From NCBI GenBank assembly GCA_947646015.1, contig CANSEY010000013.1:1-64000 (forward strand): DNA of 64,000 bases, written 5' to 3'. Every line of letters starts with the position of its first letter. Position 1 is the stretch's first letter. Both the position numbers and the translations under genes were made by a program. Shown here piece after piece: positions 1 to 64,000 of this stretch. A model generated the notes under the pieces. That model did no database searches, was not told the DNA's origin, and saw only the letters and a list, made by a program, of their open reading frames with translations. Source of the stretch: an uncultured Bacteroides sp. (GTDB taxonomy: Bacteria > Bacteroidota > Bacteroidia > Bacteroidales > Bacteroidaceae).

Positions 1-2
1 CG

Positions 3-347
3 CATGAGTATACAAATGTATTTGATGGGGATGTCACAACTTCTTTTGATTATATCGAACCTTCCGGTGGTTGGTCAGGTCTTGATCTTGGAACTCCTAA
101 GCAGATAGGAAGAATTGTTTATACGCCTCGGAGTTATGATAACTATATTCGTTCGGGTGATGATTATGAGTTATTCTATTGTGCAAGGAGGAATAATTGG
201 AAATCTCTTGGAGACCAAAGGTCTAAAGCGGACTCGCTGATTTATATCAAAATTCCAGTGAATGCTTTACTTTTATTATGTAACAATACACGAGGAATAC
301 AGGAACGAATATTTGTGTATACAGCAGCTGAACAAATTTGGAAGTAA
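3..347 (+). CDS. C-terminal fragment of a discoidin-like surface protein
   Basis: The reading frame is open from base 3 to a TAA at 345-347; the start lies off the left edge. About 114 residues are visible. They read as a small beta-sandwich domain with GWSGLDLGTPKQIGRIVYTP, then RSGDDYELFYC and a basic-aromatic end. This pattern resembles the discoidin-like (F5/8 C-type) domain found at the C-terminus of many Bacteroides secreted proteins, often attached to transglutaminase-like modules. A carbohydrate or protein binding role is an inference from that family. No promoter can be assessed because the gene is cut. It is AT-rich like the rest of the host segment. Confidence 0.6.
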   Translation, partial: HEYTNVFDGDVTTSFDYIEPSGGWSGLDLGTPKQIGRIVYTPRSYDNYIRSGDDYELFYCARRNNWKSLGDQRSKADSLIYIKIPVNALLLLCNNTRGIQERIFVYTAAEQIWK

Positions 348-478
348 ATTCAGATATGATTTTAATAAAAACTTGATTTATTTTGCTAATTGTCATTTAT
401 TAAGCTAGCGATATATGATTTAGTAAAGATGAACAAGTTTAATAAGTAAATAATTATTAATGATTAAATTTTAAAATT

Positions 479-1201
479 ATGATTTCGAGAAAGAAAAGCC
501 TTTTTTTAAGCGTATCAGTATTGATTCTATTTGTGGCGTTAGTTGCACAAAGTTGTAGTTCGGAGAATGACGATTTTGTTGCTAATCCCAACTCATCATT
601 AGAAATGAGAGCTAACCTAGAATCAATGGATAATCGTGCAACAATTGTCAATTCTATAGCCGAATCTGATGAATTATTAGATTACGGAATGAACTGTATG
701 TTACTTGCTGAGAAGTTAAAATCATATACTTCAACTTTGACTCCAGAAGAATTTGATGAACTTATGAATAACTTAAATAATGATGATTATATGATAGAAC
801 TTGTGAGTAAGGTTGACATTGAAAAAGAGGCTTTAATGGTAGAGAATGCACGACAGGAACTATTAGCTAATAAAAGTTTTAAGTTGTTAGATGAGTCCGA
901 AAAAATGAATGTTTTTATTAGATTCTCTGATAATTCGCAGAATACTATGCAACATCTATTGCTAAAAAGTCCGGGTGAAAGTGCAGGAGGTGTTACTAAA
1001 GCGGAATGTAAGCGTAGATATGATGAAGACTACGCTTATGCTTCTGCTATTTATCTATCATCTATGCTCCTTTGTTCTTGTGCAACGGGGGGGCTTGGTG
1101 TATGTCTTTGTGCTATTGGTGCTTCTGCTGGCTATGACTATGCAACAACTCTTGCTGATCGTAGTTATTATGATTGTTTGTCAAATGCTATAGATCGCTA
1201 A
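479..1201 (+). CDS. Cys-rich lipoprotein of unknown function
   Basis: This 240-residue protein has a lipoprotein signal with a lipobox ending in AQSC near residue 26, so it should be exported and lipidated. Residues about 50-160 are helical and acidic. After a GG-containing stretch near residue 168 the composition changes. The last 70 residues carry a CKRR start, many Ala/Gly/Tyr and five further Cys, including CSC and CLC. The tail looks like a compact disulfide-rich or processed peptide. I recognise no family. The next small membrane gene begins at the base after this stop, so the two are probably co-transcribed. A peptide-precursor role is speculation. Confidence 0.7.
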   Translation: MISRKKSLFLSVSVLILFVALVAQSCSSENDDFVANPNSSLEMRANLESMDNRATIVNSIAESDELLDYGMNCMLLAEKLKSYTSTLTPEEFDELMNNLNNDDYMIELVSKVDIEKEALMVENARQELLANKSFKLLDESEKMNVFIRFSDNSQNTMQHLLLKSPGESAGGVTKAECKRRYDEDYAYASAIYLSSMLLCSCATGGLGVCLCAIGASAGYDYATTLADRSYYDCLSNAIDR

Positions 1202-1462
1202 ATGAGGTATTATAATATCTTTATAGTTTTAGCTATACTATCTGTATTGCTCATGACAATTAATAGAAACTATAATTATTTGATAAATGACTGGTATATT
1301 TCAGGTGTTTATGTGTTAATGTGGGTCTTTCTTTTTCTTTATACAGTAAGTAAAGTTCCTAAAAAGAAAAAAGGCTTGAAAGAATATCTTCCTAGCATTT
1401 TAGCCTTTCTTGTGGTTCTATTAAATGTCTTGGATGTGCTTAGAAGACATGTTATGTGTTAA
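1202..1462 (+). CDS. Small inner-membrane protein, unknown
   Basis: The ATG directly follows the TAA of the preceding lipoprotein gene, which implies translational coupling. The 86-residue product has three hydrophobic segments (about residues 4-20, 30-48 and 60-78) separated by a Lys-rich loop near residue 55. No catalytic motif is visible. Tight coupling to the Cys-rich lipoprotein suggests a shared role such as export, processing or protection, but this is inference only. Confidence 0.6.
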   Translation: MRYYNIFIVLAILSVLLMTINRNYNYLINDWYISGVYVLMWVFLFLYTVSKVPKKKKGLKEYLPSILAFLVVLLNVLDVLRRHVMC

Positions 1463-1542
1463 AATAAGTAGATGAAAACTTAGGAATAAATACTTAATGT
1501 TTTGTGGTTTATAATCAACTTTTTATTTATTCCTAAGTAATA

Positions 1543-3144
1543 ATGAGTTTTTATATGTCAAAAGTGAGTATTACTCAAATCGGCTTTGCTCTTCTTTGCA
1601 TTGGTAGTGTTTTTATGTATTCTACCCAGATAACCGATCCCTATATTGTTTCTAAATGGTTATATACGATCTTATTTGTTTTAATTATAACAATATATTG
1701 TTCAATTAGAATGTTATTAGGAAAATCTGTAAAATTTGATACACGATTGGCTGGGATGAGTATTGTTATTGTTTCTAGTTTACAAGCAATATATGGTCTG
1801 TCTCAATGTTTTAATATAACCACCTTTAATACTTTTTATAAGATAATGGGGAGTTTTGAAAATCCTACGGGATTTTCTGCTTGTCTTTGTGTCAGTTTAC
1901 CCTTTTTTGTTGTATTCCAATTATTAAATGAAAATAAGCAAATACGGTATCTAGTATGTTTTTTAGGGATTATTGTTGTAATAGCAATTGTACTATCATA
2001 TTCAAGAGCTGGAATTATTAGTGTTGCAATAGTAATTGCGATATTTTTGTTTCAAAAGCTTAAACAGAAAAGAATTTGGAAGTATCTATTATTATGTAGC
2101 AGTCTGATATTATTGTTGTTTGGTTGCTATTGGATGAAGAAAAACTCAGCCGATGGTAGACTGCTGATTTGGCAATGTGGTATAAATATGGTAAAAGATG
2201 CTCCTTGGATAGGTCATGGGTTGGGTAGTTTCGAAGCGCACTATATGGATTATCAGGCAAATTTCTTTAAGCAATGCGGACAAAGCCGTTTTTCTATGTT
2301 GGCAGATAATGTGAAACAACCATTTAATGAATATCTTGGACTTCTTTTAAATTTTGGGATTATTGGTTTATTAGTATTGTTGTTATTGATGGTAATAATT
2401 ATATATTGCTATAGGAAGAATCCAAGTGTAGAAAAGCAAATAGCCTTTTATTCTTTGTCTTCAATAGGAATATTCTCGTTCTTTTCTTATCCATTTGCAT
2501 ATCCTTTCGTTTGGGTTGTGACATTTTTAAGCATATTCATAATAACTAGTGAATATATCAAACCTTTATTTTCTAATATCCTAATAAAGAAAATAGCTTG
2601 TATGTTCATACTTACATATTCTCTTTTCGGGAGTAGTAAATTGTTCGAACGTATTCAAGCAGAATTAGACTGGGGAAAAGCTTCTACGCTAGCGTTATGT
2701 AAGTCATATAATGAAACTCTTCCAACCTATGAGAGATTAGAAAAGATGTTTGTGAGTAATCCCTATTTTCTCTATAATTATGCTGCTGTTCTTCAAGAAA
2801 TGAAGCAATATACCGAAAGTCTAGAAGTGGCTTTAAAATGTCGTCAATATTGGGCAGATTATGATTTAGAGTTAATAATTGGGGAAAATTACCAGCAGCT
2901 TAACAAACCTGAACTGGCGGAAAAATATTATAATAGTGCATCTATGATGTGCCCTTCGCGCTTTCTACCTCTTTATAAACTATTCCATTTATACAAAACG
3001 AATGGTGAAAAAGAACGATCGCTTGCTATGGCTGAGGCCGTTATTAGCAAACCGATGAAAATTAAGACAACTACTATTAGGATGATGAAAAGAGAAATGG
3101 AAAGAGAAATACAAAAAATGAATATGTCTATAAAACTAGAATGA
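1543..3144 (+). CDS. O-antigen-ligase-like membrane protein with TPR tail
   Basis: The protein has 533 residues. The first ~350 hold about ten transmembrane helices with a large periplasmic loop containing GSFENPTGFSA (about residue 103) and a Ser/Arg loop SYSRAGIIS. This layout is typical of the Wzy_C / O-antigen ligase family. The last ~150 residues form tetratricopeptide-like helices (YNYAAVLQEMKQYTESLEVA, then AEKYYNSASMMCPS). Family members polymerise or ligate glycans at the periplasmic face. The gene lies 80 bases after the small membrane gene, not in a polysaccharide cluster, so the substrate may be unusual. Alternative: a membrane component of a peptide or glycoconjugate export unit. 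Confidence 0.7.
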   Translation: MSFYMSKVSITQIGFALLCIGSVFMYSTQITDPYIVSKWLYTILFVLIITIYCSIRMLLGKSVKFDTRLAGMSIVIVSSLQAIYGLSQCFNITTFNTFYKIMGSFENPTGFSACLCVSLPFFVVFQLLNENKQIRYLVCFLGIIVVIAIVLSYSRAGIISVAIVIAIFLFQKLKQKRIWKYLLLCSSLILLLFGCYWMKKNSADGRLLIWQCGINMVKDAPWIGHGLGSFEAHYMDYQANFFKQCGQSRFSMLADNVKQPFNEYLGLLLNFGIIGLLVLLLLMVIIIYCYRKNPSVEKQIAFYSLSSIGIFSFFSYPFAYPFVWVVTFLSIFIITSEYIKPLFSNILIKKIACMFILTYSLFGSSKLFERIQAELDWGKASTLALCKSYNETLPTYERLEKMFVSNPYFLYNYAAVLQEMKQYTESLEVALKCRQYWADYDLELIIGENYQQLNKPELAEKYYNSASMMCPSRFLPLYKLFHLYKTNGEKERSLAMAEAVISKPMKIKTTTIRMMKREMEREIQKMNMSIKLE

Positions 3145-3210
3145 ATATGGAATTAATACGGTTGTTGTCAATCACTTCGCTTGTGCATTTAGGAATCTAC
3201 GGATTGTTTA

Positions 3211-4752
3211 TTGTGTGATAATAGAAATAAATATAGTAACCGAATGAGAATTTATAAAACACTAATGAATAAAACATTCATTTATCTGCTAATAGCAGTA
3301 TTGGCAGCTTGCAAAAGTACTCCTTACTCTGATGAAACTACTAAAAGTGACCTTCGTGCGCCTGCTTATCCGTTATTAACTTTGCATCCGCATGTGAAAC
3401 TTTGGTCTATGACGGATGAACTGAACAAACAGAATATGACTTTTGGCGGCAGCACACAACTTCCTTTTGTTGGCTTCTTACGGGTAGACGGTGCTATGTA
3501 CCGTTTTATGGGTAGTAAAGAACTGCCGATGCAAGCTATCGCTCCGATGGCGCTTGACCATGAAAAGTGGGAAGGAAAGTTCACTTCATTAGTTCCTGAT
3601 GAAGGATGGGAGCAACCGGATTTTGATGACAAGTACTGGCAATTGTCAGAAGGGGCATTTGGCACGCCTGGCATGTGGGAAGCAAGAACACAATGGACTT
3701 CTTCTAATATTTGGGTACGAAGAGAGGTTGAAGTTGATCCGTATCTTCTGGAGCATAAAAAGATTTATTTGCGCTATTCTCATGACGATGTATTTCAATT
3801 GTACATCAATGGGAAGCAATTGGTGAATACCGGATATGACTGGGGAGCAAACTTTAAAGTGGAAGTCCCGGACTCAATTCTGCAAACAATGAAAAGTGGA
3901 AAAGCGTTGATTGCCGCTCATTGTGAGAATCGTGTGGGAGGAGGATTGGTAGACTTCGGACTCTTTGCCGAGGAACCGACTATGCCGGTGGAAAAGGTAG
4001 CCCCCATCTCTTATGAAAAAGAGTGGACGGGAAGATATACTATGGAGCAACCTCAGGAAAATTGGGAAGCCAAAGAGTTTGACGATACAACATGGACAGA
4101 AGGACAGGCGGCCTTCGGCACGGATGATCAACGAAATGTGCATACTCCCTGGTTCTCACCTAATATATGGGTGAGGCGCGAACTGACATTCGACCCGGCG
4201 TTGGTGAAAAACAAGCAACTGTATTTACGCTATTCCCATGATGATGTATTTCAATTGTATGTGAATGGAATGCAACTGGTCAGCACGGGATATGAGTGGA
4301 AAAGTGATCTCAGAGTAAATATCCCGGATTCTATTGCAGAAACTATGAAAGATGGGAAAGCCGTGATTGCCGCTCATTGTGAGAATCGTATGGGAGGTGC
4401 ATTGGTTGACTTCGGACTATATGCAGAATTGAGGGAAGCTGAACAAACGTCTGTCGATGTGCAAGCAACCCAAACACATTATACCTTCGAATGTGGAGAT
4501 GTAGAACTGAAACTTAGCTTTACCGCTCCTTATCTGTTGGACGATCTGGAGACACTTGCCCGTCCGGTCAATTATATCTCTTATCAGGCTAAAGCATTGG
4601 ATGGCAAAGAACATGATGTTGCTGTTTATTTTGAAATAGACCCGCACAAGGCATTTCGTGCCGGACAATCTACACAAATATACGGAAACTCGCTCACATA
4701 CGGATGGATTTCAGAGGAATAATGCAAAGTGCTTGGACGAGAAAGGGATAAG
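3211..4752 (+). pseudogene. Disrupted glutaminase-like (DUF4964/DUF5127) lipoprotein gene
   Basis: An ORF of 503 codons ends at a TAA at 4720-4722. The likely start is the ATG at 3265 (MNKTF), giving a lipoprotein signal with lipobox LAAC. A DUF4964-like segment follows (APAYPLLTLHPHVKLWS). Two copies of a ~130-residue module come next, each with WVRRE, LYLRYSHDDVFQLYVNG-type and AAHCEN motifs. A DUF5127-like start (THYTFECGDVELKLSF) follows. Full family members are usually over 800 residues, so the C-terminal half is missing. In the same frame after the TAA the codons read CKVLGRERDK, resembling the conserved LGRKGD stretch of the family. Host sequence may therefore run to about 4752, with a nonsense mutation besides the element insertion. 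Confidence 0.65.
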
Positions 4753-5078
4753 TCGTTTTGTTCCACATTCTTCCATTTGAGGTTTTTGACCTGTTTTTGG
4801 GGAGTTAGGCAAACAAATCGCTACTTATCCGTTGCCTTTTCGGGATTGAAAATAGGTATGAAATTTACTTCCAAAACTGTTTTTCTACCCCTGTTCACCA
4901 CCGCAAGAACGCTGTTCTGTCTGTTTTTTGCTAATGCAAAGTTAGTCAAAATTTTCCGTATCAGGAAAAAATACAGTCTCAGATTGGAAGTCAAGGGGGC
5001 TTTTTCTATATTCCGCTATATTTTTCATGCCATTCATTTGCTCGCTATATAATAATTTTGCAAACAAAGGAATAGGTT
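4753..5078. other. Left end of the integrative element (attL region) and integrase leader
   Basis: No gene is supported in this stretch. Host homology appears to stop near 4752 and the first element gene starts at 5079, so the left attachment site and integrase arm sites should lie here. A GCAAA word occurs at 4724-4728 and again near 4937. I cannot define the core because the other end of the element is outside the window. Confidence 0.5.
5053..5060 (+). promoter_or_regulatory. Putative -7 promoter element of first integrase gene
   Basis: TAATTTTG fits the Bacteroides -7 consensus TAnnTTTG and lies 18 bases upstream of the integrase ATG. A TTTG word occurs at 5037-5040, but its spacing is shorter than the usual 19-21 bases, so the -33 element is not convincing. 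Confidence 0.45.
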
Positions 5079-6302
5079 ATGAATCAGGCAAATGTAAAGG
5101 TGTCGTTCTACCTGAAAAAGAGCGAGGCGGATGCCAATGGCGAATGTCCGGTAATGGCTAAGTTGAACATCGGAAAATACTCTGAAGCGGCATTCAGCGT
5201 GAAGATGAAAGTGCCGCAATCCCGATGGACTTCGGGGCGTGCGTCTGGCAAGAGTGTGACGGCAAAGGAAATCAACAACCGGCTGGATGAGATCCGTGCG
5301 GTGGCGTTGAGTATCTATAACGAGCAGTCTGCCGTCCGTGACGGTGTGACCGCTGAGGAAGTGAAAAGCATTTTGCTTGGAATGGCAAGCGGGCAGGAAA
5401 CACTGTTGAGCTATTTCAGGCAATTCATCAACAACTTTGAAAAGCGAGTTGGAGTCAACCGCACAGCCAAAAGTTTGCAGGCATACCGCAATGCCTATAG
5501 GCACATTGAGAAGTTTCTGCAAGAAAAATACAGGCTAACGGATATTCCTTTCTCGGCATTGGACCGCTCCTTCATCGACAAATACGACCTGTACCTTCGT
5601 ACCGAACGCAATCTCGCTCCTGGAACCGTCATCAACCTGACCGTCCAACTGAAAACCATCGTGGGTGAGGCTATCGCTGACGGTATCATTACCGTTTATC
5701 CGTTCATGGGTTACGAGCCGGTTCGTCCGAAAGCGGTGCAGAAGTATCTTACCGATGAAGAGCTGCAACGGCTTATGACCACTCCGCTCCATAGGCAGAC
5801 ACTTTACCTTGTCCGTGACATGTTCCTGTTTTCCTGCTTCACCGGCATTTCATACAGGGATATGCGCTCGCTGACAAAAGAAAACCTGTCGCTTGCGGAA
5901 GACGGCACATGGTGGATTAAAAGTGCCCGCCAGAAGACCAAGATAGAATTTGAAATCCCCTTGTTGGACTTGCCGTTACAGATTCTGAAAAAGTACAGTG
6001 ATGCCGTTTCTGATAACAGGCTGCTACCGATGTATTGTAATTCCAACATGAATCTCTACCTGAAAGAGATTGCCCGGATTTGCAACATCAACCGTCCGCT
6101 GGTATTTCACGTGGCCAGGCACACCTACGCCACGGAAATCACCCTTTCGCATGGGGTTCCTCTTGAAACCGTCAGCAAAATGCTCGGACATAGCCGGATT
6201 GAAACCACACGTATTTACGCGAAAGTGACCGATGACAAGATTGATTCCGACACAAGGACTTTGAACCGGAAAATATCGGAACGTTTTTCCGTCGTGATTT
6301 GA
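5079..6302 (+). CDS. Tyrosine recombinase 1 (integrase)
   Basis: The product has 407 residues in the usual order: an N-terminal arm-DNA-binding domain (residues about 5-90), a SAM-like core-binding domain (about 110-210) and a catalytic domain (220-400). Visible catalytic features are HVARHTYATE (HxxR), MLGHSRIETTRIYAKV (H and nucleophilic Tyr) and a conserved Lys region before them. The box-I region reads FTGISYRDM, so the canonical first Arg is not in its normal place, as in IntDOT-like enzymes. It probably catalyses integration and excision of the element by strand exchange through a 3'-phosphotyrosine. It is first at the left end and followed after 23 bases by a second recombinase. Confidence 0.93.
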   Translation: MNQANVKVSFYLKKSEADANGECPVMAKLNIGKYSEAAFSVKMKVPQSRWTSGRASGKSVTAKEINNRLDEIRAVALSIYNEQSAVRDGVTAEEVKSILLGMASGQETLLSYFRQFINNFEKRVGVNRTAKSLQAYRNAYRHIEKFLQEKYRLTDIPFSALDRSFIDKYDLYLRTERNLAPGTVINLTVQLKTIVGEAIADGIITVYPFMGYEPVRPKAVQKYLTDEELQRLMTTPLHRQTLYLVRDMFLFSCFTGISYRDMRSLTKENLSLAEDGTWWIKSARQKTKIEFEIPLLDLPLQILKKYSDAVSDNRLLPMYCNSNMNLYLKEIARICNINRPLVFHVARHTYATEITLSHGVPLETVSKMLGHSRIETTRIYAKVTDDKIDSDTRTLNRKISERFSVVI

Positions 6303-6325
6303 TTACCTCTTAAAAAAACAAGAAC

Positions 6326-7627
6326 ATGGAAAAGAATATAGAAAACCAGAATATCAAGCGGCGTAGTACATTTGCCGTATTGTTCTATATAAACCGCACG
6401 AAAGTCCGCAAGGACGGAATGTGCCAGTTATTGTGCAAGGTAAGCATCGATGCCGAATGGGCACAGATAGGAACCAAAGTATCCGTCAATCCCTCTATTT
6501 GGAATCCCGACAAAGGACGCGCCGACGGACGGAGTGAAAATGCAGTTACGGTGAACCGCGCCATAGATGACCTGACAGACGAGATAACCGGACATTACGA
6601 CAGGATAAAGAACAGTCTGGGGTTCATTACAGCGGAACTTGTCAAGAATGCAGTCAAAGGCATCGGGCAGAAACCACTTACCCTGCTTGCCTTGTTCAGG
6701 GAGCATAACGAGGAGTTCAAGAAGCGTATCGGGATAGACCGCATACAGGAAACATACGACTCCTACAAGCGTTCCTACAAGCATCTTTCCGCTTTTGTTC
6801 AGGAGAAGAAAGGCGTGGAGGACGTGACATTGAGAAGCCTTGACCGTGCGTTTTATGACGACTTCGAGTTGTTCCTGCGCACGAACCGCAACCAAAAACC
6901 CAAGACCGTACATGAACACCTGTACCGCCTGAAGAAGCTGACAATGCGGGCGGTCAGCCAGGGGACATTGCGCCGTGACCCTTACTGCCGCCTGCATCCC
7001 GAACTGCCAAAAAGAAAAAGCCGGCACATGAAATTGGAGGACTTGAAGACACTGATGACCACCCCGGTGGAGAAGCCTCAACTGCAATTCGTAAGGGATA
7101 TGTTCATTTTCTCGACATTTACCGGATTGGCGTATGCGGACTTGAAAAAACTGTCGGTCAATGATGTCACGCAGGCTGAGGACGGCACATGGTGGATTCA
7201 CATCCACAGGCAAAAGACGGATACGCTTTCGTCTGTCCGCCTGTTGGATATTCCCCTTCAAATCATCGAGAAATATCGTAGCCAAAGAACCGGGGACAAG
7301 GTATTCAATGTTTACAATCGTGGATATTTTATAACATTGACACGAGAGCTGGGACAGGTATATGGCTTTGATTTGACCTACCATCAGGCCAGGCATAATT
7401 TCGGGACCCACATCACCCTCTCGCTCGGTGTGCCGATAGAGACGGTCAGCCGCATGATGGGACACAACTCCATTTCCACCACCCAGCTGTATGCCCAAGT
7501 AACGGACACCAAAGTGGACGAGGATATGAAACGGCTAAAGTCCACAGGTTTCGGAAAACAGATACAGCTTTGCGAAGAAGATTTCATCGTCAAGAAAAAA
7601 CGGGGAAGAAAGTCTGAAATGGCATAA
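6326..7627 (+). CDS. Tyrosine recombinase 2
   Basis: This 433-residue protein has the same three-domain layout as its neighbour and clear sequence similarity in the catalytic domain (FTGLAYADL, then YHQARHNFGTH, then MMGHNSISTTQLYAQV). Arg I is replaced by Ala in the box-I region, while HxxR, the second His and the Tyr are present. A Lys/Arg-rich tail ends the protein. The gene is 23 bases after recombinase 1 and probably co-transcribed. Paired recombinases at one end suggest both are needed for insertion or excision, or that one acts in resolution or inversion; the sequence does not decide this. Confidence 0.92.
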   Translation: MEKNIENQNIKRRSTFAVLFYINRTKVRKDGMCQLLCKVSIDAEWAQIGTKVSVNPSIWNPDKGRADGRSENAVTVNRAIDDLTDEITGHYDRIKNSLGFITAELVKNAVKGIGQKPLTLLALFREHNEEFKKRIGIDRIQETYDSYKRSYKHLSAFVQEKKGVEDVTLRSLDRAFYDDFELFLRTNRNQKPKTVHEHLYRLKKLTMRAVSQGTLRRDPYCRLHPELPKRKSRHMKLEDLKTLMTTPVEKPQLQFVRDMFIFSTFTGLAYADLKKLSVNDVTQAEDGTWWIHIHRQKTDTLSSVRLLDIPLQIIEKYRSQRTGDKVFNVYNRGYFITLTRELGQVYGFDLTYHQARHNFGTHITLSLGVPIETVSRMMGHNSISTTQLYAQVTDTKVDEDMKRLKSTGFGKQIQLCEEDFIVKKKRGRKSEMA

Positions 7628-7634
7628 AATAAAA

Positions 7635-7682
7635 ACGGAGAAATGCCCTTTGTAAAAAGGAAATCATTTCTCCGTCTCTTTT
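7635..7682. terminator. Bidirectional intrinsic terminator
   Basis: Perfect 11-bp arms ACGGAGAAATG (7635-7645) and CATTTCTCCGT (7665-7675) are followed by a T-rich run on the plus strand and preceded by an A-rich run that serves the minus strand. It separates the convergent recombinase operon and the excisionase-like genes. Confidence 0.75.
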
Positions 7683-7693
7683 AGTGAACGATG

Positions 7694-8005
7694 CTATACC
7701 CATCGTTGTTCTTCCCGGCAACGCTTGTAGGAATCCTCCAGTATCTTCAGAATATCCGATTCCTTATACAGAGTCTTGCCCTGCACCATGTAATAAGGAA
7801 CCACCCCGAATGTCCGGTACTCCTGCAATGTGCGCCTGCTTACCCGCAGGACTTTGGAGAGTTCCTCGTCAGTGAGGAAGCGCTCACCGTTAAAGAGGGA
7901 TTTCGGCATCTTCTCAATCACGGAGAGCATCTTCTCCATTTTTTCCAGCCCTTGAAACATCACGTCGATCCGAGGGTCTTTGTCGTCCAAGAAATGATAG
8001 CTCAT
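7694..8005 (-). CDS. Excisionase-like helix-turn-helix protein 1
   Basis: A 103-residue basic protein. Residues about 45-95 form a MerR-type / HTH_17 DNA-binding fold: FLTDEELSKVLRVSRRTLQ, then a wing with GVVPYYMVQGKTLYKESDI. The N-terminal half is a coiled-coil-like helix (MFQGLEKMEKMLSVIEKM). Small HTH proteins of this type act as recombination directionality factors or regulators in Bacteroides conjugative elements. Its start overlaps the stop of the upstream gene by 4 bases, so it is the last of three coupled genes. Confidence 0.85.
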   Translation of the reverse strand: MSYHFLDDKDPRIDVMFQGLEKMEKMLSVIEKMPKSLFNGERFLTDEELSKVLRVSRRTLQEYRTFGVVPYYMVQGKTLYKESDILKILEDSYKRCREEQRWV

Positions 8006-8298
8006 AATCTGCTTTTTATTAAAGGGTGATAATTCAAATCCAACAATCTCTGTACGTCTTCAGGCTTGTAGAACAGCTTGTTCTTGATACGGCTGAAAGG
8101 CAATATCCCTTTGTTGCGATATACCTGTAGTGTCTTCTTGTTGATGCGAAGCACATCGCACACCTCCTGATTATCCAGCCAGTTTTTCAAGCCGAGGTCC
8201 TCGGCCGGACGGCATACCCGCGTCATCCGTTCCTCAAAATCACAGAACCGGACACGCAATTCTTCAAAAGTCTGTTTGTCAACACATATTATTTCCAT
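8002..8298 (-). CDS. Excisionase-like helix-turn-helix protein 2
   Basis: A 98-residue paralogue of its two neighbours. The HTH_17-type segment reads WLDNQEVCDVLRINKKTLQ with the wing KGILPFSRIKNKLFYKPEDV. It overlaps the downstream gene by 4 bases and follows the upstream gene by 19. It probably binds DNA near the attachment sites or promoters to control excision. The exact target is unknown. Confidence 0.85.
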   Translation of the reverse strand: MEIICVDKQTFEELRVRFCDFEERMTRVCRPAEDLGLKNWLDNQEVCDVLRINKKTLQVYRNKGILPFSRIKNKLFYKPEDVQRLLDLNYHPLIKSRL

Positions 8299-8317
8299 AA
8301 TCCTTGCTTCATTTTAA

Positions 8318-8623
8318 TTAAACATTTGGCTGATGTCTGAACCTCGCCGGCAATGACTTGCCCTTTTGGTTGAGGAACGCCTCCACTTCGGATGCCTTGT
8401 AGTAGGTTCTCCCGTCAATCATGTAATAGGTCACGAGCTTCTTCTGGCGGTAACGCGCCAGCGTGCGTTTGGTGATGCCGAGCAGCCGGCACAGGTCGTA
8501 GTTGTCCAAGAGCGTGTCGCCGTCCAGGCATTCCTTCAGCTTGTTCATACGCTCCAATGCCCGCTCTATCCTGTCGAACCGTTCCATGATTTGGGCGAAC
8601 ATCTCGCTGTTTATCTGTAACAT
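8318..8623 (-). CDS. Excisionase-like helix-turn-helix protein 3
   Basis: A 101-residue protein, first of the three-gene set. The N-terminal helix carries heptad-like spacing (MFAQIMERFDRIERALERM). It is followed by the HTH segment LLDNYDLCRLLGITKRTLA and the wing KKLVTYYMIDGRTYYKASEV. A Lys/Arg-rich tail ends the protein. The region upstream of its start contains several perfect dyads, candidate sites for this family. Confidence 0.85.
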   Translation of the reverse strand: MLQINSEMFAQIMERFDRIERALERMNKLKECLDGDTLLDNYDLCRLLGITKRTLARYRQKKLVTYYMIDGRTYYKASEVEAFLNQKGKSLPARFRHQPNV

Positions 8624-8665
8624 GAGTAATCTGTTTTAAGTGTAACTTATCGTTTGCTTACACCT

Positions 8666-8820
8666 TGTTGCGCAACAGGTTATATCATATTATAAGGCCA
8701 ACAGCGTACCAATGACACCGATAGACACCAAGAGGAACTGATATAACATTGTATATCAGTGAAATAAAAATCTGAGGCTGTAAAAATGAATAAATGGCGA
8801 ATCTTGCAAATTGCAAGATT
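8666..8820. promoter_or_regulatory. Cluster of three perfect DNA dyads
   Basis: Three unrelated palindromes lie between the HTH genes and the DHFR-like gene: TGTTGCGCAACA at 8666-8677; ACTGATATA and TATATCAGT around a 6-base spacer at 8737-8760; and AATCTTGCAA and TTGCAAGATT around one base at 8800-8820. A weaker TTGCA/TGCAA pair follows directly. Their perfection and clustering suggest protein binding sites for regulators or recombination accessory proteins. No gene is seen between 8624 and 8840. Confidence 0.55.
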
Positions 8821-8840
8821 TCCTTGCAGGATGCAATGGA

Positions 8841-9257
8841 CTATCGCGAGGATTTGCGATAAATGAGACGGACAATCCCGTTTTTGAAAGCAACTGTCCT
8901 GTAAAGTTTCCAACGATTGACCGGAAGTCGATGCAGGCAGTCCGTACCGTTGCCTGTTGTCAGAGGAAGAATGTAGATGATGATTTCGTCAATGAGGTGG
9001 TAGATGGAAAGCCCGTGTAGCAAGTCAAGGCTCTTTGGGTCGGATATTTCTGAGGTAAAGGTAAAGGAGTCCGGTTTCTCGTCCTTTTCACAAATCAAGT
9101 CCAGCATGGGATAGCCGGGAAACAGCGTGAAGGTACTCCTCTCGTGCCAGAACGGGAAACCTTGGCTGTCCGTCTTCACCCATTGCAACAACTCTTCATT
9201 CGGGTCGGGAAGATAACCGTCCAATGTCACTGCCGTTATGATTTGTATTCTTGCCAT
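8841..9257 (-). CDS. Dihydrofolate-reductase-like (RibD C-terminal type) protein
   Basis: The chosen start is the ATG at 9257 (MARIQIITAVTLDGYL), giving 138 residues. The opening strand with TLDGYLPDP is the signature of the DHFR/RibD_C fold, and HLIDEIIIYILPLTTGNG with a Gly-rich turn matches the later part of it. The protein is shorter than the ~170-180 residues of true RibD-type reductases. An NADPH-dependent reductase role is expected from the fold; the substrate is unknown. It sits alone behind a structured leader with an intrinsic terminator, so expression is probably conditional. Confidence 0.75.
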   Translation of the reverse strand: MARIQIITAVTLDGYLPDPNEELLQWVKTDSQGFPFWHERSTFTLFPGYPMLDLICEKDEKPDSFTFTSEISDPKSLDLLHGLSIYHLIDEIIIYILPLTTGNGTDCLHRLPVNRWKLYRTVAFKNGIVRLIYRKSSR

Positions 9258-9269
9258 ACCTGTCCGTCT

Positions 9270-9294
9270 AAAAAAAGAAGCGTGGTAGCCACGC
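9270..9294 (-). terminator. Leader terminator upstream of the DHFR-like gene
   Basis: Perfect 6-bp arms GCGTGG and CCACGC flank a TAG/CTA loop (9280-9294). On the minus strand they are followed by TTCTTTTTTT (9270-9279). It lies 12 bases before the DHFR-like start, so it can only act as an attenuator or as the end of a separate small RNA. Confidence 0.75.
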
Positions 9295-9417
9295 ACTCAG
9301 ACAGAGGCTCTGGTAAAGCCTAAAGGAGAACACGCAACACCACGCTATGACAGAGCATAGCATAAGCATTACGCAATCATTCTCCTTTAACGTCAATTTA
9401 CCAGATTTCTGTCCGAG
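9280..9417 (-). ncRNA. Structured leader or small RNA
   Basis: The two ends pair in consecutive blocks: CTCGGACAGA with TCTGTCTGAG, CTGGTAAA with TTTACCAG, and AAAGGAGAA with TTCTCCTTT. They enclose an inner hairpin GCTATG/CATAGC. The RNA ends at the intrinsic terminator at 9270-9294. It resembles a riboswitch or antitermination leader for the DHFR-like gene; an independent regulatory RNA is equally possible. I do not recognise a named RNA family. Confidence 0.6.
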
Positions 9418-9519
9418 AAGCTTGCGCTCTTATGTTATATAATCAGCAGAGGGGTTTTCCCTCCACCGGTTTTCTTCTATGTTTCAGACCGGCAAGGCTA
9501 TACCCTGCCAAATCTTTTG

Positions 9520-9527
9520 CAAATTTA
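9520..9527 (-). promoter_or_regulatory. Putative -7 element for the leader RNA
   Basis: On the minus strand this reads TAAATTTG, matching TAnnTTTG. A start about 7 bases downstream would place the leader RNA and the DHFR-like gene in one transcript. No clear -33 element is visible. Confidence 0.4.
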
Positions 9528-9608
9528 CAAAATTTCAGTCGGATTGAAAAATCATTTCAATATATTCTGTGTCAACACTGTTGCCGGAAATAGATAGAAT
9601 ATCGGGGA

Positions 9609-10922
9609 TTATCTTATCCCGTATTTCTTCATCTTCCGGTACAGTGTTGAAGAGTTTACATTCAACAATCGTGCGGTCTGTTCACGATGCCCGTTGCACG
9701 CTTGAAGGGCATTTGCAATGGCTTCCCTCTCGCTGTTTTCGTCTTTCAAAGGCAATATGTCCGGAGTTTTCTCCGTAATCCGAATATCAGTCTGACTGTC
9801 TGCGTTCAAGTCCGGCAACTCCAATACAGGGGTTTCCGTAAGCAACACCGCCCGTTTGATCCGGTTCTGCAATTCCCTGACATTGCCCGGCCAACGATAA
9901 GAACGAAGTCGGTATATGGCATCTTTTGAAAAGCCTTTTGTCTCTTTCTTAAGTTCTTTGGAAAACCGTTCACGGAAAAATTCCGCCAAAGGCAAAATGT
10001 CATCAGCACACTCGGCCAAAGATGGCATCCTGATTTCCATCTCTGCCAGACGGTGGTACAGGTCTTCCCGGAATCGTCCTTCCTTGATGGCCCGTTCCAG
10101 ATTTTCATTCGTTGCCGCCACAATCCGCACGTCTGCCATCCGCTCCCTGTCGCTGCCGATAGGGGTATAGGTATTCTCCTGCAACACTCTAAGGAGCATG
10201 GACTGTATGTCAATAGGCATCGTGCCGATTTCATCCAGGAAGAGCGTACCGCCTTTTGCCATGTCGAAATATCCGTTCTTTGCCGTATCCGCACCGGTGA
10301 AGGCGCCTTTCTCGTGTCCGAACAGGAGGGATGCCGCAAGTTCGCGTGGCAACGCTCCGCAATTGACCGCTACAAACTTGCCGTCACGTCCGCTGTTCGC
10401 GTGAATGCCCTGTGCCACGGACTCCTTGCCGGTACCGTTGGCACCGAGTATCAGCACCGACATATCCGACGGGGCTACTATCCTCGCGTATCTCTCCACC
10501 TCAAGTATTTTAGGGCAGGTACGTCTGAACAGGTCTTTCGGTTTCGTGCGGACAGTCGCGAGCGGACGGAATATCTCTTCCGCCAGTTCAAGCAGGTGTT
10601 CCCGGTGTACCGGCTTGGGCAGATAGTCTTTTGCCCCCAACTTGATGGCGCGTACCGCATCCGGTATAGACCCGTATTCCGTTGTCACTATGAATGGAAT
10701 GTCTTTCTTCTCTTTTGTGAGCCACTCTAAAAGCGATATTCCGTCACCTTCAGGCAAGCGCACATCGGACAATATGAAGTCGAACCGATGCTTGCGTATC
10801 AATGCACGTGCGGCCGGTTCACGCATGGCGGTCATTACATCGTACCCCGCCTGTTCAAGCCAGTCTTTCTGGCGTTGTGACAAACTTATATTGTCTTCAA
10901 CTATCAGTACCTTCTGTTTCAT
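9609..10922 (-). CDS. rteB: RteB-type sigma-54 response regulator
   Basis: The protein has 437 residues. The receiver domain (1-120) shows VEDN at the acidic pocket and ILSDVRLPEGDG around the phospho-acceptor Asp. A sigma-54-dependent AAA+ domain (about 150-380) has Walker A LGANGTGKES and GAFTGADT, the loop that contacts sigma-54. A Fis-type HTH ends it (NVNSSTLYRKMKKYGI). In CTnDOT, RteB is activated by RteA and switches on excision and transfer regulators. The start overlaps the rteA 3' end by 26 bases, so the pair is translationally coupled. The symbol is given by architecture and similarity recalled from CTnDOT. Confidence 0.88.
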   Translation of the reverse strand: MKQKVLIVEDNISLSQRQKDWLEQAGYDVMTAMREPAARALIRKHRFDFILSDVRLPEGDGISLLEWLTKEKKDIPFIVTTEYGSIPDAVRAIKLGAKDYLPKPVHREHLLELAEEIFRPLATVRTKPKDLFRRTCPKILEVERYARIVAPSDMSVLILGANGTGKESVAQGIHANSGRDGKFVAVNCGALPRELAASLLFGHEKGAFTGADTAKNGYFDMAKGGTLFLDEIGTMPIDIQSMLLRVLQENTYTPIGSDRERMADVRIVAATNENLERAIKEGRFREDLYHRLAEMEIRMPSLAECADDILPLAEFFRERFSKELKKETKGFSKDAIYRLRSYRWPGNVRELQNRIKRAVLLTETPVLELPDLNADSQTDIRITEKTPDILPLKDENSEREAIANALQACNGHREQTARLLNVNSSTLYRKMKKYGIR

Positions 10923-13233
10923 CGCTCATTTTCTTTATTTCCTTTTCAGCTTCTGTTATAAGTCCGGAGATGTGTCCTATCAGCAGCTTCACCTGTTCAT
11001 TGACGGTATTCATATCGCATGCAGAATCGTTTAACGTGGTGCGGAGTTTTACCAGTGGAGCATCGGCCCGTAACAACTCCAACGAGGGCTTTATCTCGTG
11101 GGCTATGTCATGGAGCTTTTCAATGTCCCCTGTCTTTATTGCCGATTGCAAGTCTGCCATATTTTGTTCGGACTGGATAATGAAAGTTCTTAGCAGTTCT
11201 CTTTTATCAAGCACATCTGCCGTGAACGTGGCAAAATCCGGTGTATGTGACTCTTCCACATCGCGTGACACCACAGAAGAGACCATATCCAACAGTTCTC
11301 TCATGGAAAACGGCTTGTGGATGGAGTCCGTGAATCCGCCCTTTATGAATGCCTCTTTTTCTCCTTCTCCTCGTGCAGTCATGGCTACTATCGGAATTGT
11401 GTGTGAATTTCCGATGCTGAATTTGCGAAGCAATGCCAGAATTTCAAAACCGTTGGTTTCCGGCATCTGTATGTCGCTTAGCAGCAAGTCGTAATCCTGC
11501 CTGCGCATCTCATTGACCAGTTCTTTGGCATTGGAACAGGTGGTACACGATACTCCGTTGCGTTCAAGCATTTCCTTGGCTATTTCCAGTTGTAATGTGT
11601 CATTGTCTATAACAAGTACGCGCTGTGGCAATGGCAGACGGTCTTGCGGAACTGCCGACGCTTCACTATTGATTTTCTCATTGGAAACCGCTAACGGCAG
11701 GGATACACGAAATGTGCTGCCATGCCCGATTTTACTTTCCACATCAATGCTGCCTCCTAAAAGTTTGACCAATCCTTTTGTGATGGGCAAGCCCAACCCG
11801 AAACCTTCGGCATTCGCCTCAGACGACAGGCGTTCAAACGGACGGAAGATACGCGAAACGGTGTCTTGATCCATACCGATTCCCGTATCCTTTATTTCTA
11901 TATAAAGCATTCCATTTTCATATCGGACATTGAACTGTATCATACCGGCGTTTGTAAACTTCACAGCATTCGTCAGTAGATTGTCTATAATTTGAGAGAT
12001 ACGATCCATGTCACCGCACAGTACGACATCCGTATTTTGGGAATCATGGTGGAATATGATTCCCTTATTATTGGCAATATGTGAAAATCCGGTCACAATA
12101 CGTTCCAACAGATCATTAAGGTTGAACGGTACATTGTTGCAGGTTTCCTTGGACTCGTTCAGGCGGTACACGTCCAGCAGATTGTTCAGCAGGTGCAGGA
12201 TATGTTTGCACTCCGTTTCGATATTTTCCAAATGGTGATTCCTGCGTTTCCTGTCCCGGGTATCTTTTGCCAGTTCGACATATCCGTAAATGATGTTCAG
12301 GGGGCCGCGTATGTCATGCGAGATAGTAAGTATGACGTTTTTACGCGTTTCCAGCAGTTCATTATTCCGGTCAATGACACCCTCCATCTTTTTCCTGAGC
12401 AGCGAATCCCGTTTCAGATGTTTCTGGATAATCAGGTACGAGAACACCAGCAGGAGGATGGCGGCGATGATCAGCCCGGTGATGATGGAGGTGGAGCGTT
12501 GGTGCGCTTGGGCTATCTGCTCTTCCCTGTCCCGGAAGGCGGCTTGTGCATGGTCGCTGATGTTACCGAGCAGGGCGAACAGTTTGCGGTTCAGTTCCCT
12601 GTTGCGGATGCGCAGGCTGTCGGTGTAATTCTCCATGTTGCGTATCCGCTCCGCTTGCAGGGCGATAAGCTGTTCGTTCAGCGAGCGGAGCTTGTCGGAC
12701 GAGGCGGGCACTTGCACCGTTTCCTTGCCGCCGAACCATCCGGCTATGCCTTTCTTCTTCTGCACGACGGTACGGGTCTGTGTCGCTTGCCTTGCAGCTT
12801 CTGGCAGATGGTTCACCAGCAGGCTGTCGGCTTTGTCCTGCCGGTGGAACACCTGCATGATTTGGTGCAGGTGTGTCTCCTTGTCCGCCAACAACTGTTG
12901 CAGGGTATCTATCTGCGACAGACCGAATATGTAGCTATGGTTCGTTTGCAGCATTTGCAGCAGGCTGTCCACCCTCAGCCGTCTCGTTTGGTAGGCATGG
13001 TAGTCCTCATCCTCCCAAGCGATGACGCTCTCGCCCAATGAGGCGAGTACCGTGATGTTGCGGTGTATCTCGGATATGTCACGGCGTGCCTGTCTGATTT
13101 CGTAGGTGTCGGCCTCGATTTTCCGAAGGCGTGCGTGTTCATGGAAAAGAATAGCGGCCATGCTGATGATGACCGCCATTAACATCATATAGCCGAAGAG
13201 GATTTTAGCTTGCAGGGGTATGTTTCTGTTCAT
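10897..13233 (-). CDS. rteA: RteA-type hybrid sensor histidine kinase
   Basis: The likely start is the ATG at 13233 (MNRNIPLQAK); the frame is open to 13257. Order of parts: TM helix (~10-30), periplasmic helical sensor (~30-235), TM helix (TGLIIAAILLLVFSYLII), HisKA with TISHDIRGPLNII, HATPase with NLLTNAVKFTN and GFGLGLPITKG, receiver with LLLSDIQMPETNG, and a C-terminal HPt-like domain (HDIAHEIKPSLELL). It should phosphorylate the RteB-type partner. In CTnDOT this system responds indirectly to tetracycline; no tetQ is seen here, so the signal is unknown. It follows the MutS-like gene with a 17-base gap (the 13257 start would overlap it). Confidence 0.88.
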   Translation of the reverse strand: MNRNIPLQAKILFGYMMLMAVIISMAAILFHEHARLRKIEADTYEIRQARRDISEIHRNITVLASLGESVIAWEDEDYHAYQTRRLRVDSLLQMLQTNHSYIFGLSQIDTLQQLLADKETHLHQIMQVFHRQDKADSLLVNHLPEAARQATQTRTVVQKKKGIAGWFGGKETVQVPASSDKLRSLNEQLIALQAERIRNMENYTDSLRIRNRELNRKLFALLGNISDHAQAAFRDREEQIAQAHQRSTSIITGLIIAAILLLVFSYLIIQKHLKRDSLLRKKMEGVIDRNNELLETRKNVILTISHDIRGPLNIIYGYVELAKDTRDRKRRNHHLENIETECKHILHLLNNLLDVYRLNESKETCNNVPFNLNDLLERIVTGFSHIANNKGIIFHHDSQNTDVVLCGDMDRISQIIDNLLTNAVKFTNAGMIQFNVRYENGMLYIEIKDTGIGMDQDTVSRIFRPFERLSSEANAEGFGLGLPITKGLVKLLGGSIDVESKIGHGSTFRVSLPLAVSNEKINSEASAVPQDRLPLPQRVLVIDNDTLQLEIAKEMLERNGVSCTTCSNAKELVNEMRRQDYDLLLSDIQMPETNGFEILALLRKFSIGNSHTIPIVAMTARGEGEKEAFIKGGFTDSIHKPFSMRELLDMVSSVVSRDVEESHTPDFATFTADVLDKRELLRTFIIQSEQNMADLQSAIKTGDIEKLHDIAHEIKPSLELLRADAPLVKLRTTLNDSACDMNTVNEQVKLLIGHISGLITEAEKEIKKMSDETEGTDS

Positions 13234-13249
13234 ATATAACAAGGTCATA

Positions 13250-13726
13250 TTAAACATCTGTATCGTAAATCCTCTTTTGCAGCAGGTCTATAAAGTTCAT
13301 GGCATCCATAGGGGTGGAGCGAGAGAGGTCGAACGAGAGTATCATAGCCTGCAGGCTGTTGTCATACGAACTTTTGCTGCCCTTGCGGTCTTGCCCGCCC
13401 TCCGTTTTTTCGGGGATGGAGACCAACGCCTCCGCTTCGCTGCCGTCTATGCCGGAAAAGACGAAAGAACCGTCGTCCTGCCGGTCGATTTTCCCTCCGG
13501 CGGCTATTATCTGTTCCATCACTTTCCCTACATGGCTTTCCGGGAATCCTGTGGTCAGCACAAAATTTCCGCCTTTACGCTGCCGGTGCATGACACGGTA
13601 GCCTGTGGCGCGTGCCAAGGCGAAAGCCCCGCAACCGTAGGCGGAGAAAAACTTGCCCGACCGGGTCACGAGGAAACGGCTGTCGCCGAGTTCCTGCTGT
13701 TGTTGTATCAATTCGCGTTCTGTCAT
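13250..13726 (-). CDS. MutS-domain-I-like DGR accessory protein (MSL)
   Basis: A 158-residue protein whose first ~90 residues resemble MutS domain I: DSRFLVTRSGKFFSAYGCGA, then ALARATGY, then FVLTTGFPESHVGKVMEQI. The remaining part is polar and lacks MutS ATPase features. MutS-like (MSL) proteins are known accessory genes of some diversity-generating retroelements. The ATG overlaps the stop of the RT remnant (ATGA), so it was translated with the RT. It is intact although the RT is broken. Its role in DGRs is not established; mismatch handling during retrohoming is a guess. Confidence 0.75.
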   Translation of the reverse strand: MTERELIQQQQELGDSRFLVTRSGKFFSAYGCGAFALARATGYRVMHRQRKGGNFVLTTGFPESHVGKVMEQIIAAGGKIDRQDDGSFVFSGIDGSEAEALVSIPEKTEGGQDRKGSKSSYDNSLQAMILSFDLSRSTPMDAMNFIDLLQKRIYDTDV

Positions 13727-14232
13727 ACAGTCCTCCTCAGTTCTTTGATTTCATTACAAATCTCCTCTTTTTTGCATTCAATCTGTCTGTACCGTTTTTT
13801 CAACACGACTTTCTCCAAGTGTCCGGCAAAATAGATGACCTGCCACCATTCCTTACCGATACGGCTCATGACCTTGCACCGCAGGTTGTAGGAGGAAAAA
13901 TGCCGCATCATTCCCAAATAGGAGTTTATCGTACTGACAAACTCCTCCCCGTGGGTTTTCACGTAATCGGGCGAGCCTGCCGCCAAGCGGTTCAGGCGGT
14001 CGATGGCATCGTAGCAGAAGCCGACTGTGCGGTTGCTCAGGTATTTCCGCCCCGGAAGTATCATCCCTCCGATAAACAGGACACCTTTCGTGTAATGTTG
14101 CAGATAGATCTTGCGCGGGTGCAGCGACAGCCCGTGTTCGGAGAGCCAGCCGGCAATTTTCGCTTTCACCTCTATGTTGTTCAACAACCGGTAAGTGTCG
14201 CGGTATAGGGGTAATTCTTCGGATAATGCCAT
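13723..14232 (-). pseudogene. Fused avd / DGR reverse-transcriptase remnant
   Basis: From the ATG at 14232 the product has 169 residues. The first ~18 (MALSEELPLYRDTYRLLNN) resemble the start of Avd-type four-helix-bundle proteins. From about residue 20 the sequence changes to a reverse-transcriptase thumb region: WLSEHGLSLHPRKIYLQHY, GGMILPGRKYLSNRTVG, INSYLGMMRHFSSYNLR and VVLKKRYR. The finger and palm half with the YxDD motif is absent. The simplest reading is an in-frame deletion joining avd codon ~19 to the RT 3' half, removing most of avd, the template repeat and the catalytic core. A TTG at 14307 would extend the frame into the hairpin region and is unlikely as a start. Confidence 0.75.
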
Positions 14233-14258
14233 AACTCGATTTTTCAAAAATTTTTCCG

Positions 14259-14305
14259 ACCCGCTTCGCGGGTATTCAGCCTTTATCAACGAGCGGCTAC
14301 GCCGC
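14259..14305 (-). other. Paired hairpins downstream of variable region 1
   Basis: Two short perfect hairpins lie just past the adhesin stop codon: ACCCGC/GCGGGT with a 3-base loop at 14259-14273, and GCGGC/GCCGC with a 3-base loop at 14293-14305. DGR target genes usually carry a GC-rich initiation sequence and a hairpin or cruciform after the variable repeat that guides retrohoming; these fit that position. Confidence 0.6.
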
Positions 14306-14337
14306 AAATAGATAAATAGATTGAATAGGTAAATAGG

Positions 14338-15909
14338 TCAGAAAGCCAAGACCGGACGCACGAAACTACTTCTGCTGTACTTATAGCTGCGGAACACGTC
14401 GCCGTTGCGCACACTCACATAAAGAGCGCGGCGCGCCGGATAGTCGTAGAACTCCGAGGAGGACCAGTACCAGTCAGACTTTAAGCCTGATACCACTGTC
14501 TTGCCTTCAAACAAAGAAGCGCGGTTTTGATAAACATTCCACATCTGGCCGATGGAGGGCAAAAACCAGCCGGTGCTATTGGCAGGGGACGGGACTTTGT
14601 GCGCATAATCCACAACGGCATAGTAGGTGGCAGGATAACCGGAATCTTCGGTGGCATTCAACTTGTCCTTGCCGCCGGCAGCGGTGATGATTTTCTGTGT
14701 CCAGGCGTAGCCGCTCCAGTCGATGTCAGGTGTAGAGTAATTGTTCTGTTTGTTTCCGCTTCCATCCGTGGGGCAGCAACCCAACTCGGTTCCGTAAACG
14801 CCCCACTGACAATAACCGTTTGTGGCATCCTGCAAGGCAACGGCATAGCCGTGGCACTTCTGCTGACCGATACCGGTGGCGGAGTAATCGGAGGCATCGT
14901 TTTCGTGATGACCGGCATGGAACACGATGGCGATAACGCTTGCTTTCTGTTCTTCGGTCAAAGTTTCGTCTTTGCCTACAATATTGCCGTCGGCAAGGAG
15001 GTAGTCCCCTACTTGCAAATTGTGATCTTTGTCAATCGTCGGTGCTCCGTCCACCTTATAGGTCTTGTATGAGCTTACGCTGATATTGTTCGGGGTGATG
15101 AAAAACTCCTTCTTGCCGTCGGCATAGCTGCCGGTGAGGGTTACGGTATTGCCTTGTCCGGGACGGACGAAGTAGCGGTATGTGCCGTCCGTATTGCGGC
15201 AGGGCTTGGCCTCTCCACTGAAATCGGCTGTAGTAGCAATCACATAGTCGGGAATGGAGGTGTCGGTGAACTTATACACCGTCTTGGGCATTTCGACTAC
15301 GGCGAGTGCCATGCGGTGGGTCATGGAGAATGAGAGCGAGAGCTTGCCGTCGGCTTTGCTTCCCGAGCCCGTGGCGGTCATGAGGTCGGAGGCTGTGTAG
15401 CCTTGCGTGTAGTCGCTCTGATCAGCTTCCGGCTGCCAGTCATTGATAAGCGTGGCGAAGAAATCGCCATCGCTCGTGGTGTCGGTGGCATTTACCTTGC
15501 CCGCCATCTTCGCTGTCTCTTGATAGGGATAGTAGAGGAAATACTTCTCGCCCGCCATTCCGCCGGCAAGGGTTACGCCCGCTTCGGGTTGCCAGGTAAG
15601 ACTGCCGTTCGTGCCTGCTGTGGCGGTGAGTTTCACATTGTCATAGACTATCGCCCCATTGCGCACAAGGTAGAGTCCGCAGGCGTCACTGGCGGTAAAC
15701 TCGGTACGGTAACCGTCCTCGGTAGCACGGGTAGCGGCTTTCTGCGAGCCGTCAGCCGAAGTTGTCAGGGCATAGCCGCCGTCGGTGATGGTGATGGCGA
15801 GCGGTGCGGCATTGTCAGCACCGGGCAGGGGAAGCTCCTCCTGCGTGCAGCCGGTCAGCAGCAGTGCCGCCGCCCAAAGGGTATGTAGGATATTTCGTTT
15901 CATTGTCAC
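14338..15909 (-). CDS. Pilus-tip-type adhesin, DGR target 1
   Basis: The product has 523 residues (521 if the second ATG at 15903 is used). A lipoprotein signal ends at LLTGC. Residues ~40-330 resemble the fimbrillin-family beta-sandwich (ATRATEDGYRTEFTASDACG, HRMALAVVEMPKTVYK). The last ~200 residues form a DUF1566 / C-type-lectin-like domain: SGYAWTQKII, STGWFLPSIGQMWNVY, YWSSSE, FVRPVLAF. The final ~46 residues contain the DGR variable positions. It should be a surface pilus subunit, probably the tip binder. It is 173 bases after target 2 in the pilus operon. Confidence 0.88.
   Translation of the reverse strand: MTMKRNILHTLWAAALLLTGCTQEELPLPGADNAAPLAITITDGGYALTTSADGSQKAATRATEDGYRTEFTASDACGLYLVRNGAIVYDNVKLTATAGTNGSLTWQPEAGVTLAGGMAGEKYFLYYPYQETAKMAGKVNATDTTSDGDFFATLINDWQPEADQSDYTQGYTASDLMTATGSGSKADGKLSLSFSMTHRMALAVVEMPKTVYKFTDTSIPDYVIATTADFSGEAKPCRNTDGTYRYFVRPGQGNTVTLTGSYADGKKEFFITPNNISVSSYKTYKVDGAPTIDKDHNLQVGDYLLADGNIVGKDETLTEEQKASVIAIVFHAGHHENDASDYSATGIGQQKCHGYAVALQDATNGYCQWGVYGTELGCCPTDGSGNKQNNYSTPDIDWSGYAWTQKIITAAGGKDKLNATEDSGYPATYYAVVDYAHKVPSPANSTGWFLPSIGQMWNVYQNRASLFEGKTVVSGLKSDWYWSSSEFYDYPARRALYVSVRNGDVFRSYKYSRSSFVRPVLAF
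14368..14445 (-). other. DGR variable region 1 (VR1)
   Basis: Compared with VR2 at 16113-16190, 14 of the 26 codons differ, by 25 bases. Every differing codon ends in the same C or T in both copies, and only first and second positions vary. This is the footprint of adenine mutagenesis at AAC/AAT (and one TAT) template codons. In this copy the variable sites encode, from N to C, D,Y,R,R,Y,S,R,D,F,R,S,Y,Y,S. Confidence 0.88.
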
Positions 15910-16002
15910 ACTTTTTATTTTAACTTTACGTTACTTGTTTTTATCTTCCTTGCGGGGCAAAGACTGCAAGCGGCCGTTGCCACAATTCCGTTTGTAAATC
16001 CG

Positions 16003-16049
16003 ACCCGCTTCGCGGGTATTCAGCCTTTATCAACGAGCGGCTACGCCGC
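16003..16049 (-). other. Paired hairpins downstream of variable region 2
   Basis: ACCCGC/GCGGGT (16003-16017) and GCGGC/GCCGC (16037-16049), the same pair as after target 1. Only a 1-base indel and two substitutions separate the two intervals between hairpins and stop codon, so the whole unit has been copied or kept under selection. Confidence 0.6.
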
Positions 16050-16082
16050 ATAATAGATAAATAGGCTGAATAGGTAAATAGG

Positions 16083-17717
16083 TCAGAAAGCCAAGACCGG
16101 ACGCACGAAACTAAGTCTGCTGCTCTTACGGTCGAAGTTCACGCGGCCGTTGCTCACATTCACAAAAAGAGCGTAGTCCGCCGGAAGGCTGTAGAACTCC
16201 GAGGAGGACCAGTACCAGTCAGACTTTAAGCCTGATACCACTGTCTTGCCTTCAAACAAAGAAGCGCGGTTTTGATAAACATTCCACATCTGGCCGATGG
16301 AGGGCAAAAACCAGCCGGTGCTATTGGCAGGGGACGGGACTTTGTGCGCATAATCCACAACGGCATAGTAGGTGGCAGGATAACCGGAATCTTCGGTGGC
16401 ATTCAACTTGTCCTTGCCGCCGGCAGCGGTGATGATTTTCTGTGTCCAGGCGTAGCCGCTCCAGTCGATGTCAGGTGTAGAGTAATTGTTCTGTTTGTTT
16501 CCGCTTCCATCCGTGGGGCAGCAACCCAACTCGGTTCCGTAAACGCCCCACTGACAATAACCGTTTGTGGCATCCTGCAAGGCAACGGCATAGCCGTGGC
16601 ACTTCTGCTGACCGATACCGGTGGCGGAGTAATCGGAGGCATCGTTTTCGTGATGACCGGCATGGAACACGATGGCGATAACGTTCTTACCGTTCTCCGG
16701 CTGCGGCTTGGTCTCTGCCCACTCCATCGTGCCGTCGGCATAGAGCTTGCGCAGGCCACCGTCGCTCCAGGTGCCGTCGGAGTAGTAATAGTCGCCGATT
16801 TTCGGTTCTGTTTCCGTGCCGTCATAGGTGATGGTCACGCCCACATTCTCGCTGCCGCCGGCGTTCCACGTTCCGCCCTTGGCTGCGGTCACCTCTATGC
16901 CACTGGCTTTCACGGTGATGGTGTAGGCATACCGCTTGCCACCGAAAAACCCAAATTTGCCGGCAGCTTCTGTTTCGGGAGTGTAGGTAAAGTCATTGCT
17001 GCCTATGCTGATTCGGATGAGCGGCTTGCCCGTCATATCCTGCGGCGGCACTAACGCCTCGTATTTCTTCGTTGCGGCATCGTAATAGGGCTTTATCTCG
17101 CCGTCCGATTGGTCACCCGGTGATACCAAGCCGGCGGTTGAGTGCGTTAGCGGGTCTCCGAAAATGGTGACGGTCGCACCCTCCAACTCCTCTTCCGTAA
17201 TGCCTTCGCCAGCTTTGAGAATTACTTCGATTTTCGCCATGCGGTGGATGAAACGGAGATTTATGGCTTGGTCATAACGCCCTATGGCACTGGCGTACAG
17301 GACATCGAAAGCGGCGTACCCGCCACTTTGGTCGGAAATATCCGTTTCCGATTCTATGTCCGGGGTCCATGCACTGACGCGGGCTTCATCGGTGTTCTTC
17401 CAATAGAAGGCATTATCGGCATCCTTCGGGCTTGCATTGCCCGATGCGTCCATCACGTATGTTTTGTTACCAAACACGCCTTCCAGTGACACTCTAATCT
17501 CCTCGCCGCCCGTCCACGCATCCTTACCTCCGGCGCGGGTCTGCGGCTGCGCCACCTCCGCCGTCAGTTGCAGCGGGTACTTGCCGTCGGGCAGGGGCGC
17601 GGTGCTTTCATCCTCACTGCTACAGGAAGCGAGCACCCCACAGATGAGCATCATAACCGGCAACCAGCCGCCGATGCGCGGCCACGGCCTTCTCGCTATG
17701 TTCCTTATTATTTTCAT
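16083..17717 (-). CDS. Pilus-tip-type adhesin, DGR target 2
   Basis: The chosen start is the ATG at 17717 (MKIIRN), giving 544 residues; the frame is open to 17777. A lipoprotein signal ends at LASC. The fimbrillin-family part (residues ~35-330) has QTRAGGKDAWTGGEE and RFIHRMAKIEVIL. The C-terminal 200 residues are the DUF1566 / lectin-like domain shared with target 1, including NSTGWFLPSIGQMW and YWSSSEFY. It should be a second, alternative surface adhesin for the same pilus system. Its N-terminal half differs from target 1, so each may fit a different pilus position or host. Confidence 0.88.
   Translation of the reverse strand: MKIIRNIARRPWPRIGGWLPVMMLICGVLASCSSEDESTAPLPDGKYPLQLTAEVAQPQTRAGGKDAWTGGEEIRVSLEGVFGNKTYVMDASGNASPKDADNAFYWKNTDEARVSAWTPDIESETDISDQSGGYAAFDVLYASAIGRYDQAINLRFIHRMAKIEVILKAGEGITEEELEGATVTIFGDPLTHSTAGLVSPGDQSDGEIKPYYDAATKKYEALVPPQDMTGKPLIRISIGSNDFTYTPETEAAGKFGFFGGKRYAYTITVKASGIEVTAAKGGTWNAGGSENVGVTITYDGTETEPKIGDYYYSDGTWSDGGLRKLYADGTMEWAETKPQPENGKNVIAIVFHAGHHENDASDYSATGIGQQKCHGYAVALQDATNGYCQWGVYGTELGCCPTDGSGNKQNNYSTPDIDWSGYAWTQKIITAAGGKDKLNATEDSGYPATYYAVVDYAHKVPSPANSTGWFLPSIGQMWNVYQNRASLFEGKTVVSGLKSDWYWSSSEFYSLPADYALFVNVSNGRVNFDRKSSRLSFVRPVLAF
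16113..16190 (-). other. DGR variable region 2 (VR2)
   Basis: Aligned codon by codon with VR1. In this copy the variable sites encode, from N to C, S,L,D,Y,F,N,S,R,N,F,D,R,S,L. Invariant codons between them (for example GTG, GGC, AAG, AGA) are identical to VR1, so this is targeted variation and not general drift. Confidence 0.88.
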
Positions 17718-17837
17718 ATTGTCTTTATTTATTTCGTTTTGTGCCACTGCCCGTTGCGACGCGGGCTGCCGCACCATTTATTATATATGGCGTGCCTCCG
17801 TCTTACGCCTGATGCACGGCAGTGGCTTTCAGACACA

Positions 17838-18869
17838 CTACATTTTTGCATCACCCGCATGGCTACCACCGTCGTTCCAGTTTTCGATGGTGCTTCCGCT
17901 AAGGGTCAGCCCCGTCTTCTTCACCGTGATGGTGTAGGTATAAGAATAACCGGCCTCCAACGCGGGTTTGATCATGTCCTTGTTGGAGTAGCTCTGGTAT
18001 TCCCCGTCATCGGGAGATATCTCAAGCACCAAAGCGTTGGCGAGTGTCTGCGGGAGCAGGATCATGGTGAAAGTCATCACGCCCGTGGCGGCGTCAAAGG
18101 TTGCCACGCACTTGTCCGTGGCCGTCTTCGAGGCACCGGTGCACTGGCGTAACATCCAGTCGCTCACAACGCTGCCCGCGGTCGCGGCGGTACCGGTCTT
18201 CACATCGAACGTTCCCTCGTGAACCAGGCCGCCCAGCTTGTAGTCGGCGAATTCCAGCACGGCAGTGTCGTCGAAACCGTCGGTGTTCGACACCTGCACC
18301 TTGAGGATAAGACGGGCCATCTTGTGCTTGAAGGAGCAGTCGCTGCCGCCCGCGGCGGTGTTGTCCGTGAAGCTGACGGTCGGGCTGTCTTTATCGGCCT
18401 TGGCTCCCGTGGCATGGATGTAGTCCACCTTCTCCTGTTCCGTGGTCGTGGGCTGGTTGCTTGTATTTACCGTAATCTTCCCGTCTGTACCAGGCAGGGT
18501 GGAGGCGTTTGCGCCCGATGCGTAAGGCGCGTAGGCGGCAAAAGTAAACTCGAGGAAAGCATCCTCGAAGAAGATGCCGCCACCCGCCGTCATCGGGGTG
18601 AAGTCCGCGTTGGTGCCGGTACTCGTGGTCGCGTATCCCACGTTCTTGTACTTGCCGCCCATGGTCGTGGTCGTGCCAGGGGCATCCACCACCATCACGC
18701 CGATTCGGTCGGCGTTCCACCCGTTGTCCACAGCACGGGTCTTCGGCCCGCTCACGCCTGCCGTGATTCGTGCTTCCACCGGATTGTTCTGTACCTCGTT
18801 CTCTTGTGTACACGCAGCCAATAGCGTTGCTGCTGCTGCAATAATGAAAAACCTCATGTTCATTGTCAT
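17838..18869 (-). CDS. Fimbrillin family protein (pilus subunit)
   Basis: The start at 18869 (MTMNMRFF) gives 343 residues; the frame is open to 18917, overlapping the previous gene. The lipobox is LLAAC. KTRAVDNGWNADRIGVMV and FKHKMARLILKVQV are typical fimbrillin (Mfa1/FimA-type, type V pilus) positions. The tail SGSTIENWNDGG matches the donor-strand end of such pilins. These lipoproteins are exported, cleaved by an Arg-type protease and polymerised by strand exchange. The gene lies between the Mfa2-like anchor and the tip adhesins. Confidence 0.85.
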   Translation of the reverse strand: MTMNMRFFIIAAAATLLAACTQENEVQNNPVEARITAGVSGPKTRAVDNGWNADRIGVMVVDAPGTTTTMGGKYKNVGYATTSTGTNADFTPMTAGGGIFFEDAFLEFTFAAYAPYASGANASTLPGTDGKITVNTSNQPTTTEQEKVDYIHATGAKADKDSPTVSFTDNTAAGGSDCSFKHKMARLILKVQVSNTDGFDDTAVLEFADYKLGGLVHEGTFDVKTGTAATAGSVVSDWMLRQCTGASKTATDKCVATFDAATGVMTFTMILLPQTLANALVLEISPDDGEYQSYSNKDMIKPALEAGYSYTYTITVKKTGLTLSGSTIENWNDGGSHAGDAKM

Positions 18870-18900
18870 AATCTTGTTTTTTTGATTAAAATATTTATCG

Positions 18901-19791
18901 TCAGTTAGCATCCCCATTGCCGCTTTCTACCTCGTTCCAGCCCGTGATGGTTGCGCCCGTTACCCCGGCCTCTACGGGCAAAAGCAGATTACCCGTGAGT
19001 TTAACCGGTTTGGTGCCGTTATTGAAGTCCCTTATGGCCTCGGTAAGGTCGCTCACTACCCGCTGCGTGTCACCGTTGTTGAAAGTGATGTCCACCGTCA
19101 GCGTATGCGTTTCCGTCGGGACGATGCCGAGCAGTCGGAAAAAGATTGTGAACTTGTTGCCGTCCTGCCTGAAAGCGTTTGTTACTTGTGCCGCTGCACT
19201 CCGGTCGCCTGTTGCCATATCCGCTGCCGAAGCCACGCCGGAGAGCGTTGCCGTAGCCGACTGTACACGGCTGTAGTCGCCTTCCGTGGCGGTCAGTTCG
19301 ATGTCGAGCCTGCGCACGTATTGTCTCATCGGGGCGGTGACGTGCAGGGTGTCGTCCGCCACGACGCTGATGTCCTGGTGCGAGGCGAAGAGGTAGCCGA
19401 GGTGCGGCTCTATTGCACCCGTCAGATCCACCGGATTCACCGTTGCCTTGTTTCCGTCGATACTAATCCCCTCCGGGGAGTTGTACACCGTCAGACCGTA
19501 GCCACCGGGCGCGAGCAGCGCGTCGAACACGTTGGTCGCCGCGCTCACGTTCTGTTCCCTCCCGCCGATGCGCAGTGTGTATGCCTGCGGTATGTCCGCC
19601 TCGGTGCTCTTTCCGCTCCAGTCCGTGGTTACGACCACCGCCCCACGGTCGGGGTGCGGCGTGTCATAGAGGTCGTCCTTCACGCACGAGGTCAGTATGG
19701 TCACCGCACCTATTAGATATAATAAGGTATAAGCCTTTCCGTATGCTCCCATATATTCCTTTATCTGTCGTATGATTGTCGTTGTATTCAT
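18901..19791 (-). CDS. FimB/Mfa2-type fimbrial anchor (DUF5119-like)
   Basis: A 296-residue lipoprotein with lipobox LTSC and CVKDDLYDTPHPDRGAV after it, a pattern seen in DUF5119/Mfa2-type anchors. Two beta-sandwich domains follow, with APMRQYVRRLDIELTATEGD near residue 150 and GATITGWNEVESGNGD at the end. Members cap or anchor the pilus at the outer membrane. It is 15 bases downstream of the DUF3575 gene and directly upstream of the fimbrillin. Confidence 0.8.
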   Translation of the reverse strand: MNTTTIIRQIKEYMGAYGKAYTLLYLIGAVTILTSCVKDDLYDTPHPDRGAVVVTTDWSGKSTEADIPQAYTLRIGGREQNVSAATNVFDALLAPGGYGLTVYNSPEGISIDGNKATVNPVDLTGAIEPHLGYLFASHQDISVVADDTLHVTAPMRQYVRRLDIELTATEGDYSRVQSATATLSGVASAADMATGDRSAAAQVTNAFRQDGNKFTIFFRLLGIVPTETHTLTVDITFNNGDTQRVVSDLTEAIRDFNNGTKPVKLTGNLLLPVEAGVTGATITGWNEVESGNGDAN

Positions 19792-19806
19792 TGTTCCTCC
19801 TTTCCG

Positions 19807-21021
19807 CTAAAAGATGTTCCACACCAGGGTGACACCCGCCGAGACGGGGCCCCACCAGTTCTTTGTTTCGCTGCCGCACCTTACCCTCACGCCGTTGATG
19901 ACCACATACTTGTCATAGTCGGCATGGATATAGCCGATGCCGAGGTTGAAATCAAGAGAAAGGGCATTGTTGAGTTTCAGCTGATAACCTCCGACGATAC
20001 CACCGCCCATGAGGTCGCCCTGACGGCCTGTTTCGGACAGCTTGTAGTTGAACTGCCCGGCCTTGTACATCGCACCGATATAGCCCCGTTTCTCCTTGCC
20101 GAGATACCATCGCACTTCGGGGGCCACTTCCCAAAGGGCATAGCGGCGGTTCTTGTCGTCCCAGCTCCATGAAGCCCACGTACCGTTCACGGCAATACCC
20201 ACATGGCGGTTGATGCGCCACTCGATACCCAAATCGGGAGTGAGGGTTGCCCAACGCAGGAGGTTGGCACGCAAGGCAAAATGATACGGGGTGGCTATTG
20301 CCGTTTCTTCAGCTTGCAGGCGGGCTTGTTCCTCCGCTTCCAGACGCTCTTTTTCGACTTGTTCCGCTGCCATGCGTTCACGCTCCATCCGTTCCGCCTC
20401 GGCTTTCTCTCGGGCTGCCTGCTCTGCAGCGATACGCTCCTGTTCTGCCTTTTCCTTGGCAGTCTGTTCCGCTTTTGCCTGCTCTTTCGCTGCCATACGT
20501 TCGCGCTCCGCCTCGCCAGACACCTCTTTGTTATAGGCTTCCACTCTGGCGGCGGCTTCCGCACCGGCTATCTCCGCCACTTTCTCAACAGAGGCAGGGA
20601 GGGTGACGATGACCATGTTGTGCAGGGATTTTCCGTTCCCGTCCGTATAGGCTTCGTCAAACAACTGGTCGGTGACGAAGTTCGACTCTTTTATCTTGCC
20701 GCGCACAATCAGTTCCGACTTCACACGATTGCGGCGTGTCTTTGCCACTTGCGCCGCAGTCTGTTCTTCGTTGCCGTCCGTAGCGTAGCTTGTCACTAAA
20801 AGATACATTTGTCCGGCTTCGATGGCGGGGCGGTGTTCGTCGATGGCTGCAAGCAACCGCTCAAGTTCCTGTCCGTTGCCGCTCCACGGGGAGAAGAACA
20901 TATCGTTCTCTGCCACGAACCGGAAACGGTAGGCAGTGGAGTCCGGCTTCTCCTGTGCCGAAAGCGACAATCCTGTAACGGCAAGAAAGACCGTCAATAA
21001 TATTCGTTTTATCACTGTCAT
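19807..21021 (-). CDS. DUF3575 outer-membrane protein, first gene of pilus block
   Basis: The protein has 404 residues with a signal peptide (SLSAQEKPD). Residues ~25-160 include LLVTSYATDGNEEQ, an OmpA-like peptidoglycan-associated look. Residues ~165-245 form an Ala/Glu/Lys/Arg-rich coiled coil with repeated AEQ/AAKE/ERM. The DUF3575 beta-rich domain fills the C-terminus, with LRANLLRWATLTPDLGIEWR and TLVWNIF at the end. DUF3575 genes commonly head fimbrial operons in Bacteroidetes. Expression probably depends on the GA tract and leader terminator upstream. Confidence 0.85.
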   Translation of the reverse strand: MTVIKRILLTVFLAVTGLSLSAQEKPDSTAYRFRFVAENDMFFSPWSGNGQELERLLAAIDEHRPAIEAGQMYLLVTSYATDGNEEQTAAQVAKTRRNRVKSELIVRGKIKESNFVTDQLFDEAYTDGNGKSLHNMVIVTLPASVEKVAEIAGAEAAARVEAYNKEVSGEAERERMAAKEQAKAEQTAKEKAEQERIAAEQAAREKAEAERMERERMAAEQVEKERLEAEEQARLQAEETAIATPYHFALRANLLRWATLTPDLGIEWRINRHVGIAVNGTWASWSWDDKNRRYALWEVAPEVRWYLGKEKRGYIGAMYKAGQFNYKLSETGRQGDLMGGGIVGGYQLKLNNALSLDFNLGIGYIHADYDKYVVINGVRVRCGSETKNWWGPVSAGVTLVWNIF

Positions 21022-21051
21022 ATTTGATAAGATTTGTTGTTACGGGTTAAT

Positions 21052-21120
21052 AAAAAAGCATATCGGCGGCGTATGCGGGCATTGTTGTTCCATGCTCCGG
21101 CATACACCGCCGACGGATAT
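21052..21120 (-). terminator. Leader hairpin-terminator before the pilus block
   Basis: On the minus strand a long GC-rich hairpin (arms with GGCGGTGTATGCCGG and GCATACGCCGCC) runs from 21120 to 21061. It is followed by GCTTTTTTATT. It ends about 30 bases before the DUF3575 ATG, so it would stop transcription inside the leader unless antitermination occurs. Confidence 0.6.
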
Positions 21121-21260
21121 GACGATACGCGCCCCCGATTGGTGAGGGCGGCATGTAAAGGTTCGGATAATAACGTGGAAAGGAGAGATATTCCGGAAAA
21201 CGGACTCTCCGTAAGTGATTGGTATTTAAGGAATATTTTGTATATTGACGCGCGTAGCCA

Positions 21261-21302
<42 letters not shown>

Positions 21303-21403
21303 ACCGAATTATCTGAATATCCAAATAATCGGCACACATTTTAAGCGCATCGGACAAATATTTTCCGGATATGGAAACAACTTTACGAAACGGTAATGAC
21401 ACG

Positions 21404-21432
21404 AAAAAAGCCTCCGTCTTATAGGACGAAGC
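21404..21432 (-). terminator. Intrinsic terminator after the PRTRC cassette
   Basis: On the minus strand GCTTCGTC and GACGGAGGC form a stem (21410-21432) followed by six T (21404-21409). It lies about 200 bases after the ThiF-like stop and isolates the cassette from the pilus block. Apart from this, the GA tract and the leader hairpin, I see nothing in 21022-21638. Confidence 0.65.
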
Positions 21433-21638
21433 ACCGCCTGAACAAAAAATATTTGTTATATACGGGTGGTATTTATATGTGCTTTTATTGCCGTTCATAC
21501 ATCGTTAACAAAACATTCTCGAAATACAATAGCAAAAGTACAAATAATTTCTCATTCCGCAATGAATTGAATGATATTATTTTGCAGAAACTTTTCCGGC
21601 AAGGCGGTTCCACTTTTTCATATTTGCTTTTGCCTGTC

Positions 21639-22427
21639 TTATACCCCTATCGGATTGACTTTCATCGTTTCTAAGTTCAGGAACAGCCCGTGATGCTCAA
21701 TCATCCCGTGGCGGAACATTTTCCAGAGGATATTGCAGCCGAGTTGCGCCAGCGTGGAGTTGATAAACAGATCCTGTTTTTCCAATGCCTCTGCCAGTGA
21801 GCAACTCGGTCCGGAATCCACTTCTTTCACTCTCGCATATTTCACAAAACGGGTGATGACTTTCAGTGAGCCGACCGTTTCATACATCGTGGAAACCGGC
21901 TGTTTGATTTTCTTCGGCACGGTTCCCAGTACAACCTGCCCGGCGGTCTTTGTATTCCCGAAATCCATCCAGTAGAGCGGCGTGTTATTGTCCGTATAGG
22001 AGGATGAAGGAACTTTCGCAAGCACGTTCCACAAATCGAGTCTGGATTTTATATTATCCGTACAGGTAATGGTGATGTTCGCAATTTCGGTCCGCTTTAC
22101 CTCCTTCAATACCGACGGATAGAAACTCGCCTCCGCTTTCCAGTCGTTTCCGAAAAAATTGTTTATCCTTGTGACCAGACATTGTGACTTGTTCAGTCCC
22201 AGGTCTGACGGTCCGAAGAGCTGCCGCCCAATGTTTGCGTCCGTCACGATGTCTGGATCGTAGACCGTTACGAACAATCCCGGATGTCCGAGTGCACGGA
22301 GCGTGACATCCAGTCTTGCCATACCGGTCAGCACTTGCGAGCCTGTACCGCCCGCGCCTATGATGTTTACCGTCACCGGATGTTGCGGGTTCATCAGGTA
22401 ACTGTCTGTATAATGTACTCTTTTCAT
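21639..22427 (-). CDS. PRTRC system ThiF-family protein
   Basis: The product has 262 residues and a Rossmann start VNIIGAGGTGSQVLTGMARL (residues ~19-38), followed by VYDPDIVTDANIGRQLFG. This is the E1/ThiF adenylation signature. The catalytic-Cys region of true E1 enzymes is not evident. In PRTRC (ParB-related, ThiF-related cassette) systems this gene accompanies proteins B, C, E and F on plasmids and conjugative elements. Its chemistry is unproven. It overlaps the protein B gene by 4 bases. Confidence 0.88.
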   Translation of the reverse strand: MKRVHYTDSYLMNPQHPVTVNIIGAGGTGSQVLTGMARLDVTLRALGHPGLFVTVYDPDIVTDANIGRQLFGPSDLGLNKSQCLVTRINNFFGNDWKAEASFYPSVLKEVKRTEIANITITCTDNIKSRLDLWNVLAKVPSSSYTDNNTPLYWMDFGNTKTAGQVVLGTVPKKIKQPVSTMYETVGSLKVITRFVKYARVKEVDSGPSCSLAEALEKQDLFINSTLAQLGCNILWKMFRHGMIEHHGLFLNLETMKVNPIGV

Positions 22428-23143
22428 CGCAATATGTCTTTTAGTTTCAGTTTTTTTAAAGGTTGCAGTTCGTCAAGGTCAAAAGGCTTGTCCTTTGCCG
22501 CTTTCGTTACCAGTACCAGATTGGATTTCGTGGGGTTCCCACCTCCACCCAGATGGGAGAACTCCGTCAGCCAGAACCTCTTTTCCCAATACTCCAGCAG
22601 GTTCGTGTAGGTCAGGTCTTTCGGCTTCTCAATTTTTGCGGAGCCCAGACAGACGCTCGCTCCCGTCACATTGAAGAACGGAGCCGCAAAAAGGTCCGAA
22701 TTGTCTGTCAGTTCAACATCTGTATAGGCATAGACATTCAGACGGTTTTCTCCGGCCTCATAGATCACGCCCGGCAGGTTGTATTCCGCGCTTTCAATCT
22801 TCAGGATGTCATGGAAGAACATCATGCGCTTTTGGGGCGGGTTGTACCAGATGTATTTCTCACTGCCCTTGCGCGGGTCAAACCACAGCAGGTTGGACGG
22901 TATCCTGCCGTATGGTGTCACACTGTGGCTTTCGGAATAGCCCCGTACCAGTTCGTTCATGAACTCCACCGTCACCGGACGGCCTTCGCCCATTGTCCCA
23001 TTTTCGTCTATGTCCCTGACTTCGATAAAATAACCGTCGTCATCCGTGCTGTGGTTGTCATTCTCTTCCGCATAGACAATCAACGCCGCCCTCGGATGAA
23101 GCAGCGTCCTCAGTTTTCTTGTAAGTTCATTCGTTTCTACCAT
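22424..23143 (-). CDS. PRTRC system protein B
   Basis: The product has 239 residues. The position between F and ThiF genes and motifs such as TPYGRIPSNLLWFDP, MMFFHDILKIESAEYNLPG and LGGGGNPTKSNLVLV match PRTRC protein B. No enzymatic motif is visible. It is coupled to the ThiF gene by an ATGA-type overlap and separated from F by 6 bases. Confidence 0.82.
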   Translation of the reverse strand: MVETNELTRKLRTLLHPRAALIVYAEENDNHSTDDDGYFIEVRDIDENGTMGEGRPVTVEFMNELVRGYSESHSVTPYGRIPSNLLWFDPRKGSEKYIWYNPPQKRMMFFHDILKIESAEYNLPGVIYEAGENRLNVYAYTDVELTDNSDLFAAPFFNVTGASVCLGSAKIEKPKDLTYTNLLEYWEKRFWLTEFSHLGGGGNPTKSNLVLVTKAAKDKPFDLDELQPLKKLKLKDILR

Positions 23144-23149
23144 AATCTT

Positions 23150-24100
23150 TCAATATACAATGTTAATAAATTCATCCGCCCACTTGAAGAACCGTTCCGG
23201 ATAGTCATCCATGATAAACAGGCGGTCGGTTTCCGGTGACAGGGCACAGGTGGTAATCGGGATGATATCGTATGTCTCCTGGCTGTTATTATTGTAATAG
23301 TCCACCAGATATTCGGACACCATGTCGTCGCAGTCATAGACCACCCTTATCTGCTGATCCAGACGCATCGGCTGAAAATCCGGTTCTTCCTCGTGAAAGG
23401 CATCATAGCCGTATTGCATGATACCGTGTTCCGGGTTAAGGAAGGGCAATCCCTTTTTCATTGCTCCGACAATGGAACGCTCGAAGTCGTTTTGCGGGGT
23501 GTATTTTTCAAGTGCTTTCGGCAAATCCTTGTAATAGGACTTTTTTTCAACATGCTTCAGCAGTCTGCCGATTTTCCCTTTCTCGTATGACCGTACCAGT
23601 TCCAGCCTTTTACCAGTTTCCTCTTCCTCCTCCTGCGGATCATCCTCTTTCAGCCACATTAATACATAATCCGTGTCATCCTCGTCCAGAATGGTGGATA
23701 TTCCGTTCGCCCGCATCAGGTTGTGGATAAACGTAATTGAGATCCGCCTGAGCGTGGGATTGAGAGCCTCCACGAATTTCATCGGGAAATAGTACAAGGT
23801 CAGTTCGCCCCATTTGTGACACTTCCACAGATTGAAATAGAGCCTGCCGTTATCCTGTTCGATATTCACATTCATCCCTTCCCCGACAAGTTTGTCCATC
23901 TCGTCGTACAGATTGGCTATGCTTGCCCCGATACTTTTGCCCGGAGTATGCACCGCTTCCTGTTTCAACAAAAGGGCATAGTTGAAAAACGAGTCACGCA
24001 GGAACTCGTAGTTTTCCTGCGTAATCACGTTGATGCCATTACTGCCGTATGAATCCACGACAATACTTTTCTGTGCTATCGGGGCAAGTGCCGTATTCAG
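23150..24100 (-). CDS. PRTRC system protein F
   Basis: The frame is open to 24232, but the upstream part overlaps a better small ORF (24097-24261). A start near 24100, where CTG overlaps the TGA of that ORF, gives 316 residues; a GTG further in is also possible. The body contains YFPMKFVEALNPTLRRISIT, an acidic EEEEE patch, and a Tyr/Asp-rich C-terminal part (IPITTCALSPETDRLFIMDD). Size and order fit PRTRC protein F. No known catalytic motif is seen. Confidence 0.72.
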   Translation of the reverse strand: MNTALAPIAQKSIVVDSYGSNGINVITQENYEFLRDSFFNYALLLKQEAVHTPGKSIGASIANLYDEMDKLVGEGMNVNIEQDNGRLYFNLWKCHKWGELTLYYFPMKFVEALNPTLRRISITFIHNLMRANGISTILDEDDTDYVLMWLKEDDPQEEEEETGKRLELVRSYEKGKIGRLLKHVEKKSYYKDLPKALEKYTPQNDFERSIVGAMKKGLPFLNPEHGIMQYGYDAFHEEEPDFQPMRLDQQIRVVYDCDDMVSEYLVDYYNNNSQETYDIIPITTCALSPETDRLFIMDDYPERFFKWADEFINIVY

Positions 24101-24261
24101 AAAAGAATTACGGCCCCGCTTGGAGCCGTAATCCGTTCTGTCCTGTTCACACCGTGTCGTACATTCCGTTCTGTCTGGCCGATGATGAGCCTTGCGAGCA
24201 GTGCCGACTGATGTTCGTCCAATGGTACACATGATTTCTTCTTTTTATTGTCCTTCTTCAT
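24097..24261 (-). CDS. Small basic protein overlapping PRTRC F
   Basis: A 54-codon ORF with ATG at 24261 and TGA at 24097-24099. The product begins with a Lys-rich stretch (MKKDNKKKKSCVPLDEHQ) and contains LIIGQTERNVRHGVNRTER. It starts 6 bases after the protein C stop and ends where F appears to begin, so it fits the operon spacing exactly. I do not recognise the family. A fused or frameshifted N-terminus of F is the alternative. Confidence 0.5.
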   Translation of the reverse strand: MKKDNKKKKSCVPLDEHQSALLARLIIGQTERNVRHGVNRTERITAPSGAVILF

Positions 24262-24267
24262 GGTTTC

Positions 24268-24489
24268 CTATCCTTTTGTCCCGATGGTGGTCTTGAACTC
24301 GTACACCGCCTTGTCATTCTTGATGACCGGTCCGTGTACCGTCGCCGTGGTCAGCTCCGGGTAGAAGTTGGAGTAGTAACTCATGACCATTTCGGGGCTG
24401 TCCGACGGGTTGGGATCGTCGAGCGTAATCATTCCGCTGCCTTTCTTGAACGTGAACGAGCGTGTCATTCCTGTGATTTCGAGTGCCAT
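24268..24489 (-). CDS. PRTRC system protein C
   Basis: A 73-residue protein beginning MALEITGMTRSFTFKKG and including ITLDDPNPSDSPEMVMSYYS and ELTTATVHGP. Size and sequence fit PRTRC protein C. It lies 4 bases downstream of the protein E gene. Its function in the cassette is unknown. Confidence 0.85.
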   Translation of the reverse strand: MALEITGMTRSFTFKKGSGMITLDDPNPSDSPEMVMSYYSNFYPELTTATVHGPVIKNDKAVYEFKTTIGTKG

Positions 24490-24493
24490 AATC

Positions 24494-25471
24494 TTAAACT
24501 GTCTGATAAGGTGAATACTTGGGTTCTAACATGGATTGGGGAAAATCGGGATATTCCTCGTAATCCTTGGGATTGTAATTGATTTCTCCGTCCGCGGGAT
24601 ATTGCGCAGGGTAGTCTTCGGGAGAGAATGCCTGTTCCTGCCAGTGCGTGTCAGACTGTGCCCCGTATGGAGGCTGCGGAGCCGTAGGCTGTTGTCCGGC
24701 ATATTGCGGCTGTGGCGGAAGCGGTCTTTGCGGCGGTTGTTGCGGTGGCCACATCGAAGGCTGTTGCAGCGGTTGTGCCGTCATAGGCCGCTGCGGTTGT
24801 CCTGCTATCGGTCTCGGAGCCTGGGGCTGCGGCGGATAGGGCGGTTGCTGCACGGGAACTGCCATTGGTCGTGGCTGTGGCTGTTGTGCCGTTGCCGCCA
24901 TAGGTTGCGGTTGCTGCTGTGGCTGTGGCTGCGGTTGCGGTGCCGGTTCATCCATCAGCTCGAACAGGCTGCCCTTGTTCATCGCCTTCTTCTGTTCCTC
25001 CACCATGCTGTCAATCTTCTTCAGGTCTTGCGGCTTGGCATGGAGGCGTGCCTGGCCGAGTGCGGTGACAGCCTCGCTGTGCTTCCCGGCGGCAATCAGT
25101 TCCTCCGTCTTCTTGAGATGCTTCTCGTACTTCTCGCGTTTCTCCTTCTCCTCCTTCGTCTCTTTGGCTTTTTCTTCCTTCGCCGCCTTGCTGTCGGCAG
25201 CGGCCTTGTCAGCCTGCGCCTCGAACTGCGCCATGTTGGTGATCAGTCCCGCCACCTTCTGTATCGGCCGGGCGACGGTTTGCAGGAATCCCGCGTCCAG
25301 TTCCTCCGGCAGTCCGCTGACCGTCAGGGGCACGATGTGGTTCTGGGCCTCGTCCTTCAGCCCGTTCGACTTCGGCAGTGTGGATACCGCCATTTGTCCG
25401 TTCGCTTTGCGGATGACTATCGTGAGGTCCACGCCCTCGGTCATCATCTGGTTGATTGCTGTAAAAAACAT
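24494..25471 (-). CDS. PRTRC system protein E
   Basis: The product has 325 residues. Residues 1-100 carry the conserved PRTRC E part (MFFTAINQMMTEGVDLTIVI, SGLPEELDAGFLQTVARPI). A Lys/Glu/Ala coiled coil covers ~100-170. Residues ~185-290 form a long low-complexity Pro/Gln-rich region (PQPQPQQQPQPM-type repeats). The Pro/Gln tail suggests a flexible linker or interaction scaffold. It heads the C-orf-F-B-ThiF operon. Confidence 0.85.
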   Translation of the reverse strand: MFFTAINQMMTEGVDLTIVIRKANGQMAVSTLPKSNGLKDEAQNHIVPLTVSGLPEELDAGFLQTVARPIQKVAGLITNMAQFEAQADKAAADSKAAKEEKAKETKEEKEKREKYEKHLKKTEELIAAGKHSEAVTALGQARLHAKPQDLKKIDSMVEEQKKAMNKGSLFELMDEPAPQPQPQPQQQPQPMAATAQQPQPRPMAVPVQQPPYPPQPQAPRPIAGQPQRPMTAQPLQQPSMWPPQQPPQRPLPPQPQYAGQQPTAPQPPYGAQSDTHWQEQAFSPEDYPAQYPADGEINYNPKDYEEYPDFPQSMLEPKYSPYQTV

Positions 25472-25507
25472 AACTGTAATAATTTAAAGTGTGAATAATC
25501 GTATTTT

Positions 25508-25723
25508 TTATCGGTTGAAGAACTCCGCCAGCAGCCTGTCCCTGTCGGGATGGTGGCATATTTCCAGGATGGGGTTCAGCAGCGTGGAGATATGTACCGG
25601 TCCTGTGCCTCTTGGCGGGAACTTGACTACGGGATTCGGCTCCACTGTCCTTTTTCTTCTTGTTGCGGGCATCGGCATCTGCACCGGTGCCATCGGCGGT
25701 CTTGAGATGATTGCTTGGTTCAT
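25508..25723 (-). CDS. Small Pro/Met-rich protein, unknown
   Basis: A 71-residue product with a Pro/Met/Arg-rich N-terminal half (MNQAIISRPPMAPVQMPMPA) and a helical end (PILEICHHPDRDRLLAEFFN). It lies 36 bases before the PRTRC E gene on the same strand, so it is probably the first gene of that operon. A covarying hairpin element ends 45 bases upstream of its start. No family is recognised. Confidence 0.6.
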   Translation of the reverse strand: MNQAIISRPPMAPVQMPMPATRRKRTVEPNPVVKFPPRGTGPVHISTLLNPILEICHHPDRDRLLAEFFNR

Positions 25724-25768
25724 GACTTTATAATTTTAATTGTGAATATCCGGGCTTTGGCAGCCCGT

Positions 25769-25921
25769 TGAACTACAAGGGCTTTACGGTAAACGCTTCC
25801 GGAAAGGCAAGGCTTTCGGGAAAAATACCGGAGCGCAGCGAGGATGATTTTTCCGCGAAACCCGAAGGGCCCGGCCTTGCCGTCCGAAAAGAAGCGTTTG
25901 CCAACTTTGCCCTGTAGTTCA
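25769..25921 (-). ncRNA. Covarying long-hairpin element, copy 1
   Basis: A 153-base imperfect palindrome. Outer arms are TGAACTACA/TGTAGTTCA, then AAACGCTT/AAGCGTTT, GGCAAGGC/GCCTTGCC and TTTCGGGAAAAAT/ATTTTTCCGCGAAA around a loop with AGCGAGGATGA (plus-strand reading). Three other copies keep the loop but change both arms. It sits 45 bases upstream of the 25723 start. A second small hairpin (GGGCT/AGCCC) lies between. The interval 25724-26088 holds nothing else I can support. Confidence 0.7.
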
Positions 25922-26088
25922 CGGTCTGTCAATGGCTGTATGCGCTTCCCTGTCTTTTCCATGCGTGTCCTCGTCATTCTCATTTCCATAAGGCATGGGA
26001 AACAAAAAGAGCCGCCCGAAAGGACAGCCCTGTTCCGCGAGGTGATATTTGGACCTGTATGGTATATCCGCTTCATATGTCTGTATCT

Positions 26089-26325
26089 TTAGAAAACCAG
26101 ATAGCTGAGAATGCAGAAAAGTATAGCCGCCGCTACCAGCAGGCAGGCTATTTTATATAAAAACCTGAAGAATCCCTTGAAACACACGATGGCGACTGCC
26201 GCCCATACGGGCGATATTCCTCTTGAGTGGAGATAGCTGAACACGATGAAGGCGACAATGGCCAATGCCATAATCCTTATCCATTTGGCTGTCCTGAGTT
26301 TTTCGATACATTCCCTTGTTTTCAT
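26089..26325 (-). CDS. Small membrane protein, unknown
   Basis: A 78-residue product with a basic N-terminus (MKTRECIEKLRTAKWIR) and two or three hydrophobic segments (IMALAIVAFIVFSYL, WAAVAIVCFKGF, ACLLVAAAILFCILSYLVF). It stands alone between two long-hairpin elements, the second of which ends 31 bases upstream of its start. Probably an inner-membrane protein of the element; function unknown. Confidence 0.6.
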   Translation of the reverse strand: MKTRECIEKLRTAKWIRIMALAIVAFIVFSYLHSRGISPVWAAVAIVCFKGFFRFLYKIACLLVAAAILFCILSYLVF

Positions 26326-26356
26326 GACCGTATATGGTTAATGGGTGAAACATGTC

Positions 26357-26516
26357 ATTTCCAATTTCAGGGGCCGGAAAGCGGACCGCCTCCACCGGCA
26401 AGGTTTTCGGGGAAAATACCGGAACGCGAGTGAGGATGATTTTCCCCGAAACCTGCAAGGCCCGACCTTGCGGGTGGAAACGGGCGGTTCCGCTACCTTT
26501 GCCCTTGAATTGGAAT
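26357..26516 (-). ncRNA. Covarying long-hairpin element, copy 2
   Basis: A 160-base imperfect palindrome. Outer arms are ATTTCCAATTTCAGGG and CCTTGAATTGGAAT; inner arms are CCACC/GGTGG, CAAGGT/ACCTTG and TTTCGGGGAAAAT/ATTTTCCCCGAAA around the loop with AGTGAGGATGA. Relative to copy 1 the changes in one arm are matched in the other. It lies between the topoisomerase stop and the small membrane gene. Confidence 0.7.
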
Positions 26517-26525
26517 GGCAGTGCA

Positions 26526-28622
26526 TTATTTCCCCTTCCCTCCCTTGGGCTTGGGGAACGAGAGTTTCAGGTTGAAGTCCGCGTCAAAGGCTACCGCGGC
26601 GTCGAAAGAGGTCCCTTTCTTGCCCTTGACCCCCTTGATCAGCCTGGTGGAGCCGGAAGAGAAAAGCTGTTCCAGATGCTGGTCGGTCAGCTCCTTGTTC
26701 AGGAAACGGCGGAACACCAGCAGTCCGCACCCCTCATGGTCGCACTTGGCGACTTTTGCCTTCACTATCACATTGCCGGTCTTGCACTTGGGGCAGGTAA
26801 AGGCGCGTGACGACGGTTCGGGGAATTTGAGACGCAGTATCTCACCGGTCACTTTCCCGGTGTATTCCCGGATGGAGAGCATGAAGCTTTCCGGATCGAG
26901 GGTGTGCCCCTCTATCTGTGCCAGTGCCTTCTCCCATGTACCGGTCAGTTCGGCATCGGCCACCATCATGCCCTTGACCGACTCGTAGAGGTAAAGCCCC
27001 TTTTCCGTCGGGCGGATGCTCTTGCCGGAACGCTCGATATAGTCACGCTTGAAAAGGGTCGTGATGATGGCGGCACGGGTAGCGGGCGTGCCGATGCCCA
27101 GCTCCTTCACCGCTTCCCGTGCCTGTCCGTCAGCGATTTCCTTACCGCAGTTCTCCATGGCGGTGAGCAAGGTCGCTTCCGTGTAAAGGGGTCTGGGCAG
27201 GGTCTTTTTCTGTGCCAGCCCGTATCCCATGACCGGGATTTCCTCGCCTTCGGCAAACACCGCCGTTCCCCCGTTACCTTCCGGCTCGTCCTTTTCACGG
27301 TCTTCCTTCCGGGAGAACACGGCACGCCAGCCGGGATTGACGATGACGGCGGATTGTGAGCGGAAATCCATACCCTCGCACACGCACTCCATCTTCAGTG
27401 ACTCTTTCTCGCAGCGTGGAGAGAAGGCTTCCAGCATCCTTCCGGCTATCATCTCATAAACAACCGCTTCCGCCTCGGACAGCCCTTCGGGAACGACGCC
27501 CGTGACGATCAGTGCATGGTGGTCGGTCACTTTCGTGGCGTCCACGCTCCGGGTGTTCAGGCCGGAAAGGTCGAAAGTCCGTCCGTATTCCCTGAACCAG
27601 GGCATGGTGATGACCTTTTCCAGCAAGGCCGGGACATGTGCCATGACATCCTCCGGGATATAACGGCTGCCCGTTCTCGGGTAGGAGACCAGTTTCTTTT
27701 CGTACAGGGACTGGGCGATGGAAAGGGTCTTGTCCGCCGAAAGGTCGTGGTGGATGTTGCAGTCCTTCTGTAGTGCGGTAAGGTCATACAGAAGCGGAGC
27801 CTGCTGAAATACCGTCTTTCGTTCTACCTTATTTATGGTCACCACAGAGTCGGAAGTAATGCGCCTGTACGCGGCCTCCGCCCCATTCTTGTCCCTGAAG
27901 TCCTCCGGGTTGAAGAACTGCCGGTGCACGTCGTCTTTTTTCAGCGCGATATGCAGCTGCCAGTATGGAGTGGAGACGAAGTTCCGGTTTTCCTTGAAGC
28001 GTGCGCATATCATGGCGAGCGTGGGAGTCTGCACACGGCCTATGGAGTTGTTCGCCGATCCGGAGGCTGTCGCCAGGGCGCGGCTCGCGTTCATGCCCAC
28101 CAGCCAGTCGGCCTTCGCACGGCTGTCGGCGGCGGCATAGAGGCTGTCGTATCCGCTTCCCTCCCTGAGGTTCGCCATGCCCTCGCGGATGGCCTCGTCG
28201 GTAAGCGAGGAGATCCACAGCCGTCTGAAGGGCTTGGTATAGCCCAGATAAGAATATATCCACCGGAAGATAAGTTCCCCCTCGCGGCCCGCGTCCGTTG
28301 CCACGATGATGCTGTCGCATTTGGAGAATACTTCATCAATGATTTTGAGCTGTTTGCCGGCGGCGATGTCCGTCACCATCCCCCTGTCCGTGCGTATCTG
28401 CCGTGGCACAAGGCGGAACGGTTCGGGAATCATCGGGAGGTCTTCGGCGGTGGTCCTCGTGTAGCCGTATGTTCCCGGCAATGCCAGCGACACTAAATGT
28501 CCCAGCGCCCATGTCACCATGTAGCCGTTTCCTGTTATGTAGCCGTCCATTTTTTCTGTAGCCCCGACTACGCGGGCTATGTCCTGACCGACACTCGGTT
28601 TCTCTGCTATGATTGCTATCAT
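26526..28622 (-). CDS. topB: DNA topoisomerase III (type IA)
   Basis: The product has 698 residues. A TOPRIM domain opens it (MIAIIAEKPSVGQDIARVVG; ATDAGREGELIFRWIY). The catalytic Tyr lies in LVSYPRTGSRYIPEDV. A C-terminal zinc-ribbon-like segment (CPKCKTGNVIV, CDHEGCG) follows. It relaxes and decatenates DNA by single-strand passage, using a 5'-phosphotyrosine intermediate. Mobile topB copies are common in Bacteroides conjugative elements and may resolve transfer or replication intermediates. It appears complete. Confidence 0.95.
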   Translation of the reverse strand: MIAIIAEKPSVGQDIARVVGATEKMDGYITGNGYMVTWALGHLVSLALPGTYGYTRTTAEDLPMIPEPFRLVPRQIRTDRGMVTDIAAGKQLKIIDEVFSKCDSIIVATDAGREGELIFRWIYSYLGYTKPFRRLWISSLTDEAIREGMANLREGSGYDSLYAAADSRAKADWLVGMNASRALATASGSANNSIGRVQTPTLAMICARFKENRNFVSTPYWQLHIALKKDDVHRQFFNPEDFRDKNGAEAAYRRITSDSVVTINKVERKTVFQQAPLLYDLTALQKDCNIHHDLSADKTLSIAQSLYEKKLVSYPRTGSRYIPEDVMAHVPALLEKVITMPWFREYGRTFDLSGLNTRSVDATKVTDHHALIVTGVVPEGLSEAEAVVYEMIAGRMLEAFSPRCEKESLKMECVCEGMDFRSQSAVIVNPGWRAVFSRKEDREKDEPEGNGGTAVFAEGEEIPVMGYGLAQKKTLPRPLYTEATLLTAMENCGKEIADGQAREAVKELGIGTPATRAAIITTLFKRDYIERSGKSIRPTEKGLYLYESVKGMMVADAELTGTWEKALAQIEGHTLDPESFMLSIREYTGKVTGEILRLKFPEPSSRAFTCPKCKTGNVIVKAKVAKCDHEGCGLLVFRRFLNKELTDQHLEQLFSSGSTRLIKGVKGKKGTSFDAAVAFDADFNLKLSFPKPKGGKGK

Positions 28623-28640
28623 GATTCGGATAAAATTTAA

Positions 28641-28680
28641 GCCGTTTCCCGCTTGCCGGTACGCGAAGACGGGAAACGGC
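28641..28680 (-). terminator. Hairpin between DUF4099 gene and topB
   Basis: Arms GCCGTTTCCCG and CGGGAAACGGC are perfect over 11 bp. On the minus strand a T/A-rich run (TTAAATTTT) follows. It may terminate the DUF4099 transcript or protect its 3' end; the T-run is interrupted. Confidence 0.45.
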
Positions 28681-28718
28681 GGTTATACATTCGGTTTACA
28701 TATTATAAGAAGGCGGGG

Positions 28719-28982
28719 TTACTGTTCCACGGGCTTGATACCGAGGATTTCGAGCAGCGGGTCGCCGTCCTTGCGTACCAACTGGAGTGTGGCGTCCATC
28801 ACCACGTCCACGCCGAGCAGCACCAGGCTGAGCGATACCACGTTTGTCTTCTCACCGCTGAGCAGCGTATCGAGTTCCCCGGCCATTTCCAGTTCATCCT
28901 TCAGAATGCCGATGGCTGCCAGCTCGTCCCAGTTCACGTCTTCCGCCTTGAAAGGCGTGTTGTTTTCCTTGTTCATTTCCAT
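28719..28982 (-). CDS. DUF4099-type small protein
   Basis: An 87-residue product whose segment VNWDELAAIGILKDELEMAG and LLSGEKTNVVSLSLVL parallels the DUF4099 part of the next gene upstream (INWEQLKNFGLSREELQERG and GYKTNQVVPISM). The two share an origin. It lies 42 bases after that gene. Members occur in Bacteroides mobile elements near topB. Function unknown. Confidence 0.75.
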   Translation of the reverse strand: MEMNKENNTPFKAEDVNWDELAAIGILKDELEMAGELDTLLSGEKTNVVSLSLVLLGVDVVMDATLQLVRKDGDPLLEILGIKPVEQ

Positions 28983-29024
28983 GTTCTGATTCTTTTGGGT
29001 TCAACATTCGTTTTGCTTTGACCG

Positions 29025-30791
29025 TCAGGCTATGCTCGCCCCCCTGGATTGGCGGTTTTCCTCTCCCTGTCTTTGTGTGGCGGACACCACGTTGCGCTGC
29101 GAGGCGTCGCGTCTGCGGTCGGGATTCTCGTTGTAGAAGTCCAGTCTGCCCTGGTTGAAGTTCGCCTTGACGTACTGCGAGATGGTCTTGCCGTCATACC
29201 CCTTGATGCCCTCGACCAGCACCGCCTTGCCGCTCTGGAGGTCGGCACGCTGCTTGCGGGTAAGCTCTACGTCCCATACCTTGGCCGGTATCTTGAACTC
29301 CTCGCGCTGGTCGAAGCCGTCCCGGGTGCGCGAGTAGCTCAGCCTGCCCGTTTCGAGGTCTGCCTTGATGAACGAGGAGAATTCCTCTCCCTTGCGGTTC
29401 ACCATGTCGTTGAGGAAGATGGGCTTCCCTTCGCGCAACTCTTTCTGTTCCTCGGGAGTGATTTTCACGCCATTGATTTCATTCGGGATGTAGATTTCCC
29501 GTGCGCCTTCCGGGGAGTCGGGATTGTAGCGGGTGTAGGACGGGCGGCCTGTCGCCTCGTCGAGTTTCACGTAGGAGGAGAACAGTTCCCCGTCCTTGCG
29601 CTTCATGCCCTCCACGAAGATGGCCTTGCCCTCGTTCAGGTCGTCAATCTGCTTCTTGGTCAGTTCGACGCCTCCCAAAGACTGCCGGTTGAAGAGCTTG
29701 TCGTTCTCGAAGATGAATTCCACGCCCCTGCGCTCGGCGTTGACCTGGAGGTGGGCGTCGAACGGGTTGCCCGATCTGGCTGTCATTCCTTCGACGAATA
29801 TCTTCTTGCCTTCCCGCAGGTCGTTCTGCTCCTGCTCGGTCAGTTCAACTCCGCTGATTTCACGCGGTATGAAGACATTCTCGGCTTTCATCGCCACCAC
29901 CTCGTTGGTCAGCTTGTCGATGCTGACGAAAGAGGGGACATACTCGCCGTTGCGGTTCTTCAGTTCCACGACACGCCCCATGTTGCCCGTCTCAAGCAAA
30001 TTTTTCTTGTCCTCGTCCGAGAAGATGTGCCCGAAGTAGGGACGGTCGAGGTCGGGTTTCTGCCGGATACCGTGGATGCCCAGCACGATGTCTCCGGAGC
30101 GGGACTGCTGGAACGAGAGCCTCGCGTCGGTGCGTAGCACGGCGGAGCCGAAGTTCATGCTGATGGGCACGACCTGGTTGGTCTTGTAGCCCCTGAGCAT
30201 CTGGTCGAGCAGCCCCCGTTCCTGGAGTTCTTCACGGGAGAGCCCGAAGTTCTTCAGCTGCTCCCAGTTGATCATGGACTCGTTGTAGCGGTACTGGGGC
30301 TGCTGCTGCGTGCCGTCACCTTGGGCGGCCTGCTGCTGTGTTTCGTTTTTCTTTGCCATTTCTTCTTGATTTTGATGGTTGATACTTTGGTTTTCCTTGT
30401 CGCGGGGGACAATCTCGTACTGTTTGAGGAATTCCTCCACCGCGTCTGTCTTTTTTCCGGCGGCGAGGTCTTCGACGGCCTGCCGCACTTTCGGGTCGTC
30501 CAGCGTGTCTTCCTTGATGGAAAGGATGCCGAAGCGTGTCGGGTCCTTGAGCTGGCTCCAGAAGTTCTTCAGGAAATTCTCGAACATGTTCGCGTAGCGG
30601 TCGATTTTGAGGAAGGAGTTGCGGTGCTCCTTGTCTGCCGGCACTGTTTCGTACCTGCCGTCCTTGTCGAGCTTGCTGACCGCCTGGAGGAGCAGCTCCA
30701 TCTTGTCGAGGATAAGGACGATGTCACTCATCTGCTCGTTCTCGGTGACTTGCGGTTTGAGGGGTTCGTCCCTCACGTTTTTCTTTGCCAT
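29025..30791 (-). CDS. DUF4099/DUF3945 protein of conjugative elements
   Basis: The product has 588 residues. An N-terminal helical part (MSDIVLILDKMELLLQ) and a Gln-rich linker near residue 150 precede a DUF4099 segment (~175-260). A series of ~55-residue repeats follows, each with a form of GVELTEQEQNDLREGKKIFV and a FSSxxK segment, about five in number, typical of DUF3945. The repeats suggest a modular scaffold. The tail is Arg/Gln-rich. The family lies next to topB in Bacteroides conjugative transposons; biochemical role unknown. Confidence 0.82.
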   Translation of the reverse strand: MAKKNVRDEPLKPQVTENEQMSDIVLILDKMELLLQAVSKLDKDGRYETVPADKEHRNSFLKIDRYANMFENFLKNFWSQLKDPTRFGILSIKEDTLDDPKVRQAVEDLAAGKKTDAVEEFLKQYEIVPRDKENQSINHQNQEEMAKKNETQQQAAQGDGTQQQPQYRYNESMINWEQLKNFGLSREELQERGLLDQMLRGYKTNQVVPISMNFGSAVLRTDARLSFQQSRSGDIVLGIHGIRQKPDLDRPYFGHIFSDEDKKNLLETGNMGRVVELKNRNGEYVPSFVSIDKLTNEVVAMKAENVFIPREISGVELTEQEQNDLREGKKIFVEGMTARSGNPFDAHLQVNAERRGVEFIFENDKLFNRQSLGGVELTKKQIDDLNEGKAIFVEGMKRKDGELFSSYVKLDEATGRPSYTRYNPDSPEGAREIYIPNEINGVKITPEEQKELREGKPIFLNDMVNRKGEEFSSFIKADLETGRLSYSRTRDGFDQREEFKIPAKVWDVELTRKQRADLQSGKAVLVEGIKGYDGKTISQYVKANFNQGRLDFYNENPDRRRDASQRNVVSATQRQGEENRQSRGASIA

Positions 30792-31560
30792 AACTTTGAG
30801 TTTTTAGCGTTGATAATTGTTGTTGTCACCGCAAATATATAGGCATAATTTTGATAAATGACTATGTTTCAACGCGTTAGGCTATCCATTTCATCAAGTG
30901 TCATCATGTTTCACCGCGAGAGGAAAGAGTGTGGGCCGGAAAATGGGAAAAACGGAGGGAGAAGCCGGAACAACGCACCAAAGCCCGAAAGCGGAAAAAA
31001 GGGGGAAGCGTACGGACAGCCGCAACCAATCGAGGAAAAACGGCAGGGACGACACGGAAAACGGAGGCAAACCGCAAGGACGGCACGCAAACGGCAAAGG
31101 AAAAACTGTAATATGCAGAGTTGGGAGCGAGCGCAGCCCTTGTCCCCGTTTGAGGTATCCCCTGATGGGACAGGAAGAAGATTTTGTTTGGAAAACTCCG
31201 GGTGGCGTGACCCATTGGGATATCATAACGCGGCAAAATATCCCCCGGCAGATTTTTTCATTGACCTTGTATTATGCGTCGTAGGTCGCTTCGCTTGCCA
31301 AGTCCCAAACCTTTCCGCAACTCGGACGGCAATACCGGAGCGTTTTTTCGGGCGGAAAATTACCGCAGGGAATTTTATGTCCCGAAAACCGAAGGCTTGA
31401 ACGTGCAGGTATTCGCCCTCCGAGTTACCTTCTTGATGGGACTTGGTAAGGGAAGCGACATTAATAAGCCCGGCTATTGCTATTGGAGAAATTTGGTACT
31501 TTTCCCATTTTTTTCCAATAGAATAATCGCACTACAGATAATTTTTACTACTTTTGCAAC
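30792..31560. other. Long intergenic region with no supported gene
   Basis: The part 30890-31110 is strongly purine-rich on the plus strand and gives overlapping open frames on both strands with Lys/Arg-dominated translations, a sign of base composition and not coding. A hairpin with arms TTGTCCC/GGGACA lies near 31140-31175. An inverted repeat CTATTGGA (31479-31486) / TCCAATAG (31514-31521) lies close to the next gene. It presumably holds the promoter of the 30791 gene. Confidence 0.5.
31549..31556 (+). promoter_or_regulatory. Putative -7 element for the ATPase gene
   Basis: TACTTTTG fits TAnnTTTG and ends 4 bases before the ATG at 31561. Transcription would then begin at or next to the start codon, giving a leaderless message. 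The inverted repeat CTATTGGA/TCCAATAG upstream could be an operator. Confidence 0.35.
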
Positions 31561-32817
31561 ATGAAAATACCAAGAGACAAATACTTACAAGAGCTGCAAA
31601 GTGTGATGCACAACGGAATGATTAAGATTATTACCGGTGTACGACGTTGTGGAAAATCTTACCTTCTATTTGAGTTATTCAAACAATCATTACTTGATAA
31701 TGGCGTGAATGAAGATCATGTTATTCAAGTAGATTTGGAAAACCGACGTAGTAAAGATCTCAGGAATCCGGACACATTATTGGATTATATTGACGGGCAT
31801 ATTGTAGATAACGATATGTACTACATACTATTGGATGAGATTCAACTTGTTCCAGAATTTGAAGATGTACTCAATAGCTATCTGAAAATTAAAAATGCAG
31901 ATGTATATGTGACCGGTAGTAATAGTCGAATGCTATCCAGTGATGTAAAAACCGAATTTCGTGGTCGAGGATATGAAATCAGAGTACATCCTTTAAGTTT
32001 TTCGGAATTTCTCAAGACAGGACAGTACGCAAGCGAACTTAACGCTCTGCAAGACTATATGATTTATGGAGGAATGCCGCAGATTGTGTCTTTTTCTGAC
32101 AAAAAGAAGAAAGAAAACTATCTTAAATCATTGTTTCAGGGTACTTATATACGCGATATAAAAGAACGGTATAATATTAGGAATGATGATGATTTGAACG
32201 AACTTATAGACATTATAGCTTCTAATATCGGTTGCCTGACAAATCCGACAAACCTTGAAAATACATTCAAATCTGTGAAAGGTCATAGTATCTCAGATAC
32301 AACCATACAGAGTTATCTCGGGATGTTACAAGATGCGTTTATGGTGGAAAAAGCCATTCGGTATGACATTAAAGGTAAGCATTACATCAATACACCTTCA
32401 AAATACTATTTTGAAGATGTAGGATTGCGCAATGCCCGTCTGAATTATCGTCAGATTGACGGTGGCCACCTTATGGAAAATATTATATATAATGAACTGC
32501 GTATCAGAGGGTATTCTGTTGATGTCGGGCAAGTGGAGGTGAGAACAACAAATGCCGAAGGAAAGAAAATACGAAAACTATTGGAAGTGGATTTTATTTG
32601 TAACAGTGGGAACAAACGTATGTATATACAATCAGCACTTGATATGCCTACTCCTGAGAAAATTGATCAGGAAACAAATTCACTTCGTCATATCAATGAT
32701 GGATTCCCTAAAATAGTCATAGTTGGAGGCTTAACCCCTTCTTATGTGAATACTGATGGCATATCAATCATGAATGTGATTGACTTCCTTAAAGATACAG
32801 AAATGGGGCTATTGTAA
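31561..32817 (+). CDS. AAA-family ATPase with DUF4143
   Basis: The product has 418 residues. The N-terminal AAA_14 domain has Walker A IITGVRRCGKSYLL (~20-33), Walker B YYILLDEIQLV and sensor-like VYVTGSNSRML. A C-terminal DUF4143 domain covers ~190-350 (YIRDIKERYNIRN, YYFEDVGLRNARL) and includes a nuclease-like strand LLEVDFICN. Such ATPases are frequent accessory genes in Bacteroidetes; physiological roles are poorly known. The gene is AT-rich compared with the transfer genes, which points to separate acquisition. A strong terminator follows. Confidence 0.85.
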   Translation: MKIPRDKYLQELQSVMHNGMIKIITGVRRCGKSYLLFELFKQSLLDNGVNEDHVIQVDLENRRSKDLRNPDTLLDYIDGHIVDNDMYYILLDEIQLVPEFEDVLNSYLKIKNADVYVTGSNSRMLSSDVKTEFRGRGYEIRVHPLSFSEFLKTGQYASELNALQDYMIYGGMPQIVSFSDKKKKENYLKSLFQGTYIRDIKERYNIRNDDDLNELIDIIASNIGCLTNPTNLENTFKSVKGHSISDTTIQSYLGMLQDAFMVEKAIRYDIKGKHYINTPSKYYFEDVGLRNARLNYRQIDGGHLMENIIYNELRIRGYSVDVGQVEVRTTNAEGKKIRKLLEVDFICNSGNKRMYIQSALDMPTPEKIDQETNSLRHINDGFPKIVIVGGLTPSYVNTDGISIMNVIDFLKDTEMGLL

Positions 32818-32856
32818 ATAATTACAATATGGGCAAAATGGTGTGCTAAAAATGGT

Positions 32857-32895
32857 GCGTAGGTCTCTATACAAGATGACCTACGCATCATTTTT
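32857..32895 (+). terminator. Terminator after the ATPase gene
   Basis: Perfect 9-bp arms GCGTAGGTC (32857-32865) and GACCTACGC (32878-32886) are followed by a T-rich run at 32889-32895. It ends the plus-strand ATPase transcript ahead of the convergent DUF4120-type gene. Confidence 0.75.
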
Positions 32896-32928
32896 ATAAT
32901 CCAGGATTCCTTTTAGAGATATACAAGT

Positions 32929-33219
32929 TCAAGTATGTATACTCCAGCCGTGTATGGGAGTCAGTGTAACCGCATAAGACTGGTCCGGTTTTCCATGGTA
33001 AAGCAATCCTCCGACAATACCGCTGCTTCCGTTAGCGGCCACTTCCGCAAAACCGAATGAATGTGGGGCGAAATCCCGGTAGAGTTCAATTTCATACCTG
33101 CCGTTTGAGTTCTTCTCCCATTGTTTGAGGCGTTCAATGCAATTCTGAAATGTTGTGTCGCCGATACTTTTGGCGTACTCCACTACCTTATCGTAGTGTT
33201 CCTGACATCTGATTTTCAT
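32929..33219 (-). CDS. DUF4120-type small protein
   Basis: A 96-residue product: an N-terminal helix with CQEHYDKVVEYAKSIGDT and ERLKQWEKN, then a beta part ending GGLLYHGKPDQSYAVTLTPI and HGWSIHT. This matches my memory of DUF4120 in Bacteroides conjugative elements. Its start is 26 bases from the composite transposon end. Removing that transposon would place it about 23 bases after the 162-codon gene now at 41887-42375, so both were probably one operon. Confidence 0.65.
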   Translation of the reverse strand: MKIRCQEHYDKVVEYAKSIGDTTFQNCIERLKQWEKNSNGRYEIELYRDFAPHSFGFAEVAANGSSGIVGGLLYHGKPDQSYAVTLTPIHGWSIHT

Positions 33220-33237
33220 AACATGATTTAATTGGAT

Positions 33238-33245
33238 TTATAATA
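33238..33245. repeat. Target-site duplication, left copy
   Basis: TTATAATA directly precedes the left terminal repeat of the first IS982 element. The same 8 bases directly follow the right terminal repeat of the second IS982 element at 41887-41894. Confidence 0.75.
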
Positions 33246-34273
33246 ACCCGTTGGCGGAATTAATTTAGTGCATACTTAATTCTGCCAATGGGCTTGTTGT
33301 TGATGAAGTTTACGTATTGCAGAATGGTAAGTGCACTAATTTTGCCGATGATTCTGGCAAACAAACCATTCGTTATTTTCGCATAGTTTCTGATGGCCAA
33401 GAACTGGTCTGTAAGTTGTGAGAATATTGTCTCAATCCTCTTTCTTGCCTTTGCAAACGGAATGAATGTCGGCTTCCAGTCCTTCTGGTTGAGCCGATAC
33501 GGACACTCCAGTCTTATGTGTGCGGTTTCGAACAAGTCAAGCTGTACATCAGCTCCAATATACCCTTTGTCGCCATAGATGCTACAGTCGTGATAAGCAT
33601 GTTTCACATCCTTCATATAATGGAGATCAGCCGCACTTGCCTTTGAGAGATCATAGGAATGGATAACTCCACATAACCAACAGAGAGCGTGTAACTTATA
33701 ACCAAAATAATACGTGTTCTGCGAAGCGCAGAAACCGAAGTCTGGAGCTTGCGAGAAATCACCGGTACGTCCCATCTTGCATCGTTTCCCTCTTGCAACC
33801 CTACAGACCTCTATTGGCTTGGAGTCAACAAAGAATTGTTCCTCTCCACCATCCATTTCCATGGCAACCCTTTTGCGCAGTTCCTCACACAAGCCTGCAG
33901 TTTTCTTCCTGCGGTCATTGAACTGTCTCCTTGATATGAGATTGGGAATGCAGTCCTTGTACTCTTGCAATTTATAGTCGAACAACCACTTCTCACTATC
34001 AATGCTCTCTGTCTCTGCTGTCAGGGACAGTGCCACTACTTCCAAGTCAGAAAACTTAGGAACAGGACCACGGCGTGGAACATTACCCGATTCATTGACG
34101 AGATTTTCAGAGAATTGCTTGCATATCTCAAGTATTTTGACGAATTTTGTATAAAGGTTGTACATACGATGGTTTGAACTTAATGTTTTGATTGTCGCTA
34201 AGTTACTAAAAATCAACGATATGTGCAACTTTTTACTCATCTTTATCAACTTAAATTAATTCCGCCAACGGGT
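33246..34273 (-). mobile_element. IS982-family insertion sequence, left copy
   Basis: The 1,028-base element has perfect 22-base terminal inverted repeats, beginning ACCCGTTGGCGGAATTAATT at 33246 and its complement ending at 34273. It holds one intact transposase gene on the minus strand. Confidence 0.92.
33260..34240 (-). CDS. IS982-family transposase (left copy)
   Basis: From the ATG at 34240 (MSKKLHI) the product has 326 residues; an internal ATG at MYNLYTKF is also plausible. The DDE residues are seen in FFVDSKPIEVCR, SIYGDKGYIGADV and FAKARKRIETIFSQL. It carries out cut-and-paste or copy-out transposition of its own element and may mobilise the composite. It is similar to, but clearly diverged from, the right-copy transposase, so the two did not arise by a recent duplication. 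Confidence 0.92.
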   Translation of the reverse strand: MSKKLHISLIFSNLATIKTLSSNHRMYNLYTKFVKILEICKQFSENLVNESGNVPRRGPVPKFSDLEVVALSLTAETESIDSEKWLFDYKLQEYKDCIPNLISRRQFNDRRKKTAGLCEELRKRVAMEMDGGEEQFFVDSKPIEVCRVARGKRCKMGRTGDFSQAPDFGFCASQNTYYFGYKLHALCWLCGVIHSYDLSKASAADLHYMKDVKHAYHDCSIYGDKGYIGADVQLDLFETAHIRLECPYRLNQKDWKPTFIPFAKARKRIETIFSQLTDQFLAIRNYAKITNGLFARIIGKISALTILQYVNFINNKPIGRIKYALN

Positions 34274-34299
34274 AACAATCAATTAAAAAACAACTTGTT

Positions 34300-34848
34300 A
34301 TGGTAAAGAAATTTTTAACAATCATGTTTGCTTCAGTGATGGCAATGCTCGCTTTCACTGCTTACAGCAACGACGATGAGCCACAAGGACCGTTTGGAGA
34401 AAAAATGTTGGAGAATATCGACAAGATAATAGTCGACCAAGCTGATGCCGGAAATCTCTATCAGAAAAAGGATGATGCTGCCCGGTTTATATTGGTAGCA
34501 GACTCAAAGGAGGCTGCCCATGGAGTGTGTGAGAAGTTCATTCTCGATCAGTGGGACGTAAAGCAACGCACTGTCAAACTCCCTGACAACTGCGGCAGAA
34601 TCTCACTCACACCCGGTTCGGACGAAAGTATCTTTTACACCGTTTCGTTCAATGCTCTCAAGAATTTCAAAGAACCGGACATGACAGTCGTAATCGTTCC
34701 GGAGGAATACATGGACGGGGATAATCTTGCTATAGACCAATACTTCCCGGCAAGATGGACTGAAAAATGTCCCAATTGTGGTCATAAGTGGAAAACATTT
34801 GCATCCGGACCATATACATGCTCCGAATGTGGTCATAAGTTTGATTAG
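34300..34848 (+). CDS. Secreted zinc-ribbon protein with altered lipobox
   Basis: The product has 182 residues. The signal MVKKFLTIMFASVMAMLAFT is followed by AYSNDDEP where related lipoproteins have ACSNDDE: the lipobox Cys is Tyr (TAC for TGC), so lipidation should fail. The middle is a small alpha/beta domain. The C-terminus holds two CxxC pairs (KCPNCGHKW and TCSECGHKF), a zinc-ribbon-like knuckle. It is first in the operon with the two binding-protein-like lipoproteins and begins 27 bases after the IS982 end. No named family is recognised. Confidence 0.72.
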   Translation: MVKKFLTIMFASVMAMLAFTAYSNDDEPQGPFGEKMLENIDKIIVDQADAGNLYQKKDDAARFILVADSKEAAHGVCEKFILDQWDVKQRTVKLPDNCGRISLTPGSDESIFYTVSFNALKNFKEPDMTVVIVPEEYMDGDNLAIDQYFPARWTEKCPNCGHKWKTFASGPYTCSECGHKFD

Positions 34849-34849
34849 T

Positions 34850-35869
34850 ATGCACAATACTTTCCGCGCTATCTTGGCAATGACAACGTTCCTGGTAACA
34901 GGAGCGTTGTCATCCTGTAATCATACCGATGAGTTGGAGCCGGAATCTCCGGCACCACAGATTGTTTTTCTCTTCTCTCCGGGGGGATTGGGTGACATGA
35001 GCTATAATGACCGTATACTTGAGGGTGTTCAGAGATTCAAGATGGAAAACGGAGATATAGACATCTATATCTACTCCCCGGAATCCCTGCAAGAGGCTGA
35101 GAAAATTTTTGCGGACTGGCTTGAACGTCCCCAAAGCAGCATACCCGTGCTTTTTGTATTAGGTAGCAGTGATTATGAGCCAATGGCGGAACTTTATCTG
35201 GCAGAACACGACTTGACACCCAACAAAAGTATTCTGCTTTTTGAAAGCCGGAAACAGTATAAGGACGAGAACATCCATACCTTCCAGATTTCGATGTTCG
35301 GGGCTTCATACCTTGCAGGAGTATGTGCAAGAAAATGTTCTGAGATGACACCTCTGGTGCTGCTTGCCAATAATACCGACAGCCCCATCAACATAGCCAA
35401 GGACGGTTTTATTGCAGGCTATGGCAGCGACTGCGATGTGGAGTATCTGGCGGATGATTGGACGGGATATGTGTCGGCTTCGCTCGCTTACCGGAAAATG
35501 AGCGATTGGGCGGTTGATTACGACTTCATCTTTCCGGTGGCAGGTGGCTCCAACGCCGGTATATACCGCTACTCCCGTGAATTTGAGGTCTCACCGTACC
35601 TTGCAGGTATGGACATCGATCAGTCAAGCCTCTCCAACCGGATTACGGGTTCGGTCATTAAGCATATTGACCAATTGATTTACAGGTATCTGACGGAATG
35701 GGTCGTCACAGGGGATATGCCGGAGAACCAACTTTACGGTCTTGAAAGCGGGTATGCCGACTGGCTGGTCGCACCCCGATACGTGAATGATTTCAGCAGC
35801 TTAGTCAATGGAATGCGCCCTCAGGCTATGATTTTTGAGAAAGAGTATTATGAAACAAGTGGTTATTAA
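34850..35869 (+). CDS. BMP/PnrA-like substrate-binding lipoprotein
   Basis: The start is the ATG one base after the upstream stop, giving 339 residues with lipobox ALSSC. The fold-defining stretches FLFSPGGLGDMSYNDRILEG, MFGASYLAGVCARK and YDFIFPVAGGSNAGIYRY match basic-membrane-protein (BMP/PnrA) nucleoside-binding proteins. No permease genes are nearby. The protein may act as a sensor or partner for the next protein, which also has a periplasmic-binding fold. It overlaps the next gene by 20 bases. Confidence 0.8.
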   Translation: MHNTFRAILAMTTFLVTGALSSCNHTDELEPESPAPQIVFLFSPGGLGDMSYNDRILEGVQRFKMENGDIDIYIYSPESLQEAEKIFADWLERPQSSIPVLFVLGSSDYEPMAELYLAEHDLTPNKSILLFESRKQYKDENIHTFQISMFGASYLAGVCARKCSEMTPLVLLANNTDSPINIAKDGFIAGYGSDCDVEYLADDWTGYVSASLAYRKMSDWAVDYDFIFPVAGGSNAGIYRYSREFEVSPYLAGMDIDQSSLSNRITGSVIKHIDQLIYRYLTEWVVTGDMPENQLYGLESGYADWLVAPRYVNDFSSLVNGMRPQAMIFEKEYYETSGY

Positions 35870-37979
35870 ACTTATTGCACCGCTCCTCTGCCTGATTGGT
35901 CTGTGGAGCTGTTCGGACGATGAGCCTTCCCTGTCTCCTGACAACAAGCAGTGGACAGAGAAGGTTGTTGCCGTGGTGCTTCCCATGGAGAAAGGGCTTG
36001 ATGTGCATTGGAAAAGGACATTGGGAATGTTTACAACCAACTTTGAGCGTGCATTCAAGAACCACGAAGCGGGTATAAGGTTAAAGTTTGAATACTACGA
36101 TGAGGCAAAGACCGATGTGCGGGAACTTGCCCGGTCGCTGGCATTCAACGACGAGGTGTATGCCGTAATCGGCGGGCTGTATTCTTCCAATGCGGCAATC
36201 CTCGCGGCGGAACTGACTATTGTGGGCAAAACATTCTTCACTCTCGCCACCGCCGAACAACTGGTTCGTGCATACGCATCGACAGGCTATCTTTGGGCGA
36301 TGACCGAGACCGACATTACGCAATGTGAGGTGCTTCTCTCCAAGGTGATTAACTATGAGGGTAAAAGTGTGGCACTTTTGGTCAAGGAGAACGACGGTTA
36401 CGGACAAACGTTCATTGACTGGTTCGCATTTCAAGCACGCGAACTGGGCTTGGAAAACATGGGATGCTATGCTTACACCTCTGACAATATAGCTGATGTG
36501 TCTCGCCAAGCCATGCAGTCAGGTGCAGAGTATGTGATATGTATCCCCTCTGAAATAGAAGAGATGAAGCCGATGCTTGAAGCGCATAAAGCACAAAGTC
36601 TGAACGGGCGCAGTGTACCGCGGATGTTGTTTTCGGATACCGCCTACGGTGCGGATGTACTCAAGATTCACGGTGATGCCGCCGAAGGCATAGAGGGAGT
36701 CGCATTTGGTGCCGACCCTGAGTCGGGGTTTGACGTAAGTTACAGGACCTTTTTCAATGCTACGCCTACTCTTGGAGAATCTCAGCTCTACGATGCCGCT
36801 ATGCTCATCGGCTATGCCGCATGGTACCAGCAGTTCAGACCGGAGTTGTCGTTACAGAAATCATTAAGGGCCGTTGTTTCGGGTGAAGGCTTGAACATGG
36901 GCAGCTGGACAGGTGAGGATATGGGGCTTGTGGTGGATGCGCTCGCTGCCGGAAAGTCGCCCTATGTCCGTGGAGCGTCAGGACATTTAAGGTTCGATGC
37001 CAAGGTGTTTACCAATGTACTTGCCACCACTTACTATAATTTCAAGGTTTACAACGGACAGTACATCATCCTTGACTATAACACCAGCGACGGGGGGAAC
37101 CGCACGGATGCGACACTTGCCGGTTGGAACTGGAAAGCCTCCCGGATGCAGGATTTCGACAATTCAGGAGAATTCAATTACCCTGCACATACCGGCAACT
37201 GGGCACTCCTTGTCGCTTCCTCCAAGGAATGGACCAATTACCGCCATCAGGCAGATGTGCTCGCTATCTATCAGCAGCTCAGACAAGCCGGATATACCGA
37301 CGACCGTATCATTCTCATTGTCGAGGATGACATAGCCGATAATATATCAAATCCCAACAAGGGAGTCATACAGGTGACTATCGGGGGAAACAATGTATAC
37401 GAAAATGTAGAGATTGATTATCGTATGTCATCGTTGAATACAAAAGATATACTTGCCATTCTCAGTGGCGAAAAAAGCGAAAAACTGCCCACGGTAATCG
37501 AATCTACTGAGAACGACAACCTGTTCGTTTTCTGGAGCGGACACGGTGTGCCGGGGGCCATGTGTTGGGATGAGGAAGCTTACGCCATGACAGGCGATAA
37601 ACTGTCTTCTGTTTTTGAGGATATGAACCGCAAAAGGCGTTACCGTAAACTTCTCATGATGGTGGAGGCTTGTTTTTCGGGCGGTGTGATGAAGCAGTGC
37701 GAGGGCATCCCCGGGATGCTGTTCGTCACTGCGGCCAACGGCGACGAAACATCCAAGGCTGATGTCTTCAATTCAGAGATGAAAGTGTGGATGAGCAACC
37801 GTTTCACCTCCACCTTTATCGAACAAATAACCGATAACAAGGAGGTGGCTATGCGCGACCTCTATTACCGGCTGTTCATCAATACTGTCGGAAGCCATGT
37901 TATGGTGTATAATGCTGAAAACTATGGCAATCTTTATTCAGCCAATATGTCAGAATTTATAAATTCAATAGTTCGTTAA
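35850..37979 (+). CDS. Periplasmic-binding-protein / C13 legumain-like peptidase fusion lipoprotein
   Basis: The start is the ATG at 35850 (MKQVVIK), giving 709 residues with lipobox LWSC. Residues ~40-400 look like a type I periplasmic-binding fold (Leu/Ile/Val-binding type): VVAVVLPMEKGLDVHWKRTL, VIGGLYSSNAAILAAEL. Residues ~440-690 resemble family C13: NWALLVASSKEWTNYRHQAD, DDRIILIVEDDIADN, catalytic His in FVFWSGHGVPG and catalytic Cys in MMVEACFSGG. C13 members cleave after Asn or act as transamidases. A ligand-binding and Asn-peptidase fusion on a mobile unit is unusual. Substrate unknown. Confidence 0.82.
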   Translation: MKQVVIKLIAPLLCLIGLWSCSDDEPSLSPDNKQWTEKVVAVVLPMEKGLDVHWKRTLGMFTTNFERAFKNHEAGIRLKFEYYDEAKTDVRELARSLAFNDEVYAVIGGLYSSNAAILAAELTIVGKTFFTLATAEQLVRAYASTGYLWAMTETDITQCEVLLSKVINYEGKSVALLVKENDGYGQTFIDWFAFQARELGLENMGCYAYTSDNIADVSRQAMQSGAEYVICIPSEIEEMKPMLEAHKAQSLNGRSVPRMLFSDTAYGADVLKIHGDAAEGIEGVAFGADPESGFDVSYRTFFNATPTLGESQLYDAAMLIGYAAWYQQFRPELSLQKSLRAVVSGEGLNMGSWTGEDMGLVVDALAAGKSPYVRGASGHLRFDAKVFTNVLATTYYNFKVYNGQYIILDYNTSDGGNRTDATLAGWNWKASRMQDFDNSGEFNYPAHTGNWALLVASSKEWTNYRHQADVLAIYQQLRQAGYTDDRIILIVEDDIADNISNPNKGVIQVTIGGNNVYENVEIDYRMSSLNTKDILAILSGEKSEKLPTVIESTENDNLFVFWSGHGVPGAMCWDEEAYAMTGDKLSSVFEDMNRKRRYRKLLMMVEACFSGGVMKQCEGIPGMLFVTAANGDETSKADVFNSEMKVWMSNRFTSTFIEQITDNKEVAMRDLYYRLFINTVGSHVMVYNAENYGNLYSANMSEFINSIVR

Positions 37980-37992
37980 AAAATAGCCACGC

Positions 37993-39206
37993 CTAAGCGG
38001 CTCTGGCAGTAAATAAAATGAGTTCTTTGAAAAGTTTGTCAATAACTTGCATGTCTGGGTTAATCCCGAACACGCAAATAAATCGTTCAAGCATATAAGC
38101 ATTGTGTATAAAAGACTTGCAGGAGGATATGGAATAGGTTATTCCGAGCCTCTTACATGCCGCTTTGGCCAAGTTGACAGCAGCAAGCGATGCATTGAAG
38201 TGAAAATCCAACTTTCTGAAGTCGGTTGACTGACAGTTGGTGATTCCTGCATGTTGCTTACCATCTCTCAAAATTCCAATTGGAACCTGGTTCTGTAATA
38301 ATCCAGAACCTCCCGTCCATCCATCGAATCGTCTGTAGAGAAGTAAAGCTGCCACTTGTCTGTCCTCCCGTCCATCGGATACCAGATGGCTAAGGAAACA
38401 TACCTTTTGAGAGCTTTTGCATATACCCTCAATCCGTATAGCTTTCCTTTGTTCACCTCGTATTCCTTGCACCGGGTCAGATCCAGATTGGCAAAGTCGA
38501 TTCTTCCGTCAAACCACTTTGGATGGCCACGTTTTCCTGTTTTCTGTTCCAATGTCGGATAGTACAGGATTACGTCATTCCGAAAGCGGCTGATGACATG
38601 GAAATCGTTCTCACACATAGGCGTTATGAATGTTTCCTTGGAAAAGAATGCGTCTGCAACCACCGTTCTTGATATGCTCTGTATCTTGTCTTTTCTACTG
38701 ATAAGATAGCTGCTGTACCAGTCAACGAGGTTCTTGTCCATATTATCCAAGGTTTTACAATCCGGTGTCTGAATGGAACCTAAAGTCATGCATTCATGGT
38801 TGTCGATGTCTATGACACCGATGCCCATGATTTCCAATCCACGCTTGTACTCTCCTGCACAACCAGACCAGAAGTAACCTATCCAAGGTGTCTTCTTGCC
38901 TGATTTGGAGATATAGGAAGGATCGATGGCGATGGCTTTTCTTTTACCTGTGAGATGCTTGCTGATGATAGAGCCGTTGAACGCAAACCAGTCGAAAGTT
39001 TCATGCTCAAAAAGGTTACGGTAGGTCTGTTCCGAAAAACGTCCATACCTACCCAATTGGAGGAAGTTTATACGATCAGGGATGGCCATGAATAATTTCA
39101 TTGCATCCATGAACGTTTTTTCAAAAGGTTTGTGTATATTCACGACTGATTTGAGAGCCGATAGGCACTCGGATTGGTATTGCATAAGGAGTGTTTCTTT
39201 AGTCAT
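37993..39206 (-). pseudogene. Frameshifted IS4-type transposase
   Basis: Two frames make one transposase: 38268-39206 encodes the N-terminal 312 residues and 37993 to about 38290 the C-terminal end. DDE features are AIAIDPSYISKSGK and VVADAFFSKETF. The IS4-type YREK signature is split: Y, R and E lie in DYYRTRFQLEF, while K lies in ILRDGKQHAG in the other frame. A short deletion near 38270 explains this. I could not define terminal repeats. It interrupts the lipoprotein cargo between 37979 and 39458. Confidence 0.8.
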
Positions 39207-39457
39207 AATCAGAAGAGTTGGGAGACTTCTAATTTACTAAAAATCAACGAATTATGCAATACTTTCCACCTTTATTATCAGCAGGTTAGCACTCTTTTTT
39301 CAGTACATTTCTTCATGCTTAACCATTCGTTTTTGACAACATTTCAATGACCTCTTTAGTGTTTTCGAACCAGCTTTTGCCGGTTCTATTGTTTAACTTT
39401 TAATTTTTCGGTAAAAATTTACCGAAGTATTGTAAATTTCAAAAACAATAAATCAAA
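39207..39457. other. Intergenic region with a perfect dyad
   Basis: No gene is seen. A hairpin GAACC/GGTTC lies near 39366-39386. A perfect inverted repeat TTCGGTAAA/TTTACCGAA with a 2-base centre lies at 39407-39426, just upstream of the lipoprotein gene, and could be an operator. Confidence 0.45.
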
Positions 39458-39862
39458 ATGAAAAGTTCAATCAAAAAAATGTCAGCACTGCTGACGATGA
39501 TGGCTGTCGCCATCCTTACTTTCACCTTCACCGCTTGCAGCGATGATGACGATCCTGTGACGGAAGTGACTTACACCTACGGCTTCTCCAGCATGTCGGC
39601 CTCACACCCCGACTTTCTCGAAGAGATGGGGAAAATAGAGAACGCCTTCCAGTCAGCCCTCGGTATCACCGGCAAGCTCTTCACCAAGAAAGGTACGATA
39701 GAAGAATGTGACAAACAGGTTTATGAGGCTTGCCGGAAAGCATTCGATTCGCTCAAAAGCGAGGCCTGGCAAGGGGATTACACCTTCCAGGTTACGAACG
39801 TAGGAACAGGCAAGGTGGTATGCACGGCTACATTCTGTGCCGACAACGAAAACTTTATATAG
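39458..39862 (+). CDS. Small lipoprotein, unknown
   Basis: A 134-residue product with lipobox TFTAC and SDDDDPV after it. The mature part (~105 residues) has a helix with HPDFLEEMGKIENAFQSALG and a C-terminal beta part with FQVTNVGTGKVVCTATFC. It is the last cargo gene before the right IS982 element. Its signal peptide resembles that of the 34300 gene, whose lipobox Cys is lost. Function unknown. Confidence 0.7.
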   Translation: MKSSIKKMSALLTMMAVAILTFTFTACSDDDDPVTEVTYTYGFSSMSASHPDFLEEMGKIENAFQSALGITGKLFTKKGTIEECDKQVYEACRKAFDSLKSEAWQGDYTFQVTNVGTGKVVCTATFCADNENFI

Positions 39863-39889
39863 TTTTATTAGCATGACCTGTTGGCGGAA

Positions 39890-40864
39890 TTAAAATAGCG
39901 CATATTTAACTCTGCCAATAGGCTTTTCATTTTTGTAGTTAATATATTGAAGGATTGTAAGTGCGCTAATCTTCCCAATAATCCGGGCAAACAATCCATC
40001 TGTATCTTTCGCATAATTCCTTATAATCATAAACTGGTCACACAATTGCGAGAATAGGGTTTCAATTCTTTTTCTCGCTTTGGCAAAAGCTGGGAATGTT
40101 GGCTTCCATTCTTTTTGATTACATCTGTATGGTACCTCCAATCTGATATTGGCAGTTTCAAACAAATCCAATTGCACTTGGGCACTTATATATCCTCTGT
40201 CCCCTATGACTGTACAATTACTATAATCCACTTTCACATCCTTCAGGTAATGAATGTCATGCACACTTGCCTTAGTGAGGTCAAAGGAATGGATGATACC
40301 ACTTAACCAGCAGACTGCATGGAGTTTATACCCATAATAATACATGCTTTGTGATGCGCAGTATCCTACCCCAGGTGCTTTTCTAAAATCCTTCTTTCCC
40401 ATACTGCAACGTTTGGAACGGGCAATACGACATACTTCTATCGGTTTCGAATCAATACAGAAATAGTCTTCACCACCATCCATTTTAGAAACCATTCTTT
40501 CTCGGATTGCATTACATAGGGAGGAAGTTATTTTACGCCTGTCATTGTATTGTCGGCGGGAAATAAGGTTGGGTATTTCAACCCTATATTCCTGTAGCTT
40601 TGCAAACAACAGCGACTCACTGTCAATACCAACAGCCTCTGATGCCATGTTCAAAGCCACTACTTCAAGGTCTGAGAATTTAGGGACGACTCCTCGTCTT
40701 GGTACATTCCCGGATTCATTGACTAAATTGCCGGCAATTTGCTTGCATATGTTCAGTAATTTTGCGAATATTGCATATAAGTTGTGCATACGATATTTGT
40801 CTATTAAAAGTTTAGTCACCTTTAATTTACTAAATATCAACAATATGCACAACTTTTTAAACAT
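39890..40864 (-). CDS. IS982-family transposase (right copy)
   Basis: The product has 324 residues. The DDE motif is visible in YFCIDSKPIEVCRIARSK, TVIGDRGYISAQV and FAKARKRIETLFSQL. The reading frame is intact. The nested insertion lies upstream of the start, so it may cut off its native promoter and disable the right end. Confidence 0.9.
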   Translation of the reverse strand: MFKKLCILLIFSKLKVTKLLIDKYRMHNLYAIFAKLLNICKQIAGNLVNESGNVPRRGVVPKFSDLEVVALNMASEAVGIDSESLLFAKLQEYRVEIPNLISRRQYNDRRKITSSLCNAIRERMVSKMDGGEDYFCIDSKPIEVCRIARSKRCSMGKKDFRKAPGVGYCASQSMYYYGYKLHAVCWLSGIIHSFDLTKASVHDIHYLKDVKVDYSNCTVIGDRGYISAQVQLDLFETANIRLEVPYRCNQKEWKPTFPAFAKARKRIETLFSQLCDQFMIIRNYAKDTDGLFARIIGKISALTILQYINYKNEKPIGRVKYALF

Positions 40865-40881
40865 AAATCTTTTATAATTTA

Positions 40882-41864
40882 TAGGTATAGGCGTTTAGAG
40901 CGCACTACATTCACAGCTGATTATCAGTCAGTTTTCTTTTGACAAATCATTCGACGAAGTAGCATATCGAAGATTGTGTCCATATTATTACGGCGGTTGA
41001 ACCTGAAATGATACTCGTCAAGGTATCCTTGAAGATGCTCTTTGGAGCAATGGTGGTGTATTCCACGCAACCATCCCTTTATGTTCATGATGTGAATATG
41101 AATCTGTGGATGCCCTTTGCCCTTATCCGAAGGGCGTTGCTCCAATTTTGGATAATCTTTCTTTAACGGCAGGTAGCCTGACCATTCATCGGTTATGACT
41201 TTTGCGTCCTTTGATATGTATCTGTCGAAGAACGGACGAAAAGAACTTGCCGAAGCATCATCTATCACTTGGGCATACGCACGTCCCACGCCGTCTCGGA
41301 CAATCTCCAACGCGACTATCACAAGCTTCTTTTTGCCTTCCGTGCTTCGTCCAATGATTCCTTCCTCTTCTCCTCCGATATAAAACTCATCGACATGTAC
41401 CTCTCCTTTAAGAGGATAATTACCGCTGCTCCGCATGGCTTTCTGTATCTTACGCTTGAATTCCCATACGGTTTTCTGACGCATACAATATTCTTCCGCC
41501 AGTTCCAAAGAGGACATCCCTTTCTTCTTTGTCGATATTTTGAAGGCTATGTGGAAAGCGTAGACAAGCGGGAATTTTATCTTGTCGAACATGCTTCCGC
41601 TGGTAACGCTCTCGTCATACTTACAGCGTGTACAACGGCGAGAATAGGGATATCTGTCATTGCAATAATTGGTATGACCGCATTTCTTGCATTTGAAGCC
41701 GTCTGCCCACTTTATCGAGGACAAGTACTCAAGGCATGAGGCATCATCGGTAAAACGACTATAAAATTTGATTGATTCCACTCCTTTGAATTTATCGCGT
41801 TGTTCCATGCCTGCAAAAGTAGGCAAAATCCATAAAGTTAGTGCGCACTAAACGCCTATACCTA
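40882..41864 (-). mobile_element. IS1595-family insertion sequence nested in IS982
   Basis: Inverted ends share GGTATAGGCGTTTAG and CTAAACGCCTATACC. A 7-base TAATTTA lies on both sides (40875-40881 and 41865-41871). The element carries one transposase. The exact edge is ambiguous by a few bases because target and ends are both AT-rich. Confidence 0.8.
40924..41808 (-). CDS. IS1595-family transposase
   Basis: From the ATG at 41808 (MEQRDKFKG) the product has 294 residues. An N-terminal zinc ribbon (FKCKKCGHTNY, RRCTRCKYDE) precedes an ISXO2-like catalytic domain with VHVDEFYIGGEEEG, KVITDEWSGYLPL and the IMNIKGWLRGIHHH end motif. It appears intact and should mobilise its own element. Confidence 0.9.
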   Translation of the reverse strand: MEQRDKFKGVESIKFYSRFTDDASCLEYLSSIKWADGFKCKKCGHTNYCNDRYPYSRRCTRCKYDESVTSGSMFDKIKFPLVYAFHIAFKISTKKKGMSSLELAEEYCMRQKTVWEFKRKIQKAMRSSGNYPLKGEVHVDEFYIGGEEEGIIGRSTEGKKKLVIVALEIVRDGVGRAYAQVIDDASASSFRPFFDRYISKDAKVITDEWSGYLPLKKDYPKLEQRPSDKGKGHPQIHIHIMNIKGWLRGIHHHCSKEHLQGYLDEYHFRFNRRNNMDTIFDMLLRRMICQKKTD

Positions 41865-41886
41865 TAATTTAATTCCGCCAACAGGT

Positions 41887-42375
41887 TTATAATAGTTCTT
41901 CGTATGTTCCGAAACCGATACACTCTGCTATGGTGAAATCTTCCCTGCCTTTGTCCGCCATGGATTTCATATCATTCAGGCTGTCGCAGTAGAAGAATAT
42001 TTCATCGTCCTTTTCCGTATCGGCATCCATAGCCAAAGCAATTCTTGCCTCTTCCGTTTCCAACGTATCGTTCCACCGTATCATGCAATCCGCGTAATGA
42101 GGTTCACATCCTTTTTCTGTATAGAATTTAAGATAATGGCTTCCGATTTCCTTTCTGACCTCATCCGGCTTTTTCCATGAACTGTCATCCACGATTTCAA
42201 AACCCAGCCCTTCGACCAGCAGGCAAGTACCATTATCATATACCATCATGGTGCGTTTGCCGATGTGTTTTTTACGCATTTCCGCCCAGTCGGGTATATC
42301 CCAACGCTCGGTAGTCCATACCCCGCGATAGGCTTCAGATATGGAATTGTATTCGCTTAATGTTATCTTCTTCAT
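41887..42375 (-). CDS. Hypothetical acidic protein
   Basis: A 162-residue acidic product (WDIPDWAEMRKKHIGK, EIVDDSSWKKPDEVRKEIGS, DADTEKDDEIFFYCDS). I do not recognise the family. Its TAA stop lies in the 8-base duplication flanking the composite transposon, so the insertion did not change the protein but separated it from the DUF4120-type gene. It is 10 bases after the 84-codon gene and belongs to the same minus-strand operon. Confidence 0.65.
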   Translation of the reverse strand: MKKITLSEYNSISEAYRGVWTTERWDIPDWAEMRKKHIGKRTMMVYDNGTCLLVEGLGFEIVDDSSWKKPDEVRKEIGSHYLKFYTEKGCEPHYADCMIRWNDTLETEEARIALAMDADTEKDDEIFFYCDSLNDMKSMADKGREDFTIAECIGFGTYEELL

Positions 42376-42385
42376 GTCAATGTTT

Positions 42386-42640
42386 TTATAGGATACAGAA
42401 AGTTACCTTATAAGTCTTGCACGCCTTTCCGAATGCCGGATTGGTGTCGAATTCGTTGTATGACTCCCAATCCACCGACATGGTGTAACCGTTCGGAAAG
42501 TTTTCAACGATGAACTTGGTTATCATCTCCTTGTCTTCATCGGGCAGGAACAGTTCCTCGTCGATGCCGTACTCCAATGAAAAAATCGCCCATTCGGGAA
42601 TGTTGTCCCAAACGATCGTCTTGCTGTTATTGTTATTCAT
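42386..42640 (-). CDS. Small acidic protein, unknown
   Basis: An 84-residue product with IVWDNIPEWAIFSLEYGIDE and ITKFIVENFPNGYTMSVDWE. Both pieces are typical of small accessory proteins in Bacteroides mobile elements, but I cannot name the family. It lies 11 bases after the upstream gene and 10 before the next, consistent with one operon. Confidence 0.65.
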   Translation of the reverse strand: MNNNNSKTIVWDNIPEWAIFSLEYGIDEELFLPDEDKEMITKFIVENFPNGYTMSVDWESYNEFDTNPAFGKACKTYKVTFCIL

Positions 42641-42651
42641 AGTCCTGCTGA

Positions 42652-42915
42652 TTATTGGGGTGAAACCATAAGTCTTTTTATAATTTCGTCAAGCTCCGTT
42701 TCCCACTTGTCCGCCCCCTCAATGAGTGACGGGTAGGTCAGCTGTTTCCACTGTCGGTAATCGAACAGTTTCATCCGTAGCGGATAGTAGTCGAACAGCT
42801 TCCTGTTGTCAGCGAATATTCTCAGGTGGTTGGTTCCCACCTCCATCAGTTTCAGTCCGTATCGGTCGATTATCTCTTTGAACCGTCCCATCGGTGTAAA
42901 GTTGCTTCTGCTCAT
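42652..42915 (-). CDS. Small basic protein, unknown
   Basis: The start is the ATG at 42915 (MSRSNFTPMGRF), giving 87 residues; the frame runs further upstream through a hairpin element that is not coding. The product has GRFKEIIDRYGLKLMEVG and MKLFDYRQWKQLTYPSLIEG. It is first of a three- or four-gene operon ending with the DUF4120-type gene before the transposon insertion. Function unknown. Confidence 0.6.
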   Translation of the reverse strand: MSRSNFTPMGRFKEIIDRYGLKLMEVGTNHLRIFADNRKLFDYYPLRMKLFDYRQWKQLTYPSLIEGADKWETELDEIIKRLMVSPQ

Positions 42916-42962
42916 ACCTTTTGTTTTTTGAGTTAGACATCCCCGGCTTTGTAGAGCCGAGA

Positions 42963-43121
42963 TTTTATTTCTTGCCTGCCCCGCCGTTCCGTGCCGGATT
43001 GCGCAAGGCTTTCGGGAAAAATACCGCAAGCGCAGCGAGGATGATTTTTCCGCGAAACCCGAAGGGCCCGGCCTTGCACAATCCATAAGGCACGGGACGA
43101 ACTTTGCAGGCTGAAATAAAA
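42963..43121 (-). ncRNA. Covarying long-hairpin element, copy 3
   Basis: A 159-base imperfect palindrome. Outer arms are TTTTATTTC/GAAATAAAA and GCCTGC/GCAGGC, then CCGTGCC/GGCACGG, GGATTG/CAATCC, GCAAGGC/GCCTTGC and TTTCGGGAAAAAT/ATTTTTCCGCGAAA around the conserved loop AGCGAGGATGA. It ends 47 bases before the 42915 start, with a small hairpin (CGGCT/AGCCG) between. It also follows the mobC stop by 10 bases. Confidence 0.72.
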
Positions 43122-43131
43122 CAGCGGTGTC

Positions 43132-44238
43132 CTATTCCTCTTTTTTTCCGTCCTCCTGTGGAATCAGGTGTTTCAAATCCGGGTCATTGGCAATTCTTTC
43201 CATCTCATCTTCAATTATTTGCAGTACGTCCGCCTTGATACGGGAGTAGTTGCGGTCTATCTGTTGCTGCATGATGTCGTTACCGTCTGCATCCTTGAAC
43301 TCGTTGATGACAGGGATTTTTTTGTAGGCTCTGGTCTCCGCCGCCACCTTCTCGTTATCGACGATGATACGGGCATGGAAAATCTTCTGCTCGATTTCCT
43401 CACCGAAGTTGTCCGCCACGCTGCCCACGAATGTACCCTGCGAGAGGTTGGCAATCTTGGAAGCGGGTATCAGGGAATCCAATTGCGTGTTGATGGAGGT
43501 GGATGTGTCCTGCCGGTTGATGGATATGGACTGCCTTTGCTGAAGGATTTTGCCGAAACGCTCCGAAAGGTTCTTTGCCGTTTCGCCTACCACCTGTCCG
43601 GAGAAAATATTGCCGACTGTATTTTGGATCACTTTCGCCTCTTTTTCACCGTAGTCACGGGTCAGCTGCGAGAAGTCCTGGAAGCCGAGACATACCGCCA
43701 CCTTGTTGCTTCGGGCGGTGGCTATCAGGTTGTCGATGCCGCGGAAATAGATGGTCGGTAGCTCGTCTATAATAATGGAACTCTTCAGCTGTCCCTTCTT
43801 GTTCACCAACTTCACGATACGGGAATTGTACAGTCCCAAGGCCGCCGAATAGATGTTCTGCCTGTCAGGATTGTTTCCCACACAGAGGATTTTGGGCTGT
43901 TCCGGATTGTTCAGATCAAGTGTAAAATCATCGCCCGTCATCACCCAATACAACTGGGGTGAAATCATCCTCGAAAGCGGAATTTTTGCGGACGCTATCT
44001 GGCCCTGGAGCTGATCTTGCGCTCCAGATTGCCAGGCATCCATGAACGGGGAAAGGTAGTTTTCCAGCGAGGGATAAGAGGTAAGAATCGTGAAGATATC
44101 GGCATACGGCTTGTTAAGAAATTCTATCGCGTGGGGGAAGGTGCAATACTTGCCGTCCTTGTAAATCCGCAAGTACCAGATAATCGCCGCGAGCAGGATA
44201 ATCGGTGACTCCACGAAGAAATCACCCTGTTTCTGTAT
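43132..44238 (-). CDS. mobC: Conjugative coupling protein MobC (VirD4/TraG type), 3' exon
   Basis: Exon 2 of the coupling-protein gene, 369 codons including the stop. It resumes at ATA CAG after the group II intron (IQKQGDFFVESPIILLAAII). The Walker B-like region is SSIIIDELPTIYFRGIDNLI, and VAVCLGFQDFSQLTRDYG follows, both typical of VirD4/TraG ATPases. Joined to exon 1 it gives a 674-residue protein. It should link the relaxase-DNA complex to the mating channel at the inner membrane. Without intron splicing no functional protein is made. Confidence 0.85.
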   Translation of the reverse strand: MQKQGDFFVESPIILLAAIIWYLRIYKDGKYCTFPHAIEFLNKPYADIFTILTSYPSLENYLSPFMDAWQSGAQDQLQGQIASAKIPLSRMISPQLYWVMTGDDFTLDLNNPEQPKILCVGNNPDRQNIYSAALGLYNSRIVKLVNKKGQLKSSIIIDELPTIYFRGIDNLIATARSNKVAVCLGFQDFSQLTRDYGEKEAKVIQNTVGNIFSGQVVGETAKNLSERFGKILQQRQSISINRQDTSTSINTQLDSLIPASKIANLSQGTFVGSVADNFGEEIEQKIFHARIIVDNEKVAAETRAYKKIPVINEFKDADGNDIMQQQIDRNYSRIKADVLQIIEDEMERIANDPDLKHLIPQEDGKKEE

Positions 44239-46654
44239 ATCGGGTAAGTCAAGGGCATTGCTGCCCCCTTCTCCCCTAAGAACCGTACATGAGAGTTTCC
44301 CCTCATACGGCTCAAGCAACTCAATATTTCTATTTGTTGTTAGAAATCGGCTCATACTTTCAACATTTTCGTTTATTTCGCTTGTAGCAGTTGTTGTGGA
44401 CAAGTTGCCGTACAATCGAACCATCAACAGATATTTCGTTGACGTTCCATGCTTTTGTACAATCTATTTCCTTGCCACATAACGGACAAATCCGGTTCTG
44501 CTTGTTCCATAAATATAAGAGAGACTTACGTCCCTTGAGAGATTCCAGCATTTGTTGCTCCTTTCGCTGAAAGAAATAATCATCGTATTCCGGGTCGAAG
44601 GGGTTTGCCTCACCTTTGATTTGCTTGTACGGGGTATAATGTATATCCGACAACCTTTTAAGAGTCAGGTAGTTCACTTTCTTGCTCTTGGTTTCATATT
44701 TCCATGCAAACGTCCATTTACGCCCCCGAATTTCATGCCAATATTTGTCTGCAACCCAAGACTTGCGTTTCTTTGGATGGCGACGTAAAGCCCATTTCTT
44801 CGTGAGATTGTAAATGTGATTGTCACAACCATGAAAAGCATCGGTTGATGCACCATATCGGTAATAGTTGCCCCAACCTGTGATTACAGGATTAAGCATT
44901 CGTATCAGCGATTCCTGCTTACACATTTTATGTCCTTTAACGATGTCACCGATTTTTGCCCTGAAGCGTTTCTGTGCATCTTTGGACGGGGATGTGTATA
45001 GCCTTTTGCCAAACTTCCTCACATTGAAACCTAAGAAATCAAAACCGTCGTATATGTTCGTAATGGTAGTTTTCTCTTCGGATAAGGTCAGCCCTCTTTC
45101 TTTGAGAAATTCTATCACGATAGGTTTGACTTCGTTTTCCAATAGCTCCTTATCTCGACCTGTGATTATAAAGTCATCCGCATAACGAATAAGGTTTACC
45201 TTGTAGTGGAATGTCTTATTGTTGCGCCATAATCTTTTGAATCTTTCAGCCAAGAGTGGTTGAAGTCCGTCAAGTGCTATATTTGCAAGTGTCGGTGATA
45301 TGATACCTCCTTGTGGTGTACCCTCTTCTGTCGGGAATAGTTTGCCATTGAATACAGCTCCACATTTCAGCCATTTTCTGAGTATCGTCTTATCCATAGG
45401 GATATGATTAAGAAGCCAGTCGTGGCTGATATGGTCGAAGCAGCCTTTAATGTCTCCCTCCAAAATCCATTCGGGGGAATGCTGGCGGTTTAGAACCGTA
45501 TCAATCTGACGGATAGCGTCCATTGTCCTGCGTTTCTTGCGAAAACCATAAGAAAAGCGGTCGCCTGTCGTTTCGGCTATCGGTTCCAATGCCATGAGAT
45601 ATAATGCCTGCATCGCCCTGTCTTTCATTGTCGGTATTCCCAACGGTCGGAGTTTACCGTTCTTTTTCTTGATGTGAACCCTACGAAGCGGCTGCGGATT
45701 GTAACCACGACGTTTCAGTTCACCGATTGCTTTGTACTTGCGCTTGGGAGAATCCCAAAGCTGTTTATCTACTCCAGACGTTTTCTTCCCTTTGTTGGAA
45801 GTAACCCTCTTTACCGCCAATGCCTTGGCGTAAAAAGAGTGGATCAGCATCCACTGCAAGGCTTTCACCTTGTTATGTCTGCCTTCCTTTTGAGCCTTTA
45901 CAATACGCGCTTGTAGCTTTCGGACATGGGCTTCACACTTGGACCAGTCCATGCCGTCCCAAGTTAGATTCCTACTATCAGCAGGCGCACACGATGTTTT
46001 AGTTTCGTTCATTTGCTTTCCTCCTTTTGAAAGTTCTAAAAGTTATCTTGTAAAGAGTTACCATATACGGAAGTCTGCCCACTTTCGTGTCGGATGATGT
46101 CACCAATAACAACCCGTGATGTTGATTCAATCCGTATCCACCCCATTACAGGGTGGCATTCGCTTTTTCCGTTATCTCATACCTGCACCCCATTCGGCTT
46201 GCCTTGCGGTTCGCTTACTCGCATTCTTACGAGAGAGATACAGGCTTGCCCTGTTCCACGTAATTGACAAACGGATAGTTTAGGTTCTGCCAAGTCCGCC
46301 GGCAGTGCTGTGTCCGTGTAACCCCAACATGGGCAAGGGTTATCCGACTGCTTACCTTTTGGTGAGAGCTAAAGTATCTTGCGCTCCTTCAAACCTTACG
46401 ACGGCTAAAGTCAGTTCACTTACGTTAACCATGCTATCCAGCCTCGCCACTCAACGGTATGATACTAACCGTCCTTGACATTCCCTCACGGTTCAGTCTT
46501 GTCCTTTCGGAAAGTGTACTTTGTCCTATAAGCTTGGCACAACCCATCACTGGAGATGCACCTTATAGTAGGCTACCGCTGACGGAACAGCGGGTTAAAT
46601 CATGCAATTAATATTGCTGTCTAACAATCAATTACGTGACTTTACAGGTCACAC
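44239..46654 (-). mobile_element. Group II intron inserted in mobC
   Basis: The intron starts GTGTGACC at 46654 and ends ACCCGAT at 44239 on the minus strand. The 34-base domain V, beginning GAGCCGTATGAGGGGAAACT, is at 44280-44313, and a bulged domain VI follows. The 2,416-base intron contains an ORF for its maturase. Removing it joins TGG to ATA and restores the coupling protein frame exactly. The region 46013-46647 holds the 5' ribozyme domains I-III. Confidence 0.92.
44360..46012 (-). CDS. ltrA: Group II intron reverse transcriptase / maturase
   Basis: The product has 550 residues. The RT domain has PQGGIISPTLANIALDGL and LIRYADDFIITGRD (catalytic YADD). A maturase (X) domain follows with MLNPVITGWGNYYRYG. 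The C-terminal zinc/HNH-like segment has CPLCGKEID and VHNNCYKRN, but where active HNH enzymes have a His pair it reads WNVNEIS, so the endonuclease may be impaired. It assists splicing of the intron and retrohoming. The symbol is used for the general intron-encoded protein type. It is not the DGR reverse transcriptase. Confidence 0.92.
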   Translation of the reverse strand: MNETKTSCAPADSRNLTWDGMDWSKCEAHVRKLQARIVKAQKEGRHNKVKALQWMLIHSFYAKALAVKRVTSNKGKKTSGVDKQLWDSPKRKYKAIGELKRRGYNPQPLRRVHIKKKNGKLRPLGIPTMKDRAMQALYLMALEPIAETTGDRFSYGFRKKRRTMDAIRQIDTVLNRQHSPEWILEGDIKGCFDHISHDWLLNHIPMDKTILRKWLKCGAVFNGKLFPTEEGTPQGGIISPTLANIALDGLQPLLAERFKRLWRNNKTFHYKVNLIRYADDFIITGRDKELLENEVKPIVIEFLKERGLTLSEEKTTITNIYDGFDFLGFNVRKFGKRLYTSPSKDAQKRFRAKIGDIVKGHKMCKQESLIRMLNPVITGWGNYYRYGASTDAFHGCDNHIYNLTKKWALRRHPKKRKSWVADKYWHEIRGRKWTFAWKYETKSKKVNYLTLKRLSDIHYTPYKQIKGEANPFDPEYDDYFFQRKEQQMLESLKGRKSLLYLWNKQNRICPLCGKEIDCTKAWNVNEISVDGSIVRQLVHNNCYKRNKRKC

Positions 46655-47572
46655 CCAGGTCTTGTTCAAATTGAGCATTATCGTGTAGGCGGATTCGTAG
46701 GCATCGGAAATATCCACCATGAATTTGGGATTGATGGGATTGCACCTGTGCGAGCGTCGGGGGTCATCGAAGTTTATGACATAGAACTCCGGTTTAACCT
46801 TGTAATGTTCCTTGTGTTTAAGCAGGTGATTATAAGCTATTTCGGATAAATCCGGAAACTTGTAATCATAAATGTACATGGCAAAGGATTTCTCGATTTG
46901 CTGTTTGATGTAGTTGTTTACCACCGCGTAGGATTTCCCGCTGCCCGGTGTTCCAAGCACGATGGACGCACGAAAAACGTTTACAACGTTGATCCATCCG
47001 TCCCATTCCTTGCCCTGATACACGAACTTGGTCGGCAGGTTGACGGAATACTCGTTTTCCATAAAGCGGGTTTCCTGCATGAAACTCTCGTTGGCGGTGT
47101 TGAACACGTCCTCCATAAGGTTGTGTTTCAGCATACGGCTTATCCATACGCCCGACATCAAAAGAAGGATGTACCCGGCGGTCAGCGTTACCGTGTAAAT
47201 GGCGGCATTGACCGTAGGATTGAACGGCAAATCAAGCATCCACCAGTTCATGAAGAACAATACAAGCCCCGAAAGGAAGGCGGTATATATCTTCCGCCAG
47301 GTCATCTTCTGGTTCTTCACGCCCTTCGTGCCCAAACATGACAGGGCAAGGAATATGACGGCGAATACTTTTGTCACCAGCAGGTTGCTGAAAAGCCCCG
47401 CCGTCCTCTGGAAATTCAGGAGTATCTTATCGACCACTCCGATGTTGATACCCGCATCCACGAATGCCCGGTAACAGAACCAATAAACGTGGATGACGAC
47501 AAACACGATGGATATGGCACGCATGAACTCCATGACCTTTGCCAATCCTCTCAAATCATCTTCTTGTTGCAT
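46655..47572 (-). CDS. mobC: Conjugative coupling protein MobC (VirD4/TraG type), 5' exon
   Basis: The start is the ATG at 47572 (MQQEDDLRGL), giving exactly 306 codons before the intron. Three to four transmembrane helices lie in residues 15-130 (SIVFVVIHVYWFCY, KVFAVIFLALSCLG, GYILLLMSGVWI). Walker A is VLGTPGSGKSYAVV near residue 212. The exon ends with TIMLNLNKTW. The upstream relaxase gene ends 34 bases before. Upstream in-frame codons to 47935 overlap the relaxase and are not coding. Confidence 0.88.
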
Positions 47573-47606
47573 ATTGAATAATTTTAATGGTGAATGAATA
47601 CTGTTT

Positions 47607-48860
47607 TCAGGAGATACCCCGTGAGCGGCGTTTCTTTTTCTTCTTGCGTTGCAGCCTGCGTGCGAGAGCCTCTTCCTGCGGGTCGGGACCATTGGCTTCA
47701 AAATCGAAGATTCCGAAAGCCTGCCCGATGGCGTTTTCCATGTCGGCAGAGAAACTGCTTTGCCTGCTGATTTCCGGTGTGGGAGCATCCAAGTCAGGAA
47801 TATTGTTCGGCCCATTGAACAATCGTTCAAAGGCATTTGCCGAGAACTCCTTTCCGAGCCGCGAGCCGTTATACACCTCCCTGTTCTTGTGGTCGATGAA
47901 AGTAGCACCGTAAATGCGGCCTTCATTATTTTCACGGAATACCACGTCTATTCCCTGCCTGTTGAGCAGGCGGATGAAGTCCTCCCGGTTGCCCCGGCAG
48001 CCGTGCATGGCGAGTGCGACACCGTTCCGTATCTTGGGCTGCCATTTCTTGTCCTTGTATTCACGGGCATTGAATCCGATACGCTTTTCCAGTCCTTCAT
48101 AGCCAAAGCGTTTTCCGATAAGGGAGGACTTGATGGGCGTACATACCGGCTTGCCTGTATCGTCTGTCATGGTATAGACAATGCCGTTGTAAGGCGTCCC
48201 TTCAAATTCGCCCCTGACCTGCTTCGCCTCGATGTTGAAGCAGGACAGCAACGCGCTGTACTCCCCGAATGACTGAAAGCGGTAAGTGGAGAACACGCTC
48301 TTGAGGATGTTGGAAACTTGTTGCTTTACATCGCCATTCTGATAGTCTGCTTTTTTCAGATATGGTTCCAACATTTCCCTGCGTTTGTCCTCCACCTGCT
48401 TCAGTCCGAACTTGCGTTCCAGTTCCCGGCAGGCTTTCATCGAGCGATTCCACTCGTAGGCGTCATCTATCTTTTCCCCTTTCTCGTTCACGCATGTGGA
48501 AACGATATGGATATGCCTGCGGTCTATGTCCTCGTGGATATACACGATGTAAGGCTGGTCGCCGTAGCCCATGCGTTGCATATACTCCCTTGCCAAATCC
48601 GCAAACTGGCTATCGGTCAGTTTGTCGTCCACAGAAGGATTAAGGGATATATGCAGTATGGGCTTTTCCGTATTCTTGTTGGCGAGCAGGTAGTTCTCGA
48701 ATGCCCAAAGCGTGTTCCTCATGACCTGCTCCGGATTACCCGTGACATCGGCAATCATGCGGTTGCCCGAAATGATGCGTGCCGTGGAGTCGTCCACTTT
48801 CTGCTGGTTGTAGATGACAGCCCCATAGAGCGAGGCGCCCCTGTTGATTTTCGCCACCAT
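47607..48860 (-). CDS. mobB: Relaxase MobB
   Basis: The start is the ATG at 48860 (MVAKINRGASLYG), giving 417 residues. The N-terminal relaxase domain has Tyr residues in the first 20 positions and the His motif DIDRRHIHIVST (about residue 115), which coordinates the metal for nicking oriT. The C-terminal part is polar and ends with LARRLQRKKKKKRRSRG. It should nick the element at oriT and pilot the strand. The gene overlaps the mobA stop slightly and precedes mobC in a mobA-mobB-mobC operon. Confidence 0.88.
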   Translation of the reverse strand: MVAKINRGASLYGAVIYNQQKVDDSTARIISGNRMIADVTGNPEQVMRNTLWAFENYLLANKNTEKPILHISLNPSVDDKLTDSQFADLAREYMQRMGYGDQPYIVYIHEDIDRRHIHIVSTCVNEKGEKIDDAYEWNRSMKACRELERKFGLKQVEDKRREMLEPYLKKADYQNGDVKQQVSNILKSVFSTYRFQSFGEYSALLSCFNIEAKQVRGEFEGTPYNGIVYTMTDDTGKPVCTPIKSSLIGKRFGYEGLEKRIGFNAREYKDKKWQPKIRNGVALAMHGCRGNREDFIRLLNRQGIDVVFRENNEGRIYGATFIDHKNREVYNGSRLGKEFSANAFERLFNGPNNIPDLDAPTPEISRQSSFSADMENAIGQAFGIFDFEANGPDPQEEALARRLQRKKKKKRRSRGIS

Positions 48861-48861
48861 G

Positions 48862-49350
48862 TCATTCCTCCTCCCTCTGCTTTTTGATAAGGTAGGTTTC
48901 CTCAAACTCATGGGTCAGCATGATGATCCGCTTGCTCAGCACCACCAGATCTATGGTCGTCTTTTCCAGATTGCGGAGCAGGGCGTATGCCCGTTTCTCC
49001 CCGAAATTGTTCTTGATTGCCTTGACCGTCTGGTTGTAGTTGTTGCCGATGGCCTGGAACTGGTGGTAGAAATTGGTAAGGCGGACATAGTAGTCCATCG
49101 TCGCCTTGTCGATTCTGACCACCTTGATTTCCTTTCCGAAAATCATTGCCTTGATGAATTTGGAGCGTTCCCTCAGTCCCGATTTTTGAAACTGGATATC
49201 GAACTTTACGTTCTCTTCCGAGTTTAGCCGCACCACATAACGGTACACGGCAGGGTCGGTTTTCGGTTTCCGCCCTACACCTTTTCTTGTTTTTCTGTTC
49301 TTGTTTTCTTCCATACGCATTGATGTTTTTTGTTTCTGATCTTCCGTCAT
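48862..49350 (-). CDS. mobA: Relaxosome accessory protein MobA
   Basis: The product has 162 residues from the ATG at 49350; an internal ATG at 49320 is a plausible alternative. A basic N-terminus (KTRKGVGRKPKTDP) precedes a ribbon-helix-helix-like strand YRYVVRLNSEENVKFDIQF and a helical part. Small RHH-type proteins bind oriT and help the relaxase. A GGATTCAC/GTGAATCC dyad abuts its start, suggesting autoregulation. Confidence 0.82.
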   Translation of the reverse strand: MTEDQKQKTSMRMEENKNRKTRKGVGRKPKTDPAVYRYVVRLNSEENVKFDIQFQKSGLRERSKFIKAMIFGKEIKVVRIDKATMDYYVRLTNFYHQFQAIGNNYNQTVKAIKNNFGEKRAYALLRNLEKTTIDLVVLSKRIIMLTHEFEETYLIKKQREEE

Positions 49351-49375
49351 GGATTCACGACTTTGGAGTGAATCC
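49351..49375. promoter_or_regulatory. Dyad adjacent to mobA start
   Basis: GGATTCAC and GTGAATCC are perfect 8-bp arms around 9 bases, touching the mobA initiation codon. A bound protein here would block mobA expression. Confidence 0.5.
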
Positions 49376-49398
49376 CACCCTGAGCCGGCAGGCGAGCG

Positions 49399-49497
49399 GC
49401 AAGTTGTTTTGAGTGCCCGAATTCATTTCGGGTGCCTCAAAACACAACTTGCTATGTTCGCTTGAACATGAATTTTCCTTCGTCAAATTGTGTTTTG
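49399..49497. other. Candidate origin of transfer (oriT)
   Basis: A long imperfect inverted repeat pairs GCAAGTTGTTTTGAG and GCCCGAA (49399-49421) with TTCGGGTGC and CTCAAAACACAACTTGC (49427-49452). The arm word TCAAAACACAA is repeated inverted as TTGTGTTTTGA at 49487-49497. It lies between divergent mobA and parA transcripts, the usual place for oriT in these elements. The nick site cannot be assigned. Confidence 0.6.
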
Positions 49498-49604
49498 ACC
49501 TTCAGCCTCATTCTTCGGCTTCGGGATTACCCCTCCGCGACATCCATTTCGTTCTCGACAGCAAAGTTATGGCGGTATATATTACTGTGAAATAGCAAGT
49601 TATA

Positions 49605-49637
49605 TGTAACGTGATGACAAATGGTGACACAGGTCGT
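49605..49637 (+). promoter_or_regulatory. 33-base repeat upstream of parA operon
   Basis: The sequence starts TGTAACGTGATGACA and ends AGGTCGT. 29 of its 33 bases recur at 53808-53840 upstream of traE. GTGA and TCAC words form a partial dyad. It is a candidate operator or activator site shared by both transfer operons. Confidence 0.6.
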
Positions 49638-49645
49638 CACCTCCC

Positions 49646-49966
49646 TTGAAACATGGTGACGGTATGAAAAAATACCTTTTTATTTGCAGCGTGAACGGAT
49701 GGAACCGGGCTTCCGATAATGAAATAATGGTCATATTGTCGGATGCTTCCGTTAGCGGTCGGAATAGTGGAAACAATGTCGGATATGACGGTTATCGGAA
49801 TGTCATGACCAACAGACCGGCCATTGACGGAAAGTCGGATACGATAACGGATACACTATCGGTTGGAATGATGGATAAATCCGATAACGGATGCAGTGTC
49901 CGGCAGTCGGTTGGAAAGAAGCGTTCACGGATTGACGGATGGATAAGACAGACATTTATTCAATAA
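49646..49966 (+). other. Iteron-like tract with a doubtful ORF
   Basis: An open frame of 106 codons lies here, but its translation is low in hydrophobics and rich in repeated D-G/S-D words. The DNA contains about ten TCGGAT/TCGGAA/ACGGAT-type hexamers between 49739 and 49945. I favour a repeated protein-binding region (for example a partition or relaxosome site) over a gene. A small gene cannot be excluded. Confidence 0.4.
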
Positions 49967-49986
49967 CAAACTAAAAAGTTAAGATT

Positions 49987-50751
49987 ATGAGCAAAGAACC
50001 TTTATTCGTTGCTGTCAGCAACCAAAAGGGAGGGGTCGGAAAATCAGCCTTGACAGTGGTGCTTTCCAGCTACCTCCATTTCGAGAAAAACCTGAACGTG
50101 GCAATCATTGATTGTGACTCTCCCCAGCACAGCCTTGTGCGCATGAGGGAACGGGACAAAAAAGCCGCCGCCAACAATGCCTATTACCAGCAGCTGTTGA
50201 ACCAGCAATGGGAGCGTGTAAAGAAGAAAGCCTATCCTATTGTAGGAGCCACTGCGGAAAAAGCGAGAGAGGCGGCGGACGAGCTTGCCGCAAACGGAGA
50301 TTATGACCTGATTTTTGTGGACTTGCCCGGTACGGTGGAATCCACAGGGGTATTCCGCACTATCGTCAACATGGATTATGTCCTGACACCTACCACGCCG
50401 GATCTTATCATCATGCAGAGTACGCTTGCTTTTTCCACTACGGTACTCGATTATGTCAGAAACACGAAGGATGTGCCGCTCAAGGATATCATCTTCTTTT
50501 GGAACAGGCTGAAAAAGCGTACTAACGTGGAAGTCTTCAAATCATACTCGGAAGTCATGCGGGAACTGCACCTGACCGTTCTTGACAGTACGCTTCCCGA
50601 CTTGTGCCGCTACGAGAAAGAAATCACCCATTGCAAACGCGCCTTTTTCCGCTGTACCATGCTGCCGCCTCCTGCCAGGCAGCTGGAAGGAAGCGGTATT
50701 GCGGAATTGGCGGAAGAACTTATCGTCAAACTTAAACTGGTACAGTCATGA
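49987..50751 (+). CDS. ParA-family ATPase (TraA type)
   Basis: The product has 254 residues with deviant Walker A SNQKGGVGKSALTV at the N-terminus, switch region VAIIDCDSPQHS and LIFVDLPGTVESTGV. This is a P-loop ATPase of the ParA/MinD group. In Bacteroides conjugative elements it heads the tra region and may position or stabilise the element. No ParB partner is seen next to it. It overlaps the next gene by 4 bases. Confidence 0.9.
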   Translation: MSKEPLFVAVSNQKGGVGKSALTVVLSSYLHFEKNLNVAIIDCDSPQHSLVRMRERDKKAAANNAYYQQLLNQQWERVKKKAYPIVGATAEKAREAADELAANGDYDLIFVDLPGTVESTGVFRTIVNMDYVLTPTTPDLIIMQSTLAFSTTVLDYVRNTKDVPLKDIIFFWNRLKKRTNVEVFKSYSEVMRELHLTVLDSTLPDLCRYEKEITHCKRAFFRCTMLPPPARQLEGSGIAELAEELIVKLKLVQS

Positions 50752-51179
50752 CAAAGAAAAAAGTTGAAGTGAATGAGGATGTCCTCAAGAATATCATTGT
50801 CGGGGACATACCCATCTTCGGCAGAGAGAAGCCCAAAGAAGAAAGTACGGAACAGCCGGAAACGGAAGTGCCTCCCATTACAGAACCTGCCGAAGCCCCT
50901 TCAGAGAAAACGGTTGCTGCAAAGCCCCGGAAAAAGAAAGAGGAAACGGGTAGCTATAGGGAAAGGTATCTGGTCAATATTCCGGCATCCAACCGTTCCC
51001 ATGTCTATATAAATCGTGAGGTAGCCGAATGTATCAAGCGTTTCCTTCCGGTCATTGCCCCGAATATGAGCATATCCGGGTATATAAGCAATATCCTCGT
51101 GGAGCATATCCAACAGCATTGGGAGGAGATCAATGAATTGTACAACAAAGAATATTATAAACCATTAAAACCGTTTTAG
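50748..51179 (+). CDS. DUF3408 protein (TraB/C type) 1
   Basis: The product has 143 residues. The N-terminal half is acidic and Pro/Glu/Lys-rich. The C-terminal half has RYLVNIPASNRSHVYINREV and FLPVIAPNMSISGYISNILV, the DUF3408 pattern, which resembles a ribbon-helix-helix module. It probably binds DNA, working with the ParA-like protein. It is coupled to parA and 2 bases from the next gene. Confidence 0.8.
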   Translation: MTKKKVEVNEDVLKNIIVGDIPIFGREKPKEESTEQPETEVPPITEPAEAPSEKTVAAKPRKKKEETGSYRERYLVNIPASNRSHVYINREVAECIKRFLPVIAPNMSISGYISNILVEHIQQHWEEINELYNKEYYKPLKPF

Positions 51180-51181
51180 TC

Positions 51182-51637
51182 ATGACACAGATTATTTTTC
51201 AAGTCGCAGCCATAGGCTGCTGCATTTACACAGCCTACAGATTGGGATTGTTCATTTACAAGAAACTGCGTAAGAACAACAAGACAGCGAAAGCCGTCCA
51301 GGTCACCTCGTATGAAACTTCAGACCGGATAAACCCTGCAATAGAGCCGGCACGAAGTTTTTCATCCGTCATTGAAGAGTATGCCGATAGTCTTCCAAAA
51401 GAAAATTCAGAAAAGGTATCGTATCAGATTGCATATCTGATAACTTATCCGCTCGGTAATCGAATACAGGTATATATAAACAGGGACAGTTATACCTATA
51501 TCAAACGGTTTTTGTCTGTTGTTTCTCCGGATACATCCATGTCAGGTTTTATAAGCAGGATTATAGATGAGCATCTGAAAAAACACGAGAAAGAGATGTC
51601 GGCATTATACACGGAATGTATCAATAAACCTTTGTAA
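51182..51637 (+). CDS. DUF3408 protein 2 with membrane anchor
   Basis: The product has 151 residues: an N-terminal hydrophobic helix (IIFQVAAIGCCIYTAYRLGL) and a C-terminal DUF3408 module (IAYLITYPLGNRIQVYINRD, FLSVVSPDTSMSGFISRII) that parallels the preceding protein. A membrane-tethered paralogue next to a soluble one suggests they form mixed complexes at the membrane. Confidence 0.78.
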   Translation: MTQIIFQVAAIGCCIYTAYRLGLFIYKKLRKNNKTAKAVQVTSYETSDRINPAIEPARSFSSVIEEYADSLPKENSEKVSYQIAYLITYPLGNRIQVYINRDSYTYIKRFLSVVSPDTSMSGFISRIIDEHLKKHEKEMSALYTECINKPL

Positions 51638-51639
51638 TT

Positions 51640-52425
51640 ATGGAAGCAGCACTCTATTTTCTAATAAAGATTGCCTGTGCGATTTTTATATTGTGGCATT
51701 TGTGGTCATTCATTTTCGGTCAGAAAATGTACGAGGTATGGGACAGGCTTTATCATCGGATGCGTATTGTCCGTATCTGGTTATGGAAATATCGTAAAAA
51801 GCGTATGGCCGAAAAAGCACGGAATGCCGGCCGTAAGACGAGGCACAGCAAAAAACAGTTCCGGGAACCGCTGCCGGATACAGTTGGGCAAGGAACTGAA
51901 ATGGAGGCATCTTCTCCTGCCAATGGCGATGATGTAATAGGCAAAACAAAGATTGTCTATCTGGAAGATCCGGAAGTGGCAAGGAAAACCCCTACACGCT
52001 CAGAACCTTTGAAAAAAGAACCCATAGAGGAAGATGAGGAAATACGCACGGATGATGTGGAGGATAATTTTCGGCAAGATGATAAAAGACTGACCGATGA
52101 GGATAAGCGTGAACTGATGGCTCCCGTGGACTCCGAACCGGATCCGGAATTTGTCACGGCCATGACATTCGAGGATATAAGCAATGTGGCGGAGGTGCTG
52201 ATGTCAGAAAATCCTGATGAACAGAAAGCCATCCGTGCAGCTTCGACCATACACCATAAGATGCAGGAGACGGTTATACTCTCTTTTCTTACAGACAAAT
52301 TGAGCAATCAGGAAAAAGTAAATCAATTGCTCAGTGAATGTCTGGATGATACGGGCAGACCGTTGGCAAGACGAAAGTCCACATCCAAGAAAAAGGAGGC
52401 TTTCGATATAGGCAAATTCGTTTGA
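51640..52425 (+). CDS. TraD-type protein (DUF4122)
   Basis: The product has 261 residues. An N-terminal membrane helix (YFLIKIACAIFILWHLWSFI) precedes a very basic stretch and an acidic linker. The helical end carries MTFEDISNVAEVLMSENPDE and FLTDKLSNQEKVNQLLSECL. Position and pattern match DUF4122 / TraD of Bacteroides conjugative transposons. Role unproven. It starts 2 bases after the preceding stop. Confidence 0.75.
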   Translation: MEAALYFLIKIACAIFILWHLWSFIFGQKMYEVWDRLYHRMRIVRIWLWKYRKKRMAEKARNAGRKTRHSKKQFREPLPDTVGQGTEMEASSPANGDDVIGKTKIVYLEDPEVARKTPTRSEPLKKEPIEEDEEIRTDDVEDNFRQDDKRLTDEDKRELMAPVDSEPDPEFVTAMTFEDISNVAEVLMSENPDEQKAIRAASTIHHKMQETVILSFLTDKLSNQEKVNQLLSECLDDTGRPLARRKSTSKKKEAFDIGKFV

Positions 52426-52580
52426 TTGTTTCTTTTTGTAGTCATAGTTTTTGGAGGCATGCCGATGTGATATCGGTGTGCCTTTTTCACTTTCAGAAGA
52501 TTCCACCGGAAAATTTCAGGTATCCATACCTTTATTATATGGCAGGCTTCCTATCTTTGCAAAAAAATGAACGATGTAGT

Positions 52581-52910
52581 ATGGCAGTGACAAAAGCGAT
52601 ATTGGAAAAATGGATGGTGGCGCAGAAGCGTCACCGGCTATCGGATAAACAGGTCCAGATGGCCCGTGAATTGGGACTGAATCCCGACAAGCTCGGCAAG
52701 ATAGACAACCACAGACAGGAGTCCTGGAAAGCTCCGCTTCCGCAGTTTATCGAAAGCATCTATTTCAAGCGGTTCAAGCGTGAGGAACCGGAAACGGTCA
52801 AGCCTCTGAAACAGATTATGGCGGAAATGGAAGCCAAGAAAAAGCTGCAAAAAGAGAAAAAGGAGGAACGGAGAAAACAGCGTGCGCTCTCTTCCGATTC
52901 TGCGGAATAG
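52581..52910 (+). CDS. Small helical basic protein
   Basis: The start is the ATG at 52581 (MAVTKAILEKWM), giving 109 residues. It contains RLSDKQVQMARELGLNPDKLG and a C-terminal Lys/Glu/Arg helix. The preceding 155 bases (52426-52580) hold no gene; a TTTATTATATGGCAGG stretch there may include a promoter. It ends ahead of a strong bidirectional terminator. Family unknown. Confidence 0.65.
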   Translation: MAVTKAILEKWMVAQKRHRLSDKQVQMARELGLNPDKLGKIDNHRQESWKAPLPQFIESIYFKRFKREEPETVKPLKQIMAEMEAKKKLQKEKKEERRKQRALSSDSAE

Positions 52911-52929
52911 GCATCGCGCATGGAATGAG

Positions 52930-52968
52930 GCGCAGTCTGAAAGCCGCCGGCTTTCAGACTGCGCTTTT
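52930..52968. terminator. Strong bidirectional terminator
   Basis: A perfect 16-bp stem GCGCAGTCTGAAAGCC/GGCTTTCAGACTGCGC with a 3-base loop (52930-52964) is followed by TTTT on the plus strand. It separates the parA operon from the convergent DUF1273 gene. Confidence 0.85.
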
Positions 52969-52996
52969 CCGTTCTATACAGACAGACCGATTTCCG

Positions 52997-53512
52997 CTAT
53001 TTCATCCTTTCATAAAGATTGATGACCGGTTTTCCGCTTTCCAGTGCCTTGTTCATCGTGTAGAAAGTGCCTCCATCCGGAACATGATCCCAGTACGCTA
53101 TAATCATATCAGCCTTGCGTACCATGTATTCGTCCCTGCGAAGGTAGCAGCCTTTATGGTAGTTCTCGGAAACCATCACCACCCGGTTCGTCCTTTCCAG
53201 CAGACGGGCATACAGCAGCTGGTCTTCCGCATCGAACCACAAGGGCTGTTTCCTGAAGGGTACTGCCGCTATTAGCACGATATCCCCGTATTCTTCCCGG
53301 ACCTGCAAGACCGCTTCCGCAGCTATCATGTCAAAGCCATTGGCCATTCCGGTATAATATGCCTTATATCCTTTACCATACAATTCCGTTACCATTTCCA
53401 CCACTGCATCCTTGATTTGTGCAAGTGTCAAGAGATTGTTCCCGTTTCCTTGCAGGATACGTTCCTTGCGGTGTCCCGTGAATGCCACTGCCAGATTGTT
53501 TTTTGCTTCCAT
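52997..53512 (-). CDS. DUF1273 / SLOG-family protein
   Basis: The product has 171 residues. NLAVAFTGHRKERI near the N-terminus, GMANGFDMIAAEAVL, RKADMIIAYWDHVPDGGTFY and MNKALESGKPVINLY are the Rossmann-like SLOG (YpsA/DUF1273) motifs predicted to bind nucleotide-derived ligands. Mobile-element copies may sense or process nucleotide signals. The start lies 52 bases from the fourth long-hairpin element. Confidence 0.85.
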   Translation of the reverse strand: MEAKNNLAVAFTGHRKERILQGNGNNLLTLAQIKDAVVEMVTELYGKGYKAYYTGMANGFDMIAAEAVLQVREEYGDIVLIAAVPFRKQPLWFDAEDQLLYARLLERTNRVVMVSENYHKGCYLRRDEYMVRKADMIIAYWDHVPDGGTFYTMNKALESGKPVINLYERMK

Positions 53513-53564
53513 ACCATTGAAAATTTAATGTTTGACCTGTACCGTCAATCCGAACGGTATTTTA

Positions 53565-53726
53565 TTTCATGCAGGCCTTACCGTCCCGGTCCGGGATTGC
53601 GCAAGGCTTGCCGTGAAAAAATACCGCAAGCGAAGCGAGGATGATTATTTCACGGCAACCAGCCCGCAGGGCCGCCTTGCCCGATCCGTCAGGACACGGG
53701 ACGACCTTTGCCGGAAGAAATGAAAT
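53565..53726 (-). ncRNA. Covarying long-hairpin element, copy 4
   Basis: A 162-base imperfect palindrome: ATTTCAT/ATGAAAT at the outside, GCAAGGC/GCCTTGC and TTGCCGTGAAAAAAT/ATTATTTCACGGCAA inside, with the same apical loop AGCGAGGATGA. The inner stem differs from the other copies on both sides in a compensatory way. A small hairpin (ACCGT/ACGGT) lies between it and the DUF1273 start. Confidence 0.72.
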
Positions 53727-53807
53727 GCCGGCTTTCCCCTTATCCTCGTTTTCTTGTCCCCGTTGCTGGAAAAAGCCTTTTTTGATTGGCTCAAAATCCT
53801 CTCCCGA

Positions 53808-53840
53808 TGTAACGTGATGACATACGGTGTCATAGGTCGT
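53808..53840 (+). promoter_or_regulatory. 33-base repeat upstream of traE
   Basis: Second copy of the repeat at 49605-49637, 82 bases upstream of the traE ATG. The first 15 bases and the last 7 are identical. Shared control of the two transfer operons is the simplest explanation. Confidence 0.6.
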
Positions 53841-53922
53841 AAGGTTTGTAAATCAATAAATTAAACGCTATATATTCGCTGTCGAAATGATTTTTTGTCT
53901 CACTAATTAAATGTTTCGACAC

Positions 53923-54219
53923 ATGAAAAAAAGATTCTTTTCGGCAGTCATGACGCTGCTGGTTTCAGTGGGGGCTTTCGCCCAGGGTAACGGTATCGGC
54001 GGTATCACCGAAGCGACCAATATGGTCACAAGCTATTTTGACCCCGGCACCAAGTTGATTTACGCTATCGGTGCCGTAGTCGGCCTTATCGGTGGCGTGA
54101 AGGTATATTCCAAGTTCTCGTCCGGCGACCCGGACACCTCGAAGACCGCCGCCAGCTGGTTCGGGGCGTGTATTTTCCTGATTGTCGCGGCCACCATCTT
54201 ACGCTCATTCTTCCTGTAG
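53923..54219 (+). CDS. traE: Conjugative transfer protein TraE (DUF4134)
   Basis: The start is the ATG at 53923 (MKKRFFSAV), giving 98 residues with a signal sequence ending FAQ. Two hydrophobic helices (LIYAIGAVVGLIGGVKVYS and ASWFGACIFLIVAATIL) fit the VirB2/TraE-like channel or pilin subunit. It starts the long traE-traP operon. Confidence 0.88.
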   Translation: MKKRFFSAVMTLLVSVGAFAQGNGIGGITEATNMVTSYFDPGTKLIYAIGAVVGLIGGVKVYSKFSSGDPDTSKTAASWFGACIFLIVAATILRSFFL

Positions 54220-54220
54220 T

Positions 54221-54553
54221 ATGGCGGAATATCCTGTTAACAAGGGGATCGGTCGCAGCCCGGAGTTCAAGGGACTCAAGAGCCAGTACCTGTTCGTTTT
54301 CGCCGGAGGTCTGCTCGCCCTGTTCGTGGTGTTCGTCATCATGTACATGGCAGGCATCGGCCAGTGGGTCTGCATCGGTTTCGGTGTCATCGCCGCCTCG
54401 GTGCTCGTGTGGGCGACCTTCCGCATGAACGCGAAGTACGGCGAATGGGGGCTGATGAAGCTCCAGGCGTTGCGCAGGCATCCCCGCTACATCATCAACC
54501 GGAGAAGATTTCTTCGGTTGTTTTCCCTAACCTCTAAAAAAAGAAGCGTATGA
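54221..54553 (+). CDS. traF: Conjugative transfer protein TraF (DUF4133)
   Basis: The start is the ATG at 54221 (MAEYPVNKGIG), giving 110 residues with two membrane helices (QYLFVFAGGLLALFVVFVIM, CIGFGVIAASVLVWATF). This is the VirB3-like pattern. It begins one base after the traE stop and overlaps the ATPase gene by 4 bases. Confidence 0.88.
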   Translation: MAEYPVNKGIGRSPEFKGLKSQYLFVFAGGLLALFVVFVIMYMAGIGQWVCIGFGVIAASVLVWATFRMNAKYGEWGLMKLQALRRHPRYIINRRRFLRLFSLTSKKRSV

Positions 54554-57048
54554 GAAATGTAATGAAGACAGCCACGCTGGAGAGCAAGTTCCCGCTGCTC
54601 GCCGTGGAGAACGGCTGCATCATCAGCAAGGATGCGGACATCACCGCGGCCTACAGGGTGGAGCTGCCCGAACTCTTCACGCTCACGAGGACGGAGTACG
54701 AGGCCATCCATTCCACATGGGCGAAAGCGGTCAAGGTGCTGCCGAACTACAGCATCGTGCACAAGCAGGACTTCTTCGTGGAGGAGAGCTACAAGCCGGA
54801 CATCTGCAAGGACGACCTCAGTTTCCTGAGCCGCAGTTTCGAGCGGCATTTCAACGAGCGTCCTTACTTGCAGCACACCTGCTACCTGTTCCTGACCAAG
54901 ACCACGAGGGAGCACAGCCGCACGACCAGCAGTTTCAACGCCCTGACACGGGGATTCATCATCCCCAGGGAGATGCAGGACAAGGAAACCGTCACCCGTT
55001 TTTTGGAAAGCTGCGGGCAGTTCGAGCGTATCGTGAACGACAGCGGCCTGCTCCGCATCACGCGCCTGACGGATGAGGAGATAACCGGGACGGACACTTC
55101 GGCCGGTATCATCGAGAAGTATTTCTCGCTCTCGCAGGAGAACACCGCCTGCTTGCAGGACCTCTCGCTCGGAGCGGGGGAAATGAAGGTGGGCGACAAC
55201 TACCTCTGCCTGCATACCCTTTCCGATCCGGAAGACCTGCCGTCGGGCGTGGCGACAGACACACGCTACGAGCGTTTATCCACCGACCGAAGCGACTGCC
55301 GCCTGTCATTTGCCGCTCCGATAGGGATACTGCTCACCTGCAACCATGTGGTGAACCAGTACCTCTTCATCGACGATTCGGCGGAGAACCTGCGGAAGTT
55401 CGAGCAGACGGCGAGGAACATGCACTCGCTTTCCCGCTACAGCCGTTCCAACCAGATAAACCGGGAATGGATCGAGGAGTATCTGAACGAGGCGCACAGC
55501 AAGGGACTGACCTCCATCCGTGCCCACTGCAATGTGATGGCTTGGAGTGACGACCGCGAAAAGCTCAAGCGTATTAAGAATGATGTCGGCAGTCAGTTGG
55601 CATTGATGGAGGCGAAGCCACGACACAATACGGTGGATGTGCCGACATTGTTCTGGGCGGCGATACCCGGCAATGCAGGTGATTTTCCTGCGGAGGAAAG
55701 TTTCTACACCTTCATCGAGCAGGCCTTGTGTCTGTTCATCGGTGAGACCTCTTACAAGGATTCGCTTTCCCCGTTCGGCATCCGCATGGTTGACAGGCTG
55801 ACCGGAAAGCCCGTCCATCTGGATATTTCCGATTTGCCCATGAAGAACGGCACGATAACGAACCGGAATAAATTTATCCTCGGACCGTCCGGCTCAGGCA
55901 AGTCTTTCTTTACCAACCACATGGTGCGCCAGTATTACGAGCAGGGAACGCATGTGCTATTGGTGGATACGGGAAACTCCTATCAGGGGCTTTGCAACCT
56001 TATCCATGCCCGGACACACGGCGAGGACGGGATTTATTTCACTTACGAGGAAAACGATCCGATTGCCTTCAATCCATTCTATGTGGAGGACGGTGTTTTT
56101 GACATCGAGAAGAAGGAGTCCATCAAGACGCTCATCCTCACCTTGTGGAAGCGTGACGACGAGCCGCCGACAAGGGCTGAGGAGGTGGCGCTATCCAACG
56201 CGGTGAACCTCTTTTTAGAGAATATCCGCAGGGACAACAGCATCAGGCCCTCCTTCAACACCTTCTACGAGTTCATCCGTGACGAGTACCAGGATATTCT
56301 GAGGGAGAAGCGTACCCGTGAGAAGGATTTTGACGTGTGGGGTTTCCTGAATGTGCTTGAACCGTATTACCGTGGTGGGGAATATGACTTCCTTCTCAAC
56401 TCGGACAAACAGCTTGACTTGTTGAATAAACGATTCATTGTCTTCGAGTTGGACAACATCAAGGACAACAAGGTACTGTTCCCGATTGTCACCATCATCA
56501 TCATGGAAACCTTCATCAACAAGATGAGGAAATTGAAAGGCATCCGCAAGATGATATTGTTGGAGGAAGCTTGGAAGGCCATCAGCAAGGAGGGCATGGC
56601 GGAGTATTTACGCTATCTCTTCAAGACGGTCCGCAAGTTTTTCGGCGAGGCGGTGGTGGTCACTCAGGAGGTCGAGGACATCATCTCGTCTTCCATTGTC
56701 AAGGGGACCATCATCAACAATTCCGACTGCAAGATTCTTCTCGACCAGAGAAAATATGTCAACAAGTTCGATGAGATACAGGCGTTGCTCGGCCTGACCG
56801 ACAAGGAGCGTGCGCAGATACTCTCCATCAACATGGCGAACAACCCTTCCCGAAAATATAAGGAAGTCTGGGTCGGTCTGGGCGGTTCGCAGTCGGCGGT
56901 CTATGCCACCGAGGTGTCGCTTGAGGAGTATTATTGTTACACGACAGAGGAGACCGAAAAGCTTGAACTTATGCGGCTTACGGAGAAACTCGGCGGCAAT
57001 ATCGAGCTTGCCATCAAGCAGCTGGCGGAAAGCAAGCGTGAAAAGTAA
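54550..57048 (+). CDS. traG: VirB4-type conjugation ATPase TraG
   Basis: The product has 832 residues. The N-terminal half is the VirB4 family region. Walker A is FILGPSGSGKSFFTNH (~440-455), Walker B MILLEEAWKAISKEGM (~675), and VVVTQEVEDI follows. It should power assembly of, and substrate transfer through, the type IV secretion channel. Bacteroides nomenclature calls this TraG; it is not the coupling protein, which is MobC here. The gene appears complete. Confidence 0.93.
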   Translation: MRNVMKTATLESKFPLLAVENGCIISKDADITAAYRVELPELFTLTRTEYEAIHSTWAKAVKVLPNYSIVHKQDFFVEESYKPDICKDDLSFLSRSFERHFNERPYLQHTCYLFLTKTTREHSRTTSSFNALTRGFIIPREMQDKETVTRFLESCGQFERIVNDSGLLRITRLTDEEITGTDTSAGIIEKYFSLSQENTACLQDLSLGAGEMKVGDNYLCLHTLSDPEDLPSGVATDTRYERLSTDRSDCRLSFAAPIGILLTCNHVVNQYLFIDDSAENLRKFEQTARNMHSLSRYSRSNQINREWIEEYLNEAHSKGLTSIRAHCNVMAWSDDREKLKRIKNDVGSQLALMEAKPRHNTVDVPTLFWAAIPGNAGDFPAEESFYTFIEQALCLFIGETSYKDSLSPFGIRMVDRLTGKPVHLDISDLPMKNGTITNRNKFILGPSGSGKSFFTNHMVRQYYEQGTHVLLVDTGNSYQGLCNLIHARTHGEDGIYFTYEENDPIAFNPFYVEDGVFDIEKKESIKTLILTLWKRDDEPPTRAEEVALSNAVNLFLENIRRDNSIRPSFNTFYEFIRDEYQDILREKRTREKDFDVWGFLNVLEPYYRGGEYDFLLNSDKQLDLLNKRFIVFELDNIKDNKVLFPIVTIIIMETFINKMRKLKGIRKMILLEEAWKAISKEGMAEYLRYLFKTVRKFFGEAVVVTQEVEDIISSSIVKGTIINNSDCKILLDQRKYVNKFDEIQALLGLTDKERAQILSINMANNPSRKYKEVWVGLGGSQSAVYATEVSLEEYYCYTTEETEKLELMRLTEKLGGNIELAIKQLAESKREK

Positions 57049-57080
57049 TCCATTTTATCAACCGTTAAACACCAATAATC

Positions 57081-57701
57081 ATGTATAGTAATTTGGAATC
57101 AGACGAAGGTAAACGCAGGGAGGTCATATCGGCCCTCTATTGGTCCCTGATGCAGAACTGGAACATTCCGCAGTCCATACAGGACTATTATGGATTCTCG
57201 GAAGATTACCGGCTGTATCATCAACTTGAGGATATGGACTCCGATGTGTATAACCGTAAAAGGGAAGCGGGGGAAGTTCCCGATATTTTAGAAGTGGATG
57301 CAAGGCTGACACATGCCGTTGAGAAAGTCTTTGAAACGGTCTGTCCCCATCCTCCGGCAGAATACCTTGACAAGCTGAACGAGGATTTGCAGAAGTTGGG
57401 ACAGATAGCCGCCATGCCGGATGCAGTCCATGACATCCTTCACATCAGTCCCGCTTTTCTTGTCAGGTACGGCATCGACAAAAAGGATTCCCCGGAGGAA
57501 TGCTCCCGTCAGGCGGAAAAGGCGTACCGTGAACTGGATGCCCGTTTCGTCAGGATGACAGGTCGAAGGCCGTATGCCGACGAGCTGTTCGCTTCTCTCA
57601 AACGCAAAACGGAAGATGTGGCGAAGGAGAACCGCCCGAAACAGTCCCATCGGACAATCCTCCGTAACCCGCTGTCCAAAGGGCGGAAAATGGGACTTTG
57701 A
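57081..57701 (+). CDS. Protein between traG and traI, unknown
   Basis: The product has 206 residues, soluble and acidic with no signal or membrane helix: MYSNLESDEGKRREVISALY, YGFSEDYRLYHQLEDMDSDV, VETVCPHPPAEYLD-like stretch, and a basic tail RKTEDVAKENRPKQSHRTIL. The position is that of TraH in CTnDOT-type operons, but I cannot confirm homology. It begins 32 bases after traG. Confidence 0.65.
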   Translation: MYSNLESDEGKRREVISALYWSLMQNWNIPQSIQDYYGFSEDYRLYHQLEDMDSDVYNRKREAGEVPDILEVDARLTHAVEKVFETVCPHPPAEYLDKLNEDLQKLGQIAAMPDAVHDILHISPAFLVRYGIDKKDSPEECSRQAEKAYRELDARFVRMTGRRPYADELFASLKRKTEDVAKENRPKQSHRTILRNPLSKGRKMGL

Positions 57702-57751
57702 TTTCCCATCGAAACAACAATCAGATTATTCATCATTAAAAAAGTAGATTT

Positions 57752-58381
57752 ATGAAAGTAAAAGTTTTAGTGCTGTGTATGGGCTGCTTCTTCTTCAGCC
57801 TCACGGCAAAGGCGCAGTGGGTCGTGACAGACCCGACCAATCTCGCACAGGGCATCATCAATGCCGCGAAAAACATCGTGCAGACATCTACGACGGCCAC
57901 GAATATGGTGAAAAATTTTCAGGAAACCGTCAAGATCTACCAGCAGGGAAAGGAGTTCTATGACGGGCTCCGCAAGGTGAAGAACCTTGTCCGCGACGCC
58001 CGCAAGGTGCAGCAGACCATCCTGATGGTGGGCGACATCACGGACATCTACGTGAACAGCTTCGAGCGGATGCTCAGCGACCCGTACTTCACGCCGGAGG
58101 AACTGAGCGCGATAGCCCTCGGCTACACCAAGCTGCTGGAAGAGAGCGCACACCTGCTGAATGACCTGAAGACGGTGGTCAACGAGAACGGGCTGTCGAT
58201 GAACGACAAGGAGCGCATGGATATCATCGACCGGTGCTACACCGACATGCTCCAGTACCGGAGTCTGGTGCAGTATTACACCAACAAGAACATCGGCGTG
58301 TCCTACCTGCGTGCCAAGAAGCAGAACGACATTGATCGTGTGATGGCTCTTTACGGCTCACCCCATGAGCGTTATTGGTAA
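57752..58381 (+). CDS. traI: Conjugative transfer protein TraI (DUF4141)
   Basis: The product has 209 residues with a signal peptide ending LTAKAQ. The mature protein is helical (IVQTSTTATNMVKNFQETVK, QQTILMVGDITDIYVNSFER), matching the DUF4141 / VirB5-like periplasmic component. It directly precedes traJ. Confidence 0.85.
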   Translation: MKVKVLVLCMGCFFFSLTAKAQWVVTDPTNLAQGIINAAKNIVQTSTTATNMVKNFQETVKIYQQGKEFYDGLRKVKNLVRDARKVQQTILMVGDITDIYVNSFERMLSDPYFTPEELSAIALGYTKLLEESAHLLNDLKTVVNENGLSMNDKERMDIIDRCYTDMLQYRSLVQYYTNKNIGVSYLRAKKQNDIDRVMALYGSPHERYW

Positions 58382-58393
58382 TCCTGAATCCGA

Positions 58394-59404
58394 ATGCTTA
58401 TGGTATTGCTGGCAATAAATTTCGACAACCTGCATCAGATTTTGCAGAACCTGTACACGGACATGATGCCGCTCTGCTCGCAGATGACCGGTGTCGCCAA
58501 GGGCCTTGCAGGATTGGGAGCCCTGTTCTACGTGGCTTACCGCGTGTGGCAGTCATTGGCAAGAGCCGAGCCTGTAGATGTCTTTCCTCTTCTCCGTCCC
58601 TTTGCTTTGGGGCTGTGCATCATGTTCTTCCCGACACTCGTGCTGGGCACGCTGAACAGTGTCATGTCGCCCATAGTAAAGGGTACGCACACGATATTGG
58701 AGTCTCAGACCTTCGACATGAACGAGTACCGGGCGCAGAAGGACAAGCTGGAGTTCGAGGCGATGAAGCGCAATCCGGAAACGGCCTATCTGGTCGATAA
58801 GGAAGCCTTCGACAACAAGCTGGACGAACTTGGTGCGCTGGACGCGATTGAGGCCTGCGGGATGTATGTGGACCGGGCGATGTACAACATGAAGAAGGCG
58901 GTGCAGAATTTCTTCCGCGAACTGCTGGAGCTGATGTTCAACGCCGCCGCCCTCGTTATCGACACACTGAGGACCTTCTTCCTGATAGTCCTTTCGATAC
59001 TTGGTCCTATCTCCTTCGCCATCTCCTGCTGGGACGGATTCCAGGCCTCGCTCAGCCAGTGGTTCGTCCGCTATATCAGCATCTACCTGTGGCTTCCGGT
59101 CAGCGACCTGTTCAGCAGCGTGCTGGCAAGGATTCAGGTGCTGATGCTCCAGCAGGACATCGAGCGGCTTGCCGACCCGAACTTCATCCCTGACGGCTCC
59201 AACGGCGTGTACATCACGTTCCTTATTATCGGAATCATCGGGTATTTCACCATCCCGACGGTCGCGAACTGGATCATCCAGGCAGGAGGCGGTGCGGGCA
59301 ACTACGGCAAGAACGTGACCCAGACGGCATCCAAGACAGGCTCTGTCGTGGCCGGTACTGCCGGTGCAGCGGTGGGCAATGTGGCCGGAAGACTTATCAA
59401 GTAA
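58394..59404 (+). CDS. traJ: Conjugative transfer protein TraJ (VirB6-like)
   Basis: The product has 336 residues with several membrane segments: GLAGLGALFYVAYRVWQ, FALGLCIMFFPTLVLGT, FFLIVLSILGPISFAISCW and YITFLIIGIIGYFTIPTVA. A Gly/Ala-rich tail follows (AGTAGAAVGNVAG). The polytopic layout fits VirB6-type inner-membrane channel proteins and TraJ of Bacteroides elements. Confidence 0.9.
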   Translation: MLMVLLAINFDNLHQILQNLYTDMMPLCSQMTGVAKGLAGLGALFYVAYRVWQSLARAEPVDVFPLLRPFALGLCIMFFPTLVLGTLNSVMSPIVKGTHTILESQTFDMNEYRAQKDKLEFEAMKRNPETAYLVDKEAFDNKLDELGALDAIEACGMYVDRAMYNMKKAVQNFFRELLELMFNAAALVIDTLRTFFLIVLSILGPISFAISCWDGFQASLSQWFVRYISIYLWLPVSDLFSSVLARIQVLMLQQDIERLADPNFIPDGSNGVYITFLIIGIIGYFTIPTVANWIIQAGGGAGNYGKNVTQTASKTGSVVAGTAGAAVGNVAGRLIK

Positions 59405-59425
59405 TAACATTAAAACGACATTGGA

Positions 59426-60049
59426 ATGGAATTCAAATCATTGAAAAATATCGAGACCAGTTTCAGGCAGCTCCGCCTGTTCGGGATAGCCTATCTCTGC
59501 GTATGTACCCTGCTCGTGGGATTCTCCGTGTGGAAGGCCTACAGCTTCGCGGAGGCGCAGCGGGAGAAAATCTATGTGCTGGACGAGGGTAAGTCACTGA
59601 TGCTGGCCCTCTCGCAGGACTTGGAACAGAACCGCCCCGTGGAGGCAAGGGAGCATGTAAAACGCTTCCACGAGCTGTTCTTCACGCTCGCTCCCGACAA
59701 GAGTGCGATTGAGAGCAATATCCAGCGGGCCATGTTCCTCGGCGACCGTTCCGCGTATGCCCACTATGTGGACCTGGCGGAGCAGGGGTACTACAACCGG
59801 ATCATTTCGGGGAACGTGAACCAGCGTATCGGGATAGACAGCGTGAAATGCGACTTCAACACCTATCCTTACGAGGTTGTGACCTACGCGAAGCTCTCCA
59901 TCATCCGGGAGAAGAGCGTGACCGAGCGCAGCCTCGTCACACGGGGCAGGCTGCTGAACTCCACACGCAGCGACAACAACCCGCACGGCTTCATCATGGA
60001 GGCGTTCCGCGTGGTGGAGAACAAGGATATAAGAGTGTATGACCGTTAA
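59426..60049 (+). CDS. traK: Conjugative transfer protein TraK (VirB8-like)
   Basis: The product has 207 residues: one N-terminal membrane helix (LFGIAYLCVCTLLVGFSVW) and a periplasmic domain with NRIISGNVNQRIGIDSVKCD, TYPYEVVTYAKLSIIREKSV and SLVTRGRLLNSTRSDNNPHG. This is the bitopic VirB8-like TraK. It lies 21 bases after traJ. Confidence 0.9.
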   Translation: MEFKSLKNIETSFRQLRLFGIAYLCVCTLLVGFSVWKAYSFAEAQREKIYVLDEGKSLMLALSQDLEQNRPVEAREHVKRFHELFFTLAPDKSAIESNIQRAMFLGDRSAYAHYVDLAEQGYYNRIISGNVNQRIGIDSVKCDFNTYPYEVVTYAKLSIIREKSVTERSLVTRGRLLNSTRSDNNPHGFIMEAFRVVENKDIRVYDR

Positions 60050-60061
60050 AATTTTGAATGT

Positions 60062-60367
60062 ATGAGAAAGAGAATCTTGAAAATCAGAAGTCTGGCAGAA
60101 GGCAAGCTGCGGGACTTGTGCGACAGCCTGACTCCCGAAAGGAGAAAGGCGGTTGTCATCGGACTGTGCACCGTATTCGCGGCAGTCAATTTCTATATGA
60201 TATTCCGTGCCATATACGACATCGGACGGGAGGATGCCCGGCAGGAGGTAATCGAAATTGCCCCGCTGGATATTCCGGATTTCGTTCCTGCCGACACGCT
60301 CTCCGATGAGAAAGTGCGTGACATGGAAGAGTTTTTTAACCAATTCAACAATCAAGGCAATGAGTAA
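60062..60367 (+). CDS. traL: Conjugative transfer protein TraL (DUF3989)
   Basis: The product has 101 residues: a basic cytoplasmic start, one membrane helix (AVVIGLCTVFAAVNFYMIF) and an acidic end (LSDEKVRDMEEFFNQFNNQ). It fits DUF3989 / TraL. It overlaps traM by 8 bases. Confidence 0.88.
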   Translation: MRKRILKIRSLAEGKLRDLCDSLTPERRKAVVIGLCTVFAAVNFYMIFRAIYDIGREDARQEVIEIAPLDIPDFVPADTLSDEKVRDMEEFFNQFNNQGNE

Positions 60368-61652
60368 CGACGCTAACACATTGAAAAAGAGGCAGGAAAT
60401 CAAGAAATACTTGGTTTATGCCGGGATGTTCCTGCTGTTCATCGGCTGCATGTGGTGGATTTTCGCCCCGTCGAAAGAGGACAGGCAGGAAGAAACTAAG
60501 AAAGCAGGTTTCAACACCGAACTGCCCGACCCGAGGGGTGCGGGCATAGAGGGCGACAAGATTGCCGCCTACGAGCAGGCTGACATGAGGCGCAGGCAGG
60601 AAGAGAAGATGCGCACGCTGGAAGACTTCTCTTCCCTTGCCGACGAAAAAAGGCAGGAGAATCCGCAGGCTGTGGCTGTGGAGATTGTGCCGGATTCGGA
60701 GTATAAGGGTGGCGGCACATCCTATCGTGGCGGTGGAAATCGCGGCAATGCCTTTGCATCCTCCGCCTCCGCCTATAACGACATCAACGCCACTTTGGGC
60801 AGTTTCTACCAAGAGCCGGAGGAAGACCCCGAAAAGGAGGCGTTGAAAGCCGAGGTGGAGCAGCTGAAGCAGGCAGCCGCCGTACAGCAGCCCGCGCAGA
60901 TGACTTACGAGGAGCAGGTGGCCCTGTTGGAGAAATCCTACGAGTTTGCCGCCAAGTACACGCCGGGAGGTGGCGGTGCAAATACCGGAAAGCAGGCGGG
61001 GAACGAGGCGGTCACGCGGAACGGGAAGGCGAAAGCCGTTCCCGTGGGGCTGGTTTCCACTCCGGTGGTATCGTCCCTGCCGCAGCCCGTCAGCGATTCC
61101 GTGCTGTTTGCAAGGCTGTCGCAACCGGGGCGGTTTCATACGGCAATCGGGAACACGGAAGCCGGGAGCATGAGGAATACCGTCCGTGCCTGTATCCACG
61201 GCGACCAGACCGTCATCAGCGGACAGGGAGTGAGGATGCGCCTGCTGGAACCGATGCGTGTCTGGAAGCATGTCCTTCCGAAAAACACCCTGCTCACGGG
61301 AGAGAGCCGCATACAGGGAGAGCGGCTCAATATCGGGATTGTGCAGGTGGAATATGACGGTATCATCATTCCGGTGGAACTCACCGTGTATGACAACGAC
61401 GGACAGGACGGAATCTTCATTCCCGGGTCTATGGAAGCGAGCGCGGTCAAGGAGGTGGCGGCCAACATGGGACAGAACCTCGGCACGAGCATCTCCATCA
61501 CCAACCAGTCGGCCAAGGACCAGCTGCTCTCCGAACTCGGGCGCGGAGCCATCCAGGGAGTGTCGCAGTACATCTCCAAGAAACTACGCGAGGAGAAGGT
61601 ACACCTCAAGTCCGGCCATACCCTGATGCTTTATCAGAATGACAATCAATAA
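60360..61652 (+). CDS. traM: Conjugative transfer protein TraM (VirB10-like)
   Basis: The start is the ATG at 60360 (MSNDANTLKKRQ), giving 430 residues. One membrane helix (YLVYAGMFLLFIGCMWWIF) is followed by a long Gly/Glu/Gln-rich linker and a C-terminal beta domain (TVRACIHGDQTVISGQGVRM, ELTVYDNDGQDGIFIPGSME). The layout is VirB10-like, spanning the envelope. The start is set by the ATGA overlap with traL. Confidence 0.9.
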   Translation: MSNDANTLKKRQEIKKYLVYAGMFLLFIGCMWWIFAPSKEDRQEETKKAGFNTELPDPRGAGIEGDKIAAYEQADMRRRQEEKMRTLEDFSSLADEKRQENPQAVAVEIVPDSEYKGGGTSYRGGGNRGNAFASSASAYNDINATLGSFYQEPEEDPEKEALKAEVEQLKQAAAVQQPAQMTYEEQVALLEKSYEFAAKYTPGGGGANTGKQAGNEAVTRNGKAKAVPVGLVSTPVVSSLPQPVSDSVLFARLSQPGRFHTAIGNTEAGSMRNTVRACIHGDQTVISGQGVRMRLLEPMRVWKHVLPKNTLLTGESRIQGERLNIGIVQVEYDGIIIPVELTVYDNDGQDGIFIPGSMEASAVKEVAANMGQNLGTSISITNQSAKDQLLSELGRGAIQGVSQYISKKLREEKVHLKSGHTLMLYQNDNQ

Positions 61653-61673
61653 CCCAATTAAAATTCAAAGAAC

Positions 61674-62654
61674 ATGAAACAGATTTTTGTAATGCTTGCC
61701 CTTATGACGGGCGCAGTGAGTGCTTTCGCACAGAATGCCGGTGATTCAACGGCAACAGTTACCAACGGTGTCACACTGACGGCGGATGTATATCCGCGGC
61801 AGGAGGACGGCGACCTCTATCACGGCCTTACCAGGAAACTGACCTTTGACCGCATGATACCGCCATACGGTCTGGAAGTGACTTATGACAAGACGACGCA
61901 TATCATCTTCCCCTCAGCGGTGCGGTATGTGGACCTCGGCTCTGCCAACCTTATAGCAGGCAAGGCGGACGGTGCGGAGAATGTTATCCGCGTGAAGGCC
62001 ACGGTTAAAAATTTCCGTGACGAGACGAATATGTCGGTCATCACCGAAAGCGGCAGTTTTTACACCTTCAATGTCAAATATTCTGATGAGCCGCTATTGC
62101 TCAATGTGGAGATGAAAGACTTTATCCATGACGGCAGCAAGGTGAACCGTCCGAACAACGCCCTTGACATCTATTTGCAGGAGTTGGGTTGCGAATCGCC
62201 CAAACTCGTGCAGTTGATTAACAGGAGCATCCACAAGGAGAACAGACGCCATGTCAAGCATATCGGAAGCAAGGCTTTCGGCATCCAATACCTCTTGCGC
62301 GGGCTTTATACCCATAACGGGCTGCTCTATTTCCACACGCAGATCAGGAACTCGTCCAATGTGCCTTTCGAGGTGGATTTCGTGACTTTCAAAATCGTGG
62401 ATAAGAAGGTGATGAAGCGTACAGCCATTCAGGAGAATATTATTTTTCCTCTCAGGGCTTACAACTATGCCACTGTGGTTGCAGGAAACAAGGAGGAACG
62501 CACCGTATTTGCGTTTGACAAGTTCACCATCCCTGCCGACAAGGTATTGGTGGTGGAACTGAACGAGAAAAGCGGCGGACGCCATCAGTCCTTCACCGTG
62601 GAGGGTGAGGACATCGTGAGAGCTAAAGTCATCAATAAACTTAAAGTGAAATAG
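61674..62654 (+). CDS. traN: Conjugative transfer protein TraN (DUF4138, VirB9-like)
   Basis: The product has 326 residues with a signal ending AFAQNAG. It includes LTRKLTFDRMIPPYGLEVTY, THIIFPSAVRYVDLGSANLI and a C-terminal beta part with FEVDFVTFKIVDKKVMKR. The pattern fits DUF4138/TraN, the outer-membrane-associated partner of TraM. It lies 21 bases after traM and 2 before traO. Confidence 0.9.
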   Translation: MKQIFVMLALMTGAVSAFAQNAGDSTATVTNGVTLTADVYPRQEDGDLYHGLTRKLTFDRMIPPYGLEVTYDKTTHIIFPSAVRYVDLGSANLIAGKADGAENVIRVKATVKNFRDETNMSVITESGSFYTFNVKYSDEPLLLNVEMKDFIHDGSKVNRPNNALDIYLQELGCESPKLVQLINRSIHKENRRHVKHIGSKAFGIQYLLRGLYTHNGLLYFHTQIRNSSNVPFEVDFVTFKIVDKKVMKRTAIQENIIFPLRAYNYATVVAGNKEERTVFAFDKFTIPADKVLVVELNEKSGGRHQSFTVEGEDIVRAKVINKLKVK

Positions 62655-62656
62655 TT

Positions 62657-63229
62657 ATGCGTAAGGTAATTTATCTGTGTGTTGCAGTCGTATCGCTTGC
62701 CCTGTTTTCAGGGCAGGCATACGCCCAACGGTATCTTCCCGGAATGATGGGTGTGGAACTTCGTGGCGGTTTTGCGGGCGGTTCTAAAGGGCCTTTGAAT
62801 TATTATACCGGATTCGCGGTATCGGGATACACGAAGAAAGCCAACCGCTGGGTGGCAGGTGCGGAATACCTGCTGAAGAATTATGAGTATCGCACCATAT
62901 CCGTACCCCGTGCCCAGTTCACGGCAGAGGGAGGCTATTACCTGAAGTTCCTGTCCGACCCCTCAAAGACATTGTTCCTTTCCATCGGCGGTTCAGCCCT
63001 TATAGGATATGAGACGGTGAATTGGGGTGACAGGATGATGCACGACGGTTCAAGGCTTCTTGCCGGTGATGCCTTCCTCTACGGCGGTGCGCTCACTTTG
63101 GAGCTGGAAACCTACATTACCGACAGGATAGTCCTGCTTGCCAATGTGCGTGAGCGTGCCCTGTGGGGCAGTCCGTTAGGGGTGTTCACGACTCAGTTCG
63201 GGCTGGGCGTCAAGATAATCATCAATTAA
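62657..63229 (+). CDS. traO: Conjugative transfer protein TraO
   Basis: The product has 190 residues with a signal peptide ending YAQRYLPG. It contains MMGVELRGGFAGG, YYTGFAVSGYTKKANRWVAG and FGLGVKIIIN at the C-terminus, which suggests an outer-membrane beta-barrel. It matches TraO in order and size. Confidence 0.88.
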   Translation: MRKVIYLCVAVVSLALFSGQAYAQRYLPGMMGVELRGGFAGGSKGPLNYYTGFAVSGYTKKANRWVAGAEYLLKNYEYRTISVPRAQFTAEGGYYLKFLSDPSKTLFLSIGGSALIGYETVNWGDRMMHDGSRLLAGDAFLYGGALTLELETYITDRIVLLANVRERALWGSPLGVFTTQFGLGVKIIIN

Positions 63230-63235
63230 CTGCCA

Positions 63236-64000
63236 ATGCCCATGAACATGGAGGAAATAAGAGAAATCCCGATTACGGACTTTCTGGCGCGATTGGGACA
63301 CGAGCCGAAAAGACAGCGCGGGGATGAATGCCGGTATCTCGCCCCGTACCGCGAGGAACGGACTGCCTCGTTTCAGGTGAACATCCGCAAGAATGTCTGG
63401 CACGACTTCGGGACCGGACGGGGCGGTGATATATTCACCCTTGCAGGGGAACTGACAGACAGCCGTGATTTCAAGGAACAGGTGGATTTCATCACAAGGA
63501 TTTATGGCGGTCTGGCCCCGGAAAGAAAGACGGTTTTCCGTCCCAAAGAGAACGGCAAGGATAATCCCGATAAAAAGGAATGCTTGACGGATATCCGTTT
63601 CGGACCGCTGTACAACAAGGTTTTGCTCCGCTATCTGGAAGAACGGGGCATTTGCCGCGGTGTGGCATTGCCGAACTGCGAGGAGGCAAGGTACACCTTG
63701 CATGGCAAGCGGTATTTCGCCATCGGTTTCCGAAATCTCAGCGGCGGATACGAGTTGCGCAACCGCTTCTTCAAGGGAAGCCTGTCGCCAAAGGACATCT
63801 CGCTGATGGAAAACGGTTCGGATACCTGCAACCTGTTCGAGGGGTTCATCGACTACCTGTCGTGGATGGTTCTCGGTCTCGGGTGCGGTGACGACTACCT
63901 CGTGCTGAACTCGGTGGCTCTGTTGGAACGCTCGTATGGCTTTCTTGACAGGTACGGACATATCCGGTGCTATCTGGACCGGGACGAGGCGGGACGGAGA
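63236..64000 (+). CDS. traP: TraP-type DNA primase, N-terminal part
   Basis: The frame is open from the ATG at 63236 (MPMNMEEIREIP; ATGs at 63242 and 63248 are alternatives) to the window edge, 255 codons. A CHC2-like segment has ECRYLAPYREERTASFQVNI, KNVWHDFGTGRGGDIFTL. Only one of the zinc Cys positions is Cys, so metal binding may be altered. A TOPRIM-like stretch follows (CNLFEGFIDYLSWMVL, CYLDRDEAGRR). It should prime the complementary strand after transfer. The C-terminus is missing because of the window end. Confidence 0.85.
   Translation, partial: MPMNMEEIREIPITDFLARLGHEPKRQRGDECRYLAPYREERTASFQVNIRKNVWHDFGTGRGGDIFTLAGELTDSRDFKEQVDFITRIYGGLAPERKTVFRPKENGKDNPDKKECLTDIRFGPLYNKVLLRYLEERGICRGVALPNCEEARYTLHGKRYFAIGFRNLSGGYELRNRFFKGSLSPKDISLMENGSDTCNLFEGFIDYLSWMVLGLGCGDDYLVLNSVALLERSYGFLDRYGHIRCYLDRDEAGRR

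What the first reader, a model, noticed from the sequence alone, without database searches (positions are those of the whole stretch)
13723..14232. DGR core lost by an in-frame avd-RT fusion, freezing the adhesins
Seen: a 169-residue ORF starts like an Avd four-helix-bundle protein and switches near residue 20 to the thumb part of a DGR-type reverse transcriptase (HPRKIYLQHY, LSNRTVG, INSYLGMMRH). The YxDD palm and any template repeat are absent here and elsewhere in the window. Inference: one deletion of about 1-1.5 kb took most of avd, the template repeat and the catalytic half, but kept the frame and the coupled MSL gene. The adhesin repertoire would be locked, unless a DGR elsewhere in the genome acts in trans.
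Basis: partly seen in the sequence, partly recalled or inferred. Interest (0 to 1): 0.92.

Follow-up and report, generated by a model that had tools for sequence, protein, structure and literature searches.

The report
Adhesin-diversifying retroelement killed by a deletion
A bacterial gene cassette that once rewrote the tips of two sticky surface proteins has lost its template and most of its copying machinery, leaving a short hybrid gene and two adhesins that probably can no longer be diversified from this site.

Summary
Confirmed. The 169-aa ORF (14232-13723, minus strand) is Avd codons 1-18 joined in frame to the thumb of a DGR-type reverse transcriptase (RT). G154, an intact relative in the same genus, has the same order: two targets, avd, TR, RT, MSL. 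Its corresponding points lie 1,415 bp apart; between them are the rest of avd, the TR and the catalytic half of RT. Among 258 (partly overlapping) loci tested, only the window's own copies combine Avd and thumb.

The two adhesins carry real VRs: 25 differences, none at third codon positions, 22 of 23 comparable sites adenine in G154's TR, beside 493 identical bp. So the DGR was active recently. No matching TR or RT was found in the own genome, but that assembly is 74.7% complete.

It is not isolated. Of 31 avd loci in the genus, 22 keep RT in one frame, 3 have it split, 1 is cut with stops, 5 show none in the stretch fetched (some uncertain). G081 independently keeps MSL and RT thumb only.

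Inactivated DGRs and RT-less targets were already described: a new, well-resolved member of a known kind. Freezing is likely in cis, unproven for the cell.

The parts
14179..14232 (-). Avd codons 1-18 (avd start retained)
   Evidence: 83% to G154 Avd, 94% to G153:C103 avd product; all 43 N-terminal hits lie in ORFs also hit by full Avd
14173..14178 (-). junction, 6 bases not assignable to avd or RT
   Evidence: DNA comparison with avd and RT relatives
13723..14172 (-). RT thumb remnant (G154 RT residues ~275-418), reading on in frame from avd
   Evidence: PHROG RT E 2.6e-13; 52% to G154 RT; agrees at 24 of 24 conserved thumb columns
13250..13726 (-). MSL (MutS domain I-like) gene, complete, ATGA overlap with the fusion's stop
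   Evidence: Pfam MutS_I E 3.5e-6; 41% to G154 MSL; overlap read
14338..15909 (-). target adhesin 1 with Lcl_C-like C-terminus
   Evidence: Lcl_C E 2.1e-5, 25.2 bits, below its cut-off of 34.9; C-terminus 42% to a G154 target
14345..14466 (-). VR1 (variable span 14369-14445)
14260..14272 (-). hairpin CCCGC-N3-GCGGG after VR1, before avd ATG (second hairpin 14293-14305)
   Evidence: a like hairpin lies before avd in G154, G153, G151, G016
16083..17777 (-). target adhesin 2, Mfa-like fimbrillin with the same C-terminal module
   Evidence: Mfa_like_1 E 1.9e-22; Lcl_C 1.8e-5, below its cut-off
16090..16211 (-). VR2 (variable span 16114-16190)
16004..16016 (-). hairpin after VR2 (second hairpin 16037-16049)
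14446..14938 (-). 493-bp module identical to 16191-16683, just upstream of the first variable site
18901..19791 (-). Mfa2-type fimbrial anchor in the same gene cluster
   Evidence: Pfam Mfa2 E 3.4e-9

Best explanation
This is the remnant of a type V pilus DGR whose core was removed by an internal deletion of about 1.4 kb. Shown: avd codons 1-18 run in frame into the RT thumb; TR, the rest of avd and the catalytic RT half are missing here; MSL, both VR-bearing adhesins and the VR hairpins remain; the VRs were once diversified by adenine mutagenesis. Inferred: one recent deletion did it. The hybrid protein has only the start of Avd and no active site, so it cannot make cDNA, and there is no template. 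The adhesins are therefore frozen unless an unseen cognate DGR acts in trans. The intact reading frame is probably chance plus youth, perhaps helped by coupling to MSL.
For: Intact order target-target-avd-TR-RT-MSL in G154, with 1,415 bp between the corresponding points. N-terminus is Avd, C-terminus is RT. No second fusion: only window copies have both parts among 258 loci, and no other match in 399 family, 158 genus or 393 order genomes (genomes may overlap between calls) starts before residue 10. Own genome: the thumb remnant is the only close match to G154 RT, and Avd of G154 has no match at E 0.001. VR1 as query finds VR2 but no TR, while the same kind of search in G154's locus finds its TR from its VR at 80.8%, E 2.9e-30. 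VR signature: 25 of 25 differences at codon positions 1 or 2 (P 4e-6); 22 of 23 comparable sites are A in G154's TR (P 9e-11); both P values treat sites as independent. 493 bp of identical flank dates diversification as recent.
Against: The own assembly is 74.7% complete in 100 contigs, so a trans DGR may be unseen. No intact allele of the same lineage was found, so deletion ends and a single event are not mapped. An assembly join cannot be excluded without reads. The VR pair could also look young because gene conversion homogenised the flanks while sparing the VRs. 24 of 24 conserved thumb positions agree, which fits youth but also fits a retained function; the 33 comparison sequences were fetched with the window as query, and RTs of broken loci score in about the same range as intact ones, so this measure tells little. 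Loci first fetched were not in the test for a fusion.
Confidence: 0.88

Rival explanations
1. The locus is a remote target cassette still rewritten in trans by a DGR in the unassembled part of the genome or in co-resident elements.
For: VRs and downstream hairpins, the target-side elements, are intact; diversification was recent; the genome is 74.7% complete. For Treponema denticola it has been proposed that remote targets may stay functional because one RT and TR suffice (PMC4891356, passages).
Against: No cognate RT or TR in the assembled part. The other DGR-like RT, at C7, matches G154 RT only at E 0.011. None of the 258 loci then held has a TR-compatible stretch with fewer than 20 of 122 mismatches, apart from the VRs themselves.
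Confidence: 0.12
2. The junction is an assembly error and the strain has an intact DGR here.
For: Draft assembly with 100 contigs; VR/TR repeats may disturb assembly, and one avd locus (G153:C103) stops at a contig end.
Against: The join lies in non-repeat coding sequence inside a 105-kb contig, is exactly in frame, and no detached Avd, TR or RT piece of this kind was found elsewhere in the assembly.
Confidence: 0.06
3. The thumb plus MSL remnant is kept by selection as a small protein with its own role.
For: Open frame, ATGA coupling to MSL, 24 of 24 conserved thumb residues; G081 independently keeps an MSL-like gene plus RT thumb without avd or palm.
Against: In G081 the thumb is out of frame with MSL; no fused homologue in any set searched; conserved thumb residues do not separate broken from intact loci; a recent deletion explains the same facts.
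Confidence: 0.06

Closest known systems
Inactivated DGRs of the DiGReF survey (PMC3521204; passages read), including a frameshifted RT in Bacteroides sp. 9_1_42FAA
   Same: RT disabled recently while VRs still show adenine-only changes; a Bacteroides case included
   Different: There the VR/TR pairs were intact and the lesion was a stop, frameshift or insertion; here TR, most of avd and the RT palm are gone and the ends are joined in frame
Treponema denticola isolates with target genes but no RT or TR (PMC4891356; passages read)
   Same: VR-bearing targets left after loss of the core
   Different: No fused avd-RT stub in the passages seen; other target family, not pilus proteins
Bacteroides tip-pilin DGRs (Macadangdang et al., known only through one sentence and the reference in PMC12632263; the paper itself is not held)
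   Same: DGRs diversifying type V pilus tips in Bacteroides
   Different: Those are described as diversifying; this one lacks template and enzyme
Anabaena all3226, remnant TR-VR homology without RT (PMC7517822; passages read)
   Same: Proposed removal of the diversifier after a good variant is selected
   Different: Dispersed paralogue without proximal RT genes or pseudogenes; here the RT stub remains beside the targets

Membership tests
Functional DGR | Intact RT with YxDD palm | tested here: not met
   Only G154 RT residues ~275-418 remain, after YVDD
Functional DGR | Template repeat | tested here: not met
   Absent in window and not found in the assembled own genome; positive control
Functional DGR | Complete accessory protein Avd | tested here: not met
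   18 codons left
Inactivated DGR / RT-less DGR target locus | VRs differing at template adenines, codon positions 1-2 | tested here: met
   25 of 25 at positions 1-2; 22 of 23 comparable at adenines of G154's TR; the locus's own TR is gone, so a relative's TR was used
Inactivated DGR / RT-less DGR target locus | Remnant in the syntenic place of an intact relative | tested here: met
   G154 order
Inactivated DGR / RT-less DGR target locus | No diversification in living cells | not testable with these tools
   Needs clone or strain sequencing
Conserved avd-RT fusion family | Homologues with the same unit | tested here: not met
   Only window copies among 258 loci; none seen

The most novel reading that the evidence does not exclude
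Pilus-tip adhesin cassettes in this genus go through repeated 'diversify, then lock' cycles: the DGR core is deleted between the first avd codons (or MSL) and the RT thumb once a useful adhesin arises, while VR, hairpin and often MSL stay, so that a locked cassette could be re-armed by recombination with another DGR. The chimeric avd of G016:C53 hints at such exchange near the avd start.
Probability: 0.12. Interest if true: 0.7.

Novelty: new member of a known kind. Interest (0 to 1): 0.42.

Why it matters
It is a cleanly dated loss: two adhesins whose VRs differ at sites that are almost all template adenines, beside 493 identical bases, next to a core that is now gone. With several other broken cores in the genus, it makes the rate and selective meaning of DGR loss countable.

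Tried and rejected
Pfam, NCBIfam and PDB sequence searches of the short ORF gave no significant match; PHROGs did. DNA searches of plasmids and phages with the region found nothing. tblastn of the ORF found 8 phage records and 1 plasmid record, all below 60% identity. The avd stub of G016:C94 gave no Pfam family at E 0.01.

A same-lineage intact allele was sought with the DGR DNA and the pilus DNA in 158 genus genomes. Only diverged loci came back, so deletion ends could not be mapped base by base and no microhomology claim is made. Nine homologues align to the ORF from residues 3-16 (L072, L031, L035, L038, L044, L140, L141, L022, L095), which at first looked like fusions. Eight of the nine show YxDD in the same frame; L072 shows none, but is a 531-aa frame that matches RT residues 20-425 and has a separate avd. 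None is hit by Avd.

Paper searches for MutS-like DGR genes and for ICE-borne DGR adhesins gave 0 and 0 papers; searches on DGR remnants, loss or truncation gave 5, 1, 14 and 2.

Full report
What is there. On the minus strand of the window, 14232..13723 encodes 169 aa. Residues 1-18 are an Avd start, and from about residue 21 on it is the C-terminal (thumb) part of a DGR reverse transcriptase. tblastn with the parts of an intact relative places Avd residues 1-18 at 14232-14179 (83%) and RT residues 275-418 at 14175-13747 (52%), in the same frame. PHROGs gives reverse transcriptase for residues 21-142 (E 2.6e-13), and 'Avd protein of DGR' for the relative's Avd (E 1.1e-29). As a test of the short N-terminus, its first 24 residues were run against all stop-to-stop ORFs (40 aa or more) of 258 loci, many of which overlap. 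43 ORFs were hit, and all 43 were also hit by full-length Avd; four are the window's own copies. Only those four contain both an Avd-like and a thumb-like part.

The intact comparison. G154 (unnamed, same genus, one contig, 99% complete) carries two targets, avd, a TR, RT and MSL in that order. Its RT is RVT_1 in Pfam (E 2.1e-16) and its Avd is bAvd (E 2.8e-16). From the end of avd codon 18 to RT codon 275 is 1,415 bp in G154. This stretch holds the remaining avd, the TR and the palm. In the window six bases at the seam (14173-14178) cannot be assigned to either gene. The fusion's stop overlaps the MSL start as ATGA. Single-event deletion is inferred: the nearest RTs are 61% (L008, residues 29-134 only) and 53% (G298, G154). 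The genus is probably Bacteroides: a same-genus contig (G047:C90, 176,198 bases) and another (G058:C57, 107,517) have exactly the lengths of named Bacteroides contigs; this is inference.

The targets. Two genes, 14338-15909 and 16083-17777, share an identical 493-bp stretch that runs up to the first variable site, then differ at 25 sites within 77 bp, then share 47 identical bp. All 25 differences are at codon positions 1 or 2 (P 4e-6). Of 23 that could be compared with the TR of G154, 22 are adenine there (P 9e-11); two lie beyond a 3-base length difference and were left out. This is the DGR signature. With no change in 493 bp, the rule of three puts flank divergence below about 0.6%, so the VRs were rewritten recently, unless conversion spared them. 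Hairpins follow both VRs. In BPP-1 such a hairpin is needed for efficient retrohoming (PMC3240598, passages including part of the abstract); that it is used here is inference.

No template or enzyme. Only the VRs match a TR-compatible pattern in the window. With VR1 as query, the own genome gives VR2 (80%, E 1.8e-24) and then only matches of 16 and 14 bases. As a control, G154's VR finds its TR at 80.8%. G154 RT as query finds the thumb remnant and, at E 0.011, an RT at C7, which looks like a phage DGR (my reading). RVT_1 finds five places: one in the window at 45020, C8, C7, C16 and C27. I read C16 and C27 as group II intron pieces and did not classify C8. The assembly is 74.7% complete, so a trans source is not excluded.

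How it works, or no longer does. Eighteen residues of Avd cannot form its helical bundle, and the thumb alone has no active site (established knowledge of the families). Without TR RNA there is nothing to copy. So diversification in cis has ended and the last-written versions of the two adhesins are fixed. Pfam places target 2 among Mfa-like fimbrillins and finds an Mfa2 anchor in the cluster; integrases, a two-component pair and a ThiF-like protein lie nearby, which I read as a conjugative element.

How common it is. In 158 genus genomes, Avd of G154 found 31 loci in 25 genomes (the window itself was not among them). I fetched all 31 and looked for RT (tblastn there re-found Avd in 29). 22 have RT in one frame; one of these has an internal TGA, G060's runs to a contig end, and G153:C159's is about 20 residues shorter than G154's. 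3 have RT split between frames (G074, G047:C90, G078). 1 is a cut piece with stops (G064). 5 show no RT: G016 twice, G151 (contig ends 0.9 kb on), G153:C103 (contig ends within avd) and G011 (weak Avd match). G016 and G151 have no match to G154 RT at E 0.001 in 99%-complete genomes. Five further loci were RT-only; one of these (G021) is a fragment in two frames. G081 was found by its thumb: a VR-like target, a weak MSL match (27%, E 3.8e-5), then RT thumb from about residue 296, without avd or palm. So core loss recurs, by different lesions. Frameshifts may in part be sequencing errors.

Is the remnant used? It agrees at 24 of 24 columns that are at least 90% conserved in 33 relatives. Nine intact RTs outside that set agree at 18-23 of 24, and three broken ones at 17 of 24, 21 of 24 and 20 of 22. 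The 33 were fetched with the window as query, and broken loci score much like intact ones, so this fits a young deletion but does not prove function.

What is known. Inactivated DGRs, including a frameshifted one in Bacteroides, and the argument that inactivation was recent, are in PMC3521204 (passages). Targets without RT and TR are in PMC4891356 (passages). Removal of the diversifier after selection is proposed in PMC7517822 (passages). I saw no report of an avd-RT fusion in the listings, which cover open-licence papers only. Verdict: the observation and its reading hold, and it is a new member of a known kind.

Noticed in passing
L145 (G081:C16:112000-117571), 3900-5070: Independent core loss: VR-like target, hairpin, MSL-like gene, then RT thumb only; avd and RT palm gone, thumb out of frame with MSL.
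   Followed up: partly
L242 (G016:C53) 12811-12518 minus, and L241 (G016:C94) 3025-3396: Two adhesin loci ending in avd stubs, with no match to G154 RT in a 99% complete genome; the C53 avd switches to a G154-like sequence near codon 30, and one stub lies upstream of hcp/vgrG-like genes, the other of a pyrB-like gene (my reading of the ORFs).
   Followed up: partly
L010/L143 (Bacteroides reticulotermitis JCM 10512), 6004-6396 of L010: DGR RT split between frames just after the YVDD motif, with a separate 140-aa thumb frame.
   Followed up: partly
L148 (G325:C118) 4244-4997: MSL match directly followed by only the C-terminal part of RT with YVDD; avd and the RT N-terminus not seen.
   Followed up: no
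L086 (G000:C7:58000-66000), 21-4708: A second DGR-like RT in the own genome beside a large phage-like protein with an asparagine-rich C-terminus.
   Followed up: no
L084 (G000:C16:17000-30000), 6136-8444: Another fimbrillin cluster with broken lectin-like ORFs; G011 and G013 gave matches of the same length and identity.
   Followed up: no
window 45020-45673 minus: A further RT domain over the Pfam cut-off (RVT_1, E 2.7e-43, 560-aa frame), probably a group II intron RT.
   Followed up: no
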